Of a stretch of 52,023 nt of DNA, positions 1 through 52,023 are shown one piece after another. The number at the start of each line of letters is the position of its first letter. The first letter of the stretch is position 1. Under the pieces are notes generated by a model. That model saw only the letters and a list, made by a program, of their open reading frames with translations, was not told where the DNA came from and did not search any database. The DNA lies in NCBI GenBank assembly GCA_015501595.1, contig JADNRX010000377.1, positions 1 to 52,023 on the forward strand, written 5' to 3'. The DNA comes from Hymenopellis radicata. Its lineage: Eukaryota > Basidiomycota > Agaricomycetes > Agaricales > Physalacriaceae. A program made the translations under genes and the position numbers.

Positions 1-155
1 AGGAAGAGTGGGTGGCCCTGGAAAGAGGTTACATTTCGGGGAAGACGAGGCGGATGCGTACCAGGCGGTAAACCTCTATCCCTTCGTCCAGTTCGAAAAA
101 TGGCAGCGAGTGCCCAGAGGAAGAGACCCACCAGCACGATAATCGGCGATAACAT
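1..155 (-). CDS. Cytochrome P450, N-terminal fragment (runs off window)
   Basis: The minus strand starts with ATG at 155 and encodes a hydrophobic membrane anchor (MLSPIIVLVGLFLWALAA), then a basic stretch and the proline hinge LPPG. A 44-nt GT-AG intron (18-61) joins it to a second exon (1-17) continuing PPTLP. The junction rebuilds the LPPGPPTLP hinge of microsomal P450s. It is close to the N-terminus of the complete P450 at 9545 (FRTGRR versus YRTGRR before the hinge), so the two are probably paralogues. P450s are ER-anchored haem monooxygenases. The substrate cannot be inferred, and the haem-binding part lies outside the window. Confidence 0.75.
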   Translation of the reverse strand, partial: MLSPIIVLVGLFLWALAAIFRTGRRDRGLPPGTHPPRLPRNVTSFQGHPLF

Positions 156-1981
156 GGCTGGGAGAGGGTGGCGGTAACAAACTGGCAGCAATTATGTATG
201 ACATGCATACTATATAACGGAAAGTAATTCAACGGCACCACAGTCGCGTGCGGAGAAGCTCCACCACCGACAGCCTATAAAAGTCACTTGAGATCAACTT
301 GAGATACTCACGTACGTGAAAAAGTATGGCCCTGCGACTTCTGGAGGAACGTGGTAGCCTGTTGCCCCATCTGTAGACATAGATTACCACGTTGTGGTTC
401 GTCTTTGCTCAATGTGAACGTCAACGTCAGTCGCAAGTCTACTGAATCACTGATAAGAACCGTAAGGAGCATGGCGGCCCGGGTTGAACAAGGTTGGTTA
501 CGTTTGATTCACGGCGTTGACGCTGGCACGTTTGGTGTATCCTTCCAAGTAATCCAATGTCCGCCGACGGTCAACAATCTCATGTTTTAAAACAGGATGG
601 CGGAGGCAACGACGGTAAAAAGGGCTTGAACCCTAACCTGCCGAAAGTCTTGGATCAATCAATCCCTATGCGCGCGCCAGCATGGAAGACGTATAATGAC
701 GGAAATGAGTGGATTGCAGTGTTGCATTCAGAGTGTCAGCGTGCGGTGATGACAAGATGACCACTAGATGCATACCGTTCTGCCGATAAGATCACGGAGA
801 ACAGCAATTTCCTTGGCATCTCGGCAGTTCAGAAGTCTTCAGTATTATTCCGTCCGAGACGCAGGTATATCAGGCGCGTATAGGCTAGTAGGTGGTTCTG
901 TTTCTTGACAAAAGCTGCAAGCGACGTCCACAACGCGTCAAATCGCGCATTTCTATTAGCAAGTGCATGTTAAAGCGGGGCTATGAAGATATTGAACATT
1001 TACAATGATAAGCAGACTTGAGAGTAGGCCGCTGAACGCGCGTTCCGTTAACTTGACGGTCGAAAACAAGGAGCGGTCGTGAGAAAGTTGATCGGCATCA
1101 TGCGAGCCGGCCACGTTCTAAGACGGATGTTTCAGTCTCTCTGCGGTACTCAGCCTCCATGCCAGTATGCAGTAAATTGGATGCTTTGTTCGCCGCATAT
1201 CAACTCTTTCAATTTGCTTGTATCTGAACAGTGACAGCCAGCGCGTGATTCCGGCACTACTTTCGGCACGATCGACGGAGTTTGTAAAACTTCCTTGCTT
1301 CAGTCTTTCCACCATTTTCGGTGTGGCTCAAGTGAATTTAGTGGCACCCTCGGCCTATGAAGATAGCGAGGAAATTTCATGTCCTCGACCGACTTCCTCA
1401 CAATTTCCTCTGCGTGGACGCCGATATCCGCCCTTTGTGGGGGATCAGGCATGTTCAACTCGAGGAGATCTGATTCTCAGCGCTCAGTCTCCACCGATGG
1501 CTGTACAATGATTGGTGCGCAGAAGCCTTCAGTTGAATTAACTATGGACATTTTCAGTACGCCGGATACGCCAGCTCCGCGATGAGAGTTACTTTGGATG
1601 AATGCAGGTCCCTCCAATTAACTGTCCAGGGAAATGGCACTAAATTTTCAGCGTTCAACAGGCGAGTCGGACGTATATACGACAGATAAGGATACCCGCA
1701 ACTACTCTGGGAGAAGCGCACAGCACCACCTCGAGCGCTAAGCGGCGTTTCCACAATGCCAGACGAAGCTTCTATCTTGATGCTTGAAGGCAGCATAGGC
1801 GAACCATACCGGGGTGTGGGCGGTCCCCGTTAGTCCTCCACTTCCGTTTGGACCGCGGCTCGCACTGCCTCAACGAGTTCTATGCCAAACCATATAAAAC
1901 TGGTCTATGTCGCCTGTGTTCACTGGTCTCTCTTCTAGAGACGTCTTTCTTTCTTTCTTCTTTCTTCTTCCGCATTCCGCA
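156..1981. other. Intergenic stretch, no gene recognised
   Basis: Both strands contain only short open frames with no recognisable domain or consistent splice structure. It separates the leftward P450 from the rightward fungalysin, so promoters of both should lie here. A pyrimidine-rich stretch (about 1940-1975, TTTCTTTCTTC-type) directly precedes the fungalysin ATG, as is common in front of fungal genes. Confidence 0.5.
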
Positions 1982-3229
1982 ATGGCCTTCAACAAGGTCT
2001 TCTCTTCCCTCCTTCTCGCCATTGTCTACGCTTCGTTCTCTGTCGCAGTTCCGCAGCGGCCGAGAGACTCGCAGCGTGGTACTCATCGCGAGCATCACAT
2101 TTCGAGGGACGTGAAGGTTAGAGCATATTATCCTCGATCTAACTTCCAGGTATGCGAAGGCTGTCATCGCAGAATTTCTTGTCATTGAAGCCGCGGTTAT
2201 AGACTTTTGGTTCTGGAATCGACCACCCGTTGTCCAAGCGATCAGACGCGACCTTAGGGGAGATGAGCGCTAGCTTCCTTGCCTCTCATCTGGGTGTAGA
2301 CCAGGACAAAGTCGCATACAGAACTGGTGTTCATGGCACGACAGCGAGTCATGCCTACCTCAGACAGAGCCATGTACGCACGTTTCATTATTGAGTAACG
2401 ACTAAAGTCTCACGGCTTTCTCTTATACAGGACGGCATTCATTTCGCGAATGCAGTGGCAAACGTAGCTATGAAGGACAACAAGGTCATTTACCAATTCC
2501 TCGGTCTATCTACTGATTGCTGATCGTTTAAAGGTCGTGGCCGTTGGCTCCTCTTTCGTTAATTACTGTAAGGCTCCTTTCGCTCTCTCCACCCAGTATC
2601 ACTAACTCCTTTCAGCGGAAATTGCACCTTCGACACCCTCTGTTCCTCTCGAAGATGCCATTTCCACCGCCGAAAGGATACTCGGGGGCACCTACGACCA
2701 GCGGAAGACTGAACTGCAGTACATCGTCGATGAAGACCACGCCGCAGTTCTTACTCATGTTATTCAGATAAGCAATAACACGACTGGTGCCTATTTCGGA
2801 GCCTTCGTTGATGCACACTCCGGCGAACTCGTGTCAGTGGTTGACTTTGTCGCCCGGGCTTCGGTGAGTAAACAGTGTCTCCCGGTCTATGCGACTCAAG
2901 CCCGGTAGTATCTCGTCCTCCCCCTCGAGGCACAAGGCCTTGACGAGGGAGGTCAAGTTCTCATTACGGATCCTGAGAATATCACTATCTCACCAATAGG
3001 TTGGACCAACGATGGGTACCAGGAATACAGGTAAAGGCATACTACTACTCGTTACCCTTGTACTCAAGCTCACATTTGACATTGCAGTACAACTCAGTAA
3101 CGATTCTTCTGGTTTCATGGACACTATTGACCTAAACTCGCCGTTCAGAGGAAACAACGCATTTGCATTCAAGACCGGGACAGGTACCCCGAACCCCGGA
3201 TGGCAGTTCCCAGTTGATCTAAGTTCTTT
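1982..3229 (+). pseudogene. Fungalysin-type (M36) metallopeptidase, truncated by a MULE
   Basis: ATG at 1982 opens a signal-peptide-like N-terminus (MAFNKVFSSLLLAIVYASF). A consistent exon chain follows: 1982-2149, 2203-2373, 2431-2484, 2534-2567, 2616-2863, 2909-3030, 3088-3096 and 3149 onward. The product has a propeptide of the FTP type (SASFLASHLGVDQDKVAYR; DGIHFANAVANVAMKDNKV; TGAYFGAFVDAHSGELVSVV) and then the fungalysin-like start of the catalytic part (SPIGWTNDG, TTQGNNAFAFK). It stops at the MULE inverted repeat at 3230. No HEXXH zinc site or downstream catalytic half is found beyond the transposon. Fungalysins are secreted, self-activating metalloproteases; this copy would be only a propeptide and therefore inactive. 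Exon 7 (9 nt) is needed to keep frame. Confidence 0.75.
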
Positions 3230-3275
3230 ACTTTTTGGCCGTGGGAACGTTGGTCCACACGTCCGGAAACGGCAA
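3230..3275 (+). repeat. MULE left terminal inverted repeat
   Basis: The first 30 bp are an exact inverted match to 6343-6372; the next 16 bp match at 12 positions. It marks the point where fungalysin coding sequence ends. Confidence 0.85.
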
Positions 3276-3379
3276 GGTGGACCACACAAAGGCGCACAGG
3301 CCACCGACAGACGCGCCTTCCCGCCAAGGCACTTATCATCGGTAGATTATATAATCAAAGAAAATAGAATTCATTGTAT

Positions 3380-6172
3380 CTACTGTGGCGTATGTACAGG
3401 AAGTGATGTAAGTGATGGAGTGCGCAGTGCATGCGCATGTAGGCGAGAAATCAACTCGGATTTTTTCCCGCCAACTGACAGGCCATATTTTCGAGCGAGA
3501 GGCTTCAGCTGGTCGAGTTTGAGCGCCGTGAGACCATTCACATCGCTGATATCAAATGTTGATGTGTCGAACACGACTGTTGGACTGTGGAAAGGCATCA
3601 GTGAGGTACGGGCACAGTAATTGATCCTCACGCTTGCGTGATTGACAGGGCATCAGATCGTGCCTTCTTTCCAGGCCGTTCCCCTCCAGAATACGCGTCT
3701 GTCCAAGTCCGCTTTGCACCAGTCTTGATGTCCATGCCGAGAATATCAGGTTTAGATCGTTTCCCGGCCTTGTTCCCCGCTCCCATTGCCTTTGCTGTGG
3801 TTGCCCAGGCATTGGACTGGTTCGGTCCCACCTTCTTCTTGACATCGGGCAGTAGTGATGGAGGTAGAACGGTCTGACTCGTTGATGCGACGGCATCTTG
3901 TAACTGTGTCAAATCAACACTTGCAAGGGCATCCGGATTCTTATCGATCGCGTTGGCTAAGGCTCGAAGCTCCTGTGAGAGTTTTGCTCTCCGTGCATGT
4001 TCCAGTATGGAGAGTGATGGATCGGCTGTCTCTACCGGTGACTCACTCGGTTCTGGAGACTCGGAGGGAAGTGTAGAGATTTCAAGACGGGTAGTCGAGA
4101 GTAGCAATGGTGGGAAGGTGAATGCTGCACAGACATCTGGAAAATGAGTCCGGATAGCGTGAATGTGACGACAGTAGTGTAGAAGAGGCCATCCTTTGCA
4201 TGTACAGAGTCCCATATGGAGACAGACAAGATACCGGACTGAGGAATCTGATTGAGAGCATACGTGAAAGACTCCATTCTCGCGTGACACTAGCTCGATG
4301 GCAGAAGAAGGGACCTCAGCGGCTCGCTTAACAAGCAGAGCACGCTCTTGTTCTTCCAGGTTAGGTCCCTCTATCCCCGCTAATTGTCGCTGATGTCCAG
4401 CCTTGAAGTGCTTCATAACATCAACGACAAGTGTATGAATCAAGTGATCCAATCGGCGGTTCCGCTTCCCATCATTGAAGTACGATTTGAGCATATGATG
4501 CCAGCTACCACACACATCAGAAGTCAATCAATTGAAAGTAAATAAGAACTCACGCTTCCGTCAACATATTTGTGTCCGAAAGTTCATAGACATTTCGATC
4601 CGAACGAAAGTATGTTGCCCACATCGGCTTAACGCCCATCCACGTTACTGAGAGGTAATCCATAACGGAAGATGGCCGCTTCTCGGATGACAGAGCGAGG
4701 ATCTCCGCCCAAACTCGGTTGTACTTCTCTTCCGTATCGGCATAGACAAGCTTCTGCAACAGATCCCAGAGTTCTTTGAATAGATTGGTGTCTAGATGCT
4801 GTCGCCAGGCATGGAGCACATGCCAGCGACAGATATAGACCAGAACGCTTGTATAAACCCTCCGAGCACTATTGATCGAGGCCCAATCAAAGTCCATCAT
4901 GAATAAGCGTGGTATTACAAGCGAGTTCCATGCCTTAATGGTGCGGAGATAGAACGTTATCGTGACCTCTGTTGCACGAGATGATAGCATCCATGCAACG
5001 GGCATTCCCTTCCCCCAGTTGTCCCGAACAACGATGGTAAATAAAGTTGACGCGTGATACTGAGTCGTGTTATGGGTTCCGTCAATACATGCAAGACGCT
5101 GATGACCGTAAAGATGCCACGCCTGCCGTTGATACTGTGTCTGAATGATGAGAATGAAGACATTGTCATCTAGATCTGAATTGGGAGGCGGTGCATCATG
5201 CCGGCCTTTGATAAAAACACATTCGCCATCGTCCTTCAGCTGCTGTACATGCTGCAGGACCGAGGCGTCGTCATTCTCGTCGAGACGTATACGAGCATGC
5301 TGTAACTTGCGTTCGATGCGGGCAACATCCTGCGGCTTGACGAGAAGATCCCGGCTTGACGTACTGAGTACACCGACTTCAGCATCGTCGAAAGCAGCTC
5401 CTTGTACTTGTTGAACCTACCAATCATCAACAAGTATTATCAACAGAACGAGTTATTTGCTCACGATTTGTTTTCGCCCAATCCCGAGCTCAACCTTCTC
5501 GCGTATGTCTTCACGCGTCGCTTTTGATATCCCCGTATAGCGAATATTGGCAGCTTCGACAGGATGCGAGTGTTCAGCTTGATATTTCCCCAGTACAGCA
5601 TTGGTTCCGGGATATGTCTTGATCACAATAGAACTGCTGCATCCACCGGCCAATGGCTTCTTGTTTGCCTTTTCTTTCCACTCCGGATTCAGCTTAACAT
5701 ACGACTGACCACCTTGGCGGCCGGCGCGAGCACAGGTATAGCGATGACGGGTGAGCCAGTTTGATGCTGAGTTACTGGCGCTGCCCAGGACGATATCACG
5801 GCGCGTGTACTCGACGCATAATCGAGACTGTTCCTTCTGCAGCCAGGAAAGGAAATGACCCTCGGAATCCCACTGGAGCGAATACCCATGCTCAGAATCA
5901 TAGCCAAAAGATCCACGGGGCTCCTGATGCGGTTTAGGCTTTTTCGATGGCCCGGGAACCGTACTCGACGCGTCGTTGATTGGTGGAGATGGGTACAGTG
6001 CCGGATGGCTGAAACTCGCGCTGTTGGGGGCAGGAATGGCGAATATCGGGGTAGATGTTGCAGAATTGAGTGACTCGATTGATGTCATAGGTGGCGGCGA
6101 AGAATTCGGACCCGAATCCAACGAGGACGAGCCAGCACTCGCGATCTGAGCGCGAAATACTCCCGGGAGCAT
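3380..6172 (-). CDS. MULE transposase with SWIM zinc finger and C-terminal SAP domain
   Basis: A four-exon model, complement(3380-3584, 3632-4504, 4554-5416, 5465-6172), uses introns of 47-49 nt and gives 882 residues without stops. The DDE core is visible: first Asp in CIDGTHNT (about residue 348), second in MMDFDWAS (about 411), C-x2-H in CRWHVLHAW (about 432-435), and a late Glu in TNMLTEAWHH (about 523). A SWIM zinc finger follows (CTCKGWPLLHYCRH, about 624-637). The last exon adds a SAP-like helix pair (LKLDQLKPLARKYGLSVGGK, about 828-850), a motif that binds DNA in other proteins. The N-terminal 100 residues are Ser/Pro-rich. The protein should cut and rejoin the element's inverted repeats. 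The open frame suggests recent activity. Confidence 0.85.
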
Positions 6173-6326
6173 GAATCCATGGATAGACGACGGGGAAAGA
6201 GAGTAACAAAGAACGAGAGAGTAAACAACAAATATTCCATTGTTGAGTCACGTTACAAGAAGTGGTACAAACAAAAGAGAGAGAAACGGCGGGAGCACCG
6301 ACGCGACGCGAGGCCATGAGGTAGAG

Positions 6327-6372
6327 TTGCCATTTCGGGAATTGTGGACCAACGTTCCCACGGCCAAAAAGT
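6327..6372 (-). repeat. MULE right terminal inverted repeat
   Basis: Read on the minus strand it starts ACTTTTTGGCCGTGGGAACG, the inverted copy of 3230-3275. The transposase ATG at 6172 lies about 155 bp inside, leaving room for a promoter within the element. Confidence 0.85.
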
Positions 6373-6582
6373 CAAAGACTCACGCCTTTCCTCCTGCCAC
6401 CATCATCGTCGCCACAAAAACTAGTAAGCCACGCGTCTTCATCTCCAGATGTAGTTGATATGCTCATTACGATGGTATACAAGCATCCCGAACCGCTCTT
6501 ATAGTCAGCTCGTCAAACGTACGTGTCAAGTTTGTCCATGTGGCGTAGATTCATTCACCCTCTGCAATAGCAGCCAAGAATC

Positions 6583-8283
6583 ATGCAACCTGTAAAATAC
6601 CTTTCTGATACAGAGACCCTGCACTCTGCTATGACTCACTCCTTGGACCGATTTCAACACCTGACCGAAGTCAACACGCCACCAAACCACTGCGAACGCT
6701 CCGAGCTTCGTCCTGTCATCTCCGAGTCTGCTAGCCAGCTCTCCGACCTGAACAAGATTCTCGCGGAAGCCACACAGACCGTCAACTCCGTCAAACAACG
6801 TGTCGACGAGATTACTTTTGTGCTCAACAGCGCCAAGAAGATTACACATCCCCTCCGATCTGTCCCGAACGAAATCCTTTGCCTTATCTTCGCGCAGTGC
6901 GTCGTCTATGATGCTAGAGAACGGAGTTCTCTCTGCAACGTGCAAGCACCATGGTCTTTATCCTATGTTTGCAGCAGGTGGCGCCGTCTCGTCCTTTCTT
7001 TTCCTTCCCTCTGGACAACGCCGCGTTTCGACCTCACGGGACATGAAATGACTCGCAGAGTTCAGCAGCAAACAGTGTATCTCCTGACTCTGTACATAGA
7101 GAGGTCGAGAGCTCTCCCTCTTGATGTTGCGGTTCGCGTGATGGACGACTGGATAGGACATCATGCCTTCCGCCATATCATACAGGCCACCACCCCCCGG
7201 TGGAAGAGTGCCGTTCTTGATCTCCCATTGTCAGAAATCTTTCTCTTCAAAGGGTGCACCTTTCCTCTGCTTGAGAGTGTGAAGATTCAAGGCCGCTACG
7301 CAGACATCGCGAACGAACAAGACGTTGATGTGTTCTTGTCCCCGCCATTGCTTCGGTCTATCGCTATCACCTCTTCGCTAACTCTAGAAGTGATTTCCAT
7401 GCCTTGGAGCCAGATCGTCCAATATGATTGCGAGTACCACGCGTTTTCCATGGAGAACTTGGGCGTACTCAGGCAAATGACTTCTTTGCGGTACCTGGTC
7501 GCATACATTGTGGCGGGATTTAGCTTGGAAGTCGTAGAGCCCGTTGTTCTGGCGTCGTTGACGCATCTCGAGCTATCCGTAGCCGGGGCTACGAGGCCAG
7601 ACGACATAAATCCGTCTGTTTATCTAGCACTTCTCCGGATGCCTCTGTTGAGCCACTTCACTTTGAATTACTGCGAACCCGATGCTTTATGCCCGGTGTC
7701 GTTTCACCCCGATTTTCCATCCGTAAAATGTCTAGGAGTTCATCTAGACCTGACGTCTATCAACCCCGAGAACTTCCTACACTTCCTGTCTTTTATGGAT
7801 GGCGTCGAGGAGCTGGAACTGTCGGGAGATATCATCTCTGACAAGCTTCTTGAAGTTCTCACTCCGTCCGAAGATGGAATGCTCGTTTTGCCCCGTCTTC
7901 GAGTTCTGGATATTCATAATGCTGACTATTCTCTCACCAATGAAAACGACCCCATACTACCGAGCCCCCTATCATTCCACAATATGTTACTTTCGCGCTC
8001 CCGTGCACACAAGGTAGGCGACCGCCCACTCTCACTCATCCTATACTGAATTTCACTCATGTAGCGCCTGATCTTTACTTTGGAGGAGTTCAGAGCTTCC
8101 TTGGCGTGGAGAGATGTAAATCACCGAGCAGTGGCGCTTCGAGATGAGGATTCAAGGCGGTGGGAGCAAGTCCGTGCCGCGATATCGGTCGTCTATCTTG
8201 AACCAGATGCCTTCGCTGAAGAAGAGTCGGAGCATGATACAGAGCACTGGAATGTGTGGGACGCCTCGGATGACTCGGAGTAG
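6583..8283 (+). CDS. F-box protein with degenerate LRR-like C-terminus
   Basis: Two exons (6583-8013 and 8065-8283, 51-nt intron) give 549 residues. After an N-terminal coiled-coil-like segment, an F-box-like motif begins near residue 87 (HPLRSVPNEILCLIFAQCV) and runs into YVCSRWRRLVLSFPSLW, the arrangement typical of Agaricomycete F-box proteins. The rest has leucine-rich repeats (for example LTHLELSVAG, VEELELSGDI) and an acidic tail. Such proteins are substrate adaptors of SCF ubiquitin ligases, binding Skp1 through the F-box; the substrate is unknown. The family is heavily expanded in these fungi. The gene is intact although it starts only 210 bp from the MULE. Confidence 0.85.
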
Positions 8284-9544
8284 TTTCTAAAACAGCATAT
8301 TAAAGTCGAGATGATAGATGTGTAATTTAGAACCTTAACCAAACCACAACACGAGTGCTGATACAAAGTGGAAACGCGTGTTTGAGGCGAAGATGATGGT
8401 GGAGAGAGGAAAATTGCGCCAGAGTTGTAGCACGTGAGCGTGAGAGTACGGCTCGGCTAAGCACTGATTGGAACTCTTTCTTCGACGTCGACCATGGTGA
8501 GCGAACCTGTCTTCTAATCTTCTGCCCTTCATTTGTACCTTACCAATACCCACGTAGTCCTCAGAACTCCGGTACACTGCCAACACGCAGCTGGAGCATT
8601 GTCTGTCGTTTTACTTTTTACCCAGACGCGACCTTCGACTGACACAGGACAGTGCACGCTCGTTATACAGGAACTGGTACGTCCAGCTTGAATTTCTTGT
8701 GTCTCTAAGGCTCACGATTCTTATAGGGCATGCGGACCTAACGAAATAGTGCGCCTTTAAATGTTATCCTTCAAGGATACTCATTGCAACTTTCAACAGT
8801 GAATGGATTACTCACCAGCACCGAGATACGCTCTCCTCCATCGTAGGACACCCATCTCTTCTTTCGTTCCTTGCCATTGCCGATGGGCAGGCAACCGGAC
8901 GCGTCAAGTTCGAGATGACCGAAGTGCGTGCTTGTTACTTTTCGATTGTACATAGCTGAGACGATTCAGAAAATGCTGCAACCTTGCGGACCGCCGCCAA
9001 AGAAGGACGATGATTGAAGGACCTGTCTCGATGATGGATGGTCGTTCTCTTGTAAGTTAACGCAGTCCTTTAAATTCGTTGACAGGCTTGCTGACTTGAC
9101 CTTGATTTTGTAGATACAGCGCGTGGATGGACGCTCAAAGCATGTCTTGTATTTAGAGCCGCGTTTTTTCAATGCACTCGTTATCCTTGGCTGGATATCT
9201 GCCCAACGAAGGATCACAACGGGATGGTTTCTTTCCTCCACGACGTAGTGTGTCTCATAATTGGTGTTTTCTCTATCATGACCTTACATCAAGGATATAC
9301 TTCTTCAGGCTGAGTTTCAGCAGATAGGGACGTCGAAGCGTTTACTCTTTCCTGCTTTGTCCTACTCGTTGTCCTGATCTATACCGATTCAATTCAGTAC
9401 TCACCCTGCAGCGCCCATAACTTTAAGGGGCCACCAACATATGTTGTACCTCCGTTTGAGCTATCGTTTCATATCCCCAACCGCCCTGGTATTTCTTCCG
9501 TCCCACTTTCATCCACGACCTCTCTTGTCCGCTCATCTTGACCG
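8284..9544. other. Intergenic stretch, nothing recognised
   Basis: No domain, credible exon chain or repeat was found between the F-box gene and the P450. It must contain the F-box gene's 3' end and the P450 promoter; CT-rich sequence lies directly before the P450 ATG (about 9490-9540). Confidence 0.4.
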
Positions 9545-11866
9545 ATGCTGCTTCAGCAAACTTTTTTCGTTGGCGGCCTCATTGGTTGGGCCGTATACAT
9601 GATATATAGGACGGGCAGGAGAGCAAAATACTTGCCGCCGGGTAACGTTGATCGCAACTTTCTTCAGTGCGGATTTTGGCTAACATTGCATGTGATCAAC
9701 AGGTCCTCCTACGCTTCCACTCATTGGGAATCTTCACCTTTTTCCAAAACGGAGCAGTTGCACTTGAAGTGCCTTCCTTACCAGCTCCGCTCTCCTTTGC
9801 TCATGTACTACTGACAGATTCACAGAATGGGCGCGTCAGTATGGCGATGTGGTGTCGGTCAGGTTCCTCGCTTTCTACGCTGGCTCTCGTCTGATGAACT
9901 GTTTATAGATCAAAGCCGCGTCGCATACGATCATCGTTCTCTCAAGTGCAACTGCGATACGGGAAGTCGTCGACAAGATGGGCTGGATTGCAAGTTCGCG
10001 CCCGTCCAACTTTCTCTTCAATCTCTGCTCAGACGGCCTCCATATCGTATTCACCGGTTCTAGTAAGCATATTCCTCGTCGCTTCGAACTACACTCAGAC
10101 ATTTACTGTAGCGCCGGAACTGAAAGCGATCCGCAAAGCTATTGCCACGTTCTTCTCGCGACAGAATGCCGCTAAGCGATCACCCATAAAGGCAGAGAGT
10201 GCGCAGTTGTTATACGAGCTCATGGACAATCCTTCGGTACGTACCATATCGTGCCGAGTCTTCGCCAGGCCTCATAATCCGTTGCAGGAATTCAGATCCT
10301 CCGTGAGGAGATTTACGCATTCGGCCATTAAGGTTGCTATCATTGATACTTATCAGATATCCCTCACTCACCAACCACACAGACCCTAGTATATGGGCAG
10401 CGTGCGGCCTTCTTCAATTCCCAAACTGTGACCGAGTTCTACGAGGTACGTCTATGAACACTTTTACAAAAAGGAGTTGGGATTCTCACTGGCTTCTTGT
10501 AGTCCATGGACGAAATCTCACGCATCAACTCCCCGGGCGTCTACCCTCCCATCGACCTTATTCCCATCCTTAAATACCTACCAGCCAAACTTGTCCCATG
10601 GCACGCCCCAGCACGCGCAGTGGAACGCGTCCGACGCCGCATCAATGAAGAATTATACGACAACGTCCTCAAGAAGATGCGAAAGGACGAATCAGAACTC
10701 GAAGCAGAGCCCGAATGGAAGTGTTGGACGGAATGGATGATAGAGACCTGTCCCGAATTGGAGCGGGAGTTTGTTTCGTCAGTACTTGCTCTTTCTGCCT
10801 TCTTTCATTTCGGCCAAGCTGATAGGCGTGCTAGATACACCGGACTCGTCCTCATGGATGGTGGATCGGACACCAGTGGCGCGTACCTCTTATCCCTGAT
10901 CCTCGCTCTCGCGTCAAACCCAGAGTACCAAGAACGCGCCTGGAAGGAAGTCGACGCCGTCGTGGGTGGGAGAATACCTGAACGCGCCGATCTAGAAGAT
11001 CTGCCGTTTGTGCAAGCGTTGATCAAGGAAATCCTCAGGCTGAGGTCTCCGTTTACGATGGGATTTCCACATTCAATGGCCGAAGACGTTTTCGTATGTG
11101 CTCGCTATTCTGCTCAGGATTATTGTCGTACTGAATTTCGGTAGTACAAGGGACATGTCCTCCCTAAGGGAAGCACGGTGATGCTGAACAACTGTAAGCC
11201 TAACTTATCCATTGGGGGCTTGGTCTTACTCATAAGTTCCTGGCTGCAGACGCAATTTCTACCGATCCTGAGGTCTTTGAAGATCCCGAAGCGTTCAAGC
11301 CAGAGAGGTTTTTGATGACTGAGTTTGGGACCATACCTGGTAGAGACAAGAATTTTCGTGATAGCTTTATCTTCGGTGGAGGCAGGGTAAGATTCGCCAC
11401 CAGTCGTGTATTATGCACCGGAAGTGATATAATGTCACAGAGAATATGCCCAGGACAGTTTGTGGCGCAATATACAGCGGTGGGAGCATGTCTTCGGGTT
11501 CAACTGATTGGAGCTGACTTGTCGCCCAGGAATTGATAACGATGCACCTTATATGGGCTCTCCACTTCAAAGACGCTATTGACGCAAAAACCAAGAAGAG
11601 AATCGCACCCGGACTCAGTGCTGACCATTATGACTTTGTGAGTCCTGAAGCTCAAGGATAAGCATCAAGCGAAACCAACGCGTCATGTACAGGAACTTGT
11701 CGTCTCACCGCGCCCTTTCGAGTGTTCCATCACACCTAGACCGGAGCGCGCACAGATGCTGAAGGAGAACTTCTTTGCTGCAACGGGGGAATTGCAGAAG
11801 TATGAGATCGACTTGGAGGAGAGTGATAAGCAAAGGCTGCGTGAGTTGCGCGCGAGGTTGTCCTGA
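9545..11866 (+). CDS. Cytochrome P450 monooxygenase, complete
   Basis: Fourteen exons joined by consistent GT-AG introns give 536 residues: 9545-9641, 9703-9756, 9826-9857, 9909-10062, 10112-10236, 10288-10332, 10383-10445, 10503-10777, 10835-11093, 11145-11193, 11250-11386, 11441-11479, 11530-11637 and 11693-11866. Visible features are the N-terminal anchor and LPPG hinge, PLIGNLHLFPK, the I-helix GGSDTSG (about 291-297), ExxR in KEILRLR (Glu 347, Arg 350), the PERF region, and the haem loop FGGGRRICPG with Cys 433 as ligand. The family uses O2 and electrons from P450 reductase at the ER. Substrate is unknown; the fold resembles fungal secondary-metabolism P450s. The exon 2/3 junction is the weakest: the more family-like FTEWA reading would need a 1-nt shift. 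Confidence 0.9.
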
Positions 11867-12690
11867 GGATAGTCCCGCATTACTTAGGGAAAGTCACCTG
11901 CTCTGCGTAAAACACTGCTTCCAGATAAGATGTACTGTCTTTTCGCGGTTGCTCTATCTAGGAACGGGGTCGTTCTCATTCACGCTGGACGATCGCATCC
12001 AAGGGCGGGAATACTTGACTAGGACGGGAGCGCATTCATACGGCGTGCCCCTGTCAGCGTCCTGTCCCAATGTTTGGTCGCGTCAAATTATCCGTATATT
12101 AGGCTCATGACCCATGTCTGAACACGTCCCATGCCCTAATATGGACATGGGATGTCGTGGGACATTACTCGGCGCCAGATTAGATTAGATTACTCTACTA
12201 AGCTGGCGTCGACTTCGACGTACGCACTGCGACGCGCCCGTACCACAGCAATAAAAAAATCAACTCTTTCATTGTGACCTTGTTTCCCATTTCCCGTACA
12301 ACATTGAAATGGACCTGCCGCTGCCGGCCTACTAACGCACCAAGAGCGGCAAAAAAGATTTGATGGGACGGAGGTGATGCAAATCTCGCAGTTCAACTAC
12401 ATGAGGTACCGTCTCGTTTGGTGCACCGCGCACTACGCGCCAGCGCTCATCAGTCCAAGCACCATCCACATCAACTAGCAATCCGTCATCTCAGCTTGCC
12501 ACACTCTTCATCACGACCAGTTTCGCGGGCCTCTGGTGTTCTTAACAATCGTGTCGATGACTCGAATCCCATTACATCTCAGGCTCTCACGCAGCGAAAC
12601 GAAAAGTTGATGGTTGCACCATTTGCAGCACACGTATTATGACCTGCGCCCGGGCGGTAATCAAAGCCGTTATGCTTGTCCAGGCCAACC
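11867..12690. other. Intergenic stretch with a small inverted repeat
   Basis: No gene was recognised. Around 12110-12165 several related CATGGGAC/GTCCCATG words lie in inverted order and could form a hairpin. A GATTA triplication sits at 12177-12192. Function is unknown. Confidence 0.35.
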
Positions 12691-12699
12691 CCCACTTAG

Positions 12700-14396
12700 A
12701 CCTGGGCAAAAGGTTTGTGTATCGGAGGAATAGATAAATGCCTACAAGGAGGCTTAGAAGCAGGCGGCGCAGGAGGGGATGTAAGCGGCAAAGACATGTA
12801 TTTAGGGTGGTGAATACAGGAGGCAGACGTAGTCAGCAGCATAAAGTTTTGCTGCACTCGCGCTGCTCGCTTCCCGCCGCAGAGAATGGTAGCGAATGTA
12901 AATATGATGCTGTCCATCCTGCCAATTGAATATGACAAAAAACGTACAGAAAAGCCGTAAGCAAATGATGAGAAAGAAAGAGCGGACAACGCACCAGAGG
13001 TGATACCCCCAGAGCAGAAGATAGCACCTGGTACCAATAGCCATCTCCCATCTGTACTTTGGGTCTGAATTGCTGATCCAAGGGTCCGGGAAGCCCGACA
13101 TAACGGGGTACCCATGCATACAAAGTCGGGTGTATGTGTCACATCGTCCGAGTGTGGGCAGGCAGCGCATAGCAGGTGGATAGCAGCGGCGACGAGCAGA
13201 CGACGATTCTTTGCACGTTCCTCCCGCGATCGCTGGATGTCCCGTCTCGCAACACTCTGCGCCTCTCGACGAGTTAGGCGGCCCACTCGACACAGGCGGC
13301 GGCAGTTCCAGCCAATCCGGGACGTTATAATAAGAAGACGATGTCGATTGACGATGATTAGGGCGGAGTCTGGTGGACGAAGACGAAGGTGTAAGCGATG
13401 TGGGATGCGAGGATGATGTGGCGCCATTGCAGCGATGGATGGTGTGCCTATATGAAAAAGTTAGTTCAGGGTACGTTACAACAAAGTCGGCTTACCGTGT
13501 GAGAAGATCTCGTCGTGTTTCGACCGAATATCCTGTGGATGATTAGTATGACATTCAACAGAACAGGACGCGACTCACGATGCAATGCAGACAAATCTGC
13601 GCAGACAACGGCTTACAAGAACCATCGCCGCGTGATTTGCCGTATCCTTCGTGGGATGACTTGAAGACGCCCGTTTAGAACGTGGTATCCCTATAGAGGG
13701 CGGTAATCCGTTGTTGTCCTGAATCCAGAGGACCCAACCAGCACGAAGCCAAATAGGAAAGGGACGCGTCGCGAAGACAACGTCCCAAAGCAACCCGAGT
13801 CTTGTTGCTAGTCGCTTATAATTTTCAGCGCTGCCAGAGCCGTTAGAATGAGTCAGAAGAAAGCACGAGCAACGTCAACGTACGGGTATCACATTCAGTC
13901 TACAGCGCAGACGCGTCTGCTCTCCAACCGCCTTGGAAATGAGTCCACGCTGGTCGGCAGGACTGGCTGGCAAAGTCGTGCAAACACGGTTCGAGCTCAC
14001 GGCGTCGGGCGACGAGGATCTATAGCGAGGAATATGAACGTGGTAGTAATAGAGTGGGGAAATAAATCAACATACCGTCTGTTTTTAAAACAAGGCCGAC
14101 TCCATGACTGACAAAAGAGAGGCAAGTTAGTAGGGCTATAGGCAGAACACACGACGACGCACCATGGGCGAGAATTTGAGGTGAAGTATCTTATCTGCTG
14201 ATAAGAACTTGAAAACGATTGGTTGTGTCCCAAGTCCAAATCGGGCCTGTCCCCGAATAGACATGGGCTTGAAAGCCGGTCCGTCTTGGACCGCCGCCAA
14301 AAGCGAACTTGGGATCAACTTGATTCCAGACCTCGCGATCCGTCTGTACCGTCGTAGAGCTCAATTGGGTGCAAAAAAAGAGTGGCATTAATCACT
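12700..14396 (-). other. Possible multi-exon orphan gene, uncertain
   Basis: The minus strand holds several protein-like stretches that can be chained through plausible introns: about 14335-14165 (FKPMSIRGQARFGLG), 14125-14090, 14030-13880 (SKAVGEQTRLRCRLN), 13820-13620 (LATRLGLLWDVVFATR) and 13540-12850. The last part contains a strongly basic helix-like stretch (DIQRSREERAKNRRLLVAAA) and hydrophobic segments. In two exons a second frame looks almost equally good, so the true structure is not fixed. I recognise no family. It could be a real taxon-restricted gene or a decayed one. Confidence 0.3.
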
Positions 14397-14400
14397 ATTG

Positions 14401-14898
14401 TAAGTACAGAATCCTCCCTTTCTTCTCCCTTTTTCTCTCCTTTTCTCAAACTTGAAAAACTTGAAAAACTTCCCCGGTGCTCAGACATGGGACATAGGCC
14501 GTATATTAGACCCGGAGGGCCAGGGTCATCGCCGTGGGGGTCGTCACGTTTTTGTCCGGCCCGCACGTTAGCACCCGGGGTGGACGTGCACGCCATCATG
14601 TAGCACAAACACAAAATTTCTAAGTACAGATGTTTTTTTGGGGGGGAACCGCCCCAAAATCTGACGCTGTTGAGTCCATCAGCGAGTTAAGAAGTAACCA
14701 GGTAGGTCAGCGAACGTACTCGCTGAAAAGGCCGCCTTCCAGTCCCAACATGCCAGATCAGACAACAATGTATGCTATGTAGTGCACGCTATCGCTACAC
14801 TTCGACGCGCACGCTATCGCTACACATCGACGCGCACCTCGTGTCAACCGTTGGAACAGCGTCTCACATGCTTATGCTGTACTTCGAAGTGCTCCACC
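14401..14898. other. Intergenic stretch with a short tandem repeat
   Basis: No gene was recognised. At 14784-14836 a unit of about 26 bp (CGCACGCTATCGCTACAC...) occurs twice, followed by a GCGCAC word. A T7/G8 run lies at 14632-14646. Similar GCGCGCAC-type words recur near other F-box-like genes in the window. Confidence 0.5.
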
Positions 14899-16203
14899 AT
14901 GTGAGTGCTAAATGCTAAATTGTGAACTTTTCATAGTACACTAACCACGGCTCAGGTCGTTTCCTCAGGAATTATTCGATGAGCATATCATTCCCTTCGC
15001 TTGTCAAGGCGATGCACACTTGGACAGTGACGCTCATCGCCTATGTATCCAACGGTTACCCGGACGCAAAGCCATTGCCCAAACTCTCATGTTGGTCAGC
15101 AAAGCTTGGGTGTATTCAGCTAGGCGCATCTTGTGGGAAAAGGTCGTAATCAGAGCAAATGACTACAATGCTGCTGGCGATGTCGCCGTACCCTTTATGG
15201 CGTCCCAGGAAATTTTGGATTGCATTCGTGTCGTGGAATTTTTGCACCCCATCACTCCACACACCATCGACTACGTTCTCCACCGCTTCATTAAAGTTCG
15301 TGAAGTCACATTCACGCATGAAATAAGCCGCCGCGAGGGGTGCGTGCGCTGGTTCAGTCTGCGTACCATACAACTGCGCCATGTGCATGTGGATTATCAA
15401 CTTTTGCACCGCGTCAATACCCTCACTCCTCACATGGTTGTGCTTGCCTTGTTGGGTGGTGTGGTATTAGGCAATGCTGGCGGGCGCCCACCATTAAAGA
15501 TTCCATCCCTACATCTGGTGTTAGGCAACACTGTGAAGAATACTACAACCTCAGACAGAAAGATACTGTTTGACATGCAGTGCGTCCATATCGCCTGTGA
15601 CGCGGACGTAACAAGCAGTACGACACTTCTGTTACAGAGGACTACAGGCATTCAATGCTTACGGCTATGCATGCTCAGTATGTGATCAGTTCATGCTATC
15701 GATGAAGTATCTAATAGCCATGCATAGACTTCTTGCCTGATAACCTTCAGTCAGAGACGACAGGTTTTATGGATGTCGCGAACGTAACATCTCTGAAGGA
15801 GCTGTGGTTATCCTTCCATCTATTTCGCTCAGGAAGTAGTGCTGGGCAGTTGCTTATGGGCGCCGCAGACAACGCAACAACCTTAACGGTTACACACCTT
15901 GAAGTCTTTGTCATGGGGCCCTCACGCAACATCTTGCAAACGGCCAGGATAACGAACCTGATAAGTCTAGCCTTGGCTGAACTCGTGAGCGCACGGGTCT
16001 GTGTGGACATTCGTTGGCGGTGCTTATACCACGAGGAAGAGGACTCGCAACGGCTGCGCGCGCGCCAAGAAATGTGTGCTTACATGGGCGCCCTAGCACG
16101 GGAGACGGCGCCGGCATATATCCAGGAGACAGTTGAAGACTTGTGCGTGTCCGATGTGGCCAGCTGGGAGTGGGCTGGTTGGCATGCATGTCCGCGAGCT
16201 TAG
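14899..16203 (+). CDS. F-box/LRR-like family protein (copy 1)
   Basis: Exons 14956-15677 and 15728-16203 are open and in phase. The protein starts with an F-box-like stretch (SFPQELFDEHIIPF ... MLVSKAWVYSARRILWEKV) followed by leucine-rich sequence and ends DVASWEWAGWH. That ending resembles DVSMWHW in the copy at 39.9-42.3 kb. The best start joins AT at 14899-14900 to G at 14956 across a GTGAGT...CAG intron, so the initiation codon itself would be split; this model gives 399 residues. A substrate-adaptor role in an SCF ligase is inferred only from the F-box-like region. No disabling change was seen. Confidence 0.6.
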
Positions 16204-16417
16204 GCACCTAGATTCATGTGTTGAAGTCTGTTAAAGTCTCATAAGATTAATCAAATTCAATCCCAACTTGAACTTCCACGCGCGCGCCCCAGCTGATCTG
16301 GACGTGCACGTGTCAGGCGTAAACGCAGCGTGCACGGCATCTTTCGGTCCCTAGATCTGAGATCTCAGTACAGATACTCGGCTCCGCCTACTTCGTTCTC
16401 GACAGAGTACCACCACG
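16204..16417. repeat. GC-rich words between copy 1 and hAT-like element E
   Basis: A short non-coding stretch with CGCGCGCGCC and GACGTGCACGTG words, like those near the other F-box/LRR-like genes (19.2, 22.35, 38.3 and 42.45 kb). Confidence 0.35.
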
Positions 16418-17817
16418 TAGTGAACAGCCGGGGTCCGGTGACCCGCACCGGGTGACGGGTGGGGGTGCATGCGGGTACGGGTCGGGGTACCGATCCGAGA
16501 ACCCGGCGTGACCCGCGTGACCCGTAGTCACCCGTAGTCAGATATTGGTACAGTTTTCCTGGGGCAAGTATTTCAGGCAAGTACTTGCCCAACACTTGCC
16601 TCATTGTGCATTCATATTTTTAAGGTTTTCATAATTTATTTGGCCTCAAACGAGGCCAACGTCGTCCAGAAACGATGTTGTTGAGCAATTTTGCCGATCG
16701 CCGAGATGGCCGAGCGTCTCGGCAACTTCCGGATAACGATCGCACAGCTCCGATCGCATCTCCCTGCCTCTTACCACCACAGCACGACGCTAACGTCGTG
16801 CTCGTCGGCCCAGAACTTTTTCTGGGGCTTATCTGACTTGTTTTATTTATTCCTCTTTGCTTTCCAGGACCGGTTTGGCTCTGCGCCGGCCACTGCGCCC
16901 TCGGATACGTTCCGGGGCGCATTCTGGTGCACGTCTTCGCGACGACACCTCCACGACCCCGATCCGCGCAGCGTAAGCCCTCAGGAAGAGGCAGCTACTC
17001 TTCTGGACACCAGACAAACAACTGCCCGCCTCCCGCTCACGCAAGCGACGCGTAAGCCCGCCAAAGCGGCAGCACCTCGTGGATTTCGCGTACTGTCTCT
17101 ATAGGCGGCGACCTCAGGCGGAGCTGAAGTTGCTGACGCCGCCGCCGCGCGCTTCAAGAGCGGGAGTGGTAGATTTGGGCTGGCACGTCGCCTGCAGGCA
17201 ACGTGCCAGATTTTGTACGTATTTTCATGTTTCTTTGCTGTCGGCGGCATTTCCAGGTGCCGTCGACACTGTTATTGGGTTCTTCAAGGCGTCATCCTTC
17301 ACCAAACGGCCCCGTCCCCTTCCCTCATCTTCACCCCCGTCACATCATCAACATCATGCACCGACACTGCTCCCCTCGCAATTGCTGGGGATGCGGCCGT
17401 GGCATGAAGAGATTGTGAGTGGGTGGAGTGGGGATACATGCCCGCTACCAAGACTTGGACGGGCCGCGTGCGTACATCGACTCGACTTGCGAGGTGACGA
17501 CTCATGTCATCACCCCGACTCGCGAGTTATCGGCGGTCAACGGGTGGCGAGTCGGATTGTTTTCCGACTCGTGTTGGTCTCTCATCGGACACGGCGGGCA
17601 TGGGTGCAGTGACGGGTGATGAGGGTGTCGGGTGACCCGCAAACCGTGGGTCTATGAGCGGGCATGAGGTGCAGTGACGGGTGATGAGGGTGTCGGGTGA
17701 CCCGCAAACCGTGGGTCTATGAGCGGGTGACCCGCACCCGTACTGGCGGGTCGGGTAAAGTCGCGGGTCGGGTCGGGGTCAGGATTAAATACCCCGGCCG
17801 ACCCGTGCTGTTCACTA
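16418..17817. mobile_element. hAT-like non-autonomous element E (GTGACCCG type)
   Basis: The 1,400-bp element starts and ends with inverted TAGTGAACAGC and is flanked by 8-bp direct repeats CCACCACG (16410-16417 and 17818-17825), the TSD length of hAT elements. Both subterminal zones are packed with GTGACCCG/CGGGTCAC words. The core is related to the other elements of this set: CAATTGCTGGGGATG near 17382 (also in element C, opposite orientation), ACGCGTAAGCCC near 17050, and a CTCGTTTGAGGCC block. No transposase is encoded, so mobility would need a source elsewhere. Confidence 0.85.
17603..17727 (+). repeat. 65-bp direct duplication inside element E
   Basis: A unit starting GGTGCAGTGACGGGTGATGA and ending near GTCTATGAGCGGG occurs twice head to tail with a period of 65 bp and near-identical sequence, a local amplification of the subterminal GTGACCCG zone. 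Confidence 0.8.
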
Positions 17818-17891
17818 CCACCACGTTCAAGTTGTGCCATTGTTCCCTGCGGGGTGGAGCTTCAGTTTGCGCTTTCACTCCTCATCGCGAT

Positions 17892-19078
17892 ATGGAGCGC
17901 AAAGTAAGTATGCCATGATCATATTCGTTAATTATAATTCACGTTCCGCAGGCCGATGAAGCAGACCTGCTGGAAGAGAGGCGTTGCATTTGCGAGCTAT
18001 ACGTAGCCGCGGCCCCCGGAACTGCAGGCGATTATCAGGCATTTTCTGTTCCAATTTTTGAGCTGCCACAAACTATTCGCTTTGTTGCAACGCAGTGCTG
18101 TTCTGTTGAATCAGTATGGACACTATAGGCCTCAGTTAGGCCTTCGTTTTTACGATAGTGGGGTGCGCCACGCACTGCTTGTTGTTCCTCCCACGCAGAC
18201 TGATGGCTTGTAGGTGGAACAGCTTCTGCGCAGCATTCAAGTTAGCCAGCAAATCCTTAGGGGAGCATCCCTTCGGCTACGGCGATATTCATTCGCCAAC
18301 GTTACCTGCCTGGATACAGACATGGAGCATTACCAAAGGACACCTCAGGTTTTCAAAATTTGCGGCTGCAGGACGTGACTTTGCGCTACCATGAATGGAG
18401 TGCAGATGTCTTGGTATCCACTTTAAGGTCATGGCGGCAGGAGAATACACTGGAGAAGTTGAGGATATTGGCCATATTCCGGGAATACTCCAAGGTGCGT
18501 ATTGTAGCCTGAGTGCAGTCTTTCTGCTCACAAGCTTACAGAGTGACTGCCCTTGCCTTGTTGGCATTGTCGACACATGGTTCCAGAGTGCAGATTTCTG
18601 TGACTTCCTCAATGGTTGTGCTCGTCTGGAAGTCTTTGCCCTCAGCGACCCATCTCCCATAATTCCGCTTAATCATGGGTGGACAGATACCGGCCGCCAT
18701 GTCTATATTCCTGACCATGACGGAGGCCCGGGAGACTCTTTGGAACTCATTGCATGGCTGGACCCAGCTCACTATGAGCATGAGCGCCGCATTATCGCAC
18801 AGTGGAACCATCGCAATTTGGCCCAGGTGTTCTTGTTTCATAGTTTTTGCTATGATTACTACCTCAATTATGTTCCGTCATCCGTAATGGATGTCTCTGT
18901 TGAGCCATGTGGAATTTTGAGCGAATGGGTTCGACAACCGAATGCGCAGTGGCGGAGAAAAGAGTTAGGGCAAGAGACTATCGACAAGAGGTTGAGTGCC
19001 ATACCCTTTGGTCATGACTTCTGGTATTACCCAATGGATGAGGAACCGTATGTTCAAGTACGCACTTTCAGCATGTAG
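17892..19078 (+). pseudogene. LRR-like relative of the F-box family (copy 2), probably broken
   Basis: Starting at ATG 17892 (MERK, then an intron) there are protein-like segments: LLEERRCICELYVAAAPG (about 17952-18115), VEQLLRSIQVSQQILRG (about 18213-18345), NLRLQDVTLRYHEW (about 18357-18489) and a long final exon 18541-19078 ending in a TAG stop. The last exon is open and includes CARLEVFALS and DFLNG, LRR-like in character. Between 18330 and 18360 the frame must change without a usable intron (only 23 nt between donor and acceptor), pointing to a frameshift. Element E lies 75 bp upstream of the ATG and may have displaced the promoter or an upstream exon. Confidence 0.45.
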
Positions 19079-19213
19079 ATACAATAATTTATACCACCGT
19101 GCACATACATTCGTCCGAGTTAAAGTCATCGCCTCCACCACGTCAATATCTGTCATGGTTAAGTCTCCTCAAAGGTTAATAATGCAGGCATTGAGATACG
19201 AATGGGGCTACGC

Positions 19214-19366
19214 AAGTGGCGGAGCGTGCACGTCCAATTATAGACGCAGCGCGCGTGTTCAATTATAGACGCTGCGCGCGCGTCCAATTATACGCGCGTT
19301 CAATTATAGACGCAGCGCGCGCGTTCAATTATAGACGCAGCGCGCGCGTTCAATTATAGACGTCTG
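19214..19366 (+). repeat. Tandem array of ~27-bp GC/AT units
   Basis: About five to six units of the form TTCAATTATAGACGCAGCGCGCGCG alternate an AT-rich and a CG-only half. One unit is shortened and some carry TCC for TTC. It lies between copy 2 and the tRNA-like sequence. Confidence 0.85.
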
Positions 19367-19452
19367 ACACAGCGCATGCCTCCTCAAGAGTATATAACTC
19401 ATCTTACACTCTTCCTACAAAAAAGAGAGGCCTTACGTGTACGAGTACGCAA

Positions 19453-19532
19453 GCGCACGATAGGATTCGAACCCAGCCACCGGGGAAACACACCAGAACG
19501 TTGGTGCTACACCCAGTACACCAAGAATGCGC
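19453..19532 (-). tRNA. tRNA-like sequence, probably pseudogene or SINE head
   Basis: On the minus strand an 80-nt stretch has a perfect B-box-like GGTTCGAATCC and an A-box-like TGGTGTACTGGG at normal spacing. Ends GCGCATT and CGTGCGC pair in an acceptor-like stem (six of seven pairs, one G-U). The T stem has a mismatch, and the anticodon region (CACCA, loop, TGGTG) has a wrong loop size and no U33, so decoding is unlikely. It may be a tRNA relic or the head of a tRNA-derived SINE; no SINE tail is evident. Confidence 0.35.
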
Positions 19533-19733
19533 ACCGTGAACTGATCGACATGGATAAAATTGTATAAACCAAAAACGCAAGCAAGAACGAAAGGGCTACA
19601 GGTGGCACAGTGTGCGCGTCCTGGCTGAAGAGGGCGCGAACTGGACGTGACACTTGTTTGTGCGTATCAACCTCTTTATATCAAACAAACAGCATGTAGC
19701 TACATCTGTCCGCTCAGGTTCGCCCCTCCAGGT

Positions 19734-20588
19734 TCACCAATAACCCACCTCGTCTACGCCTCGCCGAATAGGCAGCTCCACCTCTGCCAGCTCAGAGGGA
19801 GGCTCGTACTCCTTGAAGGCTGTCTTCACGGCAAAATCCAAAACATTCATGCTGTACACATGCTGCCTTGCTCGGTATCCCCAGGCCAACAGCTCTTTAT
19901 CTTCGTGTACCAGCTGACTAGCTTGTTGTCATTCAACATTCCAGCACATGGAGCAATCGCCACTCACGCGAGTCCGTGCCAGTACCACCCACCACCAAAT
20001 GTTTTGTCTAGAGCACAACATAGAAAAGCCGGCGTATTCCACGCAGAATAGCTCTCCCAAAGGATATCTGTCCCGTCTGCCAAACACAGAGCTCGGAAGT
20101 CCCCAAGGAAACCAGTGTGGGGTACAGAGATTGCAGTGTCAAACAGTACACCGGCTCGAGCATTATCCAGCCTAAACTTCATGGCCTTCACGCAAGAGCC
20201 TCAGTTAGTATTCATATATGCAGTTACACCAAAAACGCACCTCCAGAAGACAATTCAGCGGACGCGTCTTGTAGATGCGCTCATAGAAGTGGCAAAATGT
20301 CTCCCACAACTTATCCTCCCTTAACGCTGCGCCCACAGAGGACAACCTCTTCACCCACGCGTAGTGCGGCCCGACAAGTCGTATCAGGTGCATTTGGTCG
20401 GCATCCAGTGGGCATGTAAGATATGCGGGCAAATCTCGCAAAGGCCTCTGTGTGGGGTCAACATCGGAAGGCGGGTACAAATCACTGGAGACAACGACAT
20501 CGGGTCTAAACGGTGGCCGGCCTCCAGCAGCAAACTCGCGATTGGTGATCCCTCGTCCTGCAGTAACGCTGGCTGCATCGTAGTTCAT
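19734..20588 (-). CDS. Unrecognised three-exon protein (249 aa)
   Basis: The model complement(19734-19917, 19968-20185, 20241-20588) has introns of 50 and 55 nt, phases agree, and there are no stops. The start is the first ATG (MNYDAASVTAG). The protein is soluble with no signal peptide and balanced charge. Distinct segments are DLPAYLTCPLDADQMHLIRL, DNARAGVLFDTAISVPHTG, LADGTDILWESYSAWNTPAF and a C-terminal LLAWGYRARQHVYSMNVLDF. I recognise no family or catalytic motif. A TA-MITE sits 48 bp upstream of the start. Intact frames across three exons argue for selection or recent origin. Confidence 0.65.
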
Positions 20589-20635
20589 AATAAAGGTATC
20601 AATCACTCAGGGTAAAGCGATCATAAGAAACAGTA

Positions 20636-20783
20636 CTGTACTATTACAGGCAAGTCTTCACAGATTTTTGGAGAAAAAAATTGATGGAAACCCGATAAGG
20701 ATTTCCAGGCGATCGGCGGGGTCTGATAAGATTAAATGACCCCCCGTTACGCGTTATGCGAAGACCACACTGTAATAGTACAG
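20636..20783. mobile_element. TA-MITE 1 (CTGTACTATTACAG ends)
   Basis: A 148-bp element with perfect inverted ends CTGTACTATTACAG, flanked by TA on each side (20634-20635, 20784-20785). There is no coding capacity. TA duplication and short inverted ends fit a Tc1/mariner-type MITE. The ends resemble MITE 2 at 32850. Confidence 0.85.
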
Positions 20784-20825
20784 TATGTGAGTACTGCGTA
20801 CAGTGGAAATATGTCCCTACCAGTA

Positions 20826-22225
20826 CTAGTCGCTATCGGAATCATAACCCAACCAGCTATAATTTAGATCCTCCTGCATTGGAATGGAGGCTGCTCTTAG
20901 GCGCCTCCCATTATCTATGTCCCTTACTCTCGTTAGCACTGTGTATGTAATAAAAGAAACCCTCATGCGCTCATTCATCATCAACTCATGAACCCACTCA
21001 TACTCCTCTGGTATCACACTATACAGGTTCCTCAGTGACGTACTCCACATGTGGCTCCCTCCAAAGTGGAATGTTTCAAAAAGGAAGCAGTACTCAGCGC
21101 ATACTCCCATGGACGTGACGGCTTTAGCAAGAATGTGCCAACATCTGTGATCAATAAGGTTGATCATTTAGCCAACATCCGTCTGCAAGATAAACTTCTT
21201 CAAGCCAGGTGCCTTCAGGCGCTCCAGAAAGGATGTTGCACAACGAAGCACTTCGCTCTGGAAGTAAACCTGGATTTTCAAGCACGTGAGATTTGGTAGC
21301 ACTGGTCGTTCCCAAAGAGAGAAATCCCAGGGTAAACCGACTATCATTCATCAGCAAATTAAAGCCATTAACCAATAACAGGACTTACCTGTAAATCTCA
21401 CTGCAAAACGGTCCGCACTCGCTGCGTACCTCTTCATCAACATGCCCACGACAGGCTCATCCTGTTCAATCAGAGCTTCCATGCCTCCATCAGGACATGA
21501 TGTGACCAATTTGCCTATGGCCCCGCAAAGGTCAATAGACTGAATCATATCATCAGCCCATCCGCCCACATCAGCTCTGACTGTCTCGATGTTTTCGGGC
21601 AGTCTTAAATGGCGCAGCCAGCCGTGCTCAAATCGACACAGGAAGAACTCCAGCGTGCGAATGGCGTCATATCCGGTTATGAAGTTATGCACGTCTCTCG
21701 CGGTACCGCCACACTCTAACAGCACCAAAGTAGAGATGTTGCTGAAGGGCCAGCATTGCCGCGCTACGCCAAGATCCACGACCTCCAGCTCCAAGGCATC
21801 AACATGTGACAGGGACGAGCCAGCACTATCCATCGTCGCCACTAAAATATCTCCGCACCCGCGAATGTTCACGCGCCTGATGTAACGTACGAGTGCCGGG
21901 TACTTTTCTGTGAAAGCCTTCAGCGACTGACTTGATTGTCTGTTTATATGGCGCCCGTGTCGCTAGTCCCGGATCCCGACGTCAAGTAAGCTGTCCGGAA
22001 AATAATATGCTGAGTGGCTTCTTTCAGCCTGCGGTGAACGCCTCGCATACTCCTGGCAAAGTCTGCATCCTGAATGGAAGGTTGCTCCCGATGGTCCGTC
22101 ATGGCAAGCGTGAATATCTCCTCAAGAAGTTCTGTTGCTAAGAAGTCCCTGGAGCACTTGCGCGTCAATTCATCTAATAAAAACTCATGATGACACTTAC
22201 AAGCAATCACCATATTCCAACTCAC
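20826..22225 (-). pseudogene. F-box/LRR-like family protein (copy 3), decayed
   Basis: The first part (about 22200-21965) has an F-box-like stretch (RDFLATELLEEIFTLAM). The middle exon (about 21945-21412) is leucine-rich (FSNISTLVLLECGG, IRTLEFFLCRFEHGWLRHL). After a 47-nt intron come WERPVLPNLTCLKIQVYF and a last part ending YSWLGYDSDSD. Two defects are visible: between 21990 and 21950 the frame changes with only a weak donor (GTCGGG) to explain it, and an in-frame TAA at 21168-21170 interrupts otherwise continuous coding. Confidence 0.6.
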
Positions 22226-22329
22226 TCTTCATTTGTGTCCAGGAAGGTCCCTAGCTGCAATAGATATCAATCGGTAATCGATGAATGTCGCAAAGTAAGA
22301 AGTGTAGTAACGTACACGCAGCACAAGCC

Positions 22330-22400
22330 TCAAGTGCACGCCCATCTTCGAGCTCAGCGCGCGCACCCATCTTCGAGCTCCGCGCGCACGCCTATCCATA
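22330..22400. repeat. GC-rich direct repeat near copy 3
   Basis: The phrase GCACGCCCATCTTCGAGCTC followed by a GCGCGC word occurs twice with small changes, another example of the GCGCGCAC-type sequence that borders the F-box/LRR-like genes. Confidence 0.5.
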
Positions 22401-22708
22401 TGCGACGCTCATGTGACTCTCGAGTCTCAATCTATCTCTGAGCAATGCATAGGCTCGATGGCTCTACTAACAACAAACATGAATCATAGGTTTTCTAAGC
22501 ATCCTCCAAGTCTGGCTGCCACTTCTTCATTAATGCAAGGGCATTCTCCCACTGAGTTCGGCGCTCTGCATGCCACCTTTGCTGCTCCTCGCCACTCATC
22601 CTTTTGTAGTCCTCCTCCATGAATACCTTATCAGTTTTACACCCATTGTTTACATACCGAAAAAGGCCACCAGCAGTGACATCTCGAAAGGGCTATCTTC
22701 TATAAGGC

Positions 22709-22900
22709 AACTATAAGTATCTTAAGGCTCAATAAGCTGAAAAGCAGAAAAAGTCACTATAGACAAGGTTCAGCGATACATGTAATTATAGACACTCGAA
22801 GTGAATTGCAAGAGCACTACAAGTACCTACAAGTTAGTTCAAAAGCAGTCAAAAAGCAGATGATAGGCAACTTAAAGCAGATGTTTACTGTAACCTTGTC
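22709..22900. repeat. Left terminal/subterminal repeats of the Plavaka-type element
   Basis: The terminal 19 bp form an imperfect inverted repeat with the right end. Further in, related words (CTACAAGTACCTACAAG, GCAACTTAAAGCAG) resemble the right-end set, a pattern expected of transposase-binding sites. Confidence 0.6.
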
Positions 22901-22937
22901 CACGAAGCACTCCCAAAGCAGTGATAAGTCAACTATG

Positions 22938-23320
22938 GATCACTCTCCGAGTCTCTACTGAGTGTTCTCCACGTCTCTACCGAGCGTTCTCCACGTCTCT
23001 ACTGAGCGTTCTCCACGTCTCTACCGAGCGTTCTCCACGTCTCTACCGAGCGTTCTCCACGTCTCTACTGAGTCTCTACTGAGCATTCACCACGTCTCTA
23101 CTGAGTCTCTACTGAGCGTTCACCGAGTCTCTACTGAGCGTTCACCAGGTCTCTACTGAGCGTTCACCGGGTCTCTAACGGGTCTCTACTGAGCGTTCAC
23201 CGGGTCTGTAACAGGTCTCTACTAAGCGTTCACCGAGTCTCTACCGAGTCTCTACCAAGTGTTCACCCAGTCTCTACCGAGCGTTCTCTAACTCTCGACT
23301 GAGCCTTCTCCGAGTCTCTA
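22938..23320 (+). repeat. Minisatellite (GAGCGTTCTCCACGTCTCTAC type)
   Basis: About 15-17 units of roughly 21-22 bp in tandem. The left half is nearly uniform; the right half is shuffled, with TTCACCGAGTCTCTACTGAGCG variants and some short GTCTCTAC-only units. It is downstream of the DUF6532-like gene and inside the Plavaka-type element. Confidence 0.9.
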
Positions 23321-23642
23321 GACAGAGACTAAACTCAGGCTTAGACATCATACTAACAATGGCTCAAAGAATCACACAGAAATAATGGCAAAAGCTTGAT
23401 TCTATTATGGGTGATACTATCTACTGGTAACTACTGGTAAGTAATACTATTACTGGGAGACGACATAGAAGCAAACATAGGACCTAGACAGGCTCAGACA
23501 TACGGGTAGCTGCAAACTTCTCAAGAGACTCGAAGTCCAAGTCCCTCAAGGTGTCAGACAAGGGAGTCTCAAGCAAAAAAGTTTTGTTCGAAGCAATTCT
23601 GACAAAGGAATCAATAAGGAAAAATACAAGGTCAACCCGAAC

Positions 23643-26270
23643 TTACAAGACTTGTTTGAAGTTGCTGATCTTTATCATGCTAGCATAGTTCGGAGCCTTG
23701 GCCTCCAAGTTCTCCAATCCAGCCAAATGATGGAAGTACCGGCTTGCACAGTCCTCCTTGAAGTCGAGAGCCTTGAAGACACCCTCCTTCCACTCTTTCA
23801 GGCAGTGCTCAACCTAAAACCGAACTCAGGAATAATCTCTCAGAGCAGAACGAAGAGTACTCACCGCCGTCATGGATAGAGCCATCATGACATTCGGAAT
23901 GGTCTGAATCTCAAGGAGATGCCGGAAGATCTCGCTATCAGCCTTGCCGCGACCTTCGAAGACCATAGCACGAGGCATGGCCTCGAAAAATGCGGCGCCG
24001 AAGGGCGAGGACCTATCAAACGTGCGTTTCTAATGAAGGGTTAGTATTGCAACAGAACTACAGTCAAGAACACATACATGAAGATCCAGGCCCCCGAACT
24101 TCCAGCCTTCGGACTTCTCGAGCCAAGCGATGAGCTCTTGGCATTCGGCGGGAGTAAAGGCACCCGGGAGACCGAGGCTGCCCAACTGCGCCCGAGCCTT
24201 CATACGGAGCTCGTTCATGTAGTTGCCACGAACGTACGAAATCTAACAGATCCTTAGCTCTCTGCCAAATCTTCGTGAAGAAAGCACTTACCCATTGCAT
24301 GACCTTGGCCTTGTACTCGGGCGAAACCGAGAGGCGAGCCCACACATCCTTCGTCTCCGCATCGGCGTCGGGAGCAGTAGCGACGGATTCCATGACCTCC
24401 GCCACTTGCGGAAGACGATTCATCGTGCCGGGGTAGGGATTCTCCGTGCCAGTGACAAGGCGCAGCTTGCCCTTGCACTTGGCCGCGAAACGCTTGGAGC
24501 GCGGGGTGATGTCCTTACCCGTGACCTTGTACGGGTTGCGGATGACGGGGGCATCACCCTCATCGGCAACGTGGCGCTTACGCTTCTTGACCGGCGTAAC
24601 GAGCGACGCGTCGGACGCAGCCTAATCATAGTTAGTCATGAACGTGAATATTGAGAAGTCTGGACAACATACAATTGTGGAGGACGAGTCATCTTGGTCG
24701 TCGTCGTCATCGCTGAACGCACCAGGCATGTCGTACTCGCCTTCGGATTCATGGGCGCGCTCAACATCCTCATCGTCAGAGGGAAGTTCGGCGGAGGGAT
24801 GTCCGGGACCTAGCAACGTGTTAGTTCAAGCTAGAGACCTCAACGAGTCACCGAGTCACCGAGTCATCTGGTGACTCGACCCGCCTCGGGCACCTCGGCG
24901 TTCGCACTCGTGTGACTCGCGAGTCACGTACTCGCGAGTCCGGTCGCGGGTCTGAGTATCCATCTGCGGACCACGAGTCATCACACGATGACTCGCAAAT
25001 ATTTAGGTATGTATTTTATCTTAATTTACAAATTTTTAGCAACTCAAACGGACCCTTGCGTGGCTCAAACGAGCTATACGCAACAATTTCGCCAGATCCG
25101 GCGACTCGGGCCGAGTCCCGAAGCGACGCGTAAGCGTGCGATCGGGCAGATCTCTTGAGTTCTTCCTACCACCACGACCCGTTGCTCGACTGCAAGTCGG
25201 CAACGACGCTACTGGCACTCGACTTTAAGTCGGTGTCGACGCAACCGGCGCTCGACTTTGAGTCGGCGTCGATAGGAGACGACTTGAGACGACTTTGAGT
25301 CGTCTCCAGGATGCATAAGCCCGCCACGACCACCACGACCACCCAGGGAGCGACGATTGTCGCCCCTGCTGCTCTGACGATTGTCAGACAGCCTGTGGGG
25401 TGTTTCTGTGGCCTTGGCTTTGTGCTGGGCCTGCTGCTGCTGGCTCTGCGGCTGGCACTAGCCACAGCGGATGAGGACGACTACACTACGACCTGGACCA
25501 CAACGACGCCAACTGGATTACGGCGCCGATAAGGAGGAGGACGACAACGCGATGAGGAGCAGGAGATGAGGAGCAGGAGGATGACGCGATGAGGAGGACG
25601 ACGTGATGAGGAGGACGACGCGATGAGGAGGATGACACGATGAGGAGGATGATGCGCGAAGGACACGACAACTACCACCACCATCCTCCTACCATTATCA
25701 TTCTTCCACCACCACCACCACCACCCCCACCCCATCCTCATGCCCAGCTGACTGTCCCCGTGCCATTGCCCGGGGATGCTCGCTGCGCATGAATATACTG
25801 GGGTGGACTCGCGAGTACTCGTGAGTATCCGAGATGACTCGGACTCATGGCGAGTACTCACGAGTAGACTCGCGAGTCACCGCGAGTCGAGTCCGACGCG
25901 AGTCTGAGCAGGACCTTTTTTTACGTGAGTACTCACGTCACGAGTCGCGAGTCTGACTCGCGTCGGACTCGTTGAGGTCTCTAGTTCAAGCAAGGATGGA
26001 CATTCGCAACATACCCTCATAACCTGCATTCAAGGCCGCCAAGTCGGGATCCTCTTCCCGACCCATCTCCACGGCCCGTTGATGGACAGCTAACATGTGG
26101 TGAGGCCAGACGCATCATAAAGATAATTCCAACATACCCGCCGCCTTGACACGTTGCACAGCGGCAGCATCTGCGCGCTTACGCGCCGCTACCGCCTTCG
26201 CATTCGTGTTGCGAGCACCTGAGCGCTTAGCTACAGGTGCAGACGTAGACGAGGACTTAGCAGGGCGCAT
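23643..26270 (-). CDS. DUF6532-like protein carried by the Plavaka-type element
   Basis: ATG at 26270 opens a basic, Ala/Lys-rich N-terminus (VAARKRADAAAVQRVKAA). An acidic Ser/Asp region follows (DDDDDQDDSSS, about 24690). The conserved globular part is spread over short exons between about 24620 and 23643: NPYPGTMNRLPQVAEVMESV, YVRGNYMNELRMKARAQLG, PFGAAFFEAMPRAMVFEG and MALSMTAVEHCLKEWKEGV, ending at a TAA. The Y-x-RG, FF and A...ALxEWxxG pattern matches my memory of DUF6532, common near transposases in Agaricomycetes; function is unknown. hAT-like element A sits in an intron near the N-terminus. No stop was seen within the exons I could chain. Confidence 0.6.
24832..25983. mobile_element. 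hAT-like non-autonomous element A (GACTCG type)
   Basis: A 1,152-bp element with perfect 18-bp inverted ends starting TAGAGACCTCAACGAGTC and 8-bp TSDs GTTCAAGC (24824-24831, 25984-25991). Subterminal zones consist mostly of GACTCG/CGAGTC and ACTCGCGAGT words. The core holds CGACTTTAAGTCG-type palindromes (25188-25308), a TGACGATTGTCAGACAG block and GAGG/CACC triplet runs. It lies in an intron of the DUF6532-like gene, so it inserted into the Plavaka-type element. The long valine-rich or serine-rich open frames inside follow from the triplet repeats and are not taken as genes. Confidence 0.9.
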
Positions 26271-26499
26271 GGCTATACTGACTAGTCGATGAGATGGGGG
26301 GAAGGAATGAGAGAGAAATGGCTAGAGGCTGGGTTTATAAACCCAAGTACCGGGTACATCAGGGTAGCTGAGGTGGTCCGTGCGCTCACCCGAAATGGTA
26401 ACAACCCGATCACCCATATCGACGTCTGCTCACAAATAGTCGTTCGAATATGCAGCAATACAATAAACAAAATGAAATATTTACAAATAAAAATACAAT

Positions 26500-28720
26500 C
26501 TACGGTGTACTACAGTGAGGTAAGACCGGAGCACGATTGAAGACTCTAGCAAAGGTATTGATGAAAAGCCATGCTGTACGGTACTCCGCATCATCGTACT
26601 CCTCATCGGTGATCAACTGCTCCCTCGCCAACGATCTCATGGCTGCCTTCATGTTATCTGACAAGAAACACAGATCCGCATCCCACCCGCGCATGATGTT
26701 GCACAATGCCAAGCATGCCTGGGCTCGTTCGCGACGATGAGATGATGCGAACCCAATATTTGTCGGCGCATCTCGATCCGGAACGAGAGTACCACCAAAA
26801 TGGACTATGCCACTGAGGATAGCAGCCTCTCTATCTGCCCAAGTTGCAGCATCAAACTCGTCCCAACCCAATCCATCTCTATCGCGCAATTCGGATTCGG
26901 CCGGCTGTGGTTTGAGTGTGTAAAGCTAACGATCGACGGCTAGCAGATCTTGACGGAACCCAATCTCACAGAGCTCAAGAAGGATAGGCTGGATAATGCG
27001 GGGTGAAAGATTTGAGGCGTCAATGCGAATATTTTGATCTCTCCAGCATGTTGGCGCTGCAGAGAGGTTGGAAAGATTAACGGACCCCTAACGAAAGTTT
27101 CAGCAATCATATTGATTTGAGGCAAATAACAGATTTACCTGCATGTTGCTCTCGACGAGGCACTTAGTCAAGAGATCCTGCATGTTTTTGCGCCTCTCGC
27201 GTGATTTCGTCTCTTGAGTCGCAGTTGGCTGGTGCGTCTCCAAAGTGAGAAGGGAACGCCAATCCTCATTCCCAAGCACTCGAACAGGTGGAGCACGTAA
27301 ACGATACAGGAAAACATCACGTAGCTTCAGCCAGACTCGAAGCTGACCCGCAACGGTGTCTGGGCTGGCGGCGCTGACGAGGGAGTTGGGGTCTGGAATG
27401 GCATAGCCGCTAAAAAGCCCATGGATGGCCTTGTGCGGCTGGGATTGCTGACGTTGCTCTCCGACATGTCTGCTGGCGCGCGCCCACATAGGCAGACTCG
27501 GCGGCATGAGCGGGGAGTCAACATCGATAAATTTATTGCGGGGAGCGTGGGGTGGCGGTCGAGGCCGACTCGGCTGATATGGACTGGGGCGGTTCTTGAC
27601 TTTTTTGCTGACACGATTAGGGAGCGAGGGTGATGGAGATGGTCCAGGTGGAGCGCCAGATGTAGAAGATGATGCGGTATTGGAGACGGAGGTAGAGGAA
27701 GACGTGGTGGGGACGATGGGGGAAGAAGACCATACCAGTTTGTGTAATCGCACCGTACCATATGCAGACATTATTGCCGTTGTGAGCTCATACATTGCAC
27801 GGTATCGTGAAGCATCGTGCGCACTGCCTTCGAAAATGACGGGATATGGCGGAGTTTCATCGTCAAAGGAGACACCAATTGTCTTGCCTTCTGATGGAAT
27901 AGGAAGATTTTCATCTAGCCATTCACGGACATATAGGTCTGTGGCGAGCTCTGTTGGACGAACGAGCCAAACGGGCACACCAGCCTAAAAACAGGATATG
28001 AATGAAATATAGATAGAAATGCGAGAGCAAAACATACCCGGTACAAGTTGTCGCATACCGCCAGATCTGTAGTAAGTGCTCCAACGACAGGAAGGACATC
28101 GTTCGAAGCATCTAATCCCTCTCGAATGCGTTGCCGAACATCGATTAACCATGTCATTCGCGCTTGGAGCTCAAGAGCGGCGCGCCCGAGATTGCAAAAT
28201 GCCATGCAAGATTCCATAAACGACGCGACTAGCGCAAGGCGGCCCTTTAACCATGGTATGCGATGCATGAGGGTAGAGATGAACATATCATTTCGAAGGG
28301 ATCGCCCGTCTGCATCAGGCTGGCGCGCAGAGGCCTCCACAGCGCGCACTGCCTGTTTGCGAATAGATTTGACTGCGGTGGTAAGGAATTTCGGAGATCT
28401 TCCTTGATGCGGCCAACGTCTTGGGCGGCGCCAGAGGAGTCCAGAGGGATAAAGTCGTCTAGGGTTGGAATGAACCATAAAGAAATGCTCTGCGCTGTGG
28501 CGGCGTTAACGTGTGGGATGAGGGCAAGGTGTGGTGCGTTGGCGTAGTAATATTGGGGGCAATGAAGGGGGTCGTCTTCGCCGAAGTGCAAATCGCGCCT
28601 CAAGCGGACTGAGCGCGGCTCCAGGAGGGGATCACATATATAATTTGCGTTGGGGGTGGTGATAAAGATGCCATTGGAACGAAAATGTCTTCCCCACTCG
28701 CCCTCGTAAGAACGCGGCAT
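26500..28720 (-). pseudogene. Second companion gene of the Plavaka-type element, broken
   Basis: Start ATG at 28720 (MPRSYEGEWGRHF). The first part is SNGIFITTPNANYICDPLLE and HCPQYYYANAPHLALIPHV. Exons then run to 28038, 27983-27139, and from 27087 to the stop at 26500. The central exon has a Ser/Pro-rich linker between GVPVWLVRPTELATDLYVRE and VWLKLRDVFLYRLRAPPVR. Two breaks are visible: a 1-nt frame change near 28390 (LRNS to LTTAVKSIRKQ) and an in-frame TAG at 26926-26928 between LLAVDR and LYTLKPQ. It runs opposite to the transposase gene, head to head. I recall similar proteins near transposases in Agaricomycetes but know no function. Confidence 0.6.
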
Positions 28721-29427
28721 CGGCGGCGGCGGTGTCGAATATACAGTGAACACAAGGTTACACTATCAATAGACACCACAACACAAGGTTAATGGTGAAT
28801 TCGGATATGACTTGATGGCGCGCCAATGCGGTGGTGAGTGCCGATGGAAAAAGATAAGTGAACCCGAGGTGCAACTGGTCGATCGGAGCGTGGGAAACTG
28901 TTTCCCACGCTCCAGCCTGCTTGCCTGTTGGACGACACCATGTTGAACGACCCCCACGGACGACCACGGACGACCCCCACGGACGACATTTGGACTCCAA
29001 ACTCGCTTAGATTCGCTCTAGCGATGTAGCCTCACTTAGACTTGTTCCAGTGAGCGCGTCCTCCGGACTTATATCGCCGCATTCTTGATTTTTGGAATTC
29101 TTTTTGGCCACTTATCTTTCGATTCATTCGCAGTACCACTGTACCGTTTTAGCTACCATATGGAACCTTTCTATTTATCCTTCTCTTTCTTGACTGTTCG
29201 TTCATTTCATGTGGTACATATTTTTACAACGCCACGGACTCTTTACCTAGCATATGGAACACTCCTTCCAATTCGCTCCCATTTTTCCGTATCTATAGCT
29301 TGACCAATCCGAACTATTTCCGCGTATTTTATCGCGTATTTTATCGCTGTCCACTGCAAAATCCCCAGGCCTTTCATCGCCAGCTCTCCCTAACTTCTCT
29401 CCCTCTTCTGCTATTCGACGTGCAACT
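28721..29427. promoter_or_regulatory. Divergent intergenic region, companion gene versus transposase
   Basis: About 700 bp separate the head-to-head starts at 28720 (minus) and 29428 (plus), so promoters for both should lie here. It has GACGACC-rich direct repeats (28930-28990), a duplicated CGCGTATTTTATCG (29321-29348) and a CT-rich stretch before the transposase ATG. No further gene was seen. Confidence 0.45.
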
Positions 29428-32400
29428 ATGGCTCCCAGAACCCTTGTTCCCTGCGAAAACCCTGCCTGTGATCGCATGTTCGTGACATCTGGCGCCATGA
29501 AGAGTCACCTACGCCAGGCAGCGACGTGTCGCGGATACACCAGCCAGGGCAAGACTCCCGAACATCTCGCGGCTCATCTCGATGCCATTGTCACCGTTGA
29601 AGACGCTTCCTCATCCAGCGCTGTTCATTCCCATGCCGACTCTGAGTCTCTATTTGCAGATGACGGTTACGAGGATGCCAGCGTCAGCGACGATGCCAGC
29701 GACGATGGAAGCCAGGATGCATCTACACATACATCAGAGGATGCCATGATGGACGAGGATGAGGATGGGGTGGCAGATCAGGAAGGCAATGATTGGGACG
29801 AGGAGGAGGATGAGGAGGAGGATCCCGGCGCTGTATTTCGTGAATGGCTAGAGCACGCTCAAGCGACAGACGTGTTCGAGGGCGTCGACGACTCGGAGCT
29901 TGGGCAGGCCGGACCAGGGCCTACCACTCAGCGACTTCGAATGGCACAGATGCTTGGGGGTCGTGCTCGCTATCTAGACGATGACGAAGACGATGAGACC
30001 TCCGGTCGTTTTCTCAAAGTCCATTCCCTAGATGCCGGCACTGTTTTCCGCATGTCGCAAAATGTGCACGAACAGTGGGCTTCGTTATTTGGTACGCCCA
30101 TACCTGGCGATGTCGAGATGGATGGAAGCAGTACTCCGGACTTCAAGGATGTCGAGTGGTGGAAACCGTTCGCATCCGAACTCGATTGGAATATTGCACG
30201 GTGGATGGTTAATGAAGGGATTGGGCATAATGCCTTTAATGAGCTGATGGCCATTCCAGGAGTACGTGGACCACTTTGTTTCCTTTATATTTATCCTAAT
30301 GACTTCGCCTAGGTAAAAGAAAAACTCGGCCTATCGTATGGGTCGACCAAGCAGCTTCATGATGTCGTTGACTCTGTTCCGCGTCGTGCAGGCTCTTGGA
30401 AAACGAAGCATCTCACCTTTGCTGACCGGCCCAACGAAAAATTCACTCTGCGTCACCGACATATCCTCGATGCCATTCGCAGTCTCTGGGGCGATCCGGA
30501 ACTCACAAAATATCTCGTATTCCAGCCGGGTGAACTTCATGCTGACAAGACGTGCTCTCGGCGACTCTATAACGAGATGTGGACTGGAAAATGGTGGTCT
30601 TTCATCCAAGTACGTTCTCTCCGTGCATTTCTACCCAGTGTATCTAATTCTCAATAGACGAAACTGCCTGCGGGTCATACTCTTGCGCCGCTTATCTTTT
30701 CAACCGACAAAACCCAGCTCACGCAGTTCTCCGGAAGTCGCCAGGCGTATCCCGTTTATTTGACGCTCGGTAACATCCCTAATCGTCTTCGTCGCAAGCC
30801 GAGTGCCATGGCGTCAATCCTGGTAGCGTATCTCCCTGTTGATAAAATGTCCAAGGGCCGAATTTCGAAACGGGACATGGGCTCCCGTTACCAGCGCCTG
30901 TTTCATGCGGCAATGGCACACATCATGGAACCGTTGAAGGAGGCCGGACAGAACGGTGTAGAGATGACCAGTGGTGACGGGGCTGTCAGAATGGTCCACC
31001 CAGTGCTCGCGAGCTACGTCGCGGATTATCCAGAGCAATGCTTGGTGACATGTGCGAAGTATGGGACGTGTCCAAAGTGTAGAGTTCGTGTGGATAAGTT
31101 GGGAGACCCACTCGACGGGGTTGCCATGCGCACTCCAGATTGGACTCTCGATATTATGTCGTGTGCGCGTGCAGGTACCAGCTCCAAAACTGCGTACTTT
31201 GATGCCTGCATGGCGCAGGATGTTTCTGGCCATGTGCCGAAGCCGTTCTGGGCAGGTCTTCCTCACACAAACATTCATCTCAGCACCACTCCCGATGTTC
31301 TCCATCAGCTGTATCAGGGAGTACTCAAACATCTTATCAGTTGGTGCCAAAGCGTCCTGACGGAGGCCGAACTGGATCGTCGCATTCGTTGTCTACCACG
31401 CGCACTGGGTCTGCGCCACTTCAAGAATGGTATCAGTGCCCTGTCCCAAGTCAGCGGAACAGAACGCAAGAACATGGGGAAGATTCTACTAGCGTGCTTG
31501 GTGGGAAGTCCTATGACAGAGAGTGGGATCACGGCATGTCGCGCCATTCTAGATTTCATCTACCTGGCCCAATATTCTACCCACGATGACGAAACGCTCA
31601 AGTACATGGACGATGCGCTTAATACGTGGGATGCGAACAAGGGCTATTTCCTTCGAGTTGGGGTGCGCGACCACTTCAACATTCCCAAGCTGCACTCCTC
31701 CGCCATTACGTAGCCTCCATTCGACTTCTCGGGACAACGAACAACTTCAACACCGAAATGTTCGAACGTTTGCATATCGATTTCGCCAAGAAGGGCTGGC
31801 GAGCGTCTAACAAACGTGACGAGTTTCCGCAGATGACTCAGTGGGTGGTGAGAAAGGAGAATGTTCATTCCTTTGAACGATACACCGTGTGGGTCAAGAA
31901 ACAACTTCGTACGTGTTTTATTCATTCAAACTGAATCTCCCGTGAACAGTTTTTAGTTCCTTCGTCATCACGCAAGACTGCTGCTACACCTTTTGTTCCC
32001 CTCCTCTATCGCAGGTACCAGTCGCCATCATCCGTAGTAGCGCTCGAACTCCTATTCCGACCACTATTATTCCTCAATCAGCCCCCACGCCTCGCAGCGG
32101 CTATATTCAAGACGTTTCGCTTCCTAAAAATCCTACAGTTCCCAATAAACCTCTGGCTCGCATCGCCAAACAACATCATGTACCAAACTTCGCAGCGCAT
32201 CTGCTGCAGTACATGAACGCGGTGGGGCGGGACACGCGTGGTGTAAATGCGATGGAGTACCCATCTCTACCGTTCAATGGTCTCGACGTATATTACTGTT
32301 TCAAATTTGGTCGAGAGGGTCTTACCGATGATTCCGAGGTTCGGGATGTCGTGAAATGCTCGCCTCTGGACGGCGGTTGTTTTGACACTGTTGTCGTCTT

Positions 32401-32886
32401 AACAGATGATGGAGCTGAGAGTGCTGGTCTCGATGGTAGGCTGTTCCAAAGACTACTTGATTCTATCACTAACTCTTGATATCAGGAACTCGTATTGGTC
32501 GCATTCGCGTGTTGTTTCGTATACCTGCAGTCATGATGATGCATGGGCTCCCAATCCCAACCCCGAAGCACTGGCCGCGTAGTCCGCTTGCGTACGTCGA
32601 ATGGTACAAGAAGCCAACACTCACGGACAAGGCGCGACGATCACACAACATGGCATCAGTGTCGAAGGCCTTCGGGGCTGATGGGAAGCCGCTTTGGTCA
32701 ATCGTTCCCTTGAGCAACATTCGACAAACTTGTCACCTTAGTCCGGACTTCTCTAAGAACGATAGTAGTAGCTGGGATACGACAACATCGCATGACTGCG
32801 TCTTAGATACATGTAAAGATTTTCTACTTAACAACTGGCTTAGTCTGTACTGTACTATTTCGACCTTATCTTCGCATAACGCGTAA
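29428..32886 (+). pseudogene. Plavaka-type transposase, frameshifted
   Basis: Exons 29428-30261, 30313-30609 and 30658 onward. The N-terminus has a zinc-finger-like CENPACDRMFVTSGAMKSHL, then a long acidic region. The conserved core includes STDKTQLTQFSGSRQAYPVY, LTLGNIPNRLRRKPSAMASI, LASYVADYPEQCLVTCAKYG with CPKC, and TTPDVLHQLYQGVLKHL. Near 31691-31703 the frame shifts: LHSSAIT-stop where the next frame continues HYVASIRLLGTTNNFNTEMF, consistent with one lost base. Coding then continues in scattered frames (MEYPSLPFNGLDVYYCFKFG; MMMHGLPIPTPKHW). MITE 2 interrupts the 3' end at 32850. Plavaka transposases mobilise large TIR elements in basidiomycetes; this copy should not make a full protein. 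Confidence 0.8.
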
Positions 32887-33104
32887 CGGAGGCCTGTGAA
32901 ATGAAGAGTTAAGGGTACCATAATGCATAACGGCCAAAATTGGGCCCCAGGTAAGGCCCAAAAAGGAAATTTTTCAGCGTGGCGGCTATTGCCGCCGCTC
33001 CCGCCTGCCCATATAAGGAAATTGGACCCTGAATGAAGAGTAACATCTGTGAAGAGTATGCATAACGCATAACGCCCCATGAAGACAAGGTCGAAATAGT
33101 ACAG
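32850..33104. mobile_element. TA-MITE 2 (CTGTACTATTTCGACC ends)
   Basis: A 255-bp element with inverted ends CTGTACTATTTCGACCTT(A/G)TCTTC and TA on both sides (32848-32849, 33105-33106). Inside, GCATAACGC words occur near both ends in inverted order. It is inserted in the 3' coding end of the Plavaka-type transposase and is therefore younger than that element. Confidence 0.85.
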
Positions 33105-33194
33105 TATACGTATCAGAGTATATATATGGCATAGACATAGAGTAGTCCCTGTATATGCGGCGTAGACTTGGTGTATGTGTGGCGTGGACTTGAA

Positions 33195-33305
33195 TGCATA
33201 GTGTTAGTTGAGTCATCGTGTCGTGTCGAGTCGAGTGATTGTGTCGAGTCGAGTGATTGTGTCGAGTCGAGTGATCGTGTCGAGTCGAGTGATCGTGTCG
33301 TGTCG
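33195..33305 (+). repeat. Minisatellite (GTGTCGAGTCGAGTGATT type)
   Basis: Four to five copies of an 18-bp unit with T/C and CGA/CGT variants, close to the right end of the Plavaka-type element. With the array at 22938 it places one minisatellite near each end. Confidence 0.85.
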
Positions 33306-33319
33306 GTCCCTGTATGTGT

Positions 33320-33616
33320 GGCGTAGACATATTTAAATATAAGGTATTTTAAGTTGACTATAGATTCTGGTATGTAAACATGAAGTTTTAAGCGAACATA
33401 AGCGACAGCAGTCTGTGCATATACCTATAGGTGCTGTTGAGCGAACAAAAGCAATGACAGTCGGTATGTGTACCTATAAGTGCTTTTTAGCATCTTAAGA
33501 GCTGTGACTGAGCAGTATCTGCTTGCATACAACTTTGGGAGCTTTTTATGCTTTAAGTTATCTTGGTAGCTTTAAGTTACATGTATTACGAACATTACCT
33601 TAAAGTACCTAAAAGT
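33320..33616. repeat. Right terminal/subterminal repeats of the Plavaka-type element
   Basis: Non-coding, with repeated words around ACCTATAGGTGC/ACCTATAAGTGC (33425-33485) and TTAAGTTATCTTGG/TTTAAGTTACATG (33555-33580), ending in the imperfect inverted copy of the left terminus. Confidence 0.55.
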
Positions 33617-34332
33617 TATAAGGCCTTTCCTGATGGAAGTGCACCACAGAGTCATGCTCCTCTCCTTCCCTTACCGCAACATTGGAGTGAGTTAAAAGTG
33701 CAGACGGTAAAAGTATCGTGGCGCCGGGCGGAAACCGAATGACCAAACTAAGATCCCACAATATCAGATGGCCACCAAAGACAGGGTCGAAATCTCCTAG
33801 TGCAGGAACAGCACACCAAGCCCATGCGAGGTTTCCCTAGTCAGTGTGTGGCCAAGTCACACCCTGGTGAGCATGATTGGCACGGCTTCCTCTATTCAGC
33901 GTCCTTCCAGCCCAGAAACCCCCAGGGATCCCTCCGGTAAATGGGTCATCCAAATGTGGAATGGTCGTAACAAGCATTCGCAGGCTATCCATGCACACAC
34001 GGTAGATATCCGGTTGATAAGTCCGAAATAGAACTATGGGCACAGTTAATTTCACACAAACCTCAGTACAGACGAAACTCACAGTCAGCCCATTGAGCAA
34101 TTCTCGCAAGTCCTGGACAGGACAGAGTCTCCTGCAAAAAAGGTACTTCCTCTGGGTGTTGACGGAGAATGGAGGGCTCAGTTTGACCACCGCCATATGA
34201 TACACCCATGGTCCGCTCTTTACATGGACCGCGGCGGTGTGAATGAAAGGGAAGGGCATCCATGACGCGTCGAAGAGTGGCTGAAGCCATCGACAGTCTT
34301 TGGACACTGTTGGATGCTTAAGATGAAATGCT

Positions 34333-34563
34333 ATGCACTGGTAGCAATACCAGTGCATAATAACACATAACATGGCACAGCATGTAGCAGGTTATGGGGA
34401 GGGCACCCCACAGGGGATGCCCTGGGCCCCGACAGGGAGACTCCGGTTGAGGCAGTCAGCCGCGAGGGTGGGTGGGCCCATCGCGGCAGTTCCCCCCCAG
34501 GGCAACGTAGCAAAGCATTGAGACTTAACTAGAGGTTAGTTAAATACAACTCTCAGTCTCAAT
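34333..34563. repeat. Two short palindromes bracketing a ~230-bp stretch in the dioxygenase gene
   Basis: ATGCACTGGTA-GCAA-TACCAGTGCAT is a perfect 11-bp-arm palindrome at 34333-34358. ATTGAGACT...AGTCTCAAT has 9-bp arms at 34517-34563. Between them lies GC-rich sequence with no coding resemblance, in a position separating two conserved exons. It could be a small inserted element or a long intron; no TSD is obvious. Confidence 0.4.
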
Positions 34564-34983
34564 CTTATATAGGGATGGGAGGGAGGGAAAAAACAAAGCT
34601 GCGGGTGCCAGCTGACCGCCGTGGAGTCAGCGCGCCCGACTTTCTCTGACGCGACGACGACCGTGATGGAGGAGCGGAAGAGAAAGAAATTGATCGCATC
34701 ACTTACGTGTCCGAAGACCTCAGTTTGCCCTCCCTCGTGCCTCAGTCTGACAAACTTACAATGCACCGGAGAAACTGAGACCAGTCTGCTTGCCAGGCTG
34801 ATCTGCGGGACGTCCACCAAGGAGAGCGATAATGCGATTTGACGCGTCCAGGATTGGTCGCGTTGTGCTGCGAAACTGGTTTCAATACGCGTTTACTCAA
34901 GTAAGAAACAACGTACACTCCATCCCATTCAATAAGCCGCATCCCAGGGATAGCTAATACCTCAGCCAGTGTAGGAATGATAC

Positions 34984-36216
34984 TAGAGACCTCAACGAGT
35001 CGTTTGCGAGTCAGACTCGTGACTCGTGACGTGAGTACTCACGTAAAAAAAGGTCCTGCTCAGACTCGCGTCGGACTCGACTCGCGGTGACTCGCGAGTC
35101 TACTCGTGAGTACTCGCCATGAGTCCGAGTCATCTCGGATACTCACGAGTACTCGCGAGTCCACCCCAGTATATTCATGCGCAGCGAGCATCCCCGGGCA
35201 ATGGCACGGGGACAGTCAGCTGGGCATGAGGATGGGGTGGGGTGGTGGTGGTGGTGGGAGTGAGAGTGGTGGTAGTGGAGATGGTGGTGGTGATGATAGT
35301 CCTGGGTGAGGACGACACGTCGTTGTTGTCTTCGTTAGCGGGTCTCGCATCCACATCACCGCGTACCGCATCCACATCACCGAGTCCCGCATCCACATCC
35401 CCACATTCTCGCATCCTTCGGCAGTCGTCGTCGTCCGTTGTGGTCGTGGTCGTGGTCGTGGTCGTCGACGTGTGGTCATGGTTGTTGGGTCGTTGTCGTC
35501 CGTTGCTGCTGTCATAAAGACAGCAGCAGCACATCCGGCACAGAGCCAGATAACAAATCCACAGCCTAGAGGCTGCCTGACAATCGTCAGAGCAGCGGGA
35601 GCGACAATCGTCACTCCCTGGGTGGTGGTGGTGGTCGTCGTGGTGGTCCAAAAGAAAGAGATACCACTCGATCAGACGCTGACGCGTCGCTTCGGGACTC
35701 GGCCCGGATCGCCGGATCGGGCAGGATAATCGCCCACGTCTCGTTCTCGAGACGTTGCAGACCATTTGCTCTGCAGAAAATTGGTAAATTTAGTTTAAAT
35801 ATATATCTAAATACTGTACACTTTAATTCAATTCGTCGGTCACGGGTCACAGGCGATCCGAAATCGACGAAAAGTCACAGCGGTCACAGCGAAATTCTCA
35901 AAAAAATCGTCGGCGGGGCCCCCGCCAGCCTCCCGACGCAGCTCCGCCGCGGCGGGAATTACCATATATGGTAATTCGTCGAAACCATAATTTCGTCGGA
36001 CCGGTCACAGGTCACATGGCCCGACGAATTGAATGAAAGTCTACAGTATTTGCGAGTCATTGTGTGATGACTCGCGGTCTGAAACCCAATACTCAGACTC
36101 GCGCTCGGACTCGTGAGTACGTGACTCGCGAGTCACGCGAGTGCGAACGCCGACGTGCCCGAAGCGAGTCGAGTCACCAGATGACTCGGTGACTCGGTGA
36201 CTCGTTGAGGTCTCTA
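34984..36216. mobile_element. hAT-like non-autonomous element B (GACTCG type) with nested MITE
   Basis: A 1,233-bp element with the same 18-bp inverted ends as element A (TAGAGACCTCAACGAGTC) in opposite core orientation, flanked by 8-bp TSDs AATGATAC (34976-34983, 36217-36224). Subterminal zones again consist of GACTCG words. The core shares CCCCGGGCAATGGCACGGGG and the TGACAATCGTCAGA block with elements A and D. Removing it plus one TSD joins DFSRI to IPTLAEV in the dioxygenase gene without a frame change. MITE 3 lies inside. Confidence 0.92.
35814..36046. mobile_element. TA-MITE 3, nested in element B
   Basis: A 233-bp element with inverted ends CTGTA(C/G)ACTTT(A/C)ATTCAATTCGTCGG and TA on each side. 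The uninterrupted site is present in element A (CTAAATATTTGCGAGTC on its minus strand), matching CTAAA-TA / TA-TTTGCGAGTC here, which demonstrates insertion with TA duplication. Its ends are close to MITE 4 at 43747. Confidence 0.92.
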
Positions 36217-36697
36217 AATGATACGCGAAAAATCCAGAGTGCGCCCAATCCAACCAGGTGTGGTGATTGGTGCTGTCTCCAGGTCGTACTCATCAATGCA
36301 AATAGTATTCTTCATGGCACTCCGCACGTGAGTCTGGGTGACGCATTTCGCAGTTGATGATTCGGCTGGTGAGGACAAGGATGGAGTCGTCCGGATGTTC
36401 CTCTTTTCGCGTGTTCGGAGGTTGCGGCGCCTATTATAAGGCTCGCGTGGAGCCGTTGATGGTTGATCGGAGGAGGTCGAAGCTTGGGGAGGTGCTGAAG
36501 CACGGGTGTGAACCGCGGAAGACATGAATGAGTAGGCGCGTTGAAGAATGTTCTTGACTTTGACGCCGTTTGGTATGGTGCCCAGATCATGATCAGGCTG
36601 ATAGGGAACATCCTCGTCTGCATGGGGGTCTATCGTTGACGCCCCAGAGCCACGGACTAGCTGCGAGGCCAACGAGACTGCACTGCTCACTGCGCGG

Positions 36698-37764
36698 TAG
36701 ACCTGGGCACGAGTGCCCACCCGGGTGCACTCGCACTCGCGGGGCGGGTCATTCGTGACTCAGAGCCCGACACCCGCACTCGAGTGACACCCGAGTGTGG
36801 CACTCGAGTGCGGCACCCATTCGCGGGTGTTTCGCGCACCCGGGTGTGCCGACACCCGTGTATGGTGGCGGGTGTACACGGGTACACCCACACTTCCAGC
36901 CAACTCATGCCACACTTGCATCCCCAGCAATTGCGAGGGGAGCAGCAGTGGTGCATGATGCGGCGTTGGTAGTGCGGAGGTGAGGAGATGGAGGAGGGAT
37001 GGGATCGTGGATGTGGCGCCTCGTTGGAGGGCTTAGCCGTGCACTGTGGTAATACCTGTAAATAATCAGCATTGACGGCGTCTGTAAACGCCGCCACCAG
37101 TGAAGAAAAAGCGTACCAACCCGCCACGTCACCAGCAGATGACGTGGCGCCCAATATCCGCCGCCCCCGTTCTTCAAGCACGCTGTGCAGCGTGGCGGGT
37201 GGCGTCTACTCCCTGTAGTATGCAGACGCCGACTCCAAGTGGAGCGCCGATAGTCCCGCTGCCTGTTTGCGAGGGCTTACGCATCCAGCAGATAGCGTAT
37301 CCATAGAGACGACTTGAAGCCGTTCTCCAATCAGACAGACGCCGACTTAAAGTCGAGCGCCGGTGTCTTCATTGCGACTCAAGGTCGAGCAATGGTGGCG
37401 GCAGTAGTGGTGGTAAGAGTTGAGAGCAAAACAACTGGCCGATCGCACGCTTACGCGTCGCTTCGGAACTCGGCCCGAGTCGCCGGATTCAGAAAAATTA
37501 GTGTATATGGCTCGTTTAGCGGGCACAAGGCCCCGTTTAAATTGGAAAAAATTCGAAAATTAAGTTTAAATATATGTCTCGATTGTCGAGTGTTTACACG
37601 GGTGTTTGCGCACGGGTACTCATGGCCCAAAGCCAGACACCCGCACTCGGGTGGACACCCGTGCCAACACCCTACCCGGCACTGCCAAACACTCGACACC
37701 CGGGTGTGAGTGCCGAGTGCACCCGGGTGCACACTTAAACACTAGACACTCGTGCCCACGTCTA
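36698..37764. mobile_element. hAT-like non-autonomous element C (CACCCGGGTG type)
   Basis: A 1,067-bp element with ends TAGAC(C/G)TGGGCACGAGTG inverted and 8-bp TSDs CTGCGCGG (36690-36697, 37765-37772). Subterminal zones are full of ACACCCG, CACCCGGGTG and GCACTCG words. The core shares CCCCAGCAATTGCGAGGGG with element E, CGACTTAAAGTCG palindromes with element A, and CGCACGCTTACGCGTCGCTT with A, B and D. Removal plus one TSD joins DASWMSRAV to SSAVSLASQ in the dioxygenase gene in frame. Confidence 0.9.
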
Positions 37765-38092
37765 CTGCGCGGGACATCCATGATGCGTCCTGAACCTCGC
37801 ACACAGCGTCAAGCGTAGGTGCCACGTCGAATGGGAAAGGACCACGTATAGCATTGCCACGGAGAATGGAGAACGGCTTTCCAGACCTTGTCCTAGCCTC
37901 GGGAAGGTCTGGGTCTTTGAAATAGTCACCATTTGCAGACTTGGTCAGTGCTAGGTGTTTTGTCAGCTGCAGGCAGGACACATTGAGAGGACACAAACAA
38001 CATCTACAAATGTCTACGACAGACGTTGTCGCTGGAAGCGAGCTCAAAGGTCGGCTCGCTGTCAACAGAGACGGCGCTAGCAGTAGAACCAT

Positions 38093-38415
38093 GCGGATCT
38101 TGTCAGTCCAGCCCCAGCAATGGACTCACCCTTCGGCATGATCAAACACTGCAGGAGTATGAGCAATAGGACAACGATGACACATAGCCACAGTCTCCTC
38201 ATGGGTGTCGAAAGCAACTGGCAATGAACATACAGTCAAACATGTAAACACAACCTTAAAGGAGCACAATCTGGTCACGGGACAAATTGGATGTGCACGG
38301 CGGCCTCACACGAGGACGCGCGCGCTGCGTCTGCAATTTGACGTGCACTCCCACTGTACTTTCCGACGCGGGGCTTCGTCAGATATCTCCAAACACATCT
38401 ACCAAAGCAACATCT
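38093..38415. other. Short non-coding gap between dioxygenase gene and copy 5
   Basis: About 320 bp separate the presumed dioxygenase 5' end and the 3' end of the next F-box/LRR-like gene. It contains GAGGACGCGCGCGCTGCG-type sequence (38308-38330), like the other GC words near this gene family. Its promoter role is inferred only from position. Confidence 0.35.
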
Positions 38416-39700
38416 TCATTTGTGCCACATCGATACAGACTCCTCATGTATTGTCACATACTCGAATCTCACGCTCTCCATGTCTTCGACATGCCCAGCC
38501 GCATACATAGCCGCTATCAAATCCCTCAAGCTATCGTTCCCTGCATCGCCAAACGCCGCACCATGTTTACTGCCGTAGACACCCACCTAGGTCACCAACA
38601 CGTTTACTGGCCTCGGGAGCCAAAGCGTGAAGGTATCCCACAATAAAGAAGCCTCTGGTTGTGTCGAACGAGCTCTTAGCACGCCAGAACTAACCAAGAC
38701 ATATAGGTCCACGTCCTTGATCGTCGTAACATGCCGAAGGCTACGCATCGCCTGATACATAGCCCTTGAAGATCCAAAATTGAAGTCCATACGAATAGAC
38801 TTCAGAGATGTCCAATGTGACAAGTCCAGCGTGTGGACCATCAAGCCGTAGCCAGAGCATGAGTTATCTAGCATTCATTAAACCAAGCTGCGAACATGGC
38901 GTGAACACAGACCTGTCAAGCTCAGCTCAAAACATGTTACGCCACTCACACCACTCAATAGGTGGCCCAAGAATCCCAATGTATGTAGGCGGCCTTGGTT
39001 GCATACAACGTGTACTCATTGCGTCACAATCGCCACATGCCTACGATCATTCTGCCGCACAGCAAGGCAATATCCATCTGTCCAGAAGTGCCTCAAAGAA
39101 ATGGAAAGTCTCTCCACCATCACGGCTGGTGTGTGCTCGTCAAAAGCCAGCTCACAGGCTGCCAGCAGCGTCAACTCCCTCAACTGTGGCATCACCATAG
39201 CAAGAGCGCGTAGGTCGCTACCAAGGCCCCAGCAATCGCAGAGTCGCAGATTCGTCCAATGTAACGGCAAAGGGCCCAGGTTGGTCAGTTCCCTTAGCGG
39301 CACGCCAAAAAGATCTATAGTGTTTACGGCCGGACAAAGCCTCGACACTTCTGGCAACATCACCAGCGATTCAGACTCGTGGAAACCAAAACGACGAACT
39401 GCGCGTGAAATGTCGCCACACTCCAGCAGCTCCGAGAGGCGCGTCCAGGGATAACTCGGATGTGGTTTCCAATCTGTGGCCAAGTCAGGAAAGGGTACTC
39501 CTCGCCTACTCCAATTGGAGCACAGGACAATGGTCTCGAAGATGACTCGTCGAGCACAACGCTAAAAGCAGCGATGAACATGCAGTAGAGCAAGGGCTGT
39601 AGTCCAGGTCTGCTCTAGGGGATATTGTTGAGTGAACCCATCGCTGGGACGCAATGCTTCGGTTCCGATCAGATCCACAATGTCCTCAGCAATGTTAAAT
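38416..39700 (-). pseudogene. F-box/LRR-like family protein (copy 5), decayed
   Basis: From about 39700 the frame reads FNIAEDIVDLIG (F-box-like), ALLHVHRCF, then an in-frame TAG at 39562-39564, then RCARRVIFETIVLCSNWSRR and on through HPSYPWTRLSELLECGDISR and RAVRRFGFHESESLVMLPEV. The stop falls inside a segment aligned to the intact LLKTNRILGHEARKALFKMI of the copy at 42 kb. Further exons are LDLSHWTSLKSIRMDFNFGS and, after another frame change near 38590, a tail ending EESVSMWHK with stop at 38416. It is clearly paralogous to the next copy but inactivated. Confidence 0.65.
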
Positions 39701-39779
39701 CTAGAGTCATAGTTAGTTTATACTGTAATGAAACCAAAAGTACTTGCGGTGTCTTTGATCGCTGCATGCTAATGGCTTA

Positions 39780-39845
39780 AGGCAACCGCCGATGTCACAA
39801 CCACTGATGTCACAACCGCTGATGTCACAACCGCTGATGTCACAA
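39780..39845 (+). repeat. Four-copy 15-bp tandem repeat
   Basis: GATGTCACAACC(G/A)CT is repeated four times between copy 5 and the 3' end of copy 4. Confidence 0.85.
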
Positions 39846-39886
39846 TGTTACTAGTAGTAGAGTACAACATCATAGCAGTTAGATGG

Positions 39887-42283
39887 TCAAAAGACCCGGC
39901 CATTCCAGTGCCACATCGATACATCTCCAGCGTGTACATAGTCTTGTCGAACACTCACTCTCGCAGGGTATTGCGCCTGAACACGCTCCCCTGTACTGAC
40001 AACGCGCCTCCACTCTTCCTTATCTAGACAGAACATCTCGTTCATGAACCCTTCAACCCACACCCAAACAACATTCAAACAACCACCTTGTTCTACCACC
40101 GCCACCATCAATTTCTCCAATGATACCCGGGTCGCATTAGTCTGGGCGACACTCTTCTCGCCAGTCGTTTGTAGGAATACCATCAAATGAACACTCTGCA
40201 ATGACGCTCCCCTTAGAATGGTGTTCAGCGTTCGAATAATGGCGAATGCAGTATGGTAATGGAAGCACATTTTGATATCAGTGAGAGCGTTCCAATGGTC
40301 CAGGCGGGGCTCCATCGTCAGCCAATCATCAATTGTAGGGGAATTTTCTGCAAACAACTTATTAGTTCAACTCCAAGCGCATAGTAGTCTGGCATCTACC
40401 GGTCAGATTGACATCCAAGCATTCCACGCCAACTACGCTTTTCAAAACTCTATCCAGCCCGCCTAGTTCTCCGTGCGCTGTGACGATCTCAACTTTACGC
40501 GCCCATACAGCCACATGAACATTGGATGATTGTTCTGAATTAGAGACCTCAACGACTCAAATCCGGGTCAGATCCGCGATCCATCACACGAGTACCCGTG
40601 GCCAAAACTGCCGATCCGCGATCCTTATCTGATCCGACCCGCCACGGATTACGGATCAAGACGAGTCGGATCGCCGAGAACGCCGAGCGGATCGAGTACT
40701 CGAGTAAACTCGAGTATTCCACACACCCAAATCCATTCATGCCCGACGAGTATCCCCGGGCAATGGCACGGGGACACTCAGTCGTGCATGATGCAGACTG
40801 AGGGTGGTGGAAGGTGATGATGGATGGTGGTGATGGTGGAAGTGAGAGTGGTGGTGATGGTGCGGGCAGTGAGGGTGGTGGTGGTAAGGGTGGTGGTGGT
40901 AAGGGTGGTGGTGGTAAGGGTGGTGGTGGTGTTCGTGTCAGTCGTCGTTGGAGTCGGGTCCATCAGCGCGCTCGTCTCACCACCGCATCGACGCGTCCAT
41001 CAGCGTGCTCGCGTGCTCGCGTCAACGCGTCACCTTCATCCCATCCGCATCCCCACATCGCCATCCTCGTTGTCGTGTCGCCATTCGTCATCCGTTATCC
41101 GGGAGTTGTCGTCGTCCAAAGTCGGCGCCGTGGTGAAAGTCGTCCGCCTCTGCTGCTGTCACAGAGACAGCAGCAGCGGGTCCGGCACAGAGCCAAGACC
41201 AAAATCCACACTCCAGAGGCCCCCTGACAATCGTCAGAGAGGCAGTGGCGACGACCGTCGCGCACTGGGTGGTCGTGGTGGGTGGTGGTGGTAAGAGGAG
41301 GAAAGAGAAACCATCCGATCGCACGCTTACGCGGCCTCTCGGCGTTTGCCGGATCGTGAGAATTGACAAGAAATTCTCGCGCACGTCTGTTCTGGGCGAC
41401 GCATGGGCCCGTTTGACTTCAAAAAAATTTGTAAATTAAGTTTAAATATATAGCTAAATATTCACGAGTCAACACGAGTACTCGCGACGAGTACTCGTGC
41501 CTCCAGAGCTCGATCCGCGATCCAAGTGTGATCCGACCCGCCACGGGTCTACGGATCAAACGGATCGGATCTCCGAGATGCCCGAGCGGATCGAGTATGG
41601 GTAAACCCGTGTGATCCGTTGACTCGTTGAGGTCTCTATTCTGAATACTCATCGGTGACGCCCCAATGCCTTGTTGAGTGGACCAACAAAGAGTCCACGT
41701 GAATCGGCGTGCAATGTCCCAATCCAATCCTCGTTTTCGGCAACAAAGTCAGCCGTGATAAAAGCGGTATCACTGTTTTCAACGCCTGCCAATCATTCGT
41801 AGCACCAGTACAGCACCCTATGCATAGCTCCTTTGGTCCCTGCCACACATGCCTACTGTCTATAGTGGCAAGGTCAACCGCCAGCAGCAAGACTCGCTGT
41901 ACATTCGGGCAACCAGAAGCAACGGCTGGCATTCGAGTCAGCGTCGACGTTCCATAGAAGCCGAAATGGCGGACAGCAGTGCGAATAGCCTCAACGGAAA
42001 GCATCTCTCGAACCACCGTCCATGGATAACCGCGTCCTGGACTGCACGGCAAAGGCAGTTTGTTGTATTCCACCCGATCGCATTCGTCCACTAGCATAAT
42101 CATCTTGAACAGGGCTTTTCTGGCCTCGTGGCCCAAAATACGATTGGTTTTCAAGAGGATTGTCGCGGTTTTTCGAGCACTCGGGCTGTCGCGGAATGTG
42201 CTAGTCGTAGCATACACATCTAGGCCATCCTTGTCGACCAGGGACCAGGCGACAATCTCATCAACCACCTCTTGAGGTATCAC
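39887..42283 (-). pseudogene. F-box/LRR-like family protein (copy 4), split by a hAT-like element
   Basis: The right part (42283-41639) starts with an F-box-like SVIPQEVVDEIVAWSL and contains RKTATILLKTNRILGHEARK, the SPGRGYPWTVVREMLSVEAI block shared with copy 5, and leucine-rich sequence to GVTDEYSE. Element D (40541-41638) follows. Coding resumes at 40540-40400 (VHVAVWARKVEIVTAHGELG) and, after a GTAGAT...CAG intron, in 40349-39887, ending DVSMWHWNGRVF. With the element and one TSD removed the frame runs through the site without a stop, so before insertion this copy was probably functional. The first coding exon upstream of 42283 is not resolved. Confidence 0.7.
40541..41638. mobile_element. 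hAT-like non-autonomous element D (GATCCG type)
   Basis: A 1,098-bp element with inverted ends TAGAGACCTCAACGA and 8-bp TSDs TTCTGAAT (40533-40540, 41639-41646). Subterminal zones carry GATCCG/CGGATC and GATCCGACCCGCCACGG instead of the GACTCG words of elements A and B, although the terminal 15 bp are the same. The core has the ACAGCAGCAGCGGGTCCGGC block, TGACAATCGTCAGA, GGTGGT runs (40800-40945) and AAATTAAGTTTAAATATAT as in the others. Confidence 0.92.
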
Positions 42284-42594
42284 CGAGCTGTGTATTACAG
42301 TCAGTCAAGGTTAACAGGACACAAAAATTTGACATACATTCCACGTATTTCCATTTCCTGGGGCTATTGAAAGCCATGCTACAGAGTAGATTTATAAGAC
42401 AGATGTTCGTTGTCATCCACCACGTGCGAACAGCTGTTATAGACTTAGCGCGCACGTCACATTCACCTATATGTTGCAAACTGTGGACGTGCGCGCGCTC
42501 CTCTAGTTGGCTGGTCGTGCGCGTTACACTTGGAGCAGACAAATAACTGCCTCGCTCAAGTTCGCGGCCAGACGAGACCTTACATTCTACCCCC
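42284..42594. promoter_or_regulatory. Divergent promoter region, copy 4 versus zinc-ribbon gene
   Basis: About 310 bp lie between head-to-head starts. It contains GACTTAGCGCGCACGTCAC, GACGTGCGCGCGCTCC and GTCGTGCGCGTTAC (42446-42530), the GC words seen near the other family members; a shared control site is possible. An upstream exon of copy 4 (MAFNSPRKWKY) may also lie here. Confidence 0.4.
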
Positions 42595-43330
42595 ATGTAC
42601 GCGCTGGCAAAGAAGCTCGGGCTGACTTGGGATCAGTTCATACAGCTGCTCAATGCATCAGACACTTGTCCACAGTGTGAGGCCCGGTGGACAGCTCCCA
42701 TACGCTGTGACGGGTACTACAACCCAGACAACACTGGGAAATACTATCAACAGGTGCGCATCTTTTAACAGCTGGAACGCATACTGATATCTTTTTACGC
42801 CACATTCAGTGCTCCAAGAAAGACTTTAATTTGTCAGGATGCCCCTCTTTCCGATGGTGCTCCCCACAACACCTGATTACTTATGACTTAACTGGCAGTC
42901 CTAAATGCGGTAGACCTCTGGGCAATGCATGTCCCACGCCTCCACTCACTCCTTCCCGGTCTCAACGGCAAACACCGAAGTCAAAGGGTAGTCTGTCCCG
43001 TTCATTGACGCCTCCACCCACCCCTTCTCGCCCACAAAGAATCGATCCCGCAGTCCAGCGTACCATATATGTCCAGCTGGCCAACTTGGTAAGTCCTAGT
43101 AGCCACCCGCAGTGATATCATCTCATGCAGTCCCTCCTAGGATGCCTCTCACAATGGGCAGCCGATTCGTGTTACTATTTCCGCGTCTCAATGGCCCGTC
43201 TTATATCCCCACAAGCATTCGCGCCTACGCCAAGTACTTAACGTGCAGAGTGCTAGCGATGCGTACCAGCATAAGCTGGGGCCACACTTCCACACCACTA
43301 GGAGAGGAGTACGTGTTATGGCAGGGCAGC
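42595..43330 (+). CDS. GRF-like zinc-ribbon protein, 3' end uncertain
   Basis: Exon 1 (42595-42753) and exon 2 (42810-43088) are clear: MYALAKKLGLTWDQFI, CPQCEARWTAPIRC, GYYNPDNTGKYYQQC and CPSFRWCSPQ. The C-x2-C...C...C spacing with YYNPDNTGKYYQ resembles GRF-type zinc ribbons, small nucleic-acid-binding domains. A Thr/Pro/Ser-rich linker follows (TPPLTPSRSQR, SLTPPPTPSRP). Exon 3 begins at 43131 (SLLGCLSQWAADSCYYF), but the most protein-like continuation (QSASDAYQHKLGPHFHT) is in another frame, so there may be a frameshift or an unseen intron. A similar Cys-rich gene follows at 44215; the two may once have been one gene. Confidence 0.55.
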
Positions 43331-43510
43331 ATATCGTACTCAGACCTATGCAGGTAACGACATGCGTCGAAGTCATCGACATTGACTGAAATGCATCATC
43401 TGCGTTGTGCACGCGCTCATCTCCATTAAATGCGGCGACAGCCCCAATAATACACCATCACTTCTCCAAACACTATAATAGCGTAGCCACAATAATACAT
43501 CTTCATTCCT

Positions 43511-44104
43511 TCACAAAGCATCCACAAATGGCTCAACAACCCTCATCCAATCCACAGGCAAAGTCATTCCCACTGGCATTGCATCGAAAAAAATATGATT
43601 ACTGGCCCTCCACTCCACATTTATCCAGCGGAAGTGACTGAAGCCAATCCACTGGTAACATGCTCCATCAAGTTGTAGTATGCGGATTTTTGACGGTGGC
43701 ATGTAGCCTGCAGCATTAAGCGCAGCATGTACGTCCAGCAGGCGTACTGTCCTATTTCGTTCAATTCGTCACTTTTTCGAATTTTTTTGCAATTTTTTGG
43801 CCCAAATATTTTTCTTTTGATTTTAGACGAATTTTTTCGGGGAGTTTTTTTTCGGCCGTGTGACGTGTGACCGACGAATTGAACGAAATAGGACAGTATT
43901 CTGGGACAACATCCGAGATGGTAATCACTTGTTTTCCAACCTGTTCTAGAGCGTTTATAGGTGTTCTCACAATGTATTCAGCACACGTACCTCTGAAAAG
44001 AAAACCAGCACGACAGCCCGTGTACGTTCCACTGGCACTGGCAAGAAGAAAGAGGTAACTTTCGGCTGCGCCACAAGGTCCTTGATGGTAGGATGGAAAA
44101 CCAT
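43511..44104 (-). pseudogene. Small unrecognised gene interrupted by TA-MITE 4
   Basis: ATG at 44104 opens exon 1 (43991-44104, MVFHPTIKDLVAQPKVTSFF). A 50-nt intron leads to VGKQVITISDVVPEY, where the MITE (43747-43896) enters. Beyond it the protein-like sequence is LLDVHAALNAAGYMPPSKIR, GACYQWIGFSHFRWINVEWR and a stop at 43511. Removing the MITE and one TA leaves these two halves one base out of frame, so either a second change occurred or the exon model is wrong. I recognise no family. Confidence 0.4.
43747..43896. mobile_element. TA-MITE 4 (CTGTCCTATTTCGTTC ends)
   Basis: A 150-bp element with perfect 24-bp inverted ends (CTGTCCTATTTCGTTCAATT and on) and TA on both sides (43745-43746, 43897-43898). 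The interior is very T-rich. The CAATTCGTC part is shared with MITE 3. Confidence 0.92.
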
Positions 44105-44214
44105 GGTAGCACGATGTTGCCAGACATGCCGATAAGTAGCGAAGGAACACTGTCACATGAGTACTGCACGCTCAAGTGACCCTGAGTGCCCCGAGGTACG
44201 CTCTCGACTTCCAC

Positions 44215-45900
44215 ATGAGCGTTGCAAACTATGCACTGCCTACTCCGCCGTGCAGCCCTGTCAAACGACGTTTAAACGAGGTTGATAACGGTGACAACAA
44301 CTTGCCTAGTGAGTCTCCAGCCGGCTATACCCCCCTCCGTTTAATGTTGTGCCTGGAACCAATATCAGCAGGCGCAAGTGTGGCCATACTGAGCGGAAAT
44401 AGTAACTTGAGCGCAGCTCAGTCTAAGACGGGCAGGAGTTATGGTTCATCCTACCTTATCGCGTCGTCCTGTACTCAAAGAACGCTTCTAGTTCCGTGTC
44501 AGCTTAAGATGTGCGAAAAAAAGGACACTAAGGTTGGAGAAAAACAGTTTGGCTGTGCTAACCAGCAATGCATACAGAAGGCATGCCGAGAGTGCTGTCG
44601 CCTTCACCTCCTCAACCGGCTCAAGATGGAAGGGCTGAGAACACTGTCATGTGCGCCACATAAGTTCAAAGAGCTCACACTTGCGACTGCCAAAGAGCCT
44701 ACACAGGACGGGCCTTCACACATCGCCAGCAAGAATATCGATCGCTCGGGCCTCGGTCGTAACATTGGGCCATACCTGTGGGAACACCTTTCCAGCAACG
44801 AATTCCAATTTGAGGAAGAGCTTTTCAACTACACGGAGGAATCCCTCGCCGAGCAGAAAGCGCGCACTATATGTGTGGTCATCTATGATTCTGTAAGTCA
44901 TTCGTCACTGCAGACAGAGCCGTTCTCACCAGAACTCGATATATACAGGCAGGACACCCGCAAACTGCGGAGCGCTACCTTCTAGTGCCCAAACATCTTG
45001 GGTGTCACTTTGATCCCTTTATTGATGATAGAACTCGAAAAGACCTGGGGCTTAAGAAGCGCGGCGATGCATTTAGCTTCTGGAATGGCACTAATTGGGC
45101 AGACATCAATAGGCCGCTTGAGGTTGAGCTAGGAGGGCGAGTACACTTGTCTGCGCTGAGGCCCTTCCCCTCGCCTCCACCGTTCATAAATGGCGTGCAG
45201 GCCCAATCTGCTATCTTCGCGTCGTCGGGCGACAGGAAACTCTCTCTTGAAGTACAAGAACAACCAAACAAGCAAATCAAGTTACATCATATGTGAGCAG
45301 TAACTTCCTCTCCACAGCAATTAACTCACATTTTATGCGCAGCTTCAACGCCGACACCACAGACACTAGCACTTCAGTGAGCTTGTCGCATTCGCCAGCC
45401 ACTGCTCACAGTGCGCTCAATTCCACCTCATCGCAGGACACCATAGACTCTGCAAAAGCATTACCCGTGTTGGTTCAGTGCATATACACAGAAGAAAACA
45501 AGCTCAACCATAACCTTCCGCCATTTGACTCGCGTCCCACCTTCCCATTCCAATATGTAGTGGACATGGACAATTTTCTGGAAACATACGAAATGACGCG
45601 GCAGGACGACACCATCAAGGTTCGCGAGGCATGGAACTCAACCGTGAAACAACATTTTGTTCCCAAGGTAAGCGCTTCTATAGCCTCAATAAATCATAAA
45701 AGTTGCTCACTGCTGTCAAGGAGCGCTGTCCCCCATATGTGAAGACAACCGTCAACAACCACCTTAACTACCGCAGAGTCTGCAGGGAAGAAGTTCAGCG
45801 CCTCAAAGCTATGGGCAGAGTGTCAGAAGCATGTTGGAGTTTCATAGCCGCCCTCGGTTTACAACGAATGAAGAGTACATCTGTAAATACGCCCAATTAG
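44215..45900 (+). CDS. Cys-rich putative nuclear protein, possibly linked to the zinc-ribbon gene
   Basis: Exons 44215-44892, 44949-45292, 45343-45667 and 45721-45900 give about 508 residues. The start MSVANYALPTPPCSPVKRRL is basic and Pro-rich. A Cys cluster follows (GCANQQCIQKACRECCRLH), then a charged region, LGCHFDPFIDDRTRKDLGLK, and a Ser/Thr-rich linker before RPTFPFQYVVDMDNFLETYE. The Cys pattern may bind zinc. The gene begins 110 bp from the divergent small gene at 44104. The last intron (45668-45720) and the stop at 45900 are the least certain parts. I know similar Agaricomycete proteins with an N-terminal GRF-like ribbon but no assigned function. Confidence 0.55.
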
Positions 45901-45944
45901 ATGCACTATTTGTTAATGGCAGCAAGATGAACGTACGAGCAGAA

Positions 45945-46135
45945 GCAGCTTTGAATCGAATGTGCACGCTAGCATTTGAGCGTAGCGCACGCCCTCTTAT
46001 GTTATGTGCGTGACAGGGGGGAAAATCCTGATTGGAGGCAGCGCACGCCAGCCTTGAATCGAACGTGCACGCTAGCATTTGAGTGTAGCGCGCACGCCCT
46101 CTTATGTTATGTGCGTGACATGTGGGAAAATCCCG
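45945..46135 (+). repeat. ~75-bp direct duplication
   Basis: GCACGCTAGCATTTGAG(C/T)GTAGCGC with flanks up to TTATGTTATGTGCGTGACA occurs at 45947-46018 and 46052-46122. It lies just downstream of the Cys-rich gene and again contains GCGCGCAC words. Confidence 0.8.
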
Positions 46136-46444
46136 AGTGTGCACTTTGTTTTCATCAAGTGGGCGCACACTTCGTTTTCATTAAGCCTGCATACACCATG
46201 GTCCTGAAGGAGCTCGCACCCAGTGAACTGTACGTGCTGAAGACAACTCGCACGCCATGCTAACGTGCGTTTAGAACTCGCCTCCAGGAAGAGGACTTCA
46301 AGGTGGGGAAGACGCCAAACAACCATTCAGACTTACTAACAGTAATTCCAGCGGCTAGCTGAGGCGGCTGGCCTCACATTCGAACCTCCGCCGCCGCTGC
46401 CGCCGAAGAGGGGGAAAAAAAATGGCGCACGTACGCTCGTGCTT

Positions 46445-47381
46445 ATGAGCCAAACACGCCAATATTTCCACACATTGTACAACTCCACTACTGGGCAGCG
46501 TGCGCCCTCCGTGGACTGGACTGCCATAGCGAACGAGGTTGCGAAAGGACCCACCGCGACGCTGGACGCCATGAACACCGCCATTTACGACTTGGTCATG
46601 GCCGGAAAGCTCACGATTCCCCTGGACATCCAGCAGAAGGTCGCTCGCAAGATAGCTGCCTCAGCTGCCAGCGCGCACGAGCCCACAAAGCCTGTCGTAC
46701 GCACCGACGCGTCTGCCGAGGACACCGACGCGTCTGCCGAGGATCGGGCGGCGGAGGACATGATGGTGGATCCCCCAGCCGTCGAGAACGAGGATTCAAC
46801 GGTGTCGGACTCTACGACGTCGAAGGATCGGGTGGCGGAGGACATTACGGTGGATCCCCCAGCCGTCGAGGACTCTACGACGTCGAAAGAGCAGTTGGCG
46901 GAGGACATGATGGTGGATCCCCCAGCCGTCGAGAACGAGGATTCAACGGTGTCGACTGTGTCAAGCAGTGGCTCGCCAGAGAGGTCAATGTCTTTGCCAC
47001 CCTCCTCATTCCACGCAGACGCTTCGCCCGCGCCAGGGACAGACTCTTGCCTCGACCCCGCACTAATTGGCGTCGAGGCTCCCCCAGGTATGCATCGTTG
47101 CATCTCAGATATCTATCCATTCCCTTATTTTGCATAACGTAGGACCCAGTACGGCTTTTCGCCTGGAGGACTCTAGATCTGAGGACGAAAAATTATATAT
47201 TTGGCTTCCACCGCAAGAAGCTACCACTGAGCGCGATGATGTGCAGTGCAGAAATACACCACAGAAATACACACAACCAACACACAAACACAAAACAAAA
47301 CAAACACTCGGGACTTCTGAAGTCCCTAATGAACAAGTACAAGGATCCGACCTTATCACTCGTAACGAATTACAACCTTAG
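46445..47381 (+). CDS. Acidic repeat-containing protein, unrecognised
   Basis: ATG at 46445 (MSQTRQYFHTLYNSTTGQRA); the frame is open upstream, so an earlier exon is possible. Exon 1 ends at 47087 and a 55-nt intron leads to exon 2 (47143-47381). The N-terminal 80 residues are globular (IANEVAKGPTATLDAMNTAI). Near residues 95-180 a unit like AEDMMVDPPAVENEDSTVS is repeated about three times in imperfect form, encoded by GGAGGACATGATGGTGGATC repeats. The tail is Lys/Thr-rich (THKHKTKQTLG). This composition suggests a disordered region. Function is unknown; it may be a further exon of the preceding gene. Confidence 0.45.
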
Positions 47382-48660
47382 TCAAGATCTGGTGACTCAA
47401 GGAGGTTCCAAACGGGGGGGTGTGATGTACTTCCTGTACTAGCACAAGTGCAAGTTCGAGGGAGCTAGGGGTTCTTAACTTATGGGATTCCGGGGAAGTG
47501 GAAGTTCCCGTGGTCTTAGCCGAATGAGGTGACACTCAAGTACACTGAGTCTCGAGGACTAACCGGTTGACTAATCTCGTGTATTCACTCTTTTAACTCA
47601 ACTGAGTATAGGGACCAAGATCGCCTTTGGGTACGTAAAGATCCGCGGGGCTTGGGTACACTAAGTTGGTCTAAACTAACCACAGGTGCCTGTCTTCTTA
47701 TATGAATCCGAAGCAGTTGCAAGCGCGGTGACTTCAAGGGTTCTTAAGTTACCTTGTCCACAGCTCTTGTTTCTGTCGTTTAAACTCCGTCTCGGGACAG
47801 AGGGACTTTCACAAGTGCTATTCGCAAAGTTCCCGAGTACTAACTCAAAGATCACCAAGTAAAACTGTTACTGGTTCACGGAGGTTCTGATCGGTTGATA
47901 AACTTAAACCGGGTGGAAGCAATGGTTTCCGAGTCAAAGATACACTGGTATTTCACTTATGCTGTATACGCGGGTGCAAATTAACTACTGACTACGACGT
48001 TGTACAGGCCTTTATATACTACAATCCGGGACTATACGGGTATAAACTACTTACTCTTCGGGCCTATGGGACTATGTTATCGGGTGCACTGTATCCCGGA
48101 TGACTCATTTCGCCTGCGGATTGCGTGCTTTGGGTGGTATTTGATATAACACCTTGTGCTCGCCGGGCTCAACTGGTAGGATGTTCCTTGTGGAATCCAG
48201 CTGGTCCGACTCGTCGTAGTGCTGTTACTGGTCTGGGTACTAACTAAGTACCCTTGTACTTAGGTTCTGGTGGAAGGTCTGATTCGTAGCTTTCAAAGGA
48301 TACCCAACTTGTCAAGGGTATCTCTGGGAACTACGCCACTATGGTGGTTTTACTGGTTGGTCTAGTCAAGAGTGAGGACTTGAATGGTTCCCGTTCCTGA
48401 TTGCTCTGCATGACTCTGCATGGTTCAGAGCCTTATTTAATGCCGGGTCCATGTGGCGTACTGCGCCACTCGGAATTAAATGCAAGCCGGCTTGATTCCG
48501 GTGAAGTTTCCTGACTCATACTCAGGGACGATACGGGTCCGTAGAGATCCCGATACGTGGTACGTGAGGGTCCATGGGTACACTTGGTACACATTCTGAA
48601 CAACTTCTGACTTCTGGACTTGTCTTTGAGGTTTTGTCTAAACACCTTGTTTAAGTACTT
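47382..48660. other. Long non-coding stretch, possible LTR remnant
   Basis: No gene was recognised on either strand. A G7 run after a purine stretch (47394-47420) is followed by TGTGATGTACTTCCTGTACT, the look of a polypurine tract before an LTR start. The sequence that follows is uniformly AGTACTTGG/GTACCC-rich without long frames. No matching second LTR or reverse transcriptase was found, so this stays a suggestion. Confidence 0.3.
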
Positions 48661-48665
48661 ATCTT

Positions 48666-48983
48666 TTATGAAGCGTAATCGAGTCGAACTCGAGGCTCAT
48701 CGGGTTGTAGTAACATACCCGGGCGCATTGAGTATTTGATATTCAGGTACGTTTTAAGGTTTCTGTAGAACGTTACGGGAAATGCCGGGTTTCGGTAGTT
48801 CGGTCCGTAGGCGCGTATTGGCCACCTAGGAGTCTCTTCGCGTCCTAAGAGAGTCTCCTGTAAGTCTTTAGCGTAGACTTCTAAGTACTTGGTGTCTTGT
48901 TTAGACATGTCTTTCGGTCTAGAGGTCGTACAGAATTCGCAAAATGTAGCCTTTCTGCTTCCAAACTGTACTGTGTGTATCAC
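48666..48983 (-). other. Open frame, possibly a 3' exon of the coiled-coil gene
   Basis: A 105-codon open stretch includes ATFCEFCTTSRPKDMSKQD and YGPNYRNPAFPVTFYRNLKT. It has a C-x2-C pair and protein-like composition, but no clear splice link to the coding region ending at 49054. Confidence 0.25.
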
Positions 48984-49053
48984 CGTTCCAGGTGCTCTCT
49001 AGTGGTTGGTCCACCGCTTATCCACATGGCCCTAGTCGAAGTCTGGATTTCTC

Positions 49054-50203
49054 CTAGGATGCATCAAGCCGGGCCCTGGCCTCTTCTTGTCGACCGCGCG
49101 ACTCTAGCACTAGCCTGTTTTCTGCTCTGGTTAGTTCGTTGAGTTGCGCCGTTCGTTGGCCCATCTGTTGAGAGAGTTCTGTGCACAACCCGAAATAGTT
49201 CCCTACTAGTTGCTCTAGGCGTACTAGCTGGATGTCCTTGATTTCTGCTTGGGCTTTCAACGACCTATTTTCCTCCTTAAGATCGTCTACTTGCTTGCGA
49301 AGCGCTTCGACCTCGACGGATACGACGGAAGTGCTTCCGTGCGCTTCGTGTCCGCACTCTTTTCAGCCTTTCCTCTGGGCTTACGCTGTGCTTGGCTACC
49401 AGAGTGTTGCGAAGGACCGGACGGAAGAGGACGTTCTTCCGTGTACTCCGAATCGTCAGAGTCGCTTGGCTCTTCTTCAGACCCAGTGTCTAATAACGCC
49501 TTGACTAGGATGAGTACTTAACTGAGTAGTCAAAGTAAGTCAATGCGCACCTCGAGTTCGGGGTGAACTTGTATAATGGCGGTAGCCAAGTACGAATCCA
49601 ACCAGTGTAGAGGGTCTTCAAACTGGTCTGGTCCTGCTGCATCGTCTTTCAAAATTAGACGGGCCGCGATCGTGAGCAGGCCCGGACATTTGTCTGCTTT
49701 CTGCTGTTCAAGGAGGAACAGGGAAGAGCGAGAAGCCCGTTCCGCGTCCTCTTCTCCAAAGACATATTGACAGCAGGGCTTGAGTGGAGCCAACTTGTCG
49801 AAATAGACGAGTTGGTCAGAGTTGTCCCACTCCGGGTTCCAAGGTTCTTTGTCAAGTTCGTCCATGGCACGTATACCACGGATGACTTGATTCAATACCG
49901 AGTCCAGCCAGTACCACTTGGTCGGAAAACGGCTAGGCTCATCCGCGCGGATGGAGGCAGCGGCTAGGTCAGCTGCATCCGCGAGGAATCGTAAAGACTC
50001 GTCGCTTCGCGGAGGCCATTCCTTGATAGACTCGGGACGACGGAAGGCCTCCTCGGCCTTCTCCGTCGTAAACACGTAATAGAACTCGGGAGGGATGACT
50101 TGTCCTGCCCCAGATACAACAAGGCACGGTTGATAACGGGGCTAGACGGGGGTTTTAAACTGTTCCTTGGTCCTTTCTGGGCCTGGGACACCGAGCTGGC
50201 CAT
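49054..50203 (-). pseudogene. Coiled-coil protein gene, frameshifted
   Basis: ATG at 50203 (MASSVSQAQKGP). The conserved frame then reads VIPPEFYYVFTTEKAEEAFR, LRFLADAADLAAASIRADE, GIRAMDELDKEPWNPEWDNS and LKPCCQYVFGEEDAERASRS to about 49560. After an intron comes an acidic/basic linker (TGSEEEPSDSDDSEYTEERP). The final part is a coiled coil (VEALRKQVDDLKEENRSLKA and on), ending at 49054. Frame changes are needed near 50115 and near 49335 with no good introns, so the gene looks decayed. The layout (N-terminal globular part, disordered linker, coiled coil) parallels the gene at 51.1-52.0 kb. It could derive from a retroelement gag-like gene, but no enzyme domains accompany it. Confidence 0.45.
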
Positions 50204-51120
50204 GTTTCGGCTGTGATGGCGCTTTTTCCGCGGTCTTTGGGTGGTAGCTGGTGATGGGGAAAAGCAAGTTTAAAACTTCAACATTGCGTAAAACAGGTCA
50301 CACGCGTTTGCCGAGATGCCGGGTGACCGGTGCCGGACTGTGCCGAGCCTCAATGTACGTACGCGTTTTGGTGGGCAGGGGCTGCCACGCCTCTTACACG
50401 TCTGAGTAGCATTGGGCCTTAGTGTTGCCCATTCCTTCTGTAAGGGACTAGAGGGGGCATGACCTTTGGTTTAACAAGTCTTAACTAGTTCTTAACTGAA
50501 CGTTTAGACTTTGTTACAAGGTCAAACCAGTCTTGTACGCGGAAGGTGCTAATGAGGCCTTTCGTGTACTTGTACTAGTACAGTCACGCCGTTGTTATAG
50601 AGTCTTAGCTTTAACTGTTAAGAGTCTCTATAACAACGTCTTAAGTATGGATCCACGGATAGATTTATCCGTGTCATAAGCATAGCTTGACGTCCACTAA
50701 GCCTTTTGTCATGACCCCTACAAGTCATAGACAGCGTGGATTCTTAGTGAACAGGCATGGTAGCTATACTGCCATGTCTGTATGGTGTAGACTCTAGCTT
50801 CTACAATTTGGGTATAGTTCAACGGTAGCTTATATCTGCTTCCGTGTCCATGCGTAGTCTAAGACTACCGAGGCTTGTTGGTTGACAGACAGTTGCTTGA
50901 GCTGTCTGTTATTTTAGGTCTGGCTTACAAGACTTGACTTCTTAACAGGTTATACTAGAGCCTTTGTCAAGTTCTTATCTTCTTACAGTCACTCAACTAG
51001 AGGCGCCAATAACAGATACGGATTTTTCTATGTACAACTTTTTGAGCTGTGAAGTGTACAAGATATAAGCGACATTTTGTCGCGGCCTATTCTACACGTA
51101 GCGTCCAATACTACAGGGCT
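50204..51120. other. Non-coding stretch with a cluster of hairpins
   Basis: No gene was seen. Four inverted repeats lie within 320 bp: 50590-50638 (13-bp outer stem CGTTGTTATAGAG), 50654-50673 (CACGGATA/TATCCGTG), 50751-50781 (ACAG-CATGG-AG arms with G-U pairs) and 50885-50909 (ACAGACAG/CTGTCTGT). The stretch also separates the two decayed minus-strand genes. Confidence 0.6.
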
Positions 51121-52023
51121 CTACTGCGTACCCGAACCACTCGCGACTTGATTCTCCAACGTCTCTAGCCTTTCCTGCAGATCAGCCACCAGGTACTCCA
51201 ACTCTTCAATGCGTCCTTGGGTACCCGAACGCTGCGCAATGCCTTGGACTGGTTCGTCAGAGTCAGGCAAGTCCGTGTCTTGGTCGGACGGGAGATGTTC
51301 TTCATCATCCGTGCCCAGCGGTTCCTTCGTGCATTTGATCTTGCGTCGAAGACACTCTTCGCAACAATGCTTGCGCGCCCCCGACTTGGCATACCTGAAG
51401 ATGCACTTCGTGTTCTTCTTGCTACACGGAATGCAAATTCCGTTGATCCAGCGCTGAACGGCAGTGCTGTTGTTGCCAGTGCTGATCTTGTTGGCTCGCG
51501 GCTCGTACTTGCGAGTCTTCTTGGGTTTGGGTGCGGCGTCGGATTCGTCGTCAGACGAGTCAGACGGGCTTGGCCGTGCCCTTTTGGTGCGGGGAATGAC
51601 ACGGCAACGGTAACTCCCTTGGTGGCGGCCTTGGGAGCAGCCTTGGGTGCAGCCTCGGCTTTACCCTTGCCTTTCGAGGGAGGCGACGGAGTAGACTCGT
51701 CTTCCGTGTCGTCTTGAGCTGGCGGCGAATACTCCTTTTCATCAGACTCTTCGTCGTCGCTCTGTTGAAGGTTCTTTTAAGTCAAATTTGACCTGAAAGC
51801 AAGACGTGTACTTACGTCTAGAGGTGCCGCTTCTACATGCAACACCTGAAGTGTTTCCAGGAACACTTGGTCCAACGCTTCAAACTTTGCTTCAACAGTA
51901 TGCGCCGCTTTAAGGGCGGTGCGGGCTGCTGAGCGTCGGTCTCTGAAGTGTTTGAGGAACCTTCGGCAGTGGTCATCTGTCCACTCGCCAGGTCGCTGTT
52001 CCAATGGTAAGAGCGCCAAGTGA
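51121..52023 (-). pseudogene. Cys-cluster plus coiled-coil protein, 5' end outside window, frameshifted
   Basis: The minus frame enters from the right edge (LPLEQRPGEWTDDHCRRFLK) with no ATG in the window. After an intron near 51775-51820 an acidic/Lys-Pro linker follows (DDEESDEKEYSPP, KAAPKAATKGVTV). Near 51605 the frame shifts by one base, then continues RVIPRTKRARPSPSDSSDDE, a Cys cluster (CIPCSKKNTKCIF ... HCCEECLRRKIKCT), and a terminal coiled coil (IEELEYLVADLQERLETLEN) with stop at 51121-51123. The C-x2-C-x6-C halves resemble a Zn2Cys6-like DNA-binding cluster with an enlarged middle loop. A transcription-factor or gag-like role are both possible. Confidence 0.5.

Follow-up and report, generated by a model that had tools for sequence, protein, structure and literature searches.

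Mushroom genomes carry an expanded set of TET/JBP-like genes with ties to transposons, and the wider question is whether these genes are exploited or captured by transposons or simply littered with them. In the sections of PMC12730594 that define the group, PlavakaB elements have a TSD of 2–3 bp and CATCA..TGATG ends, and all the TET-positive Plavaka elements described there are PlavakaB. A second described system is the decay of basidiomycete transposons, which according to the relevant part of PMC4352252 are C-to-T-biased at CpG, a bias ascribed there to 5-methylcytosine (5mC) deamination. The locus analysed here comes from Hymenopellis radicata, a mushroom on decayed wood (as introduced in PMC8480192), and combines the same enzyme superfamily with the same transposon lineage as the fungal TET-positive DNA transposons of those sections of PMC12730594.

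The window, a stretch of 52,023 nucleotides, corresponds to contig C715 in an assembly of 75.5 Mb and 1405 contigs. It carries on its minus strand an interrupted TET-like gene, with a first clear coding exon from 37966 and a stop codon at 22495–22497, whose pieces have close sisters at 97–99% on three contigs of the same assembly (C753, C517 and C1193). The gene pieces, the insertions and the surrounding block are the following, with the strand where one was assigned:

14499–47236: block common to the window and C517 (partly also C753 and C1193), of which the window has the C-to-T-biased copy
22495–22679, minus strand: TET-like gene, 3' end (TAGGLFRYV... up to the stop); 95% amino-acid identity to the final portion of the exon in C753/C517
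22680–33635, plus strand: Plavaka-type DNA transposon with two nested elements inside; TSD GA at 22678–22679 and 33636–33637; ends CATC..GATG
24832–25983: non-autonomous, hAT-like element inside the Plavaka, with TSD GTTCAAGC
32848–33106: element of 259 bp with terminal inverted repeats, likewise inside the Plavaka
33636–34297, minus strand: TET-like gene, exon carrying HxD and the distal His, together with an intron and a portion of the exon before it
34298–34762: 465-bp repeat in an exon; exact empty site in C753 and C517
34763–34983, minus strand: TET-like gene, exon, 49-bp intron, exon; 99% identity to C753
34984–36216: hAT1, non-autonomous, hAT-like; 8-bp TSD AATGATAC at 34976–34983 and 36217–36224
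about 35814–36046: repeat of ~233 bp nested in hAT1; approximate bounds, inverted ends
36217–36697, minus strand: TET-like gene, middle part of the long upstream exon; 98% identity to C753
36698–37764: hAT2, non-autonomous, hAT-like; 8-bp TSD CTGCGCGG at 36690–36697 and 37765–37772
37765–37966, minus strand: TET-like gene, where its first clear coding exon begins, conserved in the reading frame of the C665 paralogue; possible exons further upstream

The search for empty sites suggested by the initial annotation was productive, as the flanks are contiguous at all four sites of the gene, the Plavaka site included, in C753 and C517 (joined flanks of 35–40 nt matched with 0–1 mismatches), and at both hAT sites in C1193, a contig that ends inside the gene. 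The positions and TSDs first given for the two hAT-like elements were reproduced. For the large element the Plavaka type was retained, but its bounds moved from 22709–33616 to 22680–33635, and the proposed TSD ATAAGGC was rejected because this sequence lies inside the element and the flanks carry a 2-bp GA. The phase-0 intron placed before VTAGGLFRYV had to be abandoned, since the empty site of C753 reads SVVHF/TAGGLFRYV in mid exon. Three insertions was also an undercount, as a fourth (34298–34762) splits another exon and three more elements are nested. Finally, the coding sequence does rejoin in one frame when the elements are removed, but this frame reversibility has no evidential value, as any clean insertion shows the same, and the window copy in addition contains a nonsense codon.

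C753 shares an overlap of 2415 bp with C1193 at 99.6%, and by their sequences these two probably represent one haplotype and C517 another. The C753 gene is open for 544 codons from the first clear exon, through the recognised exons, and is 100% identical to a Hymenopellis radicata database protein; the database model P0001 uses a later start and has 352 residues. C517 contains four one-base coding indels, each in a short homopolymer, and the covered part of C1193 three small ones, one of them in a homopolymer, so that an open frame is shown for C753 only.

The Plavaka-type element encodes a transposase (PF18759 at 30337–31347, E 5.1e-100). Its ends, CATCT..TGATG, are one base off the PlavakaB consensus, at the left end, and its GA duplication fits the 2–3 bp; the element thus appears to fit PlavakaB as defined in the sections of PMC12730594 cited above, save for that base. 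Seven tested Plavaka ORFs had no Pfam match, and two homologue searches returned one unnamed protein and none, respectively; no TET/JBP gene was recognised in the element by these searches, which PE-type genes would escape. The 259-bp element nested in it is absent from two sibling copies of the Plavaka (C485 and C504) and has many further copies in the assembly, and the nested hAT-like element has a terminal sequence, TAGAGACCTCAACGA, in common with hAT1. The latter has many relatives in the assembly; related copies without the ~233-bp repeat jump from element position 830 to 1064. Both hAT1 and hAT2 show the 8-bp TSD and short terminal inverted repeats of the hAT superfamily, and no hAT transposase was found in three ORFs tested in the hAT elements, so the superfamily assignment is drawn from the ends. 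The 465-bp repeat has copies on several other contigs and either no TSD or an imperfect one (ACAGT/ACAAT). A search of the window against Rfam gave 0 matches at the gathering score. Four of the six large window-only insertions lie within the gene, whose share of the aligned backbone is 12.3% (P 0.0028 by a binomial test; 4/7 and P 0.0058 if a 144-bp insertion is counted), values to be read in the light of the region having been picked for its cluster.

The relation of the window to its sisters was considered from the flanks. Window positions 6571–12083 match another contig, C974, at 99–100%, and C974 itself had no match to the gene or the right flank among the matches listed; from this left flank we infer that the window is an extra copy. 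Beyond 47236, on the right, the window consists of a multicopy repeat. As judged by sequence, the flank matches thus favour an extra copy over an allele, the alternative being that the window is the allele of the C517/C753 locus in the other nucleus. The block is collinear with C517 over 14499–47236, as would be expected of an allele, and the divergence other than C-to-T is about as low as in control pairs: transversions between the window and C517 amounted to 32/16123, and the control values (11/10030 and 9/5507) were not clearly lower, so that age does not separate the two explanations. On the other hand, C517 and C753/C1193 already resemble two haplotypes, with a 5-kb insertion difference and 34 substitutions in 10030 sites, which would make the window a third, and the match of its left flank to C974 also speaks against an allele. 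We regard the allelic explanation as possible but doubtful. The window, C517 and C753 lose mutual similarity at nearly the same left point (14499–14504).

No Pfam family was found for the intact protein at E≤1. Among 39 aligned homologues (184 found, the best 120 of the 184 listed), 15 matched PF12851 (Tet_JBP) weakly, the best at 9.5e-7, and P0001 itself had no match to it at E≤1; neither one exon as query nor the 39-member profile listed an oxygenase in sequence searches of the PDB. The residues H222, D224 and H275, an HxD...H iron triad, are kept in at least 90% of the aligned homologues, and R286, present in 39/39, would be the downstream Arg of a TET/JBP-type site. The structure prediction suggested by the initial annotation came out in its favour: an AlphaFold2 model of the intact protein (pLDDT 92.4) has a predicted double-stranded beta-helix fold nearest to TET/JBP enzymes, with CcTET, NgTET, TET2 and CMD1 as first structural matches, followed by FTO and AlkB. 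On the predicted fold and the published hallmarks, the protein is classed as TET/JBP-like and as neither AG nor PE type. The family has HxD, which excludes the PE type (HxE), and residues of the AG type are absent, as far as both types are set out in the pertinent sections of PMC12730594.

The intact protein would be predicted to oxidise a methylated base in DNA. It is also conceivable that this 2OG-Fe(II) oxygenase has a substrate other than 5mC in DNA, the link to methylation then being a coincidence, but we hold this to be doubtful, as the list of structural matches is headed by four DNA-5mC oxygenases.

When the last exon was searched against the assembly, 68 matches reached E≤1e-3, a count that includes the window and its sisters. 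Between C753 and the paralogue on C665 (188 codons), dN was 0.18 and dS ~2.5 by LWL85, dS being undefined by NG86. The idea that the family rides in KDZ or Plavaka elements was considered by inspecting by eye the 13 contigs, window included, with members at ≥60% identity: a KDZ or Plavaka domain lies within 10 kb on at least three others of those 13 contigs, and within 5 kb on none among the matches listed. Separately, a family member on C1132 is interrupted in the same exon by an element of ~2.8 kb, for which a 7-bp duplication, CCTTGCC, is apparent.

Substitutions in the block were strongly asymmetrical. Relative to C517, the window showed 127 C-to-T and 20 T-to-C differences, with 86 of the 127 at CpG, and relative to C753 it showed 71 and 10. 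With C665 as outgroup, 28 C-to-T differences in the gene region were divided into 18 derived in the window, 3 derived in C753, 4 undecided and 3 without data. The controls were symmetrical, both for the window left flank against C974 (3 and 3) and for C753 against C517 (12 and 11). The C-to-T bias therefore sits on the window copy. CpG cytosines were changed at 18/247 in the gene and 68/1743 in the rest of the block (P 0.019), against 1/702 and 3/1252 in the same two controls; since the decay spans the whole block, it is not gene-specific. By context, the changes amounted to 35/515 at ACG, 27/671 at GCG, 14/458 at TCG and 10/346 at CCG. In mutation catalogues, 5mC deamination favours ACG. The bias, mostly CpG-to-TpG, likely reflects deamination of 5mC.

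Apart from the insertions, the window copy is broken by a nonsense codon in the predicted active site. Codon 417 of the C753 model, directly after HTD, is CAG in C753 and C517 and TAG in the window (33837–33839, minus strand). This change sits at CpA, not at CpG, and the CCA context was changed at 11/669. Of 19 coding differences between the window and C753, one, common to C517 and C1193, was set aside; the 18 that are window-specific comprise 12 missense, 1 nonsense and 5 silent changes, that is, 13/18 non-silent compared with ~70% expected without selection.

The insertions themselves carry few such changes. Compared with siblings elsewhere in the assembly, the Plavaka had 2/274 CpG cytosines changed (C485; 2.0 of ~11 kb compared), hAT1 1/190 (C169) and the 465-bp repeat 1/48 (C636), with 1 or 2 changes of the latter against each of five further loci, two of them on the same contig. 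The Plavaka value differs from that of the gene (P 1e-4). Had the siblings decayed equally, independent changes in both directions would be expected; few were seen. The simplest reading of these sequence comparisons is that the block would have decayed first, and that the Plavaka, hAT1 and the 465-bp repeat would have arrived later; hAT2, outside the sibling comparison, may predate the decay. We therefore consider it probable, though by no means certain, that this is a broken TET/JBP-like copy with CpG-to-TpG decay and a nonsense codon, into which most of the transposons likely landed after much of that decay. As a mechanism, an extra copy would have been silenced and methylated, selection on it would have lapsed, the stop codon would have arisen in the unselected copy, and later insertions into the dead copy would have cost nothing. 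The initial annotation had taken the gene for a repeated landing site, through target preference or relaxed selection after the first hit, an interpretation that is partly supported.

The opposite order, in which a single insertion (e.g., hAT2) inactivated the gene, methylation then spread out from the elements, and both decay and the remaining insertions followed, appears unlikely. It would agree with the higher decay of the gene than of the remaining block, and hAT2, the one direct insertion outside the sibling comparison, could be the first arrival. Against it, the Plavaka, hAT1 and the 465-bp repeat show hardly any decay (4/512 CpG cytosines in all), and CpG decay was not raised at sites up to 500 bp from an insertion edge (39/822 versus 47/1168, P 0.44). 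A RIP-like, duplication-triggered burst in place of slow 5mC deamination is likewise improbable: although the locus exists in several copies and the bias is strong despite low divergence, one copy only is mutated, C753 and C517 being symmetrical, and the preferred context is ACG and not the TCG of Pucciniomycotina or the CpA of ascomycete RIP, as these are given in parts of PMC4352252 and PMC12730594.

The decay-first reading suggests a graveyard, presumably methylated, and not an attack aimed at the gene. A stronger version is that a 5mC-eraser gene fell victim to the mark its own product removes, through a methylated extra copy, deamination, a stop in the active site and then PlavakaB and the other elements. 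This is an unlikely proposal; if true, methylation-driven decay would keep the expanding TET-like genes of mushrooms in check. In any case, the order of events can be read at this locus, with empty sites as the ancestral state, C-to-T changes as a silencing clock and young elements as the time of insertion, and the same three-way test is applicable to other interrupted family members. The mechanism is a known one; what makes a useful test case is its pairing with a TET-like gene, and the interest lies in this readable order more than in the insertions. No prior report of the locus was found among literature titles, in a search made without a gene name.

One of the closest known systems, CcTET from Coprinopsis cinerea (PDB 8jkk, 7w5p, 7vpn), is among the top structural neighbours, with no detectable sequence match from the family described here. 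Its reported recognition residues Gly331 and Asp337 are not kept in register, their positions being occupied by Asn227 and Cys233 (register by sequence), and, unlike CcTET, the window copy is broken. In the TET-positive transposons, as presented in the sections of PMC12730594 used here, the TET gene lies inside the transposon, whereas here the transposon lies inside the TET-like gene. The C-to-T bias at CpG is common to this locus and to the decaying basidiomycete transposons of the part of PMC4352252 concerned; there, however, the decay marks transposons, whereas here it marks a low-copy gene block and has hardly affected the young transposons within that block.

Similarity among the window and C517 and C753, two sister contigs that carry the TET-like locus with its insertion sites empty, stops at almost the same base in each (window 14499, C517:32377 and C753:35330), and beyond this breakpoint the three left flanks are mutually unrelated. 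A related 337-bp unit that includes a 54-bp minisatellite is also present on another contig of the assembly, C1231. Within the window's own left flank, F-box-like and P450 genes were observed at 6571-12083, and these recur in tandem, as several more diverged copies, in contig C974, which matches this flank. Two further insertions specific to the window were found when it was compared with C517, C753 and C1193 (a third sister contig, which ends within the gene), and are listed here with the remaining features.

4553-5416, MULE transposase domain (E 1.2e-9)
16419-17815, insertion with inverted ends GTGAACAG and a long target duplication of ~9-11 bp, absent from C753 and C517
24067-24621 and 27103-27984, minus strand, accessory ORFs of the Plavaka transposon
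40541-41638, third element with the terminus TAGAGACCTCAACGA of hAT1, the non-autonomous hAT-like element within the TET-like gene; TSD TTCTGAAT; absent from C517 and C1193
47237-52023, high-copy repeat reaching the contig end, ~99-100% identical to several other contigs

Neither Plavaka accessory ORF gave a match in a Pfam search, and homologue searches with both returned almost none beyond Hymenopellis radicata.

A second TET-like family member was observed at C1132:10401-14100, where an element of ~2.8 kb splits the same exon as in the window gene; its ends are inverted, and 7 bp (CCTTGCC) appear to be duplicated. The Tet_JBP model (PF12851) matches just under the cut-off at three further loci, on C391, C1362 and C699. 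They represent a separate TET-like subfamily in the same genome. Comparison of CcTET, the Coprinopsis cinerea TET enzyme, with the C391 exon revealed a sequence match with an E value of 6.3e-8.
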